Shown here in pieces: positions 1-48,966 of a stretch of 48,966 bases of DNA. The stretch comes from a virus. The notes beneath the pieces are model-generated. The model searched no databases. It was not told where the DNA came from and saw only the letters and a list, made by a program, of their open reading frames with translations. The DNA is taken from the IMG/VR virus record IMGVR_UViG_3300012950_000007, positions 1-48,966 of that record, one strand, 5' to 3'. Both the position numbers and the translations under genes were made by a program. Every line of letters begins with the position of its first letter. Position 1 is the stretch's first letter.

Positions 1-662
1 ATCTGCTCTGGAGTCTTGAGAGATCCTCCGGGAACTCCAGCGTCTGGAGGCCGGGGAGTTGGTGTGTCTGGAGGCCGGGGAGTTGGTGTGTCTGGAGGCC
101 GGGGAGTGGGCGTTGGGCTTCCGCTGGGAACTCTGCCGGCCTCACCAGTAAGTTTTCCTGCGCTATGATACTCGTCAATAAGGTCGTCTATTGATGTTGC
201 AGTCGGAGGGGTTACAGTTGGGTTTCTTCTTATCTGAGCAATCATATCATTTGCTACCTGTTTATTGCCAGTAGACCCCATTGTGGCTACCATAAATTGC
301 ATAGTTTCATCAACATTTGCGCGTGCGCCAGAAGGCCCATATAAGTGGTTTCGCATTGCGCCTACTAAGTCCCTAGCACATTCTTGAGTACAGCCAGTAG
401 CATACCTGCCTCCTGTATCAAGCTCCTTTAAAACCGTCTCGACATCGCCTGACATTCTATTGAATTTAGTAACCATATCCGCTTCATCAGAAGCTCCAAG
501 AAGAAGTTTTAAACCAGCCTTTGCTTCATCAGAGAACCTTGCTGCATCTGCGCCTGCAAAGGCGGCTCTAGAAGCAGCCATAACAGCATCATCAATTTTG
601 GGTGCCGCGAACTTTTCAAAGCCAGAACCAATAAAGTCTGCCTTCTTGTTGAAGTTAGACAT
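1..662 (-). CDS. Virion-region protein with TPTPRPPD repeats, C-terminus cut by the window edge
   Basis: The gene starts at ATG 662 (MSNFNKKADF) and is still open at base 1, so at least 220 residues are present and the C-terminus is missing. An in-frame stop lies just upstream of the ATG, which fixes this start although no clear Shine-Dalgarno site precedes it. Residues 1 to about 150 are alanine-rich and probably helical, with two cysteines close together (GCTQEC). After about residue 180 the protein becomes Pro/Thr-rich, with three tandem copies of TPTPRPPD or a near variant, as in a flexible linker. I do not recognise the family. It follows other head-region genes, so a virion role is likely but unproven. 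Confidence 0.75.
   Translation of the reverse strand, partial: MSNFNKKADFIGSGFEKFAAPKIDDAVMAASRAAFAGADAARFSDEAKAGLKLLLGASDEADMVTKFNRMSGDVETVLKELDTGGRYATGCTQECARDLVGAMRNHLYGPSGARANVDETMQFMVATMGSTGNKQVANDMIAQIRRNPTVTPPTATSIDDLIDEYHSAGKLTGEAGRVPSGSPTPTPRPPDTPTPRPPDTPTPRPPDAGVPGGSLKTPEQ
42..113. repeat. Three tandem copies of a 24-bp in-frame repeat
   Basis: Units start at 42, 66 and 90, each beginning GTCTGGAGGCCGGGG. The first two are identical and the third differs at two positions near its end. Each unit encodes eight residues of the pattern TPTPRPPD on the minus strand, so copy-number change would keep the frame. The repeat is visibly more GC-rich than the surrounding sequence. Confidence 0.9.
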
Positions 663-706
663 AGTTTTAAAATATGAATCTAAAGAACTATTGTCTGAAA
701 CTTTCT

Positions 707-1141
707 TTATTCGCATGCTACATCCTGCTCTAGAATTTCGTCTATTGTTCTTTCTATTCTGTAAGCTAATTTAACATTGTTTTCTTGGAGAGCCGCTTCA
801 ACCAACCCTCTTAAGTCGTCAAGAACTTCATTTTGAAGCCCTACGTCATATGTATCATCTTCAAGATCAAGGCTATCTTCGGCAATTTCGTCTGACACTT
901 CGTCAAAAGCATTATCGCCCATCGCGCCCATGGCTTTTCCTGCTCCTTCGGGATCTCCAGGATAAGCATCTTTGATCGCCTTAACCGTATTTACATCTAA
1001 TGCAGTTTTTTCAAGCGAATTTATTTTTTCTTGCAATATTTCGGCTCTTTTTACAGTATCGATGACTCTTTTCTCAAGCTCTTTAAATACTTCGCTATTA
1101 TCAAAATTGGCAAGGTCTTCTTTGCTCCATGAGTTAATCAT
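707..1141 (-). CDS. Small acidic helical protein of the virion region
   Basis: 144 residues, ATG start with AGGAG about 7 bases upstream. Residues 1-45 are predicted helical or coiled coil (KELEKRVIDTVKRAEILQEK). The middle is Gly/Ala/Asp-rich and acidic, and residues 100-140 form another charged helical stretch (LAYRIERTIDEIL). There are no catalytic motifs, signal peptide or membrane segment. It lies between the probable decoration protein and the partial gene at the left edge. I do not recognise the family; the composition would suit a scaffold or minor head component, but that is only an inference. Confidence 0.75.
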   Translation of the reverse strand: MINSWSKEDLANFDNSEVFKELEKRVIDTVKRAEILQEKINSLEKTALDVNTVKAIKDAYPGDPEGAGKAMGAMGDNAFDEVSDEIAEDSLDLEDDTYDVGLQNEVLDDLRGLVEAALQENNVKLAYRIERTIDEILEQDVACE

Positions 1142-1193
1142 TTGGATCTCCTAGAATATATACGTATATCATCACATTTTAAATAATTAGTAG

Positions 1194-1886
1194 TTATAAT
1201 AACATAAACTCTAATGTTCCAATAGACGCAGAAGGAGGTCCTGTGCATAGAGCAACGCCCGGATGATTGTCCGTAGGCTGCTCAGAAGACAGCTTTCCAT
1301 CTAGTCCTATATATAAAGTACAATTAACTGGATAAATTTGAGTTGTATCAAATTGATCAGTTGCATATATTCCTCGTTGATAATGAATAGTCACGCGGCC
1401 GCTTCCAATAGTTGTATCATCTCCAGGTTTTCCTGCAACTCTATAAATATAATTCACAATAACCCTAAAGCTATCAAAGGTTCCGTCCCCATCCGAATCA
1501 TGATTCAATTCTGTACCAGAAGGAACTGTTATAACTCCATTTACAGTATTTAAAACAACAGAAACAGTAGAAGTAAAACTATTTTCAATAACATTCGGAA
1601 ATTCTAAAACCCCTGTAACGTCAACCGAACCAACTCTGTTTCCATTATTATCTATCTCAGATGACTGCGCGTCAATGACTACAACCTCATCCGTCTGAGC
1701 CTTTGTAAACGCGGTTGTCCTTACGTCATCAATAATGCCCAACGGAGCAGTTCCATCGCTTATGCTTGCAACTATATCATTACCAATCAATCCAAGCTGA
1801 GCGAACATCCCTGGTTCAAACTCAGCAGTTGGATCAACTGGCAAACTCATCGCAAGAGCATTACCACTGTGAATAACCTTCAGCAA
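1194..1886 (-). CDS. Probable virion surface or head-decoration-like protein
   Basis: 230 residues that look beta-rich, with many Gly/Asp/Thr turns (SDGTAPLGIIDD, NGVITVPSGTEL, DSDGDGTFDSF, PGDDTTIGSG). The start is a TTG at 1886 preceded by GGGAG at good spacing, with an in-frame stop just upstream and no suitable ATG nearby. The DxDGDGxxD segment around residues 130-140 resembles a calcium-binding loop. The gene sits directly after a strong hairpin with a U-rich tail, which may isolate or tune its expression. No signal peptide or membrane segment is seen. Its place after the protease/scaffold gene fits a capsid-associated structural protein; I cannot tell decoration from another virion role. 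Confidence 0.6.
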   Translation of the reverse strand: MLKVIHSGNALAMSLPVDPTAEFEPGMFAQLGLIGNDIVASISDGTAPLGIIDDVRTTAFTKAQTDEVVVIDAQSSEIDNNGNRVGSVDVTGVLEFPNVIENSFTSTVSVVLNTVNGVITVPSGTELNHDSDGDGTFDSFRVIVNYIYRVAGKPGDDTTIGSGRVTIHYQRGIYATDQFDTTQIYPVNCTLYIGLDGKLSSEQPTDNHPGVALCTGPPSASIGTLEFMLL

Positions 1887-1899
1887 TCTTATCTCCCTA

Positions 1900-1942
1900 A
1901 ATAAAAATATTAAAAGGGAAGGAAAAAGCTTCCCTCCCTTTT
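1900..1942 (-). terminator. Intrinsic terminator-like hairpin upstream of the decoration-like gene
   Basis: On the minus strand an 11-bp stem with one G-U pair (arms 1932-1942 and 1912-1922, core AAAAGGGA against TCCCTTTT) is followed by a U-rich tail (AATATTTTTAT). It lies between the gene ending at 1968 and the TTG-started gene at 1886. It could end the upstream transcript or act as a partial terminator or mRNA-processing stem. Confidence 0.65.
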
Positions 1943-1943
1943 A

Positions 1944-1963
1944 TTTTACTATTAATAGTAAAA
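1944..1963. repeat. 20-bp perfect inverted repeat
   Basis: TTTTACTATTAATAGTAAAA reads the same on both strands. It lies between the stop codon of the 194-residue gene (1968) and the terminator hairpin at 1912-1942. It could be an operator-type site or simply a second AT-only stem; nothing else identifies it. Confidence 0.6.
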
Positions 1964-1967
1964 ATTT

Positions 1968-2552
1968 TTAACTGCTGATTTTCCTAACCGTGGCTTTAAC
2001 CATGTCTGCAGCAAAGCCATCCCCACTATTTTGGAAGTCAGAAGCCATCTTATTAAGAGTAGCAGCTATATTTGATTTGCGATTTGATTCCTTAATAAGA
2101 TCTTCTCTAATGCTAAACGCAGTAGCCTCTACAACATCCGCTGCAAATCCTTCATTTTTATTACGCAAACTGGCAGCAATCTTGCCTAATCCACTCATTA
2201 TATAATGACCCAACGGATCACCAGAAGGGGTTACTCTTGCTTTCTTCCTAGACCCATTAGTCTTTCTAGACCTATTAGTCTTCATAGAAGCTTCTTTTTT
2301 ACTATCTTCATCATCATCTGCATAATCAGCATAATCGGCCATATCTCGCACTTGGCTCTCCAGATCAGCTACGTTATCAGGTTCTGCTTTATCAGATTCA
2401 TCTTCAGCGTTAGAAACCAGCAAGTCTTTTAGAACATCATCAGTTACGTCACCTCCGCTGTCTTGAGCTGTTTTTACTATATTTTGATTATTGCTCAAGA
2501 GTCTATTAAACTCTTGAGCAATATTATCACCATTACGTCTAATGCTATACAT
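1968..2552 (-). CDS. Charged virion-region protein with two related C-terminal helical units
   Basis: 194 residues from the ATG at 2552 (MYSIRRNGDN). An in-frame GTG at 2573 exists, but it overlaps the preceding gene's end and AGGAG lies at ideal distance before the ATG, so the ATG is chosen. Residues 40-85 are strongly acidic (DYADYADDDED) and are followed by a basic stretch (TNRSRKTNGSRKKAR). The C-terminal part holds two similar units, KIAASLRNKNEGFAAD and KMASDFQNSGDGFAAD, each followed by V/M-V-x-A-T. These resemble the short LA-x-x-L/AD module seen in other proteins of this block. Function not recognised. Confidence 0.75.
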   Translation of the reverse strand: MYSIRRNGDNIAQEFNRLLSNNQNIVKTAQDSGGDVTDDVLKDLLVSNAEDESDKAEPDNVADLESQVRDMADYADYADDDEDSKKEASMKTNRSRKTNGSRKKARVTPSGDPLGHYIMSGLGKIAASLRNKNEGFAADVVEATAFSIREDLIKESNRKSNIAATLNKMASDFQNSGDGFAADMVKATVRKISS

Positions 2553-2563
2553 TATATTCTCTC

Positions 2564-5500
2564 CTATTCCCACATAGATGCTAAGGCACCAGCCGACATC
2601 AATGTTGTGTTAGAGACAGGTTGAGAGCCAGAATCGGACTCTACCCCAATGTTTAAACCGCCAAGGTCTGAAGCAATCTTCATGTTTTTGACTGGGCGAG
2701 CATTACCAATGCTTCTCTTGAATGCTTCGAAAGCATTATTATCAAAAGACATTATCTCATCAACCTGGTTATCTAATGCAGTTTTCGTAGTAGACAAAAG
2801 TCCTTTTCTTTGCATTTCCAACCCAACGTCATAGGCTCTGCGTAACTTAACTCTATAGCCCTCTCTTTCCTCGTCAGCCTTCTTTGTTACAATGTGAGCA
2901 TTCAAAGACTCTTTTACAGCATTTGTTGCACTAGCCCTTGTAGACATTGGTGCTGCAGAGGCAGTTTTCACTGTTGCAGGTTGCTTTACAGCCTTTCGTT
3001 TAGAGGTATTTTTAGCAACAGATCTTTCGGCATTCTTCAATATTGCTGCCCTACTGTTTGCGCGATCTTTTAGAATTCGATCTTCTGATTGCTTCAGAAT
3101 CGCATTACGACGGCCGCGTCTAAGACTCATAGCTTCTGTTACCAAGCTATCAACAGCATCATCGTCAGCTTCGTTTGCAACACTCTGATCATTAGCCTCG
3201 CTTTCATCAAACACTGCATCATCTTCAACATAATCAACAACCTCATCTGTTTCGCCTTCTGATTGAGCAGTCTTTGCAAGACCTACGAGAGCCTTTGTTT
3301 CACCTGTAATCTGGTCTGCATCTCTTAAGGCAGAACCGGCAAGCTTAACAAATTCCCTTCGCTGAGAGTGGGAAAGCTTGGACATGTTATCATATGTTTC
3401 TGCAACCATAGATAGCTCATCAGCAGAATCGTCCAACTTTCGATAAGCCCTCTTTAGGTTGGTAATGATATGATTAGAGAGAGTCTCAAGTCCGCCCTCT
3501 TCTGCTCCAATCTCCTCTCCTGGCCCGCCTTTATCCTTTCCGGTAAAGACATTTACATCAACATCTGCAAGTCTATCATCCTGCAATTGTGCCACTAAAT
3601 CTCTAACTTCATCAAGAAGTTGTTCAATTTCTGCAAGTCTATTGTCAATAGCTTCTCCAGGCTCCTCGTCTGCGCCTTCCTCGCCCTCGTCTGCGCCTTC
3701 TTCATCCAATGGTGGTAATCCACCTTCTTCGTCCAATGGTGGCAACTCAGGCAATCCGCCTTCCGCATCAGCTTCTGCACCCGCTGGTGCGTCCAGAGGA
3801 GGAAGAGGGGGTAGTGCCTCAGGAGCTTCCTGTGCAGACTTCAAAAGATTAGAAACATTATTTAATCCAAAAGATCTAATCTGATCGCAAACTTCTTTGC
3901 CATATTCCTTACTCTTGAGCCAGTTCCAATTATTTCTTAGCTCTGGGCCAAAAATATCTCCAGCAGTAGCCGCTATAACTCGCTTGTTTCCTGAGAAGAC
4001 CTCAAAAAGACTTCTGTTGTGATTAACAGAGCCATTTGAGTTACGACGAACGCTAAAGCGAGTGCTTAAAGCCGGCCCGCTATAGGCTTGCTTTCTTAGG
4101 CCTCTGTTTGCATAAGAAGCTCTATGTAAATTCTCTTTTGCTTGAGAATCTCCAGGGAACATTCCTGACGTTCCGCCCATGTTTCCGGTTTGAAGCATGT
4201 GCTTGTCTTGATTGTCTCGAACGTTTTTGTAATCTTCGTTCTTATATGTATTTGGCTCAACGCCATCGGCTCCGCCCTGCATATAGGCCAATCTCTGCAA
4301 CCTTCTTTCTTCAAGCTTGGCTCTGCTAAGCTTTTCCTTAGACTCTTTGTCTCCAGGGAACATGCCATTGTCGCCGCCCATGCCTTTGTCCTGCTGCATT
4401 TGCTTATCTTTTTTGAAGTCAAAGGTTTCACCCTTATATGTATTTGGCTCTGCGCCATCAGATCCACCTTGCATATATGCTACACGACGGCGAAGCTCTG
4501 CTCTTTTTCTTAATCTTGACTCATTCATGATATCCTCCACTATTGAATTTATTGAAAAGTCGTCCACATAATCGCTATTAACGCCATTATTAGCTAATTT
4601 AATATTACGATTAGTGTTGTCCGTAGCAAGCTCCGTCAAAACTTCGCCGCCTGACGGAGATGGAAAGAGGTCATCTTCCGATGGAAAACCTTCTCTTTGT
4701 TCGGTTTGTCCACCGCCTGCTAACCCCATCCTAGTACTTCCGCTCAACTCAGGTACATCTCCCGGTAGTCTAGAACCTTCTACGTTTTCACCTGTAGTAA
4801 ATTCTGTTCTAGGAGCTGGACCAACACCTGGTTCGGTTGTTACACTTAACTTATCAGTTGTTGCATTTAACTTGTTAATCAAACTGTTTATTACACTTTT
4901 AACATCATCGGTTACGCTTGGGTCTCCCAAAACATTTGTAGCCTCTGATACTGCAGATAAAGTTTCTGCTATATTTCTATCTCTTTCTGAATTATCAGTG
5001 AAACCACCAGCGGCTGCTTTTAATAATCCATTATTCTCCAAAAATCCTCTTACGATATTTTTTCTCTCATCTACTGAACAACCGCCTTTTCCGCAGGCGG
5101 TCTTCATTATTCCTTCTAAATGTTCTGCTTGCTTTAAGCTTAAGCCTCCAAGCATTCGATCTACATTGTCAACGCCATAATTTATAAATTCATTTGAATA
5201 TTCCTGCAAAGAAGCTATACACTTCAAAAGTACTGCCCCAGGCTCAGCAGGCTGAACGACAAGGCTATATTCTATTGGCTTTAATCCAACATTAACTTCT
5301 CCATGCGCTGTTTTATTTGTTATATGATTGCAGTATTCATCTTGTGTTGTGGCTCGATTTCCACACTCAGAGCAAATAGATGTCTCAACGGCAGTTCCCA
5401 TTGAACCATATCTGACTAGGCCTGTTTCGACCTTTCTTGCTAGCTCTGGATAATTAACCTTGTCTAAAGCACATAGGCCAATAATTTGTTTGAATTTTTC

Positions 5501-5932
5501 ATCGTAATGTGTATCTAAGATTATTCCTCTAATTCCGTCAACAGAACTTGATTCATGATCTCGACACAAAGGGAGTCCAATCCAACTATTTGCCGCCTTC
5601 ATTAACTCAGCTTCTGGAAATATATCTTTATTATTATTTCTATGAGGCTGAACATTTCCATTCCACTTCCAATTTTCATCAAAAAAGCCCCAAGCGTTTT
5701 CTCCGCTTGAGACTTTTTTAAGGCTGCCTTTTTCGTCAAGCAATGCTGACTCTGCCGCCTTTAGGAAGACTATTGAAAAATAAAGAAAGTCATCAGACTT
5801 TGGGGCTATATTTTTTATACTGTTTGCTAGTTTTGTAAAACGTCGAATTAATTTTGGATTTGCAAGTATTTCTTGTTGATCATAAGTACCAACAATGTTA
5901 TTTTCCGGAGAAAAGCATACTTTCTTGAACAT
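2564..5932 (-). CDS. Prohead-protease-like domain fused to a long scaffold-like region
   Basis: 1122 residues. Residues about 115-235 hold a pattern reminiscent of capsid-maturation proteases: PLCRDHESSSVDGIRG (His126), then LDKVNYPELARKVETG and YGSMGT (Ser177). A zinc-type cluster follows (CSEC at 187-190, CNH at 201-203). His126 and Ser177 are the candidate catalytic pair. The remaining ~880 residues are low-complexity and acidic, like a scaffold. They include a tandem repeat at 478-602 and a Pro/Asp/Glu-rich block (PPLPPLDAPAG onward) near residue 720. Location downstream of the portal matches the usual portal-protease-scaffold order. The protease assignment comes from pattern memory; an alternative is a large minor head protein. 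AAGGG precedes the ATG. Confidence 0.6.
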   Translation of the reverse strand: MFKKVCFSPENNIVGTYDQQEILANPKLIRRFTKLANSIKNIAPKSDDFLYFSIVFLKAAESALLDEKGSLKKVSSGENAWGFFDENWKWNGNVQPHRNNNKDIFPEAELMKAANSWIGLPLCRDHESSSVDGIRGIILDTHYDEKFKQIIGLCALDKVNYPELARKVETGLVRYGSMGTAVETSICSECGNRATTQDEYCNHITNKTAHGEVNVGLKPIEYSLVVQPAEPGAVLLKCIASLQEYSNEFINYGVDNVDRMLGGLSLKQAEHLEGIMKTACGKGGCSVDERKNIVRGFLENNGLLKAAAGGFTDNSERDRNIAETLSAVSEATNVLGDPSVTDDVKSVINSLINKLNATTDKLSVTTEPGVGPAPRTEFTTGENVEGSRLPGDVPELSGSTRMGLAGGGQTEQREGFPSEDDLFPSPSGGEVLTELATDNTNRNIKLANNGVNSDYVDDFSINSIVEDIMNESRLRKRAELRRRVAYMQGGSDGAEPNTYKGETFDFKKDKQMQQDKGMGGDNGMFPGDKESKEKLSRAKLEERRLQRLAYMQGGADGVEPNTYKNEDYKNVRDNQDKHMLQTGNMGGTSGMFPGDSQAKENLHRASYANRGLRKQAYSGPALSTRFSVRRNSNGSVNHNRSLFEVFSGNKRVIAATAGDIFGPELRNNWNWLKSKEYGKEVCDQIRSFGLNNVSNLLKSAQEAPEALPPLPPLDAPAGAEADAEGGLPELPPLDEEGGLPPLDEEGADEGEEGADEEPGEAIDNRLAEIEQLLDEVRDLVAQLQDDRLADVDVNVFTGKDKGGPGEEIGAEEGGLETLSNHIITNLKRAYRKLDDSADELSMVAETYDNMSKLSHSQRREFVKLAGSALRDADQITGETKALVGLAKTAQSEGETDEVVDYVEDDAVFDESEANDQSVANEADDDAVDSLVTEAMSLRRGRRNAILKQSEDRILKDRANSRAAILKNAERSVAKNTSKRKAVKQPATVKTASAAPMSTRASATNAVKESLNAHIVTKKADEEREGYRVKLRRAYDVGLEMQRKGLLSTTKTALDNQVDEIMSFDNNAFEAFKRSIGNARPVKNMKIASDLGGLNIGVESDSGSQPVSNTTLMSAGALASMWE
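4127..4501 (-). repeat. Duplicated ~62-residue module inside the protease/scaffold gene
   Basis: Two in-frame copies share, in order, an L+R-type helix, AYMQGG[SA]DG, EPNTYK, D+-M-Q, GMFPGD and a KE-x-L-x-RA segment. The second copy is followed directly by a partial third start (RGLRKQAYSG). The copies are clearly homologous but diverged, so this is an old duplication and not an assembly artefact. Confidence 0.85.
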
Positions 5933-6033
5933 AGCAAACCCTTATGAATAATAAACAGAATAATTCAAACATTATATAAATATTAGTTTTTATATTTTTT
6001 GTGTAATTTTTTTTTGAATTACATAGTTTTTTG

Positions 6034-6213
6034 TTATTTATTTTCTTTTTTATTAGCAGAATGATGATCTTTCAAAGCCTTGATTCTTCTATCATCTTCA
6101 TCTTCTGAGTCTAAATAAATAGTATTTTCTTCTTGAATATCAATATCATCTGATTCTTCTTTTGAATTTTTAACTATGATTTTCTTCGTTTTATCACCAA
6201 ATTTTATAAACAT
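6034..6213 (-). CDS. Small acidic hypothetical protein, 59 residues
   Basis: Reading from ATG 6213 gives MFIKFGDKTKKII, then an acidic centre (EESDDIDIQEEN, DSEDEDD) and a basic tail ending KKENK before a TAA at 6034. GGAG sits about 6 bases before the ATG. It begins 4 bases after the stop of the 756-residue gene and fills the space before the AT-rich gap leading to the protease/scaffold gene. No family is recognised; the charge pattern would suit a small internal or scaffold-associated protein. Confidence 0.65.
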   Translation of the reverse strand: MFIKFGDKTKKIIVKNSKEESDDIDIQEENTIYLDSEDEDDRRIKALKDHHSANKKENK

Positions 6214-6216
6214 TAA

Positions 6217-8487
6217 TTACTCCGATAAAATTAATATACCCAAAATATCTGAATTTATATACTCTTTAGCTCTAGATAGAGCCATCTTTAAGTCGTCAAT
6301 TACATTTTCTGAGTTTTGAGTTTTTTGCGTACATTGATTTATAAAATCATCGGTATCTAATATGTTTATTAAATCAAAAACTTCTTTAACTGCTTCGGAA
6401 GAAGCCTTTGAGGAGTCTGCTATAATGTTGATTATTTCAGATGTTGTAGAAATATCTTTTATATCATTTAATATTTTAATTCCATTTTTAATATTTATTA
6501 ACATTCTTTTTGTAATTCTAGAATTTCTTTTTACAGACTGATTGTATTTTCCTTTGCTATTTGAAATAACATCTTTATTTCCTTGAACCTTTTCATATGC
6601 AGCAAGATTTTTATTAAAGTTTTCAACCAAAGTATCACACATATCTTTTGATCTATCGAAGTATCTTAAAGCATGCTTTGCCTTGCTCTTTATATCATCT
6701 GGAACAGGAATGCCTGCGGACTTGACTAAGGAGTCGCTATATAGCTCAATATTGTTTTCAGAATATTTTTCTTTTAATGCTTTAAATATATCTTTTGAAC
6801 CGTAATCTTCTGGCACTCGAACAAGATCGCTTGATATGGATGTTTTTAATCCTTTTTTGATTTCAATCTCTTTTTCAAGAAAATTTTCTAAAATTATTCT
6901 ATCATTATTTTTTCTTGATACAAAAACTATGCGCTTTTTTGAGTCCAATGCAGTTTCGCATATCTTCTCCAAAGCTTTGTCCCTCTCTTTGTTATCAATA
7001 TCTGAATACCTCATAGATTCATTTGGAATCACAGAATAAGTTGAATTAATTTTTTCATAAAATCCTTTAGAAACAATATCAGACAAGCCTACCTCTATAA
7101 AACTATTCTTATCTGCAGAAAAAACTTCATTGTGTAATCCTATAAAAATTCTTTTATCATCATCAGGTGCCGCATGTTTGTATAGTTTTATTTTAAAATT
7201 ATTATTTAAAAATAAATTATCAATATCAAAAGCAACTATTTTATTTTCACTTTCATAATTTAATGAAGCATTTTTAATTATTTGTGTAACAGAATGTTGA
7301 TTTTCATTATTATTTATAACATAAATTTTATTATTTAATATATTATAAAATCCAGATTTTAATACACTAGATCTTTTAAATATATATTTATCAACTCCTG
7401 AATTTTTAATTGTGTTTGCTATTTTCAATAAATCATCATCAAAGTCTGCCCCTTGTTCTATATAAATAGAGTTTGACTCCTTGATTCCTAATACATCAGA
7501 TAGTCCGCCTGATATTTCCAAAACATATTTAACACCATGGCACCCGAAAACCTCTAAGGATCCAGGTTGAATATTTTTAGAAATCTTTTTGATTTTAAAA
7601 TTTTCATTTATAAATATAATATCAATAGGATAGCTGACGCTTCCCATATGATAAAAAACATCAGTAGGCCTATTATATGGAAATAACAAACCAGATTCTT
7701 TGTCAAGACGAGAATAAGTCTGAAGTCCATCTATCTTTTCTCTAAATGATTTTGCTATATCACATCTAAAAACAACAGAGGCATCAACATTATCTTCTTT
7801 ATTATAACATCTAACTATAGCCGTTTTGTTTGAATCATTTTTTGAAACCAAATATTTTCCAACTTTATTTATATGTTTGTCTATAATTTTAAACCCTATT
7901 TTTTCTATATTAGAAGAAAAATCAGATGAATTTTTTAAAATTATCAATCCATTACCTATGGGTCTTAAATGATTATAAATGTTATTTAAAATAATCTCCA
8001 AAGAAGCTCCAGCTGTTTGTGAGCTTGCTATACAAAATCCATCAAATTTTCTTCTAAATGTATGAAACATTGGATCTCCATACTCTTGATGAAATTTGTG
8101 TATATTTACTTTATTTGAAGCATCTTTTGACAAATTAATTAAATTATGTCCTTCTTTTAATATTATTGATGCAGATTTATCTGTTTGCTTTCCAACGCTT
8201 AAGATCGTAGATTCTTTTTTTATTAAATTTAAAAATCTTTTAGACATACTTTCTAAAGCAAAATATTCTTCTGAATCTATCTGGTCCTGGAAAAGATCAT
8301 CTACTGGAAACATCATTCCTTCCGAATATCCAGGCGGATCCTCCATAGTAAGCTCTTCTAGTTCTTCTGAATCAGACGTTGTACTTTTTCCCTCTCCAAC
8401 AAAAGTGTCATAGTGGTTGGAGTCCATAGCTATGTCGTCTTCCATTAGATTTAAATCTGAATATGGTGGCCAAGATAATTTTTTCAC
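6217..8487 (-). CDS. 756-residue protein with an embedded DUF192-like domain
   Basis: The start is a GTG at 8487 with GGAG 5 bases upstream. Residues 35-75 are acidic. Residues about 235-345 fit the DUF192 pattern: a GLLFPY segment, then HMGSVSYPIDIIFIN, a KIKKISKNIQPGS strand, and the hallmark YVLEISGGLSDVLGI. DUF192 proteins are usually small, stand-alone and of unknown function, so one inside a long head-region protein is unusual. The rest (residues 350-756) is Lys/Asn/Ile-rich and mostly helical, with no motif I can name. Codon use is visibly more AT-rich than in the portal and terminase genes, which may hint at separate origin. It lies between small head-region genes and the protease/scaffold gene. 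Confidence 0.65.
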   Translation of the reverse strand: MKKLSWPPYSDLNLMEDDIAMDSNHYDTFVGEGKSTTSDSEELEELTMEDPPGYSEGMMFPVDDLFQDQIDSEEYFALESMSKRFLNLIKKESTILSVGKQTDKSASIILKEGHNLINLSKDASNKVNIHKFHQEYGDPMFHTFRRKFDGFCIASSQTAGASLEIILNNIYNHLRPIGNGLIILKNSSDFSSNIEKIGFKIIDKHINKVGKYLVSKNDSNKTAIVRCYNKEDNVDASVVFRCDIAKSFREKIDGLQTYSRLDKESGLLFPYNRPTDVFYHMGSVSYPIDIIFINENFKIKKISKNIQPGSLEVFGCHGVKYVLEISGGLSDVLGIKESNSIYIEQGADFDDDLLKIANTIKNSGVDKYIFKRSSVLKSGFYNILNNKIYVINNNENQHSVTQIIKNASLNYESENKIVAFDIDNLFLNNNFKIKLYKHAAPDDDKRIFIGLHNEVFSADKNSFIEVGLSDIVSKGFYEKINSTYSVIPNESMRYSDIDNKERDKALEKICETALDSKKRIVFVSRKNNDRIILENFLEKEIEIKKGLKTSISSDLVRVPEDYGSKDIFKALKEKYSENNIELYSDSLVKSAGIPVPDDIKSKAKHALRYFDRSKDMCDTLVENFNKNLAAYEKVQGNKDVISNSKGKYNQSVKRNSRITKRMLINIKNGIKILNDIKDISTTSEIINIIADSSKASSEAVKEVFDLINILDTDDFINQCTQKTQNSENVIDDLKMALSRAKEYINSDILGILILSE

Positions 8488-8531
8488 TTTAACTCCAAAT
8501 AATCATATCTTATATTAAAAATAGCAGAATA

Positions 8532-8831
8532 TCAAAGCCTTATCATAAGCTCGCTTAAAACTACATTTATAAAATGTGGATCCTTTCCATTTAATATATT
8601 TTTAATCAAACTAAGACTAACGCCTATTGCCGCGCCACCTGGGGCGCGCTTATTTGCAATCTCCATTACATTAAAATCCCGTAGTTTGTTTGAGACATTT
8701 TGATAAGACCTGGGCCGAGCCTCCACAGACATTCTGGATATCATGATTTTTATTATACTATGTAACTGTTCAGCTACATATATGGCATTCTGCTCAAGCA
8801 GTTGTGCATTTTTATCTAGATTCTTTGACAT
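8532..8831 (-). CDS. Small hypothetical virion-region protein, 99 residues
   Basis: ATG start at 8831, overlapping the previous gene's end by 20 bases, which implies translational coupling. The protein looks helical (LEQNAIYVAEQLHSIIKIMISRM). A short loop, RAPGGAAIGVSLSLIKNIL, lies near residues 63-82. No cysteine motif, signal peptide or clear transmembrane helix is present. It belongs to the cluster of small genes between the portal and the 756-residue protein; function unknown. Confidence 0.7.
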   Translation of the reverse strand: MSKNLDKNAQLLEQNAIYVAEQLHSIIKIMISRMSVEARPRSYQNVSNKLRDFNVMEIANKRAPGGAAIGVSLSLIKNILNGKDPHFINVVLSELMIRL

Positions 8832-9375
8832 GTTCCTCTGCCTTCAAAGCGCTACCCTGGTAAGCCTCTCTTTTGGAATCAGCTAAACTATTTCCAAGAT
8901 TAACATACATTTTTAATAATTCATTAAATTGTTTAGTTAATTTAATCAAAACCTCTTCTTGATTTGTAATGTCTGATTCCACAATCTTTACAAGCAGGTC
9001 TCTAAATAATAAGGAATAATCTAATGATTTTTGGACTGCTATTTTTTTTATCAAAAAGTCTGCAAAATTTGCCAAAGCCATATCTTCTTGCTTGTCCATA
9101 TCATCGGCCAAGTCAACAAGCAGACCTGTAAGTTCCTCATAGTCCATTTTTTCGGTATTCTTTGCTTTTGGCCTTTCTGGCAATACAGGTTCATCTTCTT
9201 TTTCGCTGTGTGTAGGAGGCCACACCGGATCTGCAGGAGAGGTAAACCCTCTGCCTACTCCAGCGCTGGTGTCCCCGGAAAGCCCTTCTTCGCCAACATG
9301 AGTGCTCGGCATATCTTTGGGATCAATTTTAGGCATCACTTCTGGTGCTTTATTTATATAAGATATCTTCTTCAC
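8812..9375 (-). CDS. Hypothetical virion-region protein with LADDMD/FADFLIKK module
   Basis: 187 residues, ATG start. The first 75 residues are a Pro/Gly/Glu-rich, probably disordered region. Residues 84-113 read LVDLADDMDKQ, then LANFADFLIKKIA, which resembles the short LANHLD/KEADYLDR module of the proteins encoded at 19300-19824 and 13748-14272. The C-terminal half is helical (LFRDLLVKIVE, LIKLTKQFNELL). The end overlaps the 99-residue gene. No enzymatic motif is visible; a structural or assembly role downstream of the portal is the best guess. Confidence 0.7.
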   Translation of the reverse strand: MKKISYINKAPEVMPKIDPKDMPSTHVGEEGLSGDTSAGVGRGFTSPADPVWPPTHSEKEDEPVLPERPKAKNTEKMDYEELTGLLVDLADDMDKQEDMALANFADFLIKKIAVQKSLDYSLLFRDLLVKIVESDITNQEEVLIKLTKQFNELLKMYVNLGNSLADSKREAYQGSALKAEEHVKESR

Positions 9376-9385
9376 TTTTTACTCT

Positions 9386-9637
9386 TTATTTTCTTTTTAC
9401 TTTTCCAAAACTAGGAGACATAACCATATCAGATAATGATTTGCCCTTTCTTTTTTTTGGCTTAAACTTGTTTCCCTTTGAATCTTTTATCTTTCCGCCA
9501 CCGATAACCAAATCTGCCGGAGTAAACGAAACCTTTTCCTTAGTATGAGGAGAAATAGTTTCATACTTAGGAGTTGTCTCTGTTCCTCCGAAAATTCTTT
9601 TTAAGTCATCCAATAACTCTTTAGATATATCTTCCAT
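9386..9637 (-). CDS. Small basic hypothetical protein, 83 residues
   Basis: ATG start at 9637, 6 bases after the portal stop. An acidic helical N-terminus (MEDISKELLDDLKRIF) leads to a Lys-rich C-terminal half (GGGKIKDSKGNKFKPKKRK). The basic tail would suit nucleic-acid or acidic-protein binding, but nothing identifies a family. It is part of the tight run of genes following the portal. Confidence 0.7.
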   Translation of the reverse strand: MEDISKELLDDLKRIFGGTETTPKYETISPHTKEKVSFTPADLVIGGGKIKDSKGNKFKPKKRKGKSLSDMVMSPSFGKVKRK

Positions 9638-9643
9638 TTAATA

Positions 9644-11368
9644 TTAGCCACCCTCAGGCGGTCCTCCCGGCGGCGGCCCCGGTGGTGGCGGTCCTCCCGG
9701 CGGCGGTGCGCCAAGGCCTTCCATTCCGCCTCCTCCTGGAGGTGGAACCCCGGGGAGTCCTTCGGCTCCCGCAGCCCCTCCAGGGCCCTCTGGTGGCTCG
9801 GTAATAGCCTTGCTTTGGTCAAGCCCTAATAGCTCAGATAGTTTCATAGCTCCCAAGGCTTGTTGCTCTTTGGCAAAGATCTGTTCATCAATCATTTCTT
9901 CTCTAATTCTACGACGCTCATCTTCATATCCAAGACCAAGACTGCGATGCAATGTTTGTAGAGAAATTTGCTTATTTCCAACAAATTGAGATACTGACGT
10001 AATGAAGTCTGCCATATCATATAGATTCATATGATTAAAATCAATTGATGGAACCAGCAATCTTTTCTCTCCATCTTTGTATTCAAAAAAATCTTGAATT
10101 TCGCATATTGGGGCAAAGATTTTTCTTTCGAGCCATTTTTTCATCATGTTTCTAAAAATATCATATCTTTGCCTAAGCACTTCCAGGCCAACGGACGAAC
10201 TTGCGTAGGTTGCCGACTCTTGATCCATCAATGCCTTTGGAGTCATAAGGCCTGCATATAAGTTATTTATTATGAGTTCGATATCTGTACCTATCTCTAA
10301 AACGCCTCCAGAAAAGCCATTTCTCTCAATCTTGACTCCATTGTGAGTTACGATCTTAAAGTCTTTATCATATTGCGCTTCTTCCAGAAGATTTTTAAAG
10401 GCTTCTATGTCTGCTTGAGTAGGCCTATAATCGCCTTCTCCTCCCAAGGTAACCAAGGTGAGTGGATTTACCATGCCATCTGCTTGAGCAAACTTACTCT
10501 CTCTAAGCTTGTCGTAAAGCATTAAATCTTTATAAATAGAAACAATAACAGAGGTTCCCCTTACATCATAAGGTGAGCTTAAAAGCTTTAAATGAGCTAT
10601 ATTAAAAGCATCCAAAGGAATATTTTGACCTTTTCTAACATATTCTGTGATATGTTTTGGAATATATTTCCTTAAAGATAAGTCCGCAGGAGATGTTGAG
10701 TTGATGATTCTTTGAAGATTCGCATCTGGTCTAAGAGAAATTAATGTATGATTTCCTATAACAGACTTTTTAACATGTACATAATCTGGATTTAATATTG
10801 TTATCCTATTCCACGTTCCCAGGCTTTCATCTAACTCTGCATAGGGAAATGCTTCTCCCATCTTCCAGAATTCTAACGCAGCGCCATAAACGACAGAATA
10901 CAAATCAATCTTCTCTGCCATCTCCATAAAAAATTGTTGTACTTTTTTGTTTTTACAAGTTATGTTAATTTTGCTAATAGGATATGAAGCATGAAGATTG
11001 ATAGCATTTCTTACTATAGGGTGTGTGTCGTAAAAGACGCGATTCCACGCGTTCATGGTTACGCGATCTCTGGGTAAGTTTAAGTTAGCTAGTTGGAATA
11101 GAGGAGAATAAATCTCGGGAGACATTCTGTCTGTTGAAGAAGAAGTGGTAGGGCTCGACATAGGTGAAGCTATAGACGCGTTCTTTATTAATGTTAAACT
11201 ATCTCTTCTGAAATTAGGGCTATGAGCAATTGAACCATAAATTCCAACCTCACTATCTTTATCCATCTGCTTGTTTGCAGCATCTGTTATTTGGGCTCTT
11301 CTCACTTCTGAGATAGAGTTTGCTGCCTTTTTTGAAATTTTAGTTTTCGGCCTATCAGTTCTTCTCAT
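9644..11368 (-). CDS. Portal protein (probable)
   Basis: 574 residues, beginning 2 bases after the large terminase stop. Portal character is suggested by an N-terminal segment on residues in contact with packaged DNA (NRVFYDTHPIVRNAINLHAS), the ALEFWKMGEAF segment, SPYDVRGTSVIVSIYKDLMLYDKLRES, and IINNLYAGLMTPKAL, all typical of the long-helix core of myovirus-type portals. The portal ring would anchor the terminase and form the DNA channel. The last ~50 residues are an extreme Pro/Gly tract (PPPGG and GPPPPG elements), which is unusual. The gene position directly after TerL is the strongest support. ATG start; no membrane segment. Confidence 0.8.
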   Translation of the reverse strand: MRRTDRPKTKISKKAANSISEVRRAQITDAANKQMDKDSEVGIYGSIAHSPNFRRDSLTLIKNASIASPMSSPTTSSSTDRMSPEIYSPLFQLANLNLPRDRVTMNAWNRVFYDTHPIVRNAINLHASYPISKINITCKNKKVQQFFMEMAEKIDLYSVVYGAALEFWKMGEAFPYAELDESLGTWNRITILNPDYVHVKKSVIGNHTLISLRPDANLQRIINSTSPADLSLRKYIPKHITEYVRKGQNIPLDAFNIAHLKLLSSPYDVRGTSVIVSIYKDLMLYDKLRESKFAQADGMVNPLTLVTLGGEGDYRPTQADIEAFKNLLEEAQYDKDFKIVTHNGVKIERNGFSGGVLEIGTDIELIINNLYAGLMTPKALMDQESATYASSSVGLEVLRQRYDIFRNMMKKWLERKIFAPICEIQDFFEYKDGEKRLLVPSIDFNHMNLYDMADFITSVSQFVGNKQISLQTLHRSLGLGYEDERRRIREEMIDEQIFAKEQQALGAMKLSELLGLDQSKAITEPPEGPGGAAGAEGLPGVPPPGGGGMEGLGAPPPGGPPPPGPPPGGPPEGG

Positions 11369-11370
11369 TT

Positions 11371-13143
11371 TTATACTCTCCTTTTAACATTTGCCAATGT
11401 AGATCTTAAATAATTTGACTGTCTCTCTAAACCAGGTTTAATAGTAAAACCTTTTGTTATATCAAATTTATATGCAATATACGCATACATAAGCGCCATA
11501 AGTCCATCATTTGGTGTCGATCCCTTTACAAATGTCTTTATAGGCTGTCCTCCTGAGATTCTAACTTTAGATTCCATAGATGTGCAATGATCTATTAACC
11601 ACTCTACGTGTTCATAACTTTTCCATGGAAATCTTATCTTTCCTTTCCTAAACAAGTCAAATAACTCATCAATTAAAAGATCTTTATTATAAGAAATGAT
11701 AAATTCATCTTCTCTATATTTTATAGGCTTTATCAGGCTGCCACTTCCTTGAGCGCCTAAGAATCTTTCTCTATAAATACTTTGTAAGTCATGTACAACA
11801 TCTTGACCAAAAAACCAATCTGATACACCCCTATGCACGCCAAATCTTCTGTACATTTCTTTTATAGTTTCTTTTTTAAAATTAAAATTATTTTTTCGCA
11901 ATTTATGCGCATGTTCAATTAAAAGCGTTCCATCTGGAGTTGCAGATAAAACAACTACGCAAGAATAAGATTGTCCTCCACGAGAATTCGGATCATCGTC
12001 TTTGCCTCCCCAGTCTACTCCCAAATAAACAGTCTTATCCTTAGGCTTGATTTTCTTTGAAAAGCTTCTATCTGGATCTCTGCATAAATTATATATCTCA
12101 GCCTTTGTCAAAGGGGATCCCGCCCCAGAGTAAAACTCTCCAACTACTTCGTTTTGCCAAATCCTTTCTGTTTGAGCCGGATTATTTTCTGGCATTAATT
12201 TTTCAATATTCTCTTTTGTAAAATAAGGGATATATAATTGATTTACATGAAAGCCAACAAACTCGCTTTCCTCCTGGCCTCTTGCGCCTACCCACTTGCC
12301 TCTTTCTGTTGCCTCAACTTTTTTTTGTTTTGTGCCGCACAGGGGACATTGTATTGTGTTTTCGTATAGCCATATAGATTTCCACCGATCATCATTGGGA
12401 AGGTAAAATGGATATGTTTTATGGCAATTAATGCAACCTAAATGATAATATCTTTGATCCGACATATCCCAAATGGTCGAAAAATAACTACCCTTTTGTT
12501 TCGGGGTTCCAAAATAAACCTGAACGCCCTGGCCTACAGGGCCATACTTTGCGGCTGTTAAAATTTTTGTTGCATTTCCAATGGCATGGCCAAACATGTC
12601 TTGTACTTCATCGAAAAATACAATATCAGCCGTCATACCACGGATTCTATCGCCATCTGAGCCAAGGCTGTCGATCCAAAGGGTGCCAGCATTAAACTGC
12701 TTCATAGTTAAATTATCTACAGAGTTTGAGCTAATAAGTTTATTGCTATTGATAAAATCATTTTTTGCTGTTCTAATAAGGGTTTCTAGTTTATCTTGCG
12801 AAAACTTCTTAACCTGTCCTAAGGCTGGGAATAAATGAACAACTCTAATGTTTGGACTATTAAATAATCCACTATTTGTAAAAAATAAATCAAGAGCGCC
12901 AGCCATTACCGTGGCTCCAACCTGACGACCCTTCTTTATAATTACCGGCTTGCCATCTTTTCTAGTTGCCTGCAACGCAATATATCTATATATATCAGCC
13001 ATAAACCTCCAGCCATTGTCCAAAACCTTAAACTCTGCTCCGTCTAGAGTTAGATTGTTTTGTACGAAATGGGCTGGGTCAAAATCTAAAAAACTTGTTT
13101 TAAGTTGTTTAAAAAGATTTTCTTGACTTTGCTTCTTTGCCAT
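11371..13143 (-). CDS. terL: Terminase large subunit, DNA-packaging ATPase/nuclease
   Basis: 590 residues. The ATPase has a Walker A variant KKGRQVGAT (71-78) and Walker B IVFFDE (174-179), followed by a coupling-type motif FGTPKQKGS. The nuclease domain begins with YLGVDWGGKDDD (Asp377 as first metal ligand). Between the two lies a zinc ribbon, CINC at 237-240 and CPLC at 266-269, followed by RGKWV; this arrangement recalls the lambda gpA-type family. The enzyme would pump DNA into the prohead through the portal encoded next and cut genome ends. Length and motif order are normal, and no frameshift is seen. Confidence 0.95.
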   Translation of the reverse strand: MAKKQSQENLFKQLKTSFLDFDPAHFVQNNLTLDGAEFKVLDNGWRFMADIYRYIALQATRKDGKPVIIKKGRQVGATVMAGALDLFFTNSGLFNSPNIRVVHLFPALGQVKKFSQDKLETLIRTAKNDFINSNKLISSNSVDNLTMKQFNAGTLWIDSLGSDGDRIRGMTADIVFFDEVQDMFGHAIGNATKILTAAKYGPVGQGVQVYFGTPKQKGSYFSTIWDMSDQRYYHLGCINCHKTYPFYLPNDDRWKSIWLYENTIQCPLCGTKQKKVEATERGKWVGARGQEESEFVGFHVNQLYIPYFTKENIEKLMPENNPAQTERIWQNEVVGEFYSGAGSPLTKAEIYNLCRDPDRSFSKKIKPKDKTVYLGVDWGGKDDDPNSRGGQSYSCVVVLSATPDGTLLIEHAHKLRKNNFNFKKETIKEMYRRFGVHRGVSDWFFGQDVVHDLQSIYRERFLGAQGSGSLIKPIKYREDEFIISYNKDLLIDELFDLFRKGKIRFPWKSYEHVEWLIDHCTSMESKVRISGGQPIKTFVKGSTPNDGLMALMYAYIAYKFDITKGFTIKPGLERQSNYLRSTLANVKRRV

Positions 13144-13145
13144 TG

Positions 13146-13751
13146 TTATCCGGATGCGTGAGACATATAATCTGCTATATCATCATCATATGATGATGGC
13201 ATATCTGCTTCAGACATATATTCTACTTTTTCCGGACTACTTTTGTGCTGTTTAAGTATCTTTTCAACTAATTTTCTAAATTTACTATGATCTATTTTGC
13301 TTTCGACTTTATCAAATCCAAGCTTTGGATGCTCTCTGCAATGTGTTATAACAGCTCCATAGCCTAAGTCTGTACGATCTGATGCGAATGCTTGAATGTA
13401 TTTCAAAATGGTTCTAAGAACTTCTAACATTTCTCCGCCATCCTCTTTCTTCGATTCGCATGTACCACACTTGCCTTTCCCGGCCTTTTCGTCGCAACAT
13501 GTATCTCCACAACCAGCAGATTTTATGTTTTGATTATCTTTTGTATTTATATTCTTAATAAGATCAAAGCCAGCCCGCTCTTTCAGGTCTGCCATTTTTT
13601 CTTCAATTGTGGAAAAATCATTACGCTTTTTCATAACAGAACGAAGATTGCTGAGATAATCAGCATTCTTTTCTAAATTTTTTGCAAAGTCATTAATCCA
13701 ATCAACTGTTGTATTATATTCTTCGCTTAAAATTTGTCTTGTTACTTTCAT
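13146..13751 (-). CDS. Hypothetical protein with a compact cysteine cluster
   Basis: 201 residues; the ATG overlaps the previous stop as ATGA, suggesting coupled translation. Residues 81-98 hold five cysteines (CGDTCC, then CGTC), a likely metal-binding knuckle flanked by Lys/Gly-rich sequence. The rest is charged and helical. The C-terminus is acidic with DDDIADYMSHASG. It lies immediately before the large terminase, a spot where terminase-associated or small head genes are common, but it shows no helix-turn-helix and I do not recognise it. Confidence 0.75.
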   Translation of the reverse strand: MKVTRQILSEEYNTTVDWINDFAKNLEKNADYLSNLRSVMKKRNDFSTIEEKMADLKERAGFDLIKNINTKDNQNIKSAGCGDTCCDEKAGKGKCGTCESKKEDGGEMLEVLRTILKYIQAFASDRTDLGYGAVITHCREHPKLGFDKVESKIDHSKFRKLVEKILKQHKSSPEKVEYMSEADMPSSYDDDIADYMSHASG

Positions 13752-14272
13752 TCAAATAGACCCATATCTTTCAAAGCTTCTGCAGCTGAGTCTACGGCTC
13801 CCTTCGCAGCTTCCTCTCCTGCCTCTAAGCCTTCTTTTGCCTTCTCTTCCAAGTTGGGAAGCTTTCCTCCTATTGATTCGGCCAATACCTCAACAGATTT
13901 CTTAACCCCGTCTAACACCAGGCCGGACAATCCGGTTTCGTCGGCGCATCTCATAAATTCTTTAAGTAAATTCGTTGGAATCTCGTCTATAACCATGGGA
14001 TTGGGGAATGCACAATTCAAAAAATTGTTTATCTTAATATCGTCTACTCCTGCTTTGGCCAAAATCATCTTTAAAGCCGCCAACACATCTTCCCAGGATA
14101 AATCATTTACATTTGGCATATCTCCCGGCAGAATCGAGCTGCCGCCATCTTGTGCTAACTTGTTTAATATTCTGTCAACAAAGTCAGCTTCTTTTGTTTT
14201 CTTTATTCCGTCCAAATGATTTGCCAATTTGACAAGATCTTTTTTAATATCTTCTAATCTAATATTATCCAT
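13748..14272 (-). CDS. Hypothetical virion-region protein with N-terminal LANHLD/KEADFVDR module
   Basis: 174 residues, ATG with GGAG upstream. Residues 14-38 read LVKLANHLDGI, then KEADFVDRILNKLA, nearly the same as the C-terminal end of the protein encoded at 19300-19824. An LPGD motif follows (ILPGDMP), also found in other proteins here. The C-terminal third is Glu/Ala-rich and helical (EEKAKEGLEAGEEAAKGA). There is no enzymatic signature. The shared module suggests a common docking, targeting or processing signal, which is inference only. Confidence 0.75.
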   Translation of the reverse strand: MDNIRLEDIKKDLVKLANHLDGIKKTKEADFVDRILNKLAQDGGSSILPGDMPNVNDLSWEDVLAALKMILAKAGVDDIKINNFLNCAFPNPMVIDEIPTNLLKEFMRCADETGLSGLVLDGVKKSVEVLAESIGGKLPNLEEKAKEGLEAGEEAAKGAVDSAAEALKDMGLFE

Positions 14273-14290
14273 TTTAAAATAACTCCTAAT

Positions 14291-15337
14291 TTATGCAAAA
14301 TAATTTCTTAAAAAGTCAACGCCAGCCTTGCCGTCAGACTTTTCTGAGTCAGCATTATTTGGCGAATATGTTCCACGATCTTTAAAGATATGAAATCCAC
14401 TATCCATACAAAGCTGCATTATTGCAAGCTCTTCTCTGTCATCAATAGAATATTTATTGGATAAGAAATCATAAACATCTTCTATAGAATGACCGCCTGA
14501 AATATGAGCATTTATCATTATTCCAGAAATTGCACGCTCGAAAGGAGAGACGGCTATAACTATATTATTGGGAGTAGAAGCTTCTTTCGTAAGCTCATCA
14601 TAGTCTACCTCTCTGCCGTCTGTGCTTGTCCATTTAGGAATGCCAAGAAAATCTAAAGATGCTTCTTTTGAATGCTCTTCCTTAAACTTCTTCTTAAGCT
14701 TGCCAAGATGATCTTTTAAAACCAGGATATCTTTCATTATATTTACTCGAACATCTTCGAGCGCCTGTATATCTAAAAGGTTATCACCATCTTCTCTGAT
14801 GGCTCCTGAGATCTGTGTATTTAGTTTGTCAAGAAAGGTTATGGCCTTTTCGCAACCAAGCATGCTTCTTCCGTCATGCTGAGGAATATTAGCAGGGTAT
14901 TGCCCTCCCACATATTCTACAAACTTACTTAAATCTCCATCATTTGCATAGTCTGTCTCTTTGTCTTTAGCGTTATCATCTAATTCTTCCGAACTAACAT
15001 CAGAACCAGGCAAAAGAACTGATACAGGCTCATCTCCATGCTCCTTTACAAGCTTGGTCAATTGTTTGTCCAAACCCTCTAGGTCTTCTCCCATATCTCC
15101 GAAGCTTCCCTCTCCCTCTGTAAAAGTGCTTAAAACATCTTCTACAGTTGCTTCTTCTTCATCCGTCGTATCGCCCTCATCTTGCCCGACTGTTAAGCCT
15201 GCTCCAAAAATTTCCTCTGGCAACATACCCTCAAAGTCATCTTCCGTATAGTTAACATGATCATCTTCTAAGTAAGAAACTGCTTCACTATAATTAGATT
15301 CTTTAAAAATTGTTGTTGTTTGTAAATCATTAGCCAT
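14291..15337 (-). CDS. Acidic hypothetical virion-region protein, 348 residues
   Basis: ATG start with AGGAG upstream. Residues 15-130 are strongly acidic and probably disordered (EDDHVNYTEDDFEGM, TTDEEEATVED). The middle is helical (VNIMKDILVLKDHLGKLKKKFKEE). Residues about 250-330 form a compact-looking domain (FERAISGIMINAHISGG, SIEDVYDFLSNKYSI, ELAIMQLCMDSGFHIF). No motif points to an enzyme. The neighbours are all virion-block genes of unknown role. The acidic N-terminus would suit a scaffold-like or packaging-associated part. Confidence 0.75.
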   Translation of the reverse strand: MANDLQTTTIFKESNYSEAVSYLEDDHVNYTEDDFEGMLPEEIFGAGLTVGQDEGDTTDEEEATVEDVLSTFTEGEGSFGDMGEDLEGLDKQLTKLVKEHGDEPVSVLLPGSDVSSEELDDNAKDKETDYANDGDLSKFVEYVGGQYPANIPQHDGRSMLGCEKAITFLDKLNTQISGAIREDGDNLLDIQALEDVRVNIMKDILVLKDHLGKLKKKFKEEHSKEASLDFLGIPKWTSTDGREVDYDELTKEASTPNNIVIAVSPFERAISGIMINAHISGGHSIEDVYDFLSNKYSIDDREELAIMQLCMDSGFHIFKDRGTYSPNNADSEKSDGKAGVDFLRNYFA

Positions 15338-15345
15338 TTTGTCTC

Positions 15346-15780
15346 CTATCCTATTAAGCTATAAAGTCCATAATATACATTTCTACTTTCATTATTATCA
15401 GAATAATAATCTAACGGATAACCATATTGGGCTTCTGGCATGTTGCCAATCATAATATGAGGATATAATGGGCTTCCATTAAGTCCTACATTACCCGCAG
15501 GAATAGTAGATTGTCTTGGGTCGTGCTTGCAATCTACCGAATCTTGTTCTTCAAAAATCATATCTGCAAATGGACACTTTGAATGTTCGCTTATCATAAG
15601 CATCATTTCTAAATTATTATCCGCAATTTCCTTTGCCTCTTCTTTGTCTTCGGCTAACTCTAAAGGCGTCATTTCAAAAATAACCGGGCGCTTGGAGCCC
15701 TCTTCGACTCCTCCTGCGATTTTGCAGCCGTCTGTCACCGAAAGTCCAAATGGACATTTATTTAATTTACCTCTGATCAT
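15346..15780 (-). CDS. Hypothetical protein with paired CPFG/CPFA cysteine motifs
   Basis: 144 residues. Two related cysteine motifs occur: KCPFGLSVTDGC (Cys9, Cys19) and KCPFADMIFEEQDSVDC (Cys69, Cys84). They probably bind one metal ion together or form an internal duplication. Between them is an acidic helix (ELAEDKEEAKEIADNNLEMM). The C-terminus is Tyr/Asn-rich. The ATG at 15780 has only a weak upstream purine run. The location between the nucleotidyltransferase and the acidic 348-residue protein gives no clear hint of function. Confidence 0.75.
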   Translation of the reverse strand: MIRGKLNKCPFGLSVTDGCKIAGGVEEGSKRPVIFEMTPLELAEDKEEAKEIADNNLEMMLMISEHSKCPFADMIFEEQDSVDCKHDPRQSTIPAGNVGLNGSPLYPHIMIGNMPEAQYGYPLDYYSDNNESRNVYYGLYSLIG

Positions 15781-15821
15781 TATTGGTATATCCTATATAA
15801 ATGAAAGAAATATTAGTAAGT

Positions 15822-16640
15822 TTAAAAATCTAATGTTTTTAACTTATACTCAGATAAATTAATTACATCATCTAAATATTTATTAACGAGCCTTCTTTTG
15901 ATAAGTTCTTCTTTAAAAACGCCAGACATAGGCACTGTTGGTAACAAATTCATTTCTTCCAAATAATACATGGTTACATCAGGGTCATTATTTATAGCTT
16001 CTCCTATAATTGATGTCATAAAAGCTTCTTTTAAAACCCATTTGTTTTCTCCGGTAAATTTGTTTCTATTGTTTTTTACATAATCAATAATTTCATCATC
16101 TATTTTAAACCCAAAACGAGCAGCGAAACTAATCGCTCTATAAATCCGTCTGAAATCATTATTTAAAGTTATTCTGGCAGGAACTGGGGTTCTTAATATT
16201 TTTTTATCTAAATCTTCTTTTCCCTTGTTTGTAAGATCAAAAATCTCATCTTCAAAAAACCGCTTATGTAAAGTATTTATTGTAAAATCTCTACTATAAA
16301 CTTCAAATAATTTTTCATCTTTAATATTTAATTCTTTTGTTATATAATCAACAGCTTCTTCGGATATAAAATTACTCGAAAAATCAAGAATCATATTTTT
16401 TATATATATAGAAACGTGACCATCTTTTTGAAAAAATTTAAATCTTTCTTTAAGCTCACTAGCGGTGGTTATAGCTAGTCTCGTTATATCAGAATTATTT
16501 GTAGTTATATCTATATCTCTAGGGTCTTCATTTAAATTAAGATATAAGCTCCTAGGAATGCCTCCAACTATGTATGGCTCAACTATATAATTATCTTTAC
16601 ATATCTCTAATATTTTTGAATATATATTTTCAAGATTCAT
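15822..16640 (-). CDS. tRNA nucleotidyltransferase / poly(A) polymerase family enzyme
   Basis: 272 residues from the ATG at 16640. The longer TTG-started form (to 16658) is less likely because GAGG sits 5 bases before the ATG. The N-terminus has the class II nucleotidyltransferase signature YIVGGIPRSLYL, then DPRDIDIT (Asp42 and Asp44 as metal ligands). The family's next motifs follow: SRDFTINTL and the RIYRAISFAARFGFKID segment that contacts the nucleotide. The enzyme would add CCA to tRNA 3' ends or A tails to RNA; bacterial CCA enzymes are longer (about 400 residues), so the C-terminal body is short. AT-rich gene; no tRNA genes occur in the window. Confidence 0.85.
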   Translation of the reverse strand: MNLENIYSKILEICKDNYIVEPYIVGGIPRSLYLNLNEDPRDIDITTNNSDITRLAITTASELKERFKFFQKDGHVSIYIKNMILDFSSNFISEEAVDYITKELNIKDEKLFEVYSRDFTINTLHKRFFEDEIFDLTNKGKEDLDKKILRTPVPARITLNNDFRRIYRAISFAARFGFKIDDEIIDYVKNNRNKFTGENKWVLKEAFMTSIIGEAINNDPDVTMYYLEEMNLLPTVPMSGVFKEELIKRRLVNKYLDDVINLSEYKLKTLDF

Positions 16641-16664
16641 TTGAGCCTCTTTGAACAAAGTTGT

Positions 16665-18257
16665 TTACGCTGGAAGTTCTGGTGCGACTAGTTCTTCTTC
16701 TCCAACTTCTTGCTCAGGTGCTGGAGCGACCTCTTCGGCTGACTCCACCTCTTCTGCAGCTCCCGGTATACCTGTTTGGGCCCTTACCAAGGTCTTCGCA
16801 TTAGCAAGCTGCCCCATCATTTTTGTAACCCTGGTAAGAGCATATGAGTATGCATCAATCAATTTGCTTTGAGACTCTGCAAGCTCTGGAAACATAGAGG
16901 CTATGCCTAATCTGTCAAGCATTATATCAAACTCAGCCAATTGTCTAATAATTCTTCTGTCTGCAAGCATGCCAGCTACTTCGTCTAACTTTGTAGCTGC
17001 ATCATCAAGTCCTATATCTCCAGCAAGCTCTTCGTATTCTCCCGGCCTTGCGCCCGGTATTGGTTTAATACTCTCAAGGGCAGCAGGCTCCACAGTATCA
17101 GCCTTTGGAATTCCACTAGTAGGACCAGCCTCTTCCGCCTCTGGTTCTACCCCTTCTTCTGAAGGAGCCTCTGCAGGCAAGGCCTCCTCTGCTACCCCAG
17201 CAACAGGGGCTGCAGGTGCAACTTCCTCTTCTCTTTCAAGTCTTGGGTCAGGACCTTGATTCAAAGGTGGTTGTTCTGGAACCTCTTGGGCTATCTTTTT
17301 TAGAATTTCTGCGCCTTCTGTGTGGCCCAGCTTGGTAAATTTATTTGCAGCCTTATAGGTTACATCAGTTATGGTGTTTGCCAACTTTAATGTATGAACC
17401 TGCAGGCTGAGATTCATAAGGTTTTCTGCAAGATTTCTATATGTATCTGAATCCATATACCTATCTGTTCTTAAAAGCTTGTCTATGCGTCTAATTGCAG
17501 TATGAAGTTTTCCTTTCCAATTACTAAAGACATCTTTATCCTCAACAGCTTTATTAGCATTTGATGATACATGATCAAAAAGATGCTGATCAAGGCTGTC
17601 TCCAGGCATATTATATCCCGTGTTCTCCCCCAGGTATGCGCTACCTCCTCCGGAATAATAAGGACTATTGCCTTGTCCCATATCGCTAATGTAAACAGCT
17701 TTCTTTTTCATATCTTCATCCTCTTTTGAGCTATATTTTAAGTGTTCTCCATCACTATAATATTTAAACCATTTTTTAAACTTTTCATCTTCATCTTCTT
17801 CTATATTTAAAAAATTACTATAATAATCTAAAGCATTTTGTTTTGTCATCTCTTTGTTTGCAACAGAATCATAAATCAAATGAACAACCTTTAACCAATT
17901 ATTAACATTAAACTCATTTTCAATATCATCTCTGTATCCAAATGTATTGGGATAAGCAACTTTTTTAATATTATTTTTTTGAGCTTTCATTCCAACTATA
18001 TTATAATAAGCATCATTTATGTTGTTTATCTTAAGGTTTAATAATTCTTTATTTTCTTCGAAAGAAAGTTTTGCCCCGATGCTTTTTGCTGCTGATTTTA
18101 AAATAAAATATTTTTTAAATTTTTCATCACTATCAATGCCCATGCCTGATAAATCAATAGATTTTTTCATAAGCTGATCGAACGTGTGCGTCTTTGCGCT
18201 CACTGGCAAGCAGGACAATTTCTTTGTAAAATAATTATTTATCTTATCTTTGCTCAT
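16665..18257 (-). CDS. Large hypothetical virion-region protein with Pro/Glu/Ala-rich linkers
   Basis: 530 residues; the ATG overlaps the preceding stop as ATGA. Residues 1-180 are Lys/Asn-rich and helical. Around 190-225 is YISDMGQG, GGGSAYLGE and YNMPGDSLD, resembling the AYMQGG...MFPGD repeat unit of the 1122-residue protein. Residues about 240-325 are helical (LLRTDRYMDSD, LMNLSLQVHTLKLANTI). Residues about 325-410 and the C-terminus are disordered Pro/Glu/Ala tracts (PAAPVAGVAEEALPAEAP). No catalytic motif is seen. It looks like a scaffold, tape or internal head component; sequence does not decide among these. Confidence 0.75.
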   Translation of the reverse strand: MSKDKINNYFTKKLSCLPVSAKTHTFDQLMKKSIDLSGMGIDSDEKFKKYFILKSAAKSIGAKLSFEENKELLNLKINNINDAYYNIVGMKAQKNNIKKVAYPNTFGYRDDIENEFNVNNWLKVVHLIYDSVANKEMTKQNALDYYSNFLNIEEDEDEKFKKWFKYYSDGEHLKYSSKEDEDMKKKAVYISDMGQGNSPYYSGGGSAYLGENTGYNMPGDSLDQHLFDHVSSNANKAVEDKDVFSNWKGKLHTAIRRIDKLLRTDRYMDSDTYRNLAENLMNLSLQVHTLKLANTITDVTYKAANKFTKLGHTEGAEILKKIAQEVPEQPPLNQGPDPRLEREEEVAPAAPVAGVAEEALPAEAPSEEGVEPEAEEAGPTSGIPKADTVEPAALESIKPIPGARPGEYEELAGDIGLDDAATKLDEVAGMLADRRIIRQLAEFDIMLDRLGIASMFPELAESQSKLIDAYSYALTRVTKMMGQLANAKTLVRAQTGIPGAAEEVESAEEVAPAPEQEVGEEELVAPELPA

Positions 18258-18529
18258 ACGGGTTCTTTTCTTCTATATTTTCTTAAACTTTCTTCTTCCG
18301 GACCAAGTATTCCTTTTATTTCCTCTGCCCATTCATTCCGAACCTCTCCATCTATTTCAGAAAGTTTTGGAATAATATATTCTGTTAAAAAAGTCCTTAT
18401 ATGTTCATCAGAAACATCTTTTTTTTCATGATATAAACTTAAGTTTTTTACAAGCCAATCTCTGAAAGAAATATCACTATTTAAATCTTCAAGATTAAGA
18501 ATTGCATGCACTCGTCCATCAACTAACAT
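18254..18529 (-). CDS. Small acidic hypothetical protein, 91 residues
   Basis: ATG at 18529 with GGAGAGG 7 bases upstream, overlapping the candidate small-terminase gene's end by 11 bases. The sequence is helical and charged (LEDLNSDISFRDWLVKNLSLY, HIRTFLTEYIIPKLSEID, EEIKGILGPEEESLRKY). No recognised domain. The tight overlap with both neighbours suggests co-translation with them and possibly complex formation. Confidence 0.75.
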   Translation of the reverse strand: MLVDGRVHAILNLEDLNSDISFRDWLVKNLSLYHEKKDVSDEHIRTFLTEYIIPKLSEIDGEVRNEWAEEIKGILGPEEESLRKYRRKEPV

Positions 18530-19205
18530 CTATTACCTCTCCATGAATATGGCCTATGTTTTCTCCATTTAATTGTTTCGTCTTTATATCAAGCTTATCT
18601 ACAAAAACCGGAATAAGATTTGGACTTAATTCTTGCAACACTTCCAAAACAGCCTCCTTCAAAACTCTTGCCTGTTCATTTACTACACTAATATTAATAT
18701 TATGTTCAATCTTTTTATCTGCAACACCCTCAATATACTTCTTCCAGTCTTGCATTAGCGTCTTCATAGTATTTATATATTCAATGAAAATCTTATCTTC
18801 CCTAAGAGAGCCTCCCTCTTGTAACAGATTATAATAGTATTCTATTCTTGAATTTATAAGACTATCTAACTCAAGGAGTCTTTTTGCGACATCTAATTCG
18901 GATGTTGCAATCTCTTCAATCTTCTGCTGATATGAAGAAGAAGCCTTTATGACCATGCGAGTTTCTGCCTCTATAGCCTCTTTGTCTATTTCGCCTCTTC
19001 TGTTCTTGATGTCATCTAAAACTTCACCCTTTAGATTTAAGTGTTCCCCTCTAAATTTTTGCAAGGTCATATAGGAGATATGAAGGCGTCTGGTTCTTGG
19101 ATATTTCTCCTTAAGCCAACGCTCAACCTCTTTAACGGAGTCGCCCTCTAATAGCTTTTTTATAACCTCTTCTTTGTCTGGATGATTTAAAATTTTCTTG
19201 CTCAT
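18519..19205 (-). CDS. Candidate terminase small subunit-like DNA-binding protein
   Basis: 228 residues; ATG with GAGGT upstream. Residues 8-55 look like a helix-turn-helix (EVIKKLLEGDSVKEVERWLKE, then ISYMTLQKFRGEH), the usual start of phage small terminase subunits. A long helical middle (residues 75-160) would give the oligomerising core, and a short C-terminal segment ends GHIHGEVIDVS. Small terminase subunits recognise the packaging site and hand DNA to the large subunit. The large subunit lies about 5 kb downstream instead of next door, so this is a fair but uncertain call. It is the first gene after the terminator-like hairpin at 19217-19254. Confidence 0.45.
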   Translation of the reverse strand: MSKKILNHPDKEEVIKKLLEGDSVKEVERWLKEKYPRTRRLHISYMTLQKFRGEHLNLKGEVLDDIKNRRGEIDKEAIEAETRMVIKASSSYQQKIEEIATSELDVAKRLLELDSLINSRIEYYYNLLQEGGSLREDKIFIEYINTMKTLMQDWKKYIEGVADKKIEHNINISVVNEQARVLKEAVLEVLQELSPNLIPVFVDKLDIKTKQLNGENIGHIHGEVIDVS

Positions 19206-19216
19206 ATTTACCTCTA

Positions 19217-19254
19217 AAATAAAAAGTCCTAGCTTTATATTACTAAGCTAGGAC
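19217..19254 (-). terminator. Intrinsic terminator, 10-bp perfect stem plus U-tract
   Basis: On the minus strand GTCCTAGCTT pairs perfectly with AAGCTAGGAC around a 9-base loop (arms 19245-19254 and 19226-19235), followed by CTTTTTATTTT. It lies in the 94-base gap between the 174-residue gene and the candidate small-terminase gene. Confidence 0.8.
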
Positions 19255-19299
19255 ATTAATATTTAATTTAGTTAAGTTTAGACTAAGACAAGCAAAAAG

Positions 19300-19824
19300 C
19301 TATTTTCCCTTTACTAATCGGTCTAGATAATCGGCCTCTTTAATAAGGCCGATTTTGTCCAAATGATTGGCCAAATGCATCATACTAGATTGCAATGCAG
19401 CACCTCCGCCGGGGAATGTTCTACCATCCTCTGCTTTGAAGCCATCATTATAATCATAAACCTTGTTAGTATAGGGGTCTTGGAATACTCCATCAGAAAC
19501 CCTCATGGCCTGGACTCCCACTCGATCCGGCGAATAACGCGTAGAAAGATGAGGGGCCGGAAATTCAGTTGGAACATAAGAATCTTCATGATCTGGAGTT
19601 ATTCCATATAGACTATCTGTATCTCTGCCTAAAAGCTCTCCACCTCTAGTTGCCAAATATCTATCACGAGTTGCATATTCTGCCACATTTGATTGAAAAT
19701 GCTGAAAGGCACCGTGCTGATCTCCAAGAGCTTGCTTTTGAAGTTCTTCAATCTTGCTTGTTCTTCCTTGTTGTCTTTCAGAATTTACCAAAAAACCCTT
19801 TATATTTTCAAATCTATTGCTCAT
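19300..19824 (-). CDS. Hypothetical virion-region protein ending in the LANHLD/KEADYLDR module
   Basis: 174 residues, ATG with AAGGAA upstream. The N-terminus is Gln/Arg-rich (SERQQGRTSKIEELQKQALG). The centre is a Tyr/Pro/Asp-rich, poorly ordered region (SLYGITPDHEDSYVPTEF). The last 25 residues hold LANHLDKIG, then KEADYLDRLVKGK, the clearest copy of a short module shared with other proteins of this block. The gene is followed by a strong terminator, so it closes the transcript that begins upstream. Function unknown; the terminal position of the module suits a targeting or docking tag. Confidence 0.75.
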   Translation of the reverse strand: MSNRFENIKGFLVNSERQQGRTSKIEELQKQALGDQHGAFQHFQSNVAEYATRDRYLATRGGELLGRDTDSLYGITPDHEDSYVPTEFPAPHLSTRYSPDRVGVQAMRVSDGVFQDPYTNKVYDYNDGFKAEDGRTFPGGGAALQSSMMHLANHLDKIGLIKEADYLDRLVKGK

Positions 19825-19834
19825 ATTAAATTCC

Positions 19835-21394
19835 TTATGATATTGTAACTCTTGAGGATGATATCATTGCTCCAAGGTTATCAAGGCTATTCTTTTGAGC
19901 ATTTCTATGCATCGGAAAGGGTCTGCCTTTTTCGTCAAAATCTACCTTGCTAACAGGAAGGCCTAATTTTGGACAATAAGGCTGTACAGAAGACGGAACC
20001 CTGATTAGGTCTCCATTCTCTAGAGCTTTCTTTATCATAGCCTCTCTCTCTGTTCCGCTTGAAGAATGCTTTAAAAGCTTTGTAAACTTATCGAGTGCAG
20101 CCAGGTATTGTGTTCCATCAAATTTTTCATTAATGGTGTTTAAAGCGTCTTCTGCTTGTCTATAGTCTGTTCTTGATACGCCGTCTATCATTCTGTCAAT
20201 AAGCTGGCCATATGAAAGTCTTGACATTTCAGAAACTTCTCTTGAAATTTTATTTAAATCATCAATATGATCGGCAGCCTTTAAAATAACTCTAAGTCCA
20301 TCTTCGTTTAGTCTGTAGCTAGTGCCATTGACCAAGAAGTTACTAGGAATAACGGGTCGGCCATTCGGCATGTCAACAGGAATATTAACCTCAACTCTTC
20401 CGCGAGGCGTTGGGATATCTGCAGCAAAAGTAAGAATCTTATTTGTTGATCCGCACACACGTACCTGCGGGTTTGGAACCCCAAGGCCAGCAAGCTCTGC
20501 TACCACGACGCTAGACGCAACCTTTATCTGCTCTCTGTTAAAAGATGCCATAGAGGCTACTAGATCGTTCTCTAAATCTGCAAATTTTTCCAAACTAGCA
20601 GGAACAACTGGTGTGTCAACCTTGAAATCTCTAGTGCTCCTCTGCTCTGCAAACTTGCTTGCTGCCGTTTTCTTTATAAAATTATCCTTGTCTTTTACAA
20701 AGACATAAACATTTTCTTTGTTTAACTTAACAAGGTTATCGCCTTGAATAAAGTGCTTTGGAAGAGATGGAATTCCGTTTGTCACCTGGACTGGGATTGG
20801 TATATTTACTTGTGTAAAATTAGACGTATCAACGGAAGCACTGCAAAGAATGAAATGATCATTTGATCGAATAGCCTTTACCTCCTGTGGAACACACCCT
20901 ACTGAAATCAATTGTAATCTTGCAAACTTTTCAGCCTTTTTAACAGAATCATTAGAAAGAGCAGAGAAAGAAGCTTGCTTATCTAAAGAGAAAACTCCGG
21001 CCAACTCTTTGGAGAGTTCATTTTCTTCAAACAAGGGGGAGATCTTTTCTTCATAAGGAATCCTTGCACTTGCCGCGCCTTTCTCTTCCAATTTTAGAAT
21101 TGCATGCTTATCGAGAAGTAAGTCTCCAAGTTCTTTTCTGAAATTAGATCTTCCTCCAGATAGTCCATAAAGATGATCATAAATTTCAACCATTTCTTTT
21201 TGGGTAATATACTGTTGTTTGCTAATCTTGCTTGCGACTACATCGCGAGCATGACAGATTAATATATCTCTAGAATTGTTGGCGGCAGCATTATTCAGAC
21301 GATTAAAAACATATTTGGTTGTAAATGTTTTTCCATTTTCTATTTTGTCTAGAGCCTTTTTTGCTTGAGCTACAATATGTTTTATTTCATTCAT
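19835..21394 (-). CDS. 519-residue virion-region protein with an internal domain duplication
   Basis: ATG start preceded by GAGGAA. Two ~75-residue units at residues 160-235 and 299-373 align by eye: both have a short helix, G-x-VP-x-x-V+ , an S/T-N-x-x-I/L-strand, VNIPIPV or VNIPVDM, NG-x-P-x-[LI]P-x-x-F and a final V-[FI][VL]K strand. They look like a repeated beta-rich domain. The N-terminal 110 residues are helical and the C-terminal part (380-519) is mainly helical with a Pro/Lys-rich end. No enzymatic motif is seen. It is an early gene of the virion block; the repeated beta domain would suit a structural protein. Confidence 0.75.
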   Translation of the reverse strand: MNEIKHIVAQAKKALDKIENGKTFTTKYVFNRLNNAAANNSRDILICHARDVVASKISKQQYITQKEMVEIYDHLYGLSGGRSNFRKELGDLLLDKHAILKLEEKGAASARIPYEEKISPLFEENELSKELAGVFSLDKQASFSALSNDSVKKAEKFARLQLISVGCVPQEVKAIRSNDHFILCSASVDTSNFTQVNIPIPVQVTNGIPSLPKHFIQGDNLVKLNKENVYVFVKDKDNFIKKTAASKFAEQRSTRDFKVDTPVVPASLEKFADLENDLVASMASFNREQIKVASSVVVAELAGLGVPNPQVRVCGSTNKILTFAADIPTPRGRVEVNIPVDMPNGRPVIPSNFLVNGTSYRLNEDGLRVILKAADHIDDLNKISREVSEMSRLSYGQLIDRMIDGVSRTDYRQAEDALNTINEKFDGTQYLAALDKFTKLLKHSSSGTEREAMIKKALENGDLIRVPSSVQPYCPKLGLPVSKVDFDEKGRPFPMHRNAQKNSLDNLGAMISSSRVTIS

Positions 21395-21408
21395 TATTCA
21401 TTCCTCAT

Positions 21409-21885
21409 CTAATTAGATTTTAATATTTCTGGAAAAAGATTCTTAATAACCTCTGCTTTCGCAGATGGCTGACTAGCAACAACCTTTTTAATAAACTCTT
21501 TATCTGAACTAACAACATCTAACAATGCTGACTTAAACGTAAAAATATCATCTCCAGAAAATCCATATTCGTCTGATGAAAATCCACAAATAGGAACATT
21601 TTTATAAGAAAGAGTCACATGATTATAATCATAATTACTAGAAGCGCTCCAATCTCCACCTTCTTTGGTTTGATATTTTGGATCTGAACTTCTAATTAAA
21701 AAGTTTGAACCATCAATCTCCTCAACTTTCCATAGATCATCATATTGATCGCCCATTACTTTATACATATCAAAGGCAACCTTCTTGATCTTCAAGTTTT
21801 TAGTTAAAGGAATCTTGTCTTTAACAGAAATATCAGATGATTGGTTTTTAAAAAAATTAATCAGAACGTCATCTAATTCAGACAT
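21409..21885 (-). CDS. Hypothetical protein, first gene of the virion block
   Basis: 158 residues from ATG 21885. A GTG two codons upstream is rejected because AGGAG would then be only one base away, whereas it stands 7 bases before the ATG. The protein has a short acidic N-terminal helix (SELDDVLINFFKN), a Trp/Tyr-rich beta-type centre (DDLWKVEEIDGSNFLI, SSNYDYNHVTLSYKN) and a helical C-terminus. No family is recognised. It follows the largest non-coding gap of the window (116 bases, to 22001), an AT-only stretch that may carry a promoter. Confidence 0.75.
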   Translation of the reverse strand: MSELDDVLINFFKNQSSDISVKDKIPLTKNLKIKKVAFDMYKVMGDQYDDLWKVEEIDGSNFLIRSSDPKYQTKEGGDWSASSNYDYNHVTLSYKNVPICGFSSDEYGFSGDDIFTFKSALLDVVSSDKEFIKKVVASQPSAKAEVIKNLFPEILKSN

Positions 21886-22001
21886 GAACACTCTCCTTGC
21901 TGTAAAATTTATCTTTATTAATAGAAATATATTTTCTTAAACTTATGACAAACACTGCTAATTATCTATAAATAAAATATTAATAAAAATACTTTTTATA
22001 G

Positions 22002-22439
22002 TCACTCAGGATCTCCATAATTGATTTTGGCTATTTCTTCTAAAATTTCATTTATTCGAGAATGTGTTTTGCATATTTTTTGTAACTTTTTAACGATACC
22101 GCCATACCGCTTCTTTTGATTTTTGTAATCTATGTTTCCATGCATGGCTTTATGTACAGCAGATTGAGTTATGCCTAAATGATCAGCAATTTCATTTTGA
22201 GTCTTTCCCATAAGTCTCATAAACAATATTTTCTTCTGATGCTCAGTTAGATATTCTCCATTTACTATATCATATATTTCGTCTAATAATTCTTCTTTTA
22301 GATCGGCAACCCTTTCGTCGCTAGCATTGTCCATCAAGACCTGACTTATGCCACGTTCTGTTGAAAAATTATTTAACTTTGCAGACTCAAAGGATATTTC
22401 TACAATTTTATATTGATATGATTTGCTTTTTCTACCCAC
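22002..22439 (-). CDS. Helix-turn-helix protein resembling sigma-70 region 4 / LuxR-type domains
   Basis: 145 residues from a GTG start at 22439 with AGGG shortly upstream. Residues 64-101 read LTEHQKKILFMRLMGKT, then QNEIADHLGITQSAVHKAM, a canonical helix-turn-helix of the sigma region 4 or LuxR class (residues 79-100 form the recognition pair). The N-terminal part is helical with no sigma region 2. It could be a small transcription regulator acting with RNA polymerase. It sits exactly at the junction between the replication block and the virion block, a plausible place for a late-gene activator; that role is inference. Confidence 0.75.
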   Translation of the reverse strand: MGRKSKSYQYKIVEISFESAKLNNFSTERGISQVLMDNASDERVADLKEELLDEIYDIVNGEYLTEHQKKILFMRLMGKTQNEIADHLGITQSAVHKAMHGNIDYKNQKKRYGGIVKKLQKICKTHSRINEILEEIAKINYGDPE

Positions 22440-22444
22440 TTACC

Positions 22445-23203
22445 CTACCATGTTTCTGGAATTATTTGTTTAAAATCTTTAATAAATGTATCTTTATTAT
22501 TTTTTGGATCAGAAAAGTATTCATCAACATCTTTGTATGAATCTGGTACCTTGAGAAATCTTAATTTAATTCCTCGATTTATATATTTAGAATATATTCT
22601 TTGTACAGATTTTGTTCCAGCATCATCTGAGTCCAATATAAAAGTTATTCTGTCTGTATATCTAGCAAGCTTTAAAAAATGCCCTTGAGAAAAGGCAGTT
22701 CCACAGATAGCCACAGAGTTTAAAAAACCATTTTTTTCCATAGAAAGCTGATCGAAATAGCCTTCTACAACGTACGCATTATCTGCTTTTAATATATGTT
22801 GTTTTGAAAAATTTAATCCATATAAAATATTAGCTTTTTTATAAGATGAGTTTTTATATTTTGGAATGCCCAAGATATTCCTGCCGCCATCATCGAGGAG
22901 TGTTCTTCCGCTTATGCCGATTGGTTCATCGTATTCTGAATAAATAGGAAATATTAAAAAAAAGTAATTTGAAAAATCACTTCCTTTAGAATAATTTAAT
23001 ATATTTAATTTATTTAATAAGTCTTCTGATACATACTTGGTTAAAATTCCTGGATTTTGTGGGAAAAACCCTATTTTATTGGTAACAATGGAGTCCTTTG
23101 TTAACAAGCGCTCTTTAACTAAGTATTGCAAACATTTTTTAGAATTCTTTAAATTGCTATGACAAATATCTACTAACTTATTTAACTCTTCACTCTGATT
23201 CAT
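22445..23203 (-). CDS. DnaG-type primase catalytic part (RNA-polymerase domain plus Toprim), lacking the zinc domain
   Basis: 252 residues. The N-terminal part (CLQYLVKERLLTKDSI, KIGFFPQNPGIL, FPIYSEYDEPIGISGRTL) matches the N-terminal subdomain of the DnaG catalytic core, including the conserved G-x-S/A-GR. The Toprim domain follows: VVEGYFD (Glu147), VAICGTAFS, and ILDSDDAGTKS (Asp191, Asp193), the metal-binding residues for RNA primer synthesis. The normal N-terminal CHC2 zinc finger is absent; a separate gene at 46581-47120 encodes one. There is no helicase-binding C-terminal domain. The start overlaps the zinc-ribbon gene upstream by 14 bases. Confidence 0.88.
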   Translation of the reverse strand: MNQSEELNKLVDICHSNLKNSKKCLQYLVKERLLTKDSIVTNKIGFFPQNPGILTKYVSEDLLNKLNILNYSKGSDFSNYFFLIFPIYSEYDEPIGISGRTLLDDGGRNILGIPKYKNSSYKKANILYGLNFSKQHILKADNAYVVEGYFDQLSMEKNGFLNSVAICGTAFSQGHFLKLARYTDRITFILDSDDAGTKSVQRIYSKYINRGIKLRFLKVPDSYKDVDEYFSDPKNNKDTFIKDFKQIIPETW

Positions 23204-23558
23204 CGGCCTCTACCTTCTCTAATCTATTTTGGGTTTCTTCTATGGCCTTAACCATGTGTTCTGTTACATTGATTTTGCATCCAACCTGATTATTTGAGCA
23301 TGCCTTTCCGACCAATACTCCGTTTACAAATTGTGCTTCAACATTTGTGTCACATGCTTGACACGGAAACATAAATGCCTTTCTATATTTTGACCTTATA
23401 ATATCTCCAGTTGTTTTCATAGAAAGCTTTGCATAAGATGATACTGATTTAAGTATATCTCCACATTCATTGCATACAACTTCATTTGAATCTACGTCTA
23501 AAGAACCGTCTGTAAATCCATCGCTGTTTTTACATTTTGGATTACATCTTACAATCAT
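23190..23558 (-). CDS. Small double zinc-ribbon protein
   Basis: 122 residues with two cysteine sets: CNPKC (5, 9) with CNEC (29, 32), and CQAC (66, 69) with C87 and C94. The first set resembles a TFIIB- or RNA-polymerase-subunit-type ribbon. The C-terminus is a charged helix (MVKAIEETQNRLEKVEADESE). AGGAG precedes the ATG. It lies between recA and the Toprim primase and overlaps the latter, so it may act with the primase, for instance as a DNA- or RNA-contacting accessory; no direct evidence. Confidence 0.8.
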   Translation of the reverse strand: MIVRCNPKCKNSDGFTDGSLDVDSNEVVCNECGDILKSVSSYAKLSMKTTGDIIRSKYRKAFMFPCQACDTNVEAQFVNGVLVGKACSNNQVGCKINVTEHMVKAIEETQNRLEKVEADESE

Positions 23559-23566
23559 ACTCTCTC

Positions 23567-24715
23567 CTATTCGATAGCATCTATTAATGGATTGCTTTCT
23601 TCTGTTATATCTTCAGTATTAGTTATTGGCTCTTCATCTCCTAAATAAATGCTTCTTATTGTTTGATCATAAGAATCCACCATAGAGGGGTCGCTTGAAA
23701 AAGTCCTTATAGCATTATCTCTTCCTCTTATCTTTTCGTCATTTACAAGATAACTTTGATTAGTAGGCCTGTGTATAAGTCCATATTTTACAGCTAAATC
23801 AAAAATTTCTTCATTAGCATTCACTATTCCTTTTGTATACTTTACCTTATACTCCGCCTGACGAAAGGGTGCTCCAACTTTATTTTTCTGAATCTTTGCA
23901 CGAACCGTGTGTCCAATTTTTTCACCAGAATCATTTTTTATTACTGAATCTGAACCAAATACTGTGCCCATATTTATCATCAAACTGCATGCATGTTTAA
24001 GAGCTTTTCCTCCCGGAGAAGTTGTTGGGTCTCCAAACATCTGACCTAAATTTACACGAACTTGATTAATGCCAACAAAGGCAACATTGGCTTGTGCAAC
24101 AACTGGTGTAAGCTTTTTTAGCTCTGTTGATAGAAATCGAGGAATTGGAGCCATATTTGCCTTACCTATATCTGCGGCAATCTCCAAAGGAGTATTCAAA
24201 ACAGCTATAGAGTCAAGAACTATTATCCCTAAATCTTTAAACCTTGGATCTACACCTTCTATGATATGATCTAAGATTCCTTTCATTTTCTTTGAAACCT
24301 TTTTAGTGTTTGAATTAACACTAGTTATTCCAATAAGCCCTTGAAATATTGCTTTTGCATCATTAGTCTTTATAACCATAACCCTAGATATGTCAATGCC
24401 TTGACTCTTTGCCCACTCTGGATCATAAGTATATTCAGCATCAATAAAAAGAGCTGTATTTTCAGGGTTTTGATCCAAATAGCTCTTTATGCAAGACAAA
24501 GCTAACATGGTCTTTCCAGAGCTTTCTTGGCCAGCAAGTTGCGTAATTCTGCCCATAGGGATTCCGCCTATGCCTATTGCCTCATCCAGCTTTGGACTTC
24601 CAGTGCTTATTGCGTCATATCTTGTAGATATATTCCCATCAAAGAAGATGGTGTCCTCTCCAAAAAATTTAACGACTTCTCTCTCAGCCTCGGTAGCTGA
24701 CATCTTTTTCGACAT
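23567..24715 (-). CDS. recA: RecA/UvsX-family recombinase
   Basis: 382 residues. Walker A is GQESSGKT (62-69), followed by the family's ALFIDAEYTYDPEWAKSQGID segment and Walker B LGIIVLDSIAVL. The L2/polymerisation region VGINQVRVNLGQMFGDPTTSPGGKALKH aligns with RecA's NQIR...GNPETTTGG segment. The C-terminus is acidic. The protein forms filaments on single-stranded DNA for strand exchange and recombination-dependent replication. It is about the length of bacterial RecA (~350) and UvsX (~390), and motif details lie between them. GGAG precedes the ATG; it is packed between groL and the zinc-ribbon/primase genes. Confidence 0.93.
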   Translation of the reverse strand: MSKKMSATEAEREVVKFFGEDTIFFDGNISTRYDAISTGSPKLDEAIGIGGIPMGRITQLAGQESSGKTMLALSCIKSYLDQNPENTALFIDAEYTYDPEWAKSQGIDISRVMVIKTNDAKAIFQGLIGITSVNSNTKKVSKKMKGILDHIIEGVDPRFKDLGIIVLDSIAVLNTPLEIAADIGKANMAPIPRFLSTELKKLTPVVAQANVAFVGINQVRVNLGQMFGDPTTSPGGKALKHACSLMINMGTVFGSDSVIKNDSGEKIGHTVRAKIQKNKVGAPFRQAEYKVKYTKGIVNANEEIFDLAVKYGLIHRPTNQSYLVNDEKIRGRDNAIRTFSSDPSMVDSYDQTIRSIYLGDEEPITNTEDITEESNPLIDAIE

Positions 24716-24726
24716 ACCTAACTCCT

Positions 24727-26379
24727 TTAATATTTATGTACTAAGGTGCCTTCTTCTGGAGGTCGCCATCCAGCAGGAGGTTGCCAACCAGATGGATTCT
24801 CGGCTTGTTCTGACACAATAGCTTCTGTATTTATCAGCAGCAATGAAATACTAGCAGCATTTTGAAGGGCTGTTCTAGTAACTTTCTTTGGATCAATAAC
24901 ACCGGCTACAACTAAATCCTCAAATTTGCCATTTGCAGCATTATATCCAAAATTTATATTTTTCGAACCCAAAACCTTCTTTATTATTTTACCGGAATCT
25001 TCAAATGCATTTTCAACAATTTGAGTAATCGGCCGCACACACGCGTCCAAGAGCACCTTTGCGGCTGGGGCTAATTCTTTATCTAAAGAGGACAAATCAA
25101 CTTTATTTGCAGCCCTAAGCAATGCTATCCCACCCCCTGCAACATAGCCCTCTTCAATTGCGGCTCTTGTTGCACAAATGGCATCATCAACTCTGTCGCC
25201 TTTTTCTCTAAGCTCAAGCTCTGTAGAGTACCCAACAGACAATATGGCTGCTTTGTTTTTAAGAAACGATATTCTGTTATTTACATCCAAACGTTCTGAA
25301 TCGCCTATAAGTTTGTCTAAGTCTTTTCTATATGCAGAAAGCTTATCCTTCATCCTGGACTCATCTTTGTTTCCTTCAAATATCTTGGTTAAGAATCTGT
25401 TTACAACTACCTTTTTGGCAAAGCCTAAATCGTCAACTGTAGCGCTAGACAGGGCGCTTCCCCCGTCAGCCCCAAAGACCCTGGTTCCAACCAGCACAGA
25501 GAGCGCCTCAAGCCACTCTAACCTGCCACTAACACCAATGCCCATAGGAGGTATGTTAACGGCAACAACTTTTAATCTTCCAAGCTTATTGTTTGTAACG
25601 AATGTAGCTAAAGCTTCTTGTTTTACGGATCTGGCTAAAACCAAAACTGGAAGATTTTTGTTTGATAAATCATTAAGCAAGTTAAAGCAAGAAGTTAGAG
25701 AAGTTATCTCTTCATCGCATATTAAAATATTACAATTATCTATAACAACATCCGAATGATCTTCTGTCAAAAAAGCTGGAGTTACATAACCAGCCTTCAA
25801 TTCTACTCCGTCAACAAATCTGACAGAGGTTTCTGGCCCTGGGCATGCCTCTGCAGTAACAGCCCCCTCTAATCCGATTGTGTCAAATGCCTCTGCTATT
25901 TTATAGCCAATATCTTCATCATTATTAGCAGAGATTGTTGCAATATTTTGAAGAGAACTGAGCCCATCAATGTCCGTTGCCATACCATTTAAGTTATTAA
26001 CGACTTGGTCTACCGCCCATTCTACGCCTCGTTTAAAATTAAGAGGACTATAATTAGTATTTATTAATTCATTTCCTCTCTTAAAAATTTCATGAGCTAA
26101 AACTGTTGCGGTAGTTGTTCCGTCTCCAGCTACAGCCGCAGTTCTGCCTGCCGCCTCTTTTATTAACTGACACGCTAATTCTTCAATTGGATCTTTAAGA
26201 GTAACTTCTCTTGCTACGGTTACACCGTCTTTGGTCAAAACTGGCGAGCCCACGAACTTCCCCAAAATAACATTTTTACCTTGAGGCCCCATTGTGACGC
26301 CAACTGTCTTAGCCAGCTTCTCTGCTCCAGACAGAAGAGTTGCTCTAGCCTCTTCGCTGTAAGTTAAATCTTTAGCCAT
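24727..26379 (-). CDS. groL: GroEL-type chaperonin (HSP60)
   Basis: 550 residues over the full family length. Equatorial ATP-site motifs are intact: TMGPQGKNVILGK, VAGDGTTTATVLA, the VDDAICATRAAIEEGYVAGGG segment with the catalytic Asp, and VIDPKKVTRTALQNAASI. The apical region is more diverged: NIPPMGIGVSGRLEWLEAL stands where bacteria have KAPGFGDRRKAML, and the E/D-rich GroES-contact helix differs. The usual GGM-repeat tail is replaced by a Trp/Pro/Glu-rich end (SGWQPPAGWRPPEEGT). It would refold phage proteins, perhaps capsid subunits. No GroES gene is seen, so it may use host GroES or work differently. Confidence 0.95.
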   Translation of the reverse strand: MAKDLTYSEEARATLLSGAEKLAKTVGVTMGPQGKNVILGKFVGSPVLTKDGVTVAREVTLKDPIEELACQLIKEAAGRTAAVAGDGTTTATVLAHEIFKRGNELINTNYSPLNFKRGVEWAVDQVVNNLNGMATDIDGLSSLQNIATISANNDEDIGYKIAEAFDTIGLEGAVTAEACPGPETSVRFVDGVELKAGYVTPAFLTEDHSDVVIDNCNILICDEEITSLTSCFNLLNDLSNKNLPVLVLARSVKQEALATFVTNNKLGRLKVVAVNIPPMGIGVSGRLEWLEALSVLVGTRVFGADGGSALSSATVDDLGFAKKVVVNRFLTKIFEGNKDESRMKDKLSAYRKDLDKLIGDSERLDVNNRISFLKNKAAILSVGYSTELELREKGDRVDDAICATRAAIEEGYVAGGGIALLRAANKVDLSSLDKELAPAAKVLLDACVRPITQIVENAFEDSGKIIKKVLGSKNINFGYNAANGKFEDLVVAGVIDPKKVTRTALQNAASISLLLINTEAIVSEQAENPSGWQPPAGWRPPEEGTLVHKY

Positions 26380-26390
26380 TGTATCCTTCC

Positions 26391-26924
26391 TTATCTTTCT
26401 TTTAAAATATATGTTAATGCAACCGCAATTGCGTCTGCTTCATCGTAGCATTCTTTAGATATTTTACCATTTTTATTATTTCTTAAACTAAAAGAAGAAA
26501 AGTATTTTTTTATAAAATCAAAACAATCTTCTTTTGAAGATATCCTATATCCAGCAAACTTAGAAAGCATGGACCTGATGGTTGAAACAGCATATCTGTT
26601 TGGCTCATACCCCAAGCTCTTCAAGCAAGCCATAGAGGTCAATTCATTAAAAACAGATAATACTATTATAGTTCTTGCAGTGCTTCTTCCTGCCGGAAAC
26701 TTATTAGCATAGGCCTCCGAAGCAACAATGTCAGGACGTTTTTCTTGAAAAAAATCATAAAGCTCATCATATGCAGCGCTAACCCTAAAAGTCAGCGAGC
26801 CCTTGGTGCTTTTTGGCGGCTTTATGTTTCCATACTCTTTTAATACAATGTTATTGTCATCATATTCGAGTATTGACCAACCAATTGTGCTTGATGATAT
26901 GTCTAATCCTAGTACTGTTTTCAT
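26391..26924 (-). CDS. ruvC: RuvC-like Holliday-junction resolvase
   Basis: 177 residues, close to the normal RuvC length. RNase-H-fold acidic residues are in place: LGLDIS (Asp8), IVASEAYAN (Glu70), and DEADAIAVALTY (Asp161, Asp164). It would cut four-way junctions made by RecA/UvsX before packaging. It begins just after the hairpin at 26932-26963, and its ATG has no strong Shine-Dalgarno, so its expression may depend on read-through from the ssDNA-binding gene. The stop is followed within 11 bases by groL. Confidence 0.9.
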   Translation of the reverse strand: MKTVLGLDISSSTIGWSILEYDDNNIVLKEYGNIKPPKSTKGSLTFRVSAAYDELYDFFQEKRPDIVASEAYANKFPAGRSTARTIIVLSVFNELTSMACLKSLGYEPNRYAVSTIRSMLSKFAGYRISSKEDCFDFIKKYFSSFSLRNNKNGKISKECYDEADAIAVALTYILKER

Positions 26925-26931
26925 AATAAAT

Positions 26932-26963
26932 AAGGCGCATAGAGATCTTACTCTATGCGCCTT
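26932..26963 (-). terminator. Strong 13-bp hairpin after the ssDNA-binding gene
   Basis: AAGGCGCATAGAG pairs perfectly with CTCTATGCGCCTT around a 6-base loop (arms 26951-26963 and 26932-26944). The tail on the minus strand is TATTTATT, only moderately U-rich, and runs directly into the ruvC start. It can be an attenuating terminator or a 3' mRNA-stabilising stem. Confidence 0.65.
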
Positions 26964-26981
26964 AAATTATCTCACAGAAAT

Positions 26982-27593
26982 TTATTCAAAATCAAAGTCA
27001 AAATCATCATCTGTTGCTGCATCAGTGCTTGCTGCGCTAACCTCGTCAACGCTCCAAGACATAACTTCACAAACTTCAGTTGCACTGGATGGAGAAATCA
27101 ACTTTTCGACATTCACTCTGTCATTGAAATCTACAAACCGAGCCTTGAAGTCTGAGGACAATGGCTCCTTTGGATTCGGAGTAACACTGTAAAGAGGCTG
27201 CGAACCCTTTGGCCCCTTGCTTACGGTTAAATCATAAGCAGTAACCTTTCCCCACCGACTGTTATTATATAGAGCCTTAACTCCATTATAAATTTGAGGG
27301 CCGACTTCGAGGATTCTAAACTCATCATCTGTTCGATCCAGCACCTTGATCAACCACCTTGGTTGACGACGAAAGCCGGAATCTTCGAGCCTGCGAACAA
27401 GCTCTGGGTGATCAACAGGGCTATTAACCTTGCGCCTAGAGCCATCGGGAGTTACTACCCAATGAATATAAAACTGGACCGGATTGCCCATGACGCGAAC
27501 TGTGTTCTCGCCTTCTTCTAACCGCATAAAATCAGACTTAGTTCCTGAGTCTGCGGCATTCCAATCAACTTCACCAAATACCATACTTGTCAT
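26982..27593 (-). CDS. Single-stranded DNA-binding protein, gp32-like
   Basis: 203 residues. The N-terminal DFMRLEEGENTVRVMGNPVQFYIHW fits the OB-fold entry of phage gp32-type proteins, followed by further strands (PRWLIKVLDRTDDEFRILEVG). The C-terminus is the diagnostic acidic tail with alternating aromatics (DDDFDFDFE), used to dock partner proteins. It would coat single-stranded DNA in replication and recombination beside RecA/UvsX, RuvC and the UvsY-like protein. AGGAG precedes the ATG and the leader contains two hairpins (27612-27661), which could mediate autoregulation as known for T4 gp32. The zinc finger of T4 gp32 is not visible. Confidence 0.85.
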   Translation of the reverse strand: MTSMVFGEVDWNAADSGTKSDFMRLEEGENTVRVMGNPVQFYIHWVVTPDGSRRKVNSPVDHPELVRRLEDSGFRRQPRWLIKVLDRTDDEFRILEVGPQIYNGVKALYNNSRWGKVTAYDLTVSKGPKGSQPLYSVTPNPKEPLSSDFKARFVDFNDRVNVEKLISPSSATEVCEVMSWSVDEVSAASTDAATDDDFDFDFE

Positions 27594-27611
27594 TTTTTCT
27601 CCTATCTATAT

Positions 27612-27661
27612 GTGACTTTGTCACGATTGTGGCCTAACCGCTGAATTGCGGATTGTTGCCA
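27612..27661 (-). promoter_or_regulatory. Structured leader of the ssDNA-binding gene
   Basis: The 81-base gap 27594-27674 upstream of the ssDNA-binding ATG holds two stems on the minus strand. The first is TGGC/GCCA (27658-27661 with 27630-27633), enclosing CCGC/GCGG (27648-27651 with 27638-27641) around a 6-base loop. The second is GTGAC-AAA-GTCAC (27612-27624), about 10 bases before AGGAG. T4 gp32 represses its own mRNA through a structured leader, so a similar operator is plausible here. Confidence 0.5.
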
Positions 27662-27674
27662 AATTTATTAAGAA

Positions 27675-28232
27675 TTAACCCCAATCAATGTCATCGATAT
27701 CACCACCGAAATCATCAACCTTGGTTGACTTTGTGGGGAAGGGTTGACTTTCGCCAACGCTACTATTATACCCAACGCTACTTGCGTTTTCAATAGAATA
27801 ATCTCTGCGCAAAAAGGTTTTTAATGCATAATGCCAACCAGAAAAATAACTAGCTTTATTTTCTAACCATTTCTTACAGGCCTTTGCCAAGGAAAGCTGA
27901 TTGCATGATTCTATATAATCATCATCAGCTTGAGCATGCCACTCTTTATCCTTTACCGTTTTAAAACCAGCCTCTTTTGCTTTATACAAAGCAGCTTTTG
28001 ACCAAGTTTTGTTCTTCTCTGATTCTAAAAAGTTTATCCATCTATCAATCTGAACAATCTTTTCTTGACAAATGTTCTGGCCTTCCAAAGTGTGTAACAA
28101 ACCTCTTTCGGCTATGTTAGAATCAACAATACCATTTGTAGGCAACAAACTAATAACGCTTTCTATTCCAGATATATCGATATCTTCGATAGAAAATGTA
28201 TTTATTGAAATTTTCTCATGAAGCTTTGACAC
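27675..28232 (-). CDS. Possible UvsY-like recombination mediator
   Basis: 185 residues; GTG start with GGAG upstream. The centre is charged and helical: IDRWINFLESEKNKTWSKAALYKAKEAGFKT, then NQLSLAKACKKWLENKASYFSGWHYALK, a layout like UvsY, which loads UvsX on ssDNA. The C-terminal tip DDFGGDIDDIDW is acidic with an aromatic end, similar to the ssDNA-binding protein's tail. It directly precedes that gene. UvsY is only 137 residues and I cannot show homology by eye, so the name is tentative; an SSB-interacting protein of another kind is the main alternative. Confidence 0.4.
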   Translation of the reverse strand: MSKLHEKISINTFSIEDIDISGIESVISLLPTNGIVDSNIAERGLLHTLEGQNICQEKIVQIDRWINFLESEKNKTWSKAALYKAKEAGFKTVKDKEWHAQADDDYIESCNQLSLAKACKKWLENKASYFSGWHYALKTFLRRDYSIENASSVGYNSSVGESQPFPTKSTKVDDFGGDIDDIDWG

Positions 28233-28248
28233 AACTTCTCCTAAATTA

Positions 28249-28581
28249 TTATTCTATTTTTTGTTCTAATTTTTCTATCCGCTCAACAATATTATTCACC
28301 TGGAAAAAATTGTCAACTTTTATTTCAAGGTCCAAAACTTTATTTATCTTCTTGTCCAAAACCCTTATTCTTTGATTCATCATAACATTCAACAGGAAAA
28401 AAATTACGCCGAGAGGAACATTTTTATTTACCGGAGGATTAACAAAAGTTATTATTCCATTTTTATCTGTTTTGAACAAACCGATAAACTCAGAGCCTCC
28501 AAACTGCTCTTTCAGAGAGCAGTAGTATTCAAACTCACTGTCACTTAACTCAAGTCGCTTATTTCCAACGGCTCGTATCAA
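28249..28581 (-). CDS. Hypothetical protein, 110 residues, with hydrophobic centre
   Basis: Begins at TTG 28581, which overlaps the previous stop as TTGA; AGGAGG stands 8 bases upstream and supports this start. Residues 40-70 include NPPVNKNVPLGVIFFLLNVMM, hydrophobic but short for a clear membrane span. The C-terminal 35 residues look like a coiled coil (VERIEKLEQKIE). No recognised family. It is translated in series with the zinc-ribbon protein and the UvsY-like candidate. Confidence 0.75.
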   Translation of the reverse strand: MIRAVGNKRLELSDSEFEYYCSLKEQFGGSEFIGLFKTDKNGIITFVNPPVNKNVPLGVIFFLLNVMMNQRIRVLDKKINKVLDLEIKVDNFFQVNNIVERIEKLEQKIE

Positions 28582-29045
28582 TCCGAAACCCTCCTAACTG
28601 TTGGCCCAGAATTCTTAACCTTGCTTTCTTTTGCTATTCTTTTTAACCTTGCAACCTTTAAATCTTCATCAGCATTTTCTAACGCATCTTCCATATCTGT
28701 TATTGCTTCGCTTCTAATCTCTTCTCTAATATTGTCATAGCTCTCTTCTTTAAACTCTTCTGCGGCAACAAGGCTCTCGTCAATCGGAATGGGCTCCTCT
28801 TCATTAGTAGCTTCTGTATTAACAGGAAAAAACTCTGACATTATAAATAATGATAAATCAAAAATTAATTCATTACTTAATTCCTGCGAAAACTCTTGTT
28901 CCAATATTCTTTGTTTCATAAGATCTAGTCTGCGAGAATGAAGATCCCCCAAAAGAGCCGAGCCACAACTAGGGCAGCAATTCTTCATCAAAGAATGTCT
29001 CATTGATGTATTAACTTCAAATTCACAATTTTTACAAACTATCAT
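28578..29045 (-). CDS. Zinc-ribbon protein with acidic helical tail
   Basis: 155 residues; the ATG overlaps the dnaE stop as ATGA. Cys4, Cys7, Cys24 and Cys27 (CKNC, CPSC) make a rubredoxin-type zinc ribbon. The rest is acidic (NEEEPIPIDESLVAAEEFKEES) and then basic (ARLKRIAKESK). Coupling to dnaE suggests a role with the polymerase or replisome, but no direct evidence exists. Confidence 0.75.
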   Translation of the reverse strand: MIVCKNCEFEVNTSMRHSLMKNCCPSCGSALLGDLHSRRLDLMKQRILEQEFSQELSNELIFDLSLFIMSEFFPVNTEATNEEEPIPIDESLVAAEEFKEESYDNIREEIRSEAITDMEDALENADEDLKVARLKRIAKESKVKNSGPTVRRVSD

Positions 29046-32000
29046 ACTTCTCTCCCATAAATTCTCTCCAGAGCGGAAAGCGCTAAATCTTTTTGATCTA
29101 AATAACTATTCACTTTACATATAGCCTTAATAGGCAGACCGTCTTTAAGCATCGACTTATATTTTTCATAGTCCTCTGCCCAAAGAGTCAGCCCACAAGT
29201 GTCTCCATTAATATCTTCTATAAGATATTTTGCAAACTTCTTACCTATATTCTTCCCATTTTTAATTTTAAATTCTTTTATCTTTGTTTTTATTATAGCT
29301 TCAACTTTTATTCTTGTTCCGCTATTTAAAATACTAACTTGCGAAAGAGGAGTAACGAGAGAGCCTCCTGTGAAAAAACTTTTAAATACTTCGTGAAGAT
29401 TGCCGCTTAATGATCTGCCCAAAACTTCTCTTTCAAATAATAAAATATTTTTCCTATCCCATTCTTCCTCTGAATCGCCAAATTCTAGCTCATCTATTAT
29501 CTTACGAAATTCATCAGAATTTTTTAAGATAGAATGCTTTTCAAAGAGTACATCTCTTTGGTCCTTTGGAACCTTTTTCATAGTTGGGTTTGCAGCAAAA
29601 ATCTTTGATTCAATAGCTTTTTTGATTGCATTTTTAGCCTTTGATCTATATTTTTGATAGTTATCATGCATATCCTGCCTAGTTCTGTCGAAGCAATCTA
29701 AAGCTCCTGCTTTTGACAAAGACTGTATGATTGTCTTTCCAACTGTTCTGCTATCGTTTCTTGCCAAAAAGTCTGGATAGTTTTCATAAGGCTGATTTTC
29801 TATAATGCTTATTATAGCCTTATCTCCAACACCTTTTATAGCAGATGTTCCAGTGGATATATTTCCGTCTTCTAGAATTGTATATCTACCAGCACTATAA
29901 TTAACATTCGGGGGCAGAACTTCTATGCCCATCTTTCTACATTCATCAAGATACTCTTGAGCCTTATCACTATTGGGATCTTCTGAGTTTATTAAGGCAC
30001 ACATAAATTCAGATGGATAGTGGTGCTTTAACCATGCTGTATAAAAGGATATGATTGAATAAGAAATAGAATGAGATTTATTGAACGCATATCCGCCTAA
30101 TGGTTCTATATACGTCTTCCATATTTTACATGCCACTTCATGTGTCATATCGCTATAATTCATGCAATCTTTTACGAAATTTGTTTCTGTGCGCAAAACA
30201 AGCTTTGGATCCTTGCCTTTTAGCTTGCTAATCTTTCTCAAAGCATCTGCTTGATTCAGGTCCCAACCAGCACAATCTTGAGCGATAATCATGGCTTGCT
30301 CTTCGTACACTAAAACTCCATAAGTTTTCTCCAAAGCCCGCTCAAGATTTGGATGTTCATATACAGTTTTTTCTAATCCAAGTCTTCGTTTGGCATACCT
30401 TCTTCTCTCTGCAGGTTTGCAGGACGGTCTTCCGATGGCGTTTATAGCGGATATATCCTCTATGCTTTTTGGCTTTAGTTTTATACAAAACGGAGTTAAA
30501 GAGGATTCTAGCTGAAACAAGCCTATAGTCTTTCCTCGGCCTATCATATCATAAACCTTCTGATCCTTCATGTCTATATCGTTTACGGTCAAATCTTTTC
30601 CGGTAGAATTCTTTATAAGTTTAAAGGCATCATCTATAACCGTTAGAGTTTTTAGGCCTAAGAGATCCATTTTAATGAGACCGTTTTCTTCACATCTAGT
30701 CTTTTCCCATTGAGTTATAATGTGACCCTCTTTGTCTATTCTTAAAGGAACAGACTCGCAAAGAGCGCCCTCTCCAATGACTATGCCTGCAGCATGCATA
30801 GACCAGTTTCTAGTTAGGTTTTGCAGCTTAGAAGCATACTCGTATAATTCTGGATATTGATCCATATACACACACAGCTGTGTGCTTTCGTTCATGGCCT
30901 TGCTCAAAGTATCTGCATCAGGCATAATAGAAGTTATAGTATTCGCTATTTTAAAGGCAGAAGATTTATCTCCACCAAGTCTAAGGCTTCTTGCCACATC
31001 TTTTATAACAACTCTGGGAGATAAAGTGCTCCAATTAGATATAGAAGCAACACGCTCTGCGCCATACTTGTCTTTGATATAATCTTTTACCAATCCAGGA
31101 TCAGAAAAATCAGAATCAATATCTGGAAAGGATTTCTTTTTATTATTATGAAATCTTTCAAAGATTAAATCATATTCTATTGGATCTACATTTGTTATGC
31201 CTGTCAAATATGCAACCAGAGAGCCTGCGGCAGACCCTCTTGCTGGGCCAACAGGCATCCTTTTCTTTGCCCAATTAACATAATCTGAAACAATCAACAT
31301 ATAAGAAGAAAAATTCTTTTCCTCTAAGACAGAAAGCTCTGCTTTAACTCTGTCCCAATACTCTTCCTTGTCATCTTTGTCCAAGTGAGTCAGCTTCTCC
31401 TTAAACCCCTCTACACACTTATATCTAAGATAAGATTTATCATCAGGGATTGTTGATTTGATTTTATTCTTCCACTCTAAAAACTCTTTATAATCTGGCT
31501 CTTCAGATACAGAGAAAGAAGGAAGCATTGCCCCTTTAGGTTTGATATATGATGGTTCTGCGCATTCATTCATAATCTTTATAGAATTCTGCATACCAAT
31601 ATTTGCAACCTTGGGTCCAAAGAAATCAATAACTTCTTCATGAGTTTTCAAATACATGTCTTGAACGCCATAGCGAAATCTATCTGGATCATCTACGGCT
31701 TTCTTGTCTTTTATGGCAAGCATAAAATCATGATATTTTGCATGCTCCTTATCCCTATAATGAGCATCACACGTTATAACATATGGAATTCCAAAATCAT
31801 TAGATATTCTTAAAAGAGAATCATTTAGCTTTTGTTGATTAACTTCTCGTCCGCTTTTGTTTACGTCATATAAGGCATGAGGCTGTAACTCTAAAAATAA
31901 CCTATCCTTAAATATTTCATGTAATCTATTTATATGACACAATGCTTTTTCTTCATCATTATCTGTTATAAGAGTTTTTGCTATCAAACCATTGCTACAT

Positions 32001-32413
32001 GCAGTAAGAGCAAAAACTCCTTCGTTATAAGCCTCTATGTGCTCCCAGGAGATCCTGGGAGTTTTCTTTCCCATATATCCAGAAACTTGATTTTGATATG
32101 AATGATAATTCAACTTAAGAATATTTCTATACCCTATTTCATTCTTGGCCAAAAGCACTAAATGGTAAGACTTTCTGCTAGATAAATCATCTGCAAAATA
32201 AGCTTCTATTCCAGGTATTAGCTTAACACCAGTTTCTTGACTGGCCTTCCAAGCGTCATATAAGGCAGTCAAGGTTCCATGGTCGGTCACGGCTACTGCC
32301 GGATGATCAACCTCTTTGGCTCTACGAAACAAGTCATAGGTATCATTCATCCCATCCAAAGGGCTTCCTAATTCAGTATGATTATGCAGCGATACAAAAG
32401 GACCCTTTGTCAT
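29042..32413 (-). CDS. dnaE: DNA polymerase III alpha subunit (DnaE type)
   Basis: 1123 residues, the normal DnaE size. An N-terminal PHP domain keeps metal-ligand positions: HNH at 10-12, DHG at 44-46, GIEAYF (Glu70), His84, and CDAH near 216-218. The C-family polymerase palm has GPARGSAAGSLVAYLTGI, PDIDSDF (catalytic Asp431 and Asp433) and MDLLGLKTL (Asp583). The HhH/tau-type region and a C-terminal OB-type strand set (TRIKVEAIIKTKIKEF) follow. It would replicate the phage genome. No exonuclease subunit is visible, so the intact PHP site may proofread. Promoter-like and hairpin elements lie upstream (32448-32505). Confidence 0.95.
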   Translation of the reverse strand: MTKGPFVSLHNHTELGSPLDGMNDTYDLFRRAKEVDHPAVAVTDHGTLTALYDAWKASQETGVKLIPGIEAYFADDLSSRKSYHLVLLAKNEIGYRNILKLNYHSYQNQVSGYMGKKTPRISWEHIEAYNEGVFALTACSNGLIAKTLITDNDEEKALCHINRLHEIFKDRLFLELQPHALYDVNKSGREVNQQKLNDSLLRISNDFGIPYVITCDAHYRDKEHAKYHDFMLAIKDKKAVDDPDRFRYGVQDMYLKTHEEVIDFFGPKVANIGMQNSIKIMNECAEPSYIKPKGAMLPSFSVSEEPDYKEFLEWKNKIKSTIPDDKSYLRYKCVEGFKEKLTHLDKDDKEEYWDRVKAELSVLEEKNFSSYMLIVSDYVNWAKKRMPVGPARGSAAGSLVAYLTGITNVDPIEYDLIFERFHNNKKKSFPDIDSDFSDPGLVKDYIKDKYGAERVASISNWSTLSPRVVIKDVARSLRLGGDKSSAFKIANTITSIMPDADTLSKAMNESTQLCVYMDQYPELYEYASKLQNLTRNWSMHAAGIVIGEGALCESVPLRIDKEGHIITQWEKTRCEENGLIKMDLLGLKTLTVIDDAFKLIKNSTGKDLTVNDIDMKDQKVYDMIGRGKTIGLFQLESSLTPFCIKLKPKSIEDISAINAIGRPSCKPAERRRYAKRRLGLEKTVYEHPNLERALEKTYGVLVYEEQAMIIAQDCAGWDLNQADALRKISKLKGKDPKLVLRTETNFVKDCMNYSDMTHEVACKIWKTYIEPLGGYAFNKSHSISYSIISFYTAWLKHHYPSEFMCALINSEDPNSDKAQEYLDECRKMGIEVLPPNVNYSAGRYTILEDGNISTGTSAIKGVGDKAIISIIENQPYENYPDFLARNDSRTVGKTIIQSLSKAGALDCFDRTRQDMHDNYQKYRSKAKNAIKKAIESKIFAANPTMKKVPKDQRDVLFEKHSILKNSDEFRKIIDELEFGDSEEEWDRKNILLFEREVLGRSLSGNLHEVFKSFFTGGSLVTPLSQVSILNSGTRIKVEAIIKTKIKEFKIKNGKNIGKKFAKYLIEDINGDTCGLTLWAEDYEKYKSMLKDGLPIKAICKVNSYLDQKDLALSALERIYGREV

Positions 32414-32447
32414 GAAAACCTCAATGCTTTAATTTCTAATTTATATA

Positions 32448-32467
32448 GGCCAGCAAGGATGCTGGCC
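32448..32467 (-). other. GC-rich stem-loop at the 5' side of dnaE
   Basis: GGCCAGC pairs with GCTGGCC (arms 32461-32467 and 32448-32454) around a 6-base loop. The following minus-strand sequence (TATATAAATT) is not a strong U-tract. It is either a weak terminator for the upstream gene or, with the promoter-like site at 32478-32505, a stem near the 5' end of dnaE mRNA. Confidence 0.55.
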
Positions 32468-32477
32468 TTCAATAATA

Positions 32478-32505
32478 ATTGTAGTCACGAAAAATTAAAT
32501 TTCAA
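32478..32505 (-). promoter_or_regulatory. Sigma-70-like promoter candidate for dnaE
   Basis: Minus strand TTGAAA (32505-32500), 16-base spacer, TACAAT (32483-32478), both near consensus. It lies in the 103-base gap before dnaE, so transcription would start about 32471, just upstream of the GGCCAGC stem. Confidence 0.4.
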
Positions 32506-32516
32506 CAGAATCTAAT

Positions 32517-32798
32517 CTAATCAACAAACATGTCTGATATGTTGTCATAAATCTCGTTCACAATATCCATATCTAAATCTTTTTTAGCAGCACTTAGCGC
32601 CTGCGTTAACTCTTTCTTTGGAATACTTTTTTGGTCCAGAAAATCTGCGGACCACTCTCTTCTAGAGTCCTGCAGATCTTTAATCTGTAATTCATAAACC
32701 AAGTATTGCTTAACATATTCTTTGACATCTTCTGTTGACCAAGTGGTATTCTCGTCTTGCTTTCCATCAGATTCGTTAAAAATTTTTACAATATTCAT
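32517..32798 (-). CDS. Small helical protein resembling DsbA/GapR-type DNA-binding proteins
   Basis: 93 residues. The pattern after residue 20 (EYVKQYLVYELQIKDLQDSRREW, IPKKELTQALSAAKKDLD, acidic end) resembles the T4 DsbA and GapR/DUF2312-like layout: a long helix, a short loop, then a second helix that overtwists or wraps DNA. T4 DsbA binds late promoters. The gene is followed by a hairpin and preceded by the giant gene at 32814. The resemblance is in layout only, so this is a suggestion and not an assignment. Confidence 0.35.
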   Translation of the reverse strand: MNIVKIFNESDGKQDENTTWSTEDVKEYVKQYLVYELQIKDLQDSRREWSADFLDQKSIPKKELTQALSAAKKDLDMDIVNEIYDNISDMFVD

Positions 32799-32813
32799 TG
32801 TTTGCTCCTAGTT

Positions 32814-35800
32814 TCAGTTAGTTAAAAATTTCCACAAAGTATAAAGCTTTGCATTTTTTATTATACCGTTGCAATATATATCTTTCTTTAATTTTTTAGA
32901 ATATTTTATCTTGTTAAATTTATATACGCCTTCCTTGTTGAGGCTTGAAAATAAATCTTCTGTTATGTATTCTATCAGATATTCGCTAATAGCTTCAGCG
33001 TATCTCTGTACAGAAATATGCCTAACTTTTGAAAGCTTTTCTAGATATTTTTTAACTTCATCTGAATTTTTTGGAACAGGATAATATTGAACATCTGTAC
33101 CTTCACCACTAATAATAGAATGAGAATAAAGATCTTTTATATTTAAAATATCTGGAGATTCAGAATCCCTAACCCTCTTCATCCTCTCTCTGGGAGTCAT
33201 TTTGTCATCTTTTCCAAGTTTATTGGACGGAAAAATCACATTCATTATTTTAATATAAGCATGCGGATCTCCAGTAACAGAATCAGATTCGTCTTTTGCC
33301 CCTATTGGATAATAGGTGTTTGTACCCTTCACCCATCTTCCAAAATGTTTAAACATTTTTTGTCCAGCGTCACTAGATATATCTCTTCTGGCCTCTGGCT
33401 TCAAGCGCATCCAAGGAGTTCCATCATCAGTTGTAAATGTGTCTTTCCCAATTTCATAATCAAAAAGATCTCTACATTCTTGAGGCGTAATACCCCCCCT
33501 CTTAAAAAGTCTTTCATCAGGGTTTAGAAGATCTGTAGGGTCAATGTATGTTGTTCCGCGCTCGACGCCCCTCGCTCTGTCTAATCGCTCTCCGATTAAA
33601 ACTGATAACTTATCTAGTCCGTGAACATTTATTATAAATTGCTCTATAGACTCTTTTCGCTCGTTAACAGTTTCGTCTCCATCTTCTTCCTCCCAAAGCT
33701 GATGACCTCCCCAGTTTGGTCCAAACTGTTCTCCAAATATCATTTTGTGCATTGTTACCCAATCAACAAGAGGAATATAAGAAGACACTCTTGGAGAGTA
33801 CTTGTAAGTCTGATCAGACGCCGACGTAGTGGCCGCTACAGCCTCTTCGGGAGTATCTCCAAACTTGTAACCACTCTTCTTTCTTTCGCGCTTTGTACCA
33901 CTCTTTGCGTTGGCAATGTAATATGGAAGACCTCTATAAGAAGAGAATAATCCAGATATTATTTTTCTATATCTATCTTTTATCTTTGTCTGATGTGTCG
34001 TAGTAGCGCCACCTGATATAGCTTGCTTTAAATCTACTTTATATGTTTGATAAATAACGCCTATCCTCCTGAGTATGCTCAACGCTGTTTCGGGAGGATC
34101 TCTCATTAAGAAGTCTGATATATCCAACTCTATTGGAACCCCAGGAACCGAAGTTGGTAAAGATATTGGTATTCTAGATCCAACTACAGGAAAGAGTTTT
34201 CGTGACGCCCTAAGCTTGTCTGAGTCTAAGTTTTCATAATCTAAGGGAATTGGTATACCAACATCACTTATTCCGTCTAGAGGGCTTGGAGGAAAAAGAT
34301 TATCCTTTCCATCCCTCATGGCTAATGATCCAAGATGTATAGCCTGAGAGGAATCAAATTGGAATTCATCATTTCTATATCCAATAATGTCCTCGGCTCC
34401 GTCTGGAACAACCCTACCTGTGGCAGGATGATATATTAAGCTAATGCCCTTTTTGAAGCCTTCGTTTTTAGATCCCTTTGCCAAAGAGTACTCATCCTTT
34501 TGTCGCCCAAGGTTGACGCTGTAGATTTTCCATCCATTTTTCTGATATACTTCTGGCAATCTGTCATAAATATCTTCGAGCTCTATTGCGTTTGGCAACT
34601 CTTTGGATGATAAAACATATAATCCCTTTACCATAATAGGCTCTGGAATATTTATATCAAAATTATGATACACATTACCCTTTCCGGTAAGAGCAAATAT
34701 TGGATAATAATCTCCTCCACCATTATAGTCCACTAAATATGTTCCAAATAATGGCATAATACTATGGGCGTCTTGAGGAGGAACTAGCTCTTTGTTGTTC
34801 CCGCTGCCTCCAAAGAACTTCCTATACTTTCCGCTTGGTGATAAGTCTATTGTGGTGAAAGGCTCATTGGTTAAAACCTTATTAACAACATCTTTCGCCC
34901 TCTGCAAATCCTCTGATGGCTCAGAGGCTTCTAACTTATCTATTAACTCATTAAAGTGATTGTTTATATAGTCTATAGCTTTATTCATATACTTAGAAGA
35001 AGTACACGCCGTTCTTAATAAGAACATTTCATTTTTAATAAGCTCTACGCAATCAGCTATATTGTCAAAATATAATTCATAAAAAATTTGAGCATTATCA
35101 TCGATCTTCTCTGCGGTAACCCTATCAACGCCTACTGTTATTTGACCCGTATCTCCTCGGCTTAATGCCAAAACTTTATCCGAACTAGATAGATCCACCC
35201 CAATATCATAACCTATATATTCTCTTGATTTAGAGTCTCTCATATGAAAATTATAAATATAAGATATAGCGTCTGCAAGATACAAAGCGGAAGATGCAGA
35301 CAAGACTCTCGCCATGAAATGCTTTCCTTTCATTTTAGCAATTTTATCGGTTACTCCTTCGCCCTTTTGAGGGATGCCCTCTTGATAATATTCCTTGTCA
35401 ATTCCAGGCCCCTTTTGCTTCACAGCTAATGGATCATATAAAATTCTCCTTGTCCCCTCGCGTCCCAGACCTGGAATAAGACTTGCTTTGAATTGTTCTA
35501 ATAAACTAGAAAAACCTTTACCAGCATATTCTAATGATAATATATTTTCAACATCTATTTTGTTTGTATTATGTTCAAAGAGAAACTCTCTATATGCAGA
35601 TAAGGCAGCAACATTTCCCTCGTCTATTGCTCCAAAATACTCGTCTATAGCGCTCATTATAGAGGAGCCTATATTCTTCAGAATTCTTTCATCAAGAGGC
35701 CTTCCTATCGAACTCAGCAATCTTACATCAACATTCTCTAGGGCCAAAAGATAATCTGTTTCAAATTTTGAAATAGCTAAATTAATTATTCCCAAAGAAT

Positions 35801-38800
35801 CCTCGGAAAGGATTTGGCCTTCTTCGTTTTCTTCTTCTACAGTTCTTACGACTATTTCTACCATAGACTTAGCAAGGCTCGACATACTTATGCTGCCAGC
35901 AGGACCTTCTTCGGCGTCCATAAACTCCTTCGAAAAAGGAATAGGCCTTCCTGTCAAGGAGCCTCTTATCTCTAGGGTGGTTGATATATCTAGCCAATCT
36001 TGTATAGTCTCTATAAAAGATTTGAGCATCATTCCTACTGGAGTTGTTGCTCGGATGATTCCTTCGGCTCCACCATAATCGCTGCGTCCTCCCATGATAG
36101 ATGGGCCGCTTGTTTCAAAGTTTTTCTTTGCCGCCTTTGTTCCGGCATCAACCCCTGTTGGCTTTCCTTCAGCATCATTTTTAGATCCACCCAATGCGCC
36201 TTCGCTATTGTTTTCAATTTCTAATATCGTATCTACGTCACGCGCTTCTCTTTGCCTTGCAGAACTTAAGTCGTAAGATTCCTCAGACCCCCAAATATAA
36301 TTCTTAGGAACCGATCCAAAACTATAAAAGGCATTAGGTTTTTCTGGATCTTCGAATATAATTCTTCCTACATCATCTACTCTTCCGACCCATTCTTCGT
36401 AATTATATTTTATCTCCTCTTCGCTGCCAAACATTGAGCTTTCTTCTACCGGAACAATGTATCTATCTCCATTCTTGCTCAATAGTTTGATTGTTCTACC
36501 AAAGTTATCTACGCCCTCTGACGTGAGTATTCCAGAATTAACAATATCATCTAATAAATATCTAGATCTTCTTTTATTTCTAATGTTAATACCCGTATGT
36601 GTTTTGGCGAAGTAAACAGAATCTCTAATTGTAAACTTATGATTATGGGAACAAACCAGCTTTATATCTCCCAATAAATCCATACGATTAAAATTAGCAC
36701 CACTAAGGCTTATTTCCAAATTCACAGGGGCCGCCATCGCCAAAGCTAAGATATGTGATATCTTATTAAGCCTTCCAGATTCTTCTAGCTCGGCAATTGC
36801 AACTTCTGGGCTCAATATATTTGAGATAAAAGGAGAAACATCACTAATGTCTACTCCAAGAGAAAAGAGGGTTTCAACTAAATTCAACATCTTTTCGCCA
36901 AGAAGCGGATCATCTTTTGCCTGTTCCATTAAAGTTTTAAGAATTCTAGGCAGGGAGCCTTCTTCGTTTAAGTCTCTAGAGAAAGACGACAAACTTGTTT
37001 GAGATCCGCACACCAAATACGACATTGTTCCAGGGGCTAGCTCTGCATATGACCCATCAGCATTGACCGGAGGATATGTTTGTGGCAAGTTGCCTTTGAT
37101 TGGAGCGAGTCGCTCTTTTGATGCTGGTCCAGCTATAGGGCTTGCAATATAAGAATATTTTTTCAAAAACTCTTTTGCTATAATTCGTTCTAATACAGGC
37201 TTAGCGGTGTCTTCTGTTTCTGATCGAGGGCCTGCTGTTGCCACAGCTGCTGCTATTTCAGACGCAGGTATTCTTGTAGGACAATTAAAATATTTGTTTG
37301 AGAACTTCCAGCCTCCCCCTCTTCTCTTTTCAAGCTCCTTCAAAAACTCTTGTTTTCTGCCCTCATCAAGAAAGCCTCCCTTTACAGCTTCATCTAATTT
37401 TAATTCAAATAATTCATTTGGACTTATATCTTTTGTTTCTGCACGAACAGCTTGTAAGCTTGCAGGAGAAACATTCGCACTGCCTTCTTGAAGAAGGGGG
37501 GTGGGGTCCAGAAAGAGACCGCATTCAAAATCTGACTTTCCCTTGGCAAGTCTTTGCAGTGATTGAGGTCTGTCTAAAACTTTTGTATACGGACATTTAA
37601 ACTTAATGTTGGAAACTTGACCAGTTCTCGTAGGAACCTTCCTGGCTCCAAGTCGCTTCAAGGCCCAGGCTCGTCGCTGGATGCCCTCTATATGCTCCTC
37701 CTTGGCTCCAGAATGCACCAATGCTTCGATCTCATCCCAAGTTTTGCCGCCACCTTCTTCTTTCGCAGACAATGTAGGCGGGGTGTCAAAAACTCTCAAT
37801 GTCACCCCGTCGTCCTCTAGCCTTAATTCTTCGTTGGTTATAAGACTGCCATTCTTTCTGAACAAACTATAAATGTCTGTTTGATACTCAGAATAATCCT
37901 GTATACGGACAGGCTCCCTTCTTCCGGAGCCTCTCGGTGCATCTTGACGCTTTCTTGTATATACATTTTTCCCACAAACAGAACAAGAGGCATAATTCCA
38001 ACTGGTAGTTACTATATTAAATCCTTTTTGATATGCCGCTTCTTGCAGAGTCTTTCTTCGAATAGACCCAGCTAAATAATAACAAAAAGAAGCCTTAGAC
38101 CAACCTCCGCTCTTCTTCTTGTTGAAAAACATTTTAATTTTATTTTTTAACTGTCTATGAAAAATATCTTCAAACGTATCTCTTAAGCGGGTATCATAAT
38201 TCTCAAAGAATTTTTTATCGACACCATATCCAAATTGATGAATATCTCCTTCTACATCTACAAATACAATAGATTTAGCCAAACCAAATAAGAGCTTAAA
38301 TATTTGTGAGTTTTCATCTCTAACAACTCTTGACAATTCGTATGCTTTTCTCGCAACAGGATCTGAAGCAGCAAACCCTTGTTTCATCAAGTCATAAACC
38401 AAAGCAGTTAAATAATCATCTCTTTTTTTAATGGCAGAAACAATGTCGTCTAAAGCATTAGCAAAGGCTCTTCTATGTCTTTCGTATCCATCTATTTTTT
38501 CGTCAACTTGCTCGACGGTTATATTAAAAAGAGAACCTTTGCTTTTGTCAACAGCATCATCCAATGCTTGTAATCGACTCACAATCGTTTCTCTCACTAT
38601 GTTTAGATTATCCACAGCCAATACAAGCTGCGGAGGATCAGTAGAGTCATCTATCTCAAAGCCTCTTGCTTTTTCTCCAAGTTTATTAAAGACTTCATGA
38701 AAATTTAAAGCAGTAACTGTCTCGTCTTCTTCTTGGCTTTTTAGCAATCTTTCTGAATAAGTTAGCTCTGAATCTTCGCTTTCGAAAAATTCTTGAGTTA

Positions 38801-39446
38801 TGTTCATGTTGTTATATATGTTTTGATCTAAATTAAGTTTATCTAAAATCCTAAAAGTCTTTCTTTTTATAGGGCCAGAGATAGGCTCTATGCCCAAGGC
38901 TTCTTCTTGAGACTCAGGCTTATCTGCCGGGCCTGACAAAGCGGCAGAAATACTTAAAAACCTATCTTCAACAAACTCTATAAATCCATATTCTTTAATA
39001 AAGAATTCTACTTGAATGCTGAAAGGCTCAAGACTTTGAAGGTTCAGTCTAGACTCACCAATCAATTCCACCAAGGCTTGATCTACACCCGATAATCCAT
39101 TGGCCTCGAAAGATGCTTTCAACGAATCAGTCAAACTCTTAATAGGAGATTCATCTAAGGAGGTTTCGGACTCTTCTGTTTGAAAGGCATCTTCATCAAA
39201 ATCATCACCCTCTTCTTCAAGGATGACTCCACCAAAAAGGTCTTCACCAAGTTCTTTTGGACCTTCGTCTTTATAGCCCTCGTCAACCCCTCCCTCTTCC
39301 TGATCTCCTGAGACCATTAGAGACGCCAATTCTATTACAGAATTTAGATTAGAATGCAAGTTGCCCAAAACAACAGAAAATTCATCTAAAGCTTCTTCTT
39401 TTATTCCTAAATCTTTTTTGATTTCATGAATTTTGTTAACGTCCAT
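32814..39446 (-). CDS. Giant unrecognised protein (2210 residues) with several cysteine knuckles
   Basis: One uninterrupted frame from ATG 39446. Residues 45-100 are acidic and disordered. Cysteine sites cluster between 488 and 940: CSVCG (488-492), FKCPYTK (616-622), FECGLF (640-645), YFNCPTR (719-725), LVCGSQ (811-816) and VCSHNHKF (931-938). They suggest one or more zinc modules in the middle third. The rest is a mixture of helical and beta segments without a known motif. I checked for RNA-polymerase DFDGD, phage single-subunit polymerase and lysis/transglycosylase motifs and saw none. It lies in the replication block between the sigma factor cluster and dnaE. A virion-injected or nucleic-acid-machine role is possible; none is shown. 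Confidence 0.75.
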   Translation of the reverse strand: MDVNKIHEIKKDLGIKEEALDEFSVVLGNLHSNLNSVIELASLMVSGDQEEGGVDEGYKDEGPKELGEDLFGGVILEEEGDDFDEDAFQTEESETSLDESPIKSLTDSLKASFEANGLSGVDQALVELIGESRLNLQSLEPFSIQVEFFIKEYGFIEFVEDRFLSISAALSGPADKPESQEEALGIEPISGPIKRKTFRILDKLNLDQNIYNNMNITQEFFESEDSELTYSERLLKSQEEDETVTALNFHEVFNKLGEKARGFEIDDSTDPPQLVLAVDNLNIVRETIVSRLQALDDAVDKSKGSLFNITVEQVDEKIDGYERHRRAFANALDDIVSAIKKRDDYLTALVYDLMKQGFAASDPVARKAYELSRVVRDENSQIFKLLFGLAKSIVFVDVEGDIHQFGYGVDKKFFENYDTRLRDTFEDIFHRQLKNKIKMFFNKKKSGGWSKASFCYYLAGSIRRKTLQEAAYQKGFNIVTTSWNYASCSVCGKNVYTRKRQDAPRGSGRREPVRIQDYSEYQTDIYSLFRKNGSLITNEELRLEDDGVTLRVFDTPPTLSAKEEGGGKTWDEIEALVHSGAKEEHIEGIQRRAWALKRLGARKVPTRTGQVSNIKFKCPYTKVLDRPQSLQRLAKGKSDFECGLFLDPTPLLQEGSANVSPASLQAVRAETKDISPNELFELKLDEAVKGGFLDEGRKQEFLKELEKRRGGGWKFSNKYFNCPTRIPASEIAAAVATAGPRSETEDTAKPVLERIIAKEFLKKYSYIASPIAGPASKERLAPIKGNLPQTYPPVNADGSYAELAPGTMSYLVCGSQTSLSSFSRDLNEEGSLPRILKTLMEQAKDDPLLGEKMLNLVETLFSLGVDISDVSPFISNILSPEVAIAELEESGRLNKISHILALAMAAPVNLEISLSGANFNRMDLLGDIKLVCSHNHKFTIRDSVYFAKTHTGINIRNKRRSRYLLDDIVNSGILTSEGVDNFGRTIKLLSKNGDRYIVPVEESSMFGSEEEIKYNYEEWVGRVDDVGRIIFEDPEKPNAFYSFGSVPKNYIWGSEESYDLSSARQREARDVDTILEIENNSEGALGGSKNDAEGKPTGVDAGTKAAKKNFETSGPSIMGGRSDYGGAEGIIRATTPVGMMLKSFIETIQDWLDISTTLEIRGSLTGRPIPFSKEFMDAEEGPAGSISMSSLAKSMVEIVVRTVEEENEEGQILSEDSLGIINLAISKFETDYLLALENVDVRLLSSIGRPLDERILKNIGSSIMSAIDEYFGAIDEGNVAALSAYREFLFEHNTNKIDVENILSLEYAGKGFSSLLEQFKASLIPGLGREGTRRILYDPLAVKQKGPGIDKEYYQEGIPQKGEGVTDKIAKMKGKHFMARVLSASSALYLADAISYIYNFHMRDSKSREYIGYDIGVDLSSSDKVLALSRGDTGQITVGVDRVTAEKIDDNAQIFYELYFDNIADCVELIKNEMFLLRTACTSSKYMNKAIDYINNHFNELIDKLEASEPSEDLQRAKDVVNKVLTNEPFTTIDLSPSGKYRKFFGGSGNNKELVPPQDAHSIMPLFGTYLVDYNGGGDYYPIFALTGKGNVYHNFDINIPEPIMVKGLYVLSSKELPNAIELEDIYDRLPEVYQKNGWKIYSVNLGRQKDEYSLAKGSKNEGFKKGISLIYHPATGRVVPDGAEDIIGYRNDEFQFDSSQAIHLGSLAMRDGKDNLFPPSPLDGISDVGIPIPLDYENLDSDKLRASRKLFPVVGSRIPISLPTSVPGVPIELDISDFLMRDPPETALSILRRIGVIYQTYKVDLKQAISGGATTTHQTKIKDRYRKIISGLFSSYRGLPYYIANAKSGTKRERKKSGYKFGDTPEEAVAATTSASDQTYKYSPRVSSYIPLVDWVTMHKMIFGEQFGPNWGGHQLWEEEDGDETVNERKESIEQFIINVHGLDKLSVLIGERLDRARGVERGTTYIDPTDLLNPDERLFKRGGITPQECRDLFDYEIGKDTFTTDDGTPWMRLKPEARRDISSDAGQKMFKHFGRWVKGTNTYYPIGAKDESDSVTGDPHAYIKIMNVIFPSNKLGKDDKMTPRERMKRVRDSESPDILNIKDLYSHSIISGEGTDVQYYPVPKNSDEVKKYLEKLSKVRHISVQRYAEAISEYLIEYITEDLFSSLNKEGVYKFNKIKYSKKLKKDIYCNGIIKNAKLYTLWKFLTN

Positions 39447-39453
39447 AAACCTA

Positions 39454-40806
39454 TTACCCCTTGATATCCTTGACTCTATCCGTCCTGTATTCCCTTTCCT
39501 TATCTTTTAAAGTAATAGGAGAAAAAATATCTTTATAATCATTTTTTATTTCTTTTATTAGTAACTCTATCCATTCATAAGCTTCTTTTATATGTTCAGA
39601 TTCAGATCTAGTTGCAGAAATAAAAATCTTACTTGATTCAGAGCAAATAGAGATATTGCCTTTTTCTGATTTATTTATACTATCTAAAATAATTGGATCA
39701 TTAAAATCAATCTCATCAACCAGCGAAGACTGGTCGAGTTCCAGCATAGACAAAGCTTCTCTTAAAAGAAATTTATTATTTATATTTTCATTAAATGTCC
39801 ATATTGGTTTTGTTGAAATTGTCTTAAAATATTTGCCATTAAGATTATAATTAAAAAAATCTTTTTCCATAATAGATCTTATTGAAATACCATTATCTGT
39901 CCATAAGTCTAAATATAATAAAGTTATGGATTCGTTCCCGGTTCGCTCCATCGGGGTAATAATTCCAAATCCTCTTTTTACAAACTTTTTATTTATAAAG
40001 ATTTTATTCTTATTAAAAAATGATTTATCACTCTGCAATATTCGTTTAACAAAATAATTGCCAGGATATTTATCCATCAAATTTACCAGAGGATAAATTG
40101 TATGCACAAAGTTATTATGCCCCAATGTGCCATTGATCAACAAAGGAACTTCTTTTATTCCATTATTATAATGTTTATAAATATTATGATTAATATCTAC
40201 AAATAAATTATCTAAAATTTTTCTTACATTTTCATAAGACTCAAAAGAAGAATCTTTAAAATCATATGTATCATTTATTCTCTTTGTTTCATGATAAATA
40301 AACCTAGACAAACAGTACGTGAGAATCTGAATTCTTGCGCGCTTCTTTGCAAGATGAACCCCCTCGGCTTCCGTTAGGCCGTCTATGCCTATAGATAGAT
40401 CTTTTTTCTTATTACTTTTTAGTTTTGACTTTATATATTCATCTTGTAATAAATTAATTTTTTTTATTTTAACATCTAAAAGATATTTATATAAATCTTC
40501 ATAATATTTTAATTTTTTCTTTAAGATTAAAATTTGTTGATTAGAAACTGCAATTGTTTTAAAAACACTATTTTTTGCAAATCTTTTTTCGAATTGCCCT
40601 CTGTCTGTTTTGAACAGAGAAATCGCATCCCTAAGTCCGTCTAGGTCTTTAAAATCAATTTTTTCAAAAGGATATTCTAAAAAATCTTTTTCAATAGAAA
40701 TAAGCCTATGTGTATAATTTTTATTTGGTCTTTTTTCTAAAACAGAAATTTTATATCTAGAAATATCTTTTTCATTTTTTATATATTTTATAAAATTATC
40801 ATTCAT
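39454..40806 (-). CDS. Hypothetical protein, 450 residues, AT-rich gene
   Basis: ATG start without a clear Shine-Dalgarno. Lys/Asn/Ile-rich, with a long helical N-terminal half (LKKKLKYYEDLYKYLLDVKIKK) and a more structured C-terminal half (GFGIITPMERTGNESITLLYLDLWTDN, WTFNENINNKFLLREALSML). The segment around residues 285-315 resembles a beta-sheet core but no family is evident. It lies between the sigma factor and the giant gene with gaps of 2 and 7 bases, so all three are probably one transcript and may cooperate. Visibly more AT-rich than neighbours. Confidence 0.75.
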   Translation of the reverse strand: MNDNFIKYIKNEKDISRYKISVLEKRPNKNYTHRLISIEKDFLEYPFEKIDFKDLDGLRDAISLFKTDRGQFEKRFAKNSVFKTIAVSNQQILILKKKLKYYEDLYKYLLDVKIKKINLLQDEYIKSKLKSNKKKDLSIGIDGLTEAEGVHLAKKRARIQILTYCLSRFIYHETKRINDTYDFKDSSFESYENVRKILDNLFVDINHNIYKHYNNGIKEVPLLINGTLGHNNFVHTIYPLVNLMDKYPGNYFVKRILQSDKSFFNKNKIFINKKFVKRGFGIITPMERTGNESITLLYLDLWTDNGISIRSIMEKDFFNYNLNGKYFKTISTKPIWTFNENINNKFLLREALSMLELDQSSLVDEIDFNDPIILDSINKSEKGNISICSESSKIFISATRSESEHIKEAYEWIELLIKEIKNDYKDIFSPITLKDKEREYRTDRVKDIKG

Positions 40807-40808
40807 TT

Positions 40809-41606
40809 TTATTTAAGATAATCAGATAATAAATCATTTATTATTTTATACCTATTAAGCTTCTTTAGCCTCATGCTTGCAGCCCAACCTGTAAGGCCAA
40901 CTTCTTTTGCTGCATCTTTTATAGAGTGCCCCTCTAGACACACCATCTTTAATATTATATAAGTTTTTTCATCAATTATCTTTGACAGCTTTTCTATTGT
41001 AAGCTCTAAATCAATTCTGTCAAGGGCTGAGCCTCCGTTAGAATAGAGATTATCAGCATTAGATAAGCCATTCTCAAACTCAGCATACTCTTCTCCACTT
41101 CTTGGATCAGTCTTAGGCATTGCGCTAAAAACAAGCTCCTCTCTTGACTTTCTATAATTTGGCTTATATTCTTTCTCACATTGTTTACAACCATATCTTG
41201 TAATTAGAGAATTGTTTTCTGGGCATCTTTTTTTGGAAAACGATATAAGGCCACCGCATTCGCACATTTCAGACTCTGCTTTTTCATAAAGACTATAGGC
41301 ATCATTCGAAAGCTTGTTAACGCTTTTTATTTTGGAGACCAATTTGTTTCTAAGATGAGTGTGCAAAAAGGTGCTAAGTTTAACTTTCTTTTCTGGATCA
41401 TAAGCATTAACTCCTTCAATTATAATAAGAGCTAATTCTTGCTTTATGTCTTCAAAGTTATATCCTGGCATATATGTTTTAGAGGCCCACTTGCATAACA
41501 ACGGGTCAATGCGCTCAAGAACTCTAGCATAACCTTCTTTTGTTTGAGTGTTTATATAAACATCTTCATCATACATTCTTACGACACCTTTAAAAACATC
41601 TTTCAT
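40809..41606 (-). CDS. Sigma-70-like factor with an inserted zinc-binding segment
   Basis: 265 residues; the ATG has a near-perfect AGGAGG. Residues 30-95 resemble sigma region 2: YNFEDIKQELALIIIEGVNAYDPEKKVKLSTFLHTHLRNKL, the FEDLxQ...F/YDPxKG..FxTY..xxIR-type pattern. Residues 115-143 hold CECGG, Cys128 and CKQC, a zinc ribbon not found in normal sigma factors. Residues 201-255 resemble region 4 (LSKIIDEKTYIILKMVCLEGHSIKDAAKEVGL). It would redirect RNA polymerase to phage promoters, probably middle or late. The insertion lies where region 3 would be. Alternative: a sigma-like helicase or DNA-binding regulator, less likely. Confidence 0.8.
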   Translation of the reverse strand: MKDVFKGVVRMYDEDVYINTQTKEGYARVLERIDPLLCKWASKTYMPGYNFEDIKQELALIIIEGVNAYDPEKKVKLSTFLHTHLRNKLVSKIKSVNKLSNDAYSLYEKAESEMCECGGLISFSKKRCPENNSLITRYGCKQCEKEYKPNYRKSREELVFSAMPKTDPRSGEEYAEFENGLSNADNLYSNGGSALDRIDLELTIEKLSKIIDEKTYIILKMVCLEGHSIKDAAKEVGLTGWAASMRLKKLNRYKIINDLLSDYLK

Positions 41607-41615
41607 ATTTTCCTC

Positions 41616-42380
41616 CTATTCTGCCCAAGCATCTTGACATATTGGTTTATAGTCACACCATTGACAAAGTATCGATGGCTTTTTAACCCAGGTTGTATCT
41701 ATGTCAATAAAACCTGCTTTTTTTGTAATTAATTTTTTACAATTATCTAAATCATTTAATGTAAAAGTATAATCATATGATTTGCAGTTATGCTTAAGCA
41801 TAACATATGATCCATGAATAACCTCTGCATCTTTATAAACTCTTCTTAAAGCTTCGGAATAAACAAGGAGTTGAAAATCTGATAAATACTTGGCACTCTT
41901 GCTAGTCTTATAATCAACAACCCTATATTCTTTCGGGCCGACCTTATCAACCCTGTCTACAAAACCTCTTACCAGGGTGTCTTCATTTATTTTAAAGTTG
42001 AATGGAAGCTCAACACCAAGAACATTTGGCATGCCTTCTTTTCTAACTTTGTCTAGATAGACTTGCATAATATCTCTCAAACAAAGCAGCCCAGGCATCT
42101 CTCCATTCGGAGTCCACACAGGCTCTTCTAAAATCTTTATATCGAATTTTTTAACAGCATTCTTAAAACACTCTTTCATCAATATTGAATATTGATTTTC
42201 TGGAATATTTTTGGAAATTAGCTCTTTATGAAAAAGCTCTAAAACCATATGGGCGCATGACCCGAATTCTGTAAAGCCCCACGTATTCTTTTGAACATCG
42301 GGCTTTTCTATATATCTATAATGATATTTCTTAGGACACTTTTCGTAGGTATCCATTGATGATACTGATAACTTTAACAA
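41616..42380 (-). CDS. Cas4/AddB-like PD-(D/E)XK nuclease with Fe-S cysteines
   Basis: 254 residues. The TTG start at 42380 has AGGAG upstream and keeps the conserved LSVSSMDTYEKCPKKYHYRY opening; an ATG at codon 9 would break it. Catalytic residues fit the family: His44, Glu124, Asp142 (GFVDRVD), Asp156 and Lys158 (VVDYKTS), and Gln170 (DFQLLVYSE). Four cysteines, Cys15 with Cys239, Cys242 and Cys248 (CQWCDYKPIC), match the [4Fe-4S] cluster of Cas4 and AddB. It probably acts as a DNA exonuclease in end processing with SbcC/D and RecA. No CRISPR array or other cas gene is present, so the Cas4 likeness implies no immunity role. Confidence 0.88.
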   Translation of the reverse strand: MLKLSVSSMDTYEKCPKKYHYRYIEKPDVQKNTWGFTEFGSCAHMVLELFHKELISKNIPENQYSILMKECFKNAVKKFDIKILEEPVWTPNGEMPGLLCLRDIMQVYLDKVRKEGMPNVLGVELPFNFKINEDTLVRGFVDRVDKVGPKEYRVVDYKTSKSAKYLSDFQLLVYSEALRRVYKDAEVIHGSYVMLKHNCKSYDYTFTLNDLDNCKKLITKKAGFIDIDTTWVKKPSILCQWCDYKPICQDAWAE

Positions 42381-42401
42381 AACAAACTCCTTAAACGGAT
42401 A

Positions 42402-43277
42402 TTAAAATAACTGACTCAAAGCCCTATCTTGTATCCATCTAAAAACAAATGGATGGATCATAGTAGGGCCAATGCTTAATGTTTCTTTGTCTATTTTCTG
42501 AACAGACTTTATCCATCTAGACTCTAGGCTTTCCCAGTAATAAGAAATATATAGCCCATTAACTGGGTTATAAAAACTTCTTACATAGTTCCCCGTAACG
42601 ATAGGCTCTTTCTCTCCAAGCCTTTCGTTATAAAATTTGCTAACTGGATCAAAAGTATTATAAGGCCGATTAACTATTTTGACAACCTGATTTTCGAAAG
42701 CCTCATCGGTAGAGCCGTCTATTATAATAAACTTTGCAGAAGGATCAAACTCCGCATTGTTGTTTGGTGTTGACTGAATCGTCTCCGCATCTTGAGTTGG
42801 ACTCTCAGCAAAGTTAACAAATGAAACAGATGTTTTCTTAGGGTCTAACATCGTTCCTCCAGAGTCTGTTCTTGAGGCTTTTATTTCTAAGTCAGAAAGC
42901 TCAACGGCTGTTTCTTGTGTGTCATCACCTTCCGAATCAAATGATAAACTGTCTACAATATCTGCTCCATACGGAATAACCACAATGCCTTCCTCTCCAA
43001 GGTGTCTTGGTCTATCTAGACTTGTTGAGTCTGTATTATATTCTGTCTCAAGAACTGATGATGCATCATCGGAAGATATAGCCACAGCCTTAACGGATAT
43101 TGAAGATCCGCTTGTCGGCAAATAAACATTTCCAACTGCAATTAAAGAGTCTTCATCAGGAGTTGTTCCATCCAATGTGTAATAAACCGTAGCTGGCTTA
43201 CTCACAGAGAATGTCAAATATTTTGGAAACCCTGATATATATTCTTCAGAACTCTCTTCTAATGTTAAAACTATCAT
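42402..43277 (-). CDS. Beta-rich protein with a chitobiase/FN3-like C-terminal-type domain, probable virion protein
   Basis: 291 residues, ATG with GAGGT upstream. Residues 18-75 fit the CHB_HEX-like carbohydrate-associated beta domain: KPATVYYTLDGTTPDEDS, a strand pair and ISVKAVAISSD. The middle is Asp/Ser/Thr-rich (DSEGDDTQETA). Residues 185-291 are beta-rich with many Tyr/Trp residues (NPVNGLYISYYWESLESRWIK). Such domains usually serve virion surface or adhesion parts. The surroundings are recombination genes, so its location is odd for a structural protein; a late internal promoter may apply but none is proven. Confidence 0.6.
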   Translation of the reverse strand: MIVLTLEESSEEYISGFPKYLTFSVSKPATVYYTLDGTTPDEDSLIAVGNVYLPTSGSSISVKAVAISSDDASSVLETEYNTDSTSLDRPRHLGEEGIVVIPYGADIVDSLSFDSEGDDTQETAVELSDLEIKASRTDSGGTMLDPKKTSVSFVNFAESPTQDAETIQSTPNNNAEFDPSAKFIIIDGSTDEAFENQVVKIVNRPYNTFDPVSKFYNERLGEKEPIVTGNYVRSFYNPVNGLYISYYWESLESRWIKSVQKIDKETLSIGPTMIHPFVFRWIQDRALSQLF

Positions 43278-43312
43278 GATTACCTCGTAGTCTAATTAAA
43301 AAAATTAGCATA

Positions 43313-45418
43313 CTATCTAGTGATAAACTCAAGTTCGCTCTCTCCGTTTACCTTAGTAATGTTTATTACATTATCAAACTTTTCTTTTAAAGATTCATCA
43401 TGTGTAATAACTAATATTTTATATTTATCTTCTAATGACTTAATTACATTTATAAACAATGTCTCTACACCAAACCTATCTAGTGGAGAGTTTACCTCAT
43501 CCATAAGAAGAAACTCCAAAGATGATCCCCCATATCTGCTTGATATATCGCTAAGAGCTATTCTTAGCGCCAGTGAGATTCTAAACTTCTCCCCTCCACT
43601 TAGAGACTTAAAGTTTTGCAGGTGACCATCTTTTCTTACTTTCAAATCTAAAGTTTCAATAATAGACGAGCCATCTGCTCCCAACCTTTGGGTTTCTAAT
43701 ACAATAATTGCTGGCTCATTACAAATTGACGCCAATATATTATTGGCAGATTTTTCAAGGTCCTCGATAACAGCATCTAAAAGAATTGCTTGTATCCCAC
43801 CTTTCCCGAATATTCTAGATAGCTTGTCAAACAAAGAAGCTTTCTCTAGCTTTTTGGATATTTGTTTTTTATCAGCCTTCATCTTAGACTCTTGGCCCTC
43901 AAGCAAAGAGACCCTCTCTGTCAGTCTTCCTATCCTCTTATCTTCTTCGGATATCTTTTTAACAACTTTATCTTTTTCTTCATTTAAAGATTTTAATTTT
44001 TTTCTTAAACCTTGAAAGTCTTCATTTTTAATAGACTCTAAAATTTCTAAATTAGTTTTCAAACTAAACTCAACCTCCTGTAAGGAGGTTTTAAATTCGA
44101 GCAAGGTATTTTCCGAAGTTTTTAAACTAGTTAAAATTAAATCTAATTTATAATTTAATGATTCTACATTCAAATTAATATCTTTTAATTCATTATTATC
44201 TTTTCTTATAGAAATCCATTTGTCAACTTCTTTTTCTAAAATTAAAACTTCTTTATTAGAATCTTTTATTTGATCTTTATATTGACCAATTTTATTATTA
44301 TGCTCTTTCTTTAATCGCTTAAACAAACTATCGTTAATCTCTTGATTACAAACATAACATTCATCAGAAGTTATATTTATATCATTAAGCGAACTAATAA
44401 GCTCTTCGGATGAGGACTTCTTAGTTTTATAATGAGAAAGCTGAGACCTAAGATCTTCTATCTTTCCTTCGGGAATATCTATTATAGATCTTCCCTTTAT
44501 CTTTTTTGTTAAAGCCTTTAATTTTTTATTTATATCTTTTTGATCTATATTATATTTAACTACAACATCCTTGCCAGCTTTTATCTTTCTTTCGTAAAGC
44601 TCTTTGTCTTGCTTTAAAGACTTAATCTGTTCAATGACTCTATCATATGTGTCTGTGTCTAAGGATTTTTTTATAACTGTATACTTCCTGCTTAATGAAT
44701 CAATCTCAGAAAACAAACTCTTTTTTCTCAAGATAAGAGAATCTGATTGAATCTTTGCTTCTTTTATTTCTATTTTTGAAGATTGAAGCCTTTCAAGCAC
44801 AGCATCATATTCTTCAACAGATTTCTTTAAAACTTTGCAATCCATATTTATATCTCTAGACTTCTTTCTAGAAGCCTTTTCATAATCATCCCAGCGAGAT
44901 ATGTCCACTATAGATTTAAGAATGTCCTTCTTTTTAGAAGGCTCGGACTCTGCAAATTCAGAGATATCATTTTGTCTGAAATAAACTGAATTTATAAAAG
45001 TTTTGCTATCTAACTTTATTGTTGATTCTATCTTTTCGTTTGTATCTCCAGAAGTAGAGCAAGATATATCTTGCCACTCACCCGCTTTGTCCAGGATAAA
45101 GAATTCAACAATAGATGTTGAATTCATTCTGCATCTGGTTCTGTTAACCATATAATTTGAATCGCCATGCTTAAACTCCAAAGTGACAGAACAAGATGTC
45201 TCTCCCCATCTTATTATATCATCCATCATCGCGGCCCTTGACTTATTAAACAAGCACCACAAAACCCCTTCAAAAATTGCGCTCTTACCGGATCCATTTG
45301 ACTTTCTATAATCGCCTTCTGTATTTCCGATGAGAAGGGCAGAACTAAATTTTGAAAAATCTATTTCACTATCTTTGTGAGAAAAGAAGTTTTTCATTTT
45401 AAGATTAGAAGGTATCAT
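43313..45418 (-). CDS. sbcC: SbcC/Rad50 (gp46-like) ATPase of the recombination nuclease
   Basis: 701 residues; the ATG overlaps the sbcD-like stop as ATGA. Walker A SNGSGKS (40-46), long coiled coils on either side of a zinc hook CYVC (354-357), signature LSGGEK (605-611) and Walker B FLLMDEV (near 640) followed by D-loop PLD and a switch His (ITHDE) complete the Rad50/SMC set. It partners the SbcD-like nuclease to resect and process broken or replicating ends in recombination-dependent replication, as gp46/gp47 do in T4. At 701 residues it is shorter than E. coli SbcC (~1050) and near the T4 gp46 size (~560), so coiled coils are moderate. Confidence 0.95.
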   Translation of the reverse strand: MIPSNLKMKNFFSHKDSEIDFSKFSSALLIGNTEGDYRKSNGSGKSAIFEGVLWCLFNKSRAAMMDDIIRWGETSCSVTLEFKHGDSNYMVNRTRCRMNSTSIVEFFILDKAGEWQDISCSTSGDTNEKIESTIKLDSKTFINSVYFRQNDISEFAESEPSKKKDILKSIVDISRWDDYEKASRKKSRDINMDCKVLKKSVEEYDAVLERLQSSKIEIKEAKIQSDSLILRKKSLFSEIDSLSRKYTVIKKSLDTDTYDRVIEQIKSLKQDKELYERKIKAGKDVVVKYNIDQKDINKKLKALTKKIKGRSIIDIPEGKIEDLRSQLSHYKTKKSSSEELISSLNDINITSDECYVCNQEINDSLFKRLKKEHNNKIGQYKDQIKDSNKEVLILEKEVDKWISIRKDNNELKDINLNVESLNYKLDLILTSLKTSENTLLEFKTSLQEVEFSLKTNLEILESIKNEDFQGLRKKLKSLNEEKDKVVKKISEEDKRIGRLTERVSLLEGQESKMKADKKQISKKLEKASLFDKLSRIFGKGGIQAILLDAVIEDLEKSANNILASICNEPAIIVLETQRLGADGSSIIETLDLKVRKDGHLQNFKSLSGGEKFRISLALRIALSDISSRYGGSSLEFLLMDEVNSPLDRFGVETLFINVIKSLEDKYKILVITHDESLKEKFDNVINITKVNGESELEFITR

Positions 45419-46584
45419 ACTTCTCCCATTATTATTTTAGCCTCTTTTAATAAGGACTTTTTATAGTCACTATCTATGTCTTGAGAGTTAACAAACGCTT
45501 TAAACATAGAGAAATCATCTTTTTTATTTAATATAGAATTATCTCTAACAATTCTTTTTGTTATGGCTTCTATAGATATTCTCGAAACATGAAATGCCCC
45601 AAGGCTATAAAGGCTAGACTCAATAGACGCCTTGTCTATTGCTGGCAAGACCTTTTCATCTATTAGAATCTTGAATCTAACAATTCTATCTTTCAAATCA
45701 TATTCTTCCAAAGCATCTTCCAAGACTTTGCCTACATCTGCAAAGCCAACGCCTGATAAGTCAATTGACTCATCTAATAAATCTCTTATAGGAAATTTGC
45801 AAAATTTTGCCTTCTTCTTTGAAATGTCATAATCTACAAAATATTTCTCAACATTTGTATCCCCAAAATTTGATCGCTCCATAGAGCCTGTATATACACA
45901 TACTGGTGCGTGTTTCCGCAAAACCCTAAATTGATGCAGGTGACCCATCATAGTTATATCACAACCCTCAAAGGCTGATGGGCTTGCCATAATTTCGGTT
46001 CCACCATAATCTGTATAACTTCCTTCATAAAAAAAGTTATGACCAACCGCTAAGATTGGATCTCCATCTGTGGAAGCTGCAATCATTTCTTTAACATGCA
46101 AATCATAATTCTTAGATTGTTCAACCACGCTTGTTCCTTCATACATCTTTCTATCTCTATAAGGGAGAAGCAGAAGGCTGACCTTCTCATTCTTTGCATT
46201 ACAAACTTGCACAACCTCTGGTTCAAGCAACATTCTTACATTAGGATATTCTGTTGCAGAAAGAGAAACTATAGAGCTTGTAAAACTAGATCCGCTCTTT
46301 TTGTAATCATGATTTCCCATAATAACAAAAGTTGCAATATTCGCATTAGATAATCGTTTTAACGCCTTATCTACAATGCTCATATGTTCAACACTTGGAT
46401 CTCTATATTCAAAGATATCACCTGTTTGAACAAAAATATCAGCCTTTGTCTTTATGGTATAGTCAATTACATGATTAAGAGTCTTCTCATAATCATCAAC
46501 TCTTGTATTTCCGCCTTTGCCATTAGCTCTGCCAAGGCCAAAGACGGCACCAATATGTGTATCTCCACAAACAATTATTCTCAT
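45415..46584 (-). CDS. sbcD: SbcD/Mre11 (gp47-like) nuclease
   Basis: 389 residues. Metallophosphoesterase motifs are complete: CGDTHIGA (Asp8, His10), QTGDIF (Asp56), MGNHDYK (Asn91, His92, Asp93), VGHN (His182) and MMGHLH (His215, His217). Catalyses Mn-dependent exo- and endonucleolytic processing of DNA ends with the SbcC-like ATPase encoded next. AGGAGG-like GGAGG lies upstream and the end overlaps the following gene as ATGA; the upstream gene ends at the same ATGA motif with the primase zinc-finger gene. The C-terminal domain (residues 270-389) corresponds to the capping region of Mre11 that contacts Rad50. This is the expected length for phage gp47 proteins. Confidence 0.95.
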   Translation of the reverse strand: MRIIVCGDTHIGAVFGLGRANGKGGNTRVDDYEKTLNHVIDYTIKTKADIFVQTGDIFEYRDPSVEHMSIVDKALKRLSNANIATFVIMGNHDYKKSGSSFTSSIVSLSATEYPNVRMLLEPEVVQVCNAKNEKVSLLLLPYRDRKMYEGTSVVEQSKNYDLHVKEMIAASTDGDPILAVGHNFFYEGSYTDYGGTEIMASPSAFEGCDITMMGHLHQFRVLRKHAPVCVYTGSMERSNFGDTNVEKYFVDYDISKKKAKFCKFPIRDLLDESIDLSGVGFADVGKVLEDALEEYDLKDRIVRFKILIDEKVLPAIDKASIESSLYSLGAFHVSRISIEAITKRIVRDNSILNKKDDFSMFKAFVNSQDIDSDYKKSLLKEAKIIMGEV

Positions 46585-47120
46585 TTGTTTGAATACCTCC
46601 TATTTATAGCATCTTTTATTTTTCGCAATAATGCTTTTGTGCGATGTACATCATACCTATCAACTTCTTTTATATATCCATCTGTCTTCTTCATAAGGCT
46701 TTCTATCCAAGCAATGTCATCAGGATGTCGCTTTTGAGCATCTCTAAAACAATTAGATATTTGCAAAAGCTGTGAAAAATTCATAGCCTTTTTTTGCTTG
46801 GAAACTTTTCCAATTTTCGTTGGATCAACAAATTCTGATAAATCATATATCGCTGTAGAAAAGTCTACACCTTTACATAATATGTAAAAGTCAATAGCAT
46901 TGTTAGACGCTCCGCATCCAAAGCAATAAAAATTATTATTTACATCATCAATATATAAAGACCCTGTTCTTTCAGAACCATTCTTATGTTCTGCAGACGG
47001 GCACTTACACCTGTGTGTAAAATTCCCACTGTTTATCTGCTCCAATGATATTGAAAACTTAGAAGCTAAACTGGTTATTGTTACAGTTTTTATTATTTCT
47101 TCTTTTGAATATCTAATCAA
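46581..47120 (-). CDS. CHC2 zinc-finger domain of a split DnaG-type primase
   Basis: 179 residues if read from TTG 47120, which overlaps the FtsK-like stop as TTGA, a pattern common in this window; a longer frame from TTG at 47138 is possible. The DnaG N-terminal zinc motif is present: CPSAEH (Cys40, His45), then FYCFGCGA (Cys66, Cys69), with the typical DFYILCKGVDFSTAIYDLSEF helix after it. Template recognition in priming is its known job. The Toprim and RNA-polymerase parts are absent and are encoded at 22445-23203. The C-terminal half is a charged helical tail (KEVDRYDVHRTKALLRKI) that could bind the partner subunit. Confidence 0.88.
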   Translation of the reverse strand: MIRYSKEEIIKTVTITSLASKFSISLEQINSGNFTHRCKCPSAEHKNGSERTGSLYIDDVNNNFYCFGCGASNNAIDFYILCKGVDFSTAIYDLSEFVDPTKIGKVSKQKKAMNFSQLLQISNCFRDAQKRHPDDIAWIESLMKKTDGYIKEVDRYDVHRTKALLRKIKDAINRRYSNK

Positions 47121-48208
47121 GATAGTAACCTGTCCCAAAAGGATTTCTTTTTAACTGCTGGTTTAATTTGACTTAACTCTCTTTGAACATCTTTTACGAA
47201 TGGTGCTCTAAAAAGTTTTGGTTTTGATAATGTTCCGTCTAAATACAATCCTGTGCCAACGTCTGTTATTTTTTCTGCGCCGCCGCGATCCAATATAACC
47301 CTGCTGTCAACAGCTGACGCCACTTTTAAAGCTATCCGACCTGAAAAGTTTGATTTAATCAAACCAGATATTACTCTACAAGAAGGCCTTTGTGTTGCCA
47401 AGATTATTGATACCCCCGCTGCTCTGCCTTTCTGCGCAACAAGACATAATGTTTTTTGAACATCTTTATCTTGCAAGACTATATCTGCCCATTCATCTAC
47501 GATGATTACAATCGGTTGCATTCTGTTTCTTGAGCTTATACGCTTATTATATTCTATAACGCTTCTGCATCCAGCTTTATGAAGAATGGAAAATCTAGAC
47601 TCCATAATAAGCCTAACTTCTTCTATAACAAGTCCTGCATCTTCTGCCGAATTAACAATAGACTTAACCGAAGAGAAGTCAGAATATACTCCAAACTCTA
47701 CCATCTTTGGATCAATAAGATATAACAATGCATCAGACCCTATTAAAGATAGAACAAAGCTATGCAGCAAAATGCTTTTTCCAGATCCAGTAGTTCCTCC
47801 TACTAACAAGTTTGGCAAATCATTCAAATCAATAGATAGAAGTTCTCCCAAGGAATCTATCCCTAATGCAATTGGTGCATAATGATTCTTCGCAAAAGAG
47901 TTATAAACCTGTCCGAACAAAGGCGGCTCTATCTCTTCTCTTTGAATCTCTATTCTATAGATTCCATCCTTCATAATCGGATGACCATTAGGATGAGAGT
48001 AAGATGACATAGCCATGCCTATATCTACCAAAACTCTATCCAGTCTTGACGACCTGACTCCATTGGCTAATTTTACATCATAAATATCAAAAAATCTTTT
48101 TTTATTTAGCTTAACAGAGTTGGCTTTGATTCCGAAAGATTTGAGCAGTCTAAAAAGTTTTTCTTCCTTGTTTGGCTCAAATATCTCTATTACTTCGCTC
48201 GCTTTCAT
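47117..48208 (-). CDS. FtsK/SpoIIIE-type DNA translocase
   Basis: 363 residues; ATG preceded by AAGGAG. Walker A GGTTGSGKS (137-145), Walker B IIVDEWAD (near 235-242), ATQRPS (271-276), and RIALKVASAVDSRVILDRGGAEKI match the RecA-like motor core of FtsK/SpoIIIE, including its typical loop segment. An N-terminal beta-type domain (residues 40-95) precedes the core. The membrane domain and the DNA-reading gamma domain are absent. It could translocate or segregate replicated DNA, or help in processing of replication intermediates. It is the first recognised gene of the recombination operon and overlaps the primase zinc-finger gene. Confidence 0.92.
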   Translation of the reverse strand: MKASEVIEIFEPNKEEKLFRLLKSFGIKANSVKLNKKRFFDIYDVKLANGVRSSRLDRVLVDIGMAMSSYSHPNGHPIMKDGIYRIEIQREEIEPPLFGQVYNSFAKNHYAPIALGIDSLGELLSIDLNDLPNLLVGGTTGSGKSILLHSFVLSLIGSDALLYLIDPKMVEFGVYSDFSSVKSIVNSAEDAGLVIEEVRLIMESRFSILHKAGCRSVIEYNKRISSRNRMQPIVIIVDEWADIVLQDKDVQKTLCLVAQKGRAAGVSIILATQRPSCRVISGLIKSNFSGRIALKVASAVDSRVILDRGGAEKITDVGTGLYLDGTLSKPKLFRAPFVKDVQRELSQIKPAVKKKSFWDRLLS

Positions 48209-48395
48209 TCATGCTCCTTATTTCAGATAATATATCTTGCAGGGCCTCGCGGTATCCTACCAATCCAGTATAGACACCGTTGGCGTCTGGAGCAACAGAA
48301 AATTTCTTGGATTCATCTTCCAGGTATCTTATCTTCTTTTTAACTTCCGATATCTGATCCAAAATAAGATTTATAACCTTATTTTTAAAAGTCAT
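48177..48395 (-). CDS. Small helical hypothetical protein, 72 residues
   Basis: The ATG overlaps the previous stop as ATGA, and the end overlaps the FtsK-like gene start by 32 bases. Helical, with two charged stretches (LILDQISEVKKKIRYLEDESKK and YREALQDILSEIRSMNESE) that could form a helical hairpin. No family recognised. Tight coupling to the FtsK-like gene suggests it may be its partner. Confidence 0.7.
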   Translation of the reverse strand: MTFKNKVINLILDQISEVKKKIRYLEDESKKFSVAPDANGVYTGLVGYREALQDILSEIRSMNESERSNRDI

Positions 48396-48745
48396 TTTAC
48401 CTTCTGATTTTTCTTAAGTCTATTTATTTCTAGCTTTAAATCTCTTAGTTCTACTTCTAATTTTGTATTATCATCTCTTAGTTTCAAACAAGACCTGAGG
48501 GCCAATACTATTAATCCGAAGATTCCTTCTCCAGGATTTATTCCGTCTAATTCATCTGCAGAAACAAGAAGCCTATTAAGAGTAGATATAACATTATTGT
48601 GATAAGCTGGAGTTTGATTGTCTGGATGAGTTTTGTCTGCTAATAATCTTTTAAAATCATTAAAAGCATTTTCTATGTTATCTTTGTTTTGTTTTTTAGA
48701 ATCCATATATTTATTATTTTTTGGCAACTTTACATCACTCATCAT
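48392..48745 (-). CDS. Hypothetical protein with C-terminal coiled coil, 117 residues
   Basis: ATG start at 48745, overlapping the stop of the preceding truncated gene. The N-terminus is Lys/Asn-rich, the middle is hydrophobic (GEGIFGLIVLALRSCLKLRDD), and the last 30 residues form a likely coiled coil (LEVELRDLKLEINRLKK). No family recognised. It is followed by two overlapping genes leading into the FtsK-like motor. Confidence 0.7.
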   Translation of the reverse strand: MMSDVKLPKNNKYMDSKKQNKDNIENAFNDFKRLLADKTHPDNQTPAYHNNVISTLNRLLVSADELDGINPGEGIFGLIVLALRSCLKLRDDNTKLEVELRDLKLEINRLKKNQKVK

Positions 48746-48966
48746 AATCCTCTTTTAAAATTAACATAACATATAGGCCGCACATTTTATGCATCTTTAA
48801 AAAAGCCTGTATTTTATGCAATCCGTCTTCGTCTATAATACTAAATTGTCTATACAAAAAATTGACAATATTAACGCACTTGTTGTAATCATAGCAAGGT
48901 GCGTCAAACAAGCCGCATGCATTTTCCAGAAAATTAAAAATCTTTTCTTTATCTTCTGGATTTATA
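48735..48966 (-). CDS. C-terminal part of a gene entering from the right edge
   Basis: An open minus-strand frame enters at 48965 and ends with TGA at 48735, giving 76 residues (INPEDKEKIF at the cut edge, ending LILKEDYDE). It contains four cysteines (ENACGLFDAPC, KC, MC) and a helical end. The N-terminus lies outside. The stop overlaps the next ATG, so it belongs to the same operon. Function cannot be judged from this fragment. Confidence 0.7.
   Translation of the reverse strand, partial: INPEDKEKIFNFLENACGLFDAPCYDYNKCVNIVNFLYRQFSIIDEDGLHKIQAFLKMHKMCGLYVMLILKEDYDE

Follow-up and report, generated by a model that had tools for sequence, protein, structure and literature searches.

The window analysed here is a virus record of 48,966 bases. 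Between positions 707 and 21891 it encodes a head and packaging operon, and the window's copies of a short peptide module are confined to this operon. The module and the features that bear on it lie as follows:

707-21891, minus strand: head and packaging operon (portal, terminase, protease), within which the motif [LIVMF]xKxA is enriched.
1977-2066, minus strand: probable diverged module at the C-terminus of the protein encoded at 1968-2573 (ATLNKMASDFQNSGDGFAADMVKATVRKI; profile-profile 70%; second copy, residues 170-199, in register).
2118-2195, minus strand: possible first copy in the same protein (SGLGKIAASLRNKNEGFAADVVEATA; same register by eye; not significant alone).
2564-5932, minus strand: 1122-residue protein with a head maturation protease-like region at about residues 99-207 (phrog_18299, E = 3e-13).
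9043-9120, minus strand: diverged module inside protein 8812-9375 (LVDLADDMDKQEDMALANFADFLIKK; HMM E = 4.6e-10; profile-profile 95%).
13644-13685, minus strand: partial module (second half) in protein 13146-13751 (AKNLEKNADYLSNL; profile-profile 33%, weak).
14159-14236, minus strand: module at the N-terminus (residues 13-38) of the 174-residue protein 13748-14272 (LANHLDGIKKTKEADFVDRILNK, LVKLANHLDGIKKTKEADFVDRILNK; HMM E = 7.7e-11; profile-profile 99%; helical hairpin in AlphaFold2).
17283-17354, minus strand: marginal module in protein 16665-18257 (KAANKFTKLGHTEGAEILKKIAQE; in register, E = 0.007, probability 6%).
19309-19383, minus strand: module at the C-terminus of the 174-residue protein 19300-19824 (LANHLDKIGLIKEADYLDRLVKGK, MMHLANHLDKIGLIKEADYLDRLVK; HMM E = 3.9e-14; profile-profile 98%).
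19729-19743, minus strand: conserved KxA site, LQKQA, ahead of the conserved body of the 19300-19824 protein (in 23 aligned homologs the K never varies and the A hardly does).

The original prediction was that proteins 19300-19824 and 13748-14272 share a nearly identical short segment while the rest of their sequences is unrelated. Indeed, both copies are present on the minus strand and align without gaps, while the two bodies are unrelated; neither protein falls within a Pfam or PHROG family. We gathered relatives of the window using the 19300-19824 protein and the terminase as queries and built an iterated, 27-position HMM of the module, whose 27-residue consensus is ELIKLANxLDxxGLxKEADxLDxIIKK. 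The 91 sequences searched with it, 90 related loci plus the window, contain 147-151 copies at E<0.01, whereas their reversed or shuffled versions contain none. After a wider pattern scan, the full set comprises 242 modules on 228 carrier proteins, compared to zero in the same set reversed, where the best match has E = 3.6. The module is thus well beyond chance and occurs in far more copies than had been claimed.

Within the window, the HMM alone matches 19300-19824, 13748-14272 and 8812-9375. We tested the weaker forms by profile-profile comparison, setting the module profile against alignments of the window proteins' homologs. The top-ranking proteins, in the order 13748, 19300, 8812, 1968, 13146 and 16665, are all from the head region, and the best window protein from outside it scores E = 0.052. 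This profile scan, which had been proposed as a check, separates head-region proteins from the others. It makes the predicted weaker form in 8812-9375 firm; the gene is the second after the portal gene, and 31 of 35 family members retain the module. Two copies had been claimed in 1968-2573 (then delimited as 1968-2552), of which the second is probable and the first, taken alone, is not significant. The possible copy in 16665-18257 lies in register but is marginal. The partial module in 13146-13751 was absent from the earlier list; homologs of this protein carry SNGLSKNADYLDNL and KRGLTKESDYLDNL at the same site.

When the module is masked, the bodies of the carrier proteins fall into 108 clusters at a BLAST cut-off of E 1e-3, a threshold at which some clusters may still be remote homologs, and the module is mainly N-terminal in 87 of them. 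A profile of 97 representatives reads M-[IL]-K-E-L-I-K-L-A-N-x-L-D-x-x-G-L-x-K-E-A-D-x-L-D-x-I-I-K-K-x-A and falls to background-level information beyond position 28. Its methionine stands at a fixed place in 75 of the 97, and 59 of these 75 tags have a ribosome-binding-like site just 5' of the start. Proteins carry at most three copies and nearly always one. The two co-linear relatives G001 (316 kb) and G006 (232 kb) encode 13 and 11 module-bearing proteins, respectively, and a third relative, G002 (223 kb), encodes 16.

The module had been placed at chain ends generally. It is indeed terminal, but mostly at the N-terminus, and where the 19300 family has it at the C-terminus, a fusion with a downstream tagged gene seems to be the cause. 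The module is present in 28 members of this family and absent in 14. The G001 member lacks it at its end, and the gene downstream, which overlaps by one base, opens with it. Because of this split and gene order, the internal and C-terminal copies in the family are best read as fusions with tagged genes. The copy in the window's 19300-19824 fits an in-frame deletion between two copies present in another related locus, L001. At the locus of 13748-14272, G001 encodes another protein, which bears a tag of the same kind. The copies that one genome contains are only 57-63% identical in DNA, and their synonymous sites are saturated; because mean pS is 0.74-0.83 against a pN of 0.24-0.33, it is the peptide, not the DNA, that is conserved. 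The proposal of a short portable tag is therefore strongly supported by the roughly 108 unrelated bodies, the fixed N-terminal position, selection at the protein level and the finding of a single convincing match, on a phage-like contig, among 257 Gb of bacterial and archaeal genomes.

AlphaFold2, given 53 aligned tags, predicts a two-helix hairpin (helices at residues 2-14 and 18-34) with pLDDT of about 90 across residues 1-30. A model of the whole 19300 protein has low confidence and shows the module as one long helix, unlike the hairpin predicted for the module by itself. Searches found no relative of the module by sequence and, in the PDB, no fold match of significance; the nearest folds to the model, none of them significant, are Rop and designed TPR hairpins. 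The Pfam TPR families, whose mark is tandem 34-residue repeats, match none of the carriers scanned, which mostly have a single copy per protein.

A second, separate signal is the motif [LIVMF]xKxA. In the window's head region it occurs 46 times, compared to 9.8 expected from shuffles (4.7-fold), and in the replication genes 11 times against 11.9 expected; these counts take in the modules themselves, which add few sites in the window. The head regions of the co-linear relatives behave alike (44 against 12.1 expected in G006 and 42 against 10.8 in G001), with their replication regions at expectation. Tail genes are only weakly raised, and the terminase has no site at all. Among gapped pairs, K-x-A shows the strongest enrichment; L, I or M stands two positions ahead of K, and A is followed by Q or S. 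In the window head region K..A, R.A, K.S and K.L are not enriched, nor is L.E[AGS], of the T4 gp21 [LI]xE type (11 against 9.6 expected). Lysines of the motif are more conserved than other lysines (0.76 vs 0.51). As a positive control, the same blind test applied to T4 core proteins ranks L.E and I.E first, and [LI]xE is the established cleavage motif of the T4 gp21 prohead protease (PMC9026906).

The motif closes 46 of 96 N-terminal tags and only 1 of 362 windows further downstream, and a role as protease site would suit this position; roughly every second tag has no clean motif at its end. A head maturation protease gene of a known family is present in the operon, as the phrog_18299 match of 2564-5932 indicates, and the encoded protein itself contains 12 sites, compared to 1.4 expected. 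Cutting is improbable at some of the conserved KxA sites, for instance at residue 112, which lies within the protease region. Because the hairpin itself matches KxA twice (LIKLA and LxKEA), KxA may be structural within the module.

The nearest cultured relative that we found is Bacillus phage G (Donellivirus). The window's portal is 32% identical to that of phage G. The window does not include the gene for the major capsid protein, but the G001 version of this protein is 51% identical to that of phage G. In the phage G head region, [LIVMF]xKxA occurs 25 times against 9.4 expected, but a profile search of its entire genome (497,513 bases) finds no hairpin module. The motif may thus predate the tag. 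That search also covered the whole of Rctr197k, LR745208 and Tunturi_5 and found no module, in a run that included no positive genome; a separate run with the related profile A1 recognised 14 of the 15 members of the group. tblastn gave no module match in cultured phages, a strict DNA pattern for GLxKEA[DN]YLD had no match in bacterial and archaeal genome contigs, and the motif letters had none in the literature. A looser N-terminal pattern gave 18 matches in bacterial and archaeal genomes. The only convincing module among them, and the only one in 257 Gb of such genomes, lies on L236, an 8.4-kb contig that is binned as Rickettsiaceae but is phage-like and has a virion structural gene. Among the sequences searched, the module is restricted to this group of phage G-related jumbo phages.

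What the tags are attached to is partly recognisable. The carriers include a protein with an ArdC N-terminal domain (ArdC-like antirestriction), a CCA-type nucleotidyltransferase with a C-terminal tag, a GDSL hydrolase with a peptidoglycan-binding domain, a DUF5591 protein and a protein in which LysM falls just under its cut-off. A lysozyme with a peptidoglycan-binding domain has a degenerate tag by eye. In G001:155144-155653 the tag is followed by a hydrophobic, lipoprotein-like stretch. By eye only, other tagged proteins resemble HExxH or M15 peptidases. Most cargo has no recognised function, and the recognisable part is suggestive only, in that it suits proteins entering with DNA.

Because the module stands at the front of many unrelated proteins and frequently ends in a head-protein motif, it looks like an address label for head loading, possibly cut off later. 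The explanation that we favor, and to which we give an even chance, is that it is a portable tag that takes unrelated cargo into the assembling head of phage G-related jumbo phages, with cleavage by the head protease at [LIVMF]xKxA. The hairpin, two helices spanning some 27 residues and usually encoded right at the beginning of a gene, would target its cargo to the prohead by docking on a component of the head interior. Candidate docks are the module-bearing proteins 8812-9375 and 19300-19824, perhaps through pairing of hairpin with hairpin. The maturation protease at 2564-5932 would then cut at [LIVMF]xKxA, removing tags and parts of the scaffold as T4 gp21 does at [LI]xE, and the cargo would stay in the head and enter the host together with the DNA. 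The original suggestion of a docking, capsid-targeting or processing role is thus supported in part and indirectly, by the copies in the head operon, by the head-restricted motif at tag ends with its T4 control and by the cargo. In whole large relatives most tagged genes lie outside the head operon, which counts against capsid targeting, and phage G, with its motif but no tag, also weighs against the favored explanation.

On the best reading, the tag would work like the capsid targeting sequence (CTS) of T4, which with gp21 also provides a short N-terminal tag on unrelated small proteins with a protease motif at its end (PMC9026906). The gp21 motif is enriched in T4 core proteins as [LIVMF]xKxA is in head proteins here, and one T4 internal protein is an antirestriction factor, as the ArdC-like protein may be. 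However, the tag here is a helical hairpin of 27-30 residues rather than about 10, its motif differs, it is carried by up to 16 proteins per genome, and its targeting and cleavage are putative. We do not class it as a T4 CTS member, because the [LI]xE signature is not enriched and there is no sequence similarity. SPN3US and phiKZ, whose jumbo-phage heads also hold many inner proteins, remove N-terminal propeptides at short motifs, AxE and SxE, respectively (PMC10052503, PMC5694885). Their propeptides, however, are mostly 111-254 residues long and are not described as one common portable module, and the motifs end in E. Phage G is like the present group in capsid, portal and head-region motif, and unlike it in having no hairpin.

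Part of the favored explanation could fail independently of the rest. [LIVMF]xKxA may serve for docking, or reflect a tendency of head proteins to cap helices in this way, and not be a protease site, while the tag may still target the head. Many of the sites could be helical, and the hairpin has two such patterns, yet the lack of enrichment of the near variants, the preference for Q and S after A and the fact that a known protease motif yields the same kind of signal in T4 speak against it. We regard this as a substantial possibility, somewhat short of even; it overlaps with head loading followed by cleavage, so that its likelihood is not exclusive of the other. Less probable is that the module is a general oligomerisation hairpin that takes no part in packaging and pairs into small helical bundles linking proteins inside infected cells. 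The predicted hairpin, the nearest (not significant) folds, Rop and designed TPR hairpins, and the occurrence of up to three copies per protein suit this, but a single copy fixed nearly always at the N-terminus is more tag-like than repeat-like, and the [LIVMF]xKxA ending is left unexplained.

We consider it a little less likely again that the tag leads to another cell destination, such as the replication compartment, the membrane or, as a degron, a host protease. The many tagged genes outside the head operon in whole relatives and the lipoprotein-like stretch in G001:155144-155653 point that way; the confinement of the window's modules to the head operon, and their presence in the 8812 and 19300 families, which are conserved head proteins, point to the head. 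Rickettsia palindromic elements provide a precedent for a short peptide common to unrelated proteins, and a mobile DNA repeat of that kind inserting in frame, or the leftovers of whole-gene duplication, would account for the abundance of copies in each genome. In some fused ORFs, judging by the protein sequence, the tag's own ribosome site and start codon apparently persist in frame. Unlike those elements, however, the module shows protein-level selection, a fixed position and diverged DNA copies. We rejected a mobile palindromic or repeat element since there is no DNA-level conservation (57-63% identity, pS about 0.8), and whole-gene duplicates since the masked bodies fall into 108 separate clusters at BLAST E 1e-3; we regard this explanation as very improbable.

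Head loading by the hairpin tag would give phage G-related jumbo phages a cargo-loading code of their own. We propose tentatively, with slightly less assurance than for the tag's role itself, that a hairpin tag and a K-x-A head-protease site pack at least 10 different proteins per phage, some of them antirestriction, cell-wall or RNA enzymes, so that they are delivered along with the DNA. If this is true, the tag reveals from sequence alone which of the hundreds of unknown genes of a jumbo phage make packaged, and probably injected, proteins, and a search for anti-defence and host-takeover factors would do well to begin with the tagged genes. For the phage G lineage this would supply a specific cleavage motif, and it would offer a clue to the filling of very large capsids. 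The tag peptide would also be a candidate for bringing foreign proteins into capsids, a use already made of the T4 CTS. The motif-enrichment test recovers the T4 motif and may offer an inexpensive means of predicting head-protease motifs for phages that have not been cultured.

A second short ending is shared among proteins that carry the 27-residue module. It reads approximately RIxKxAxLxSxEF and is followed by RR or a similar pair. At least eight proteins end in this way, and every one of them also bears the N-terminal-type module. These include the following loci in relatives of the window.

Proteins with both the RIxKxAxLxSxEF-type ending and the module (genome:coordinates)
G005:190713-193380
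G006:33283-34053
G011:43819-46556
G013:72337-73149
G014:32229-33158

Peptidase-like proteins read through in frame into the tag at G001:113816-114775, G005:192427-193380 and G013:72337-73149. Upstream of the tag, each has a methionine and an apparent translated ribosome-binding site (e.g., GDIKM), and judging from the sequence these proteins look as if two adjacent genes had fused. The tRNA nucleotidyltransferase-like gene within the head operon (window 15822-16658) has no tag; a larger, distant relative, G002:110494-112848, has one at its C-terminus. Inside the protease-bearing protein (window 2564-5932, - strand) lie two near-repeats, RRRVAYMQGGSDGAEPNTYK and RLQRLAYMQGGADGVEPNTYK.

Other genes of the window
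6217-8487, DUF192 domain within a 756-aa protein
24727-26379, Cpn60 chaperonin
29042-32413, DnaE-type DNA polymerase
47117-48208, FtsK/SpoIIIE-type ATPase

A second chaperonin, distinct from this Cpn60, is present in other group members.

The 8.4-kb contig JAIOYD010000055.1 (L236) is binned as a Rickettsiaceae MAG. One of its genes encodes a virion structural protein, and several of its proteins have the tag or a look-alike, so it is probably a phage contig that was sorted into a bacterial bin.

Beyond the group, plain KxA, the shorter form of the proposed head-protease site, is over-represented around the major head gene in two phage genomes, LR745208.1 (L253; 101 observed versus 65.8 expected) and Tunturiibacter phage Tunturi_5 (L254; 66 versus 41.9). 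The KxA motif may therefore mark a broader jumbo-phage lineage.
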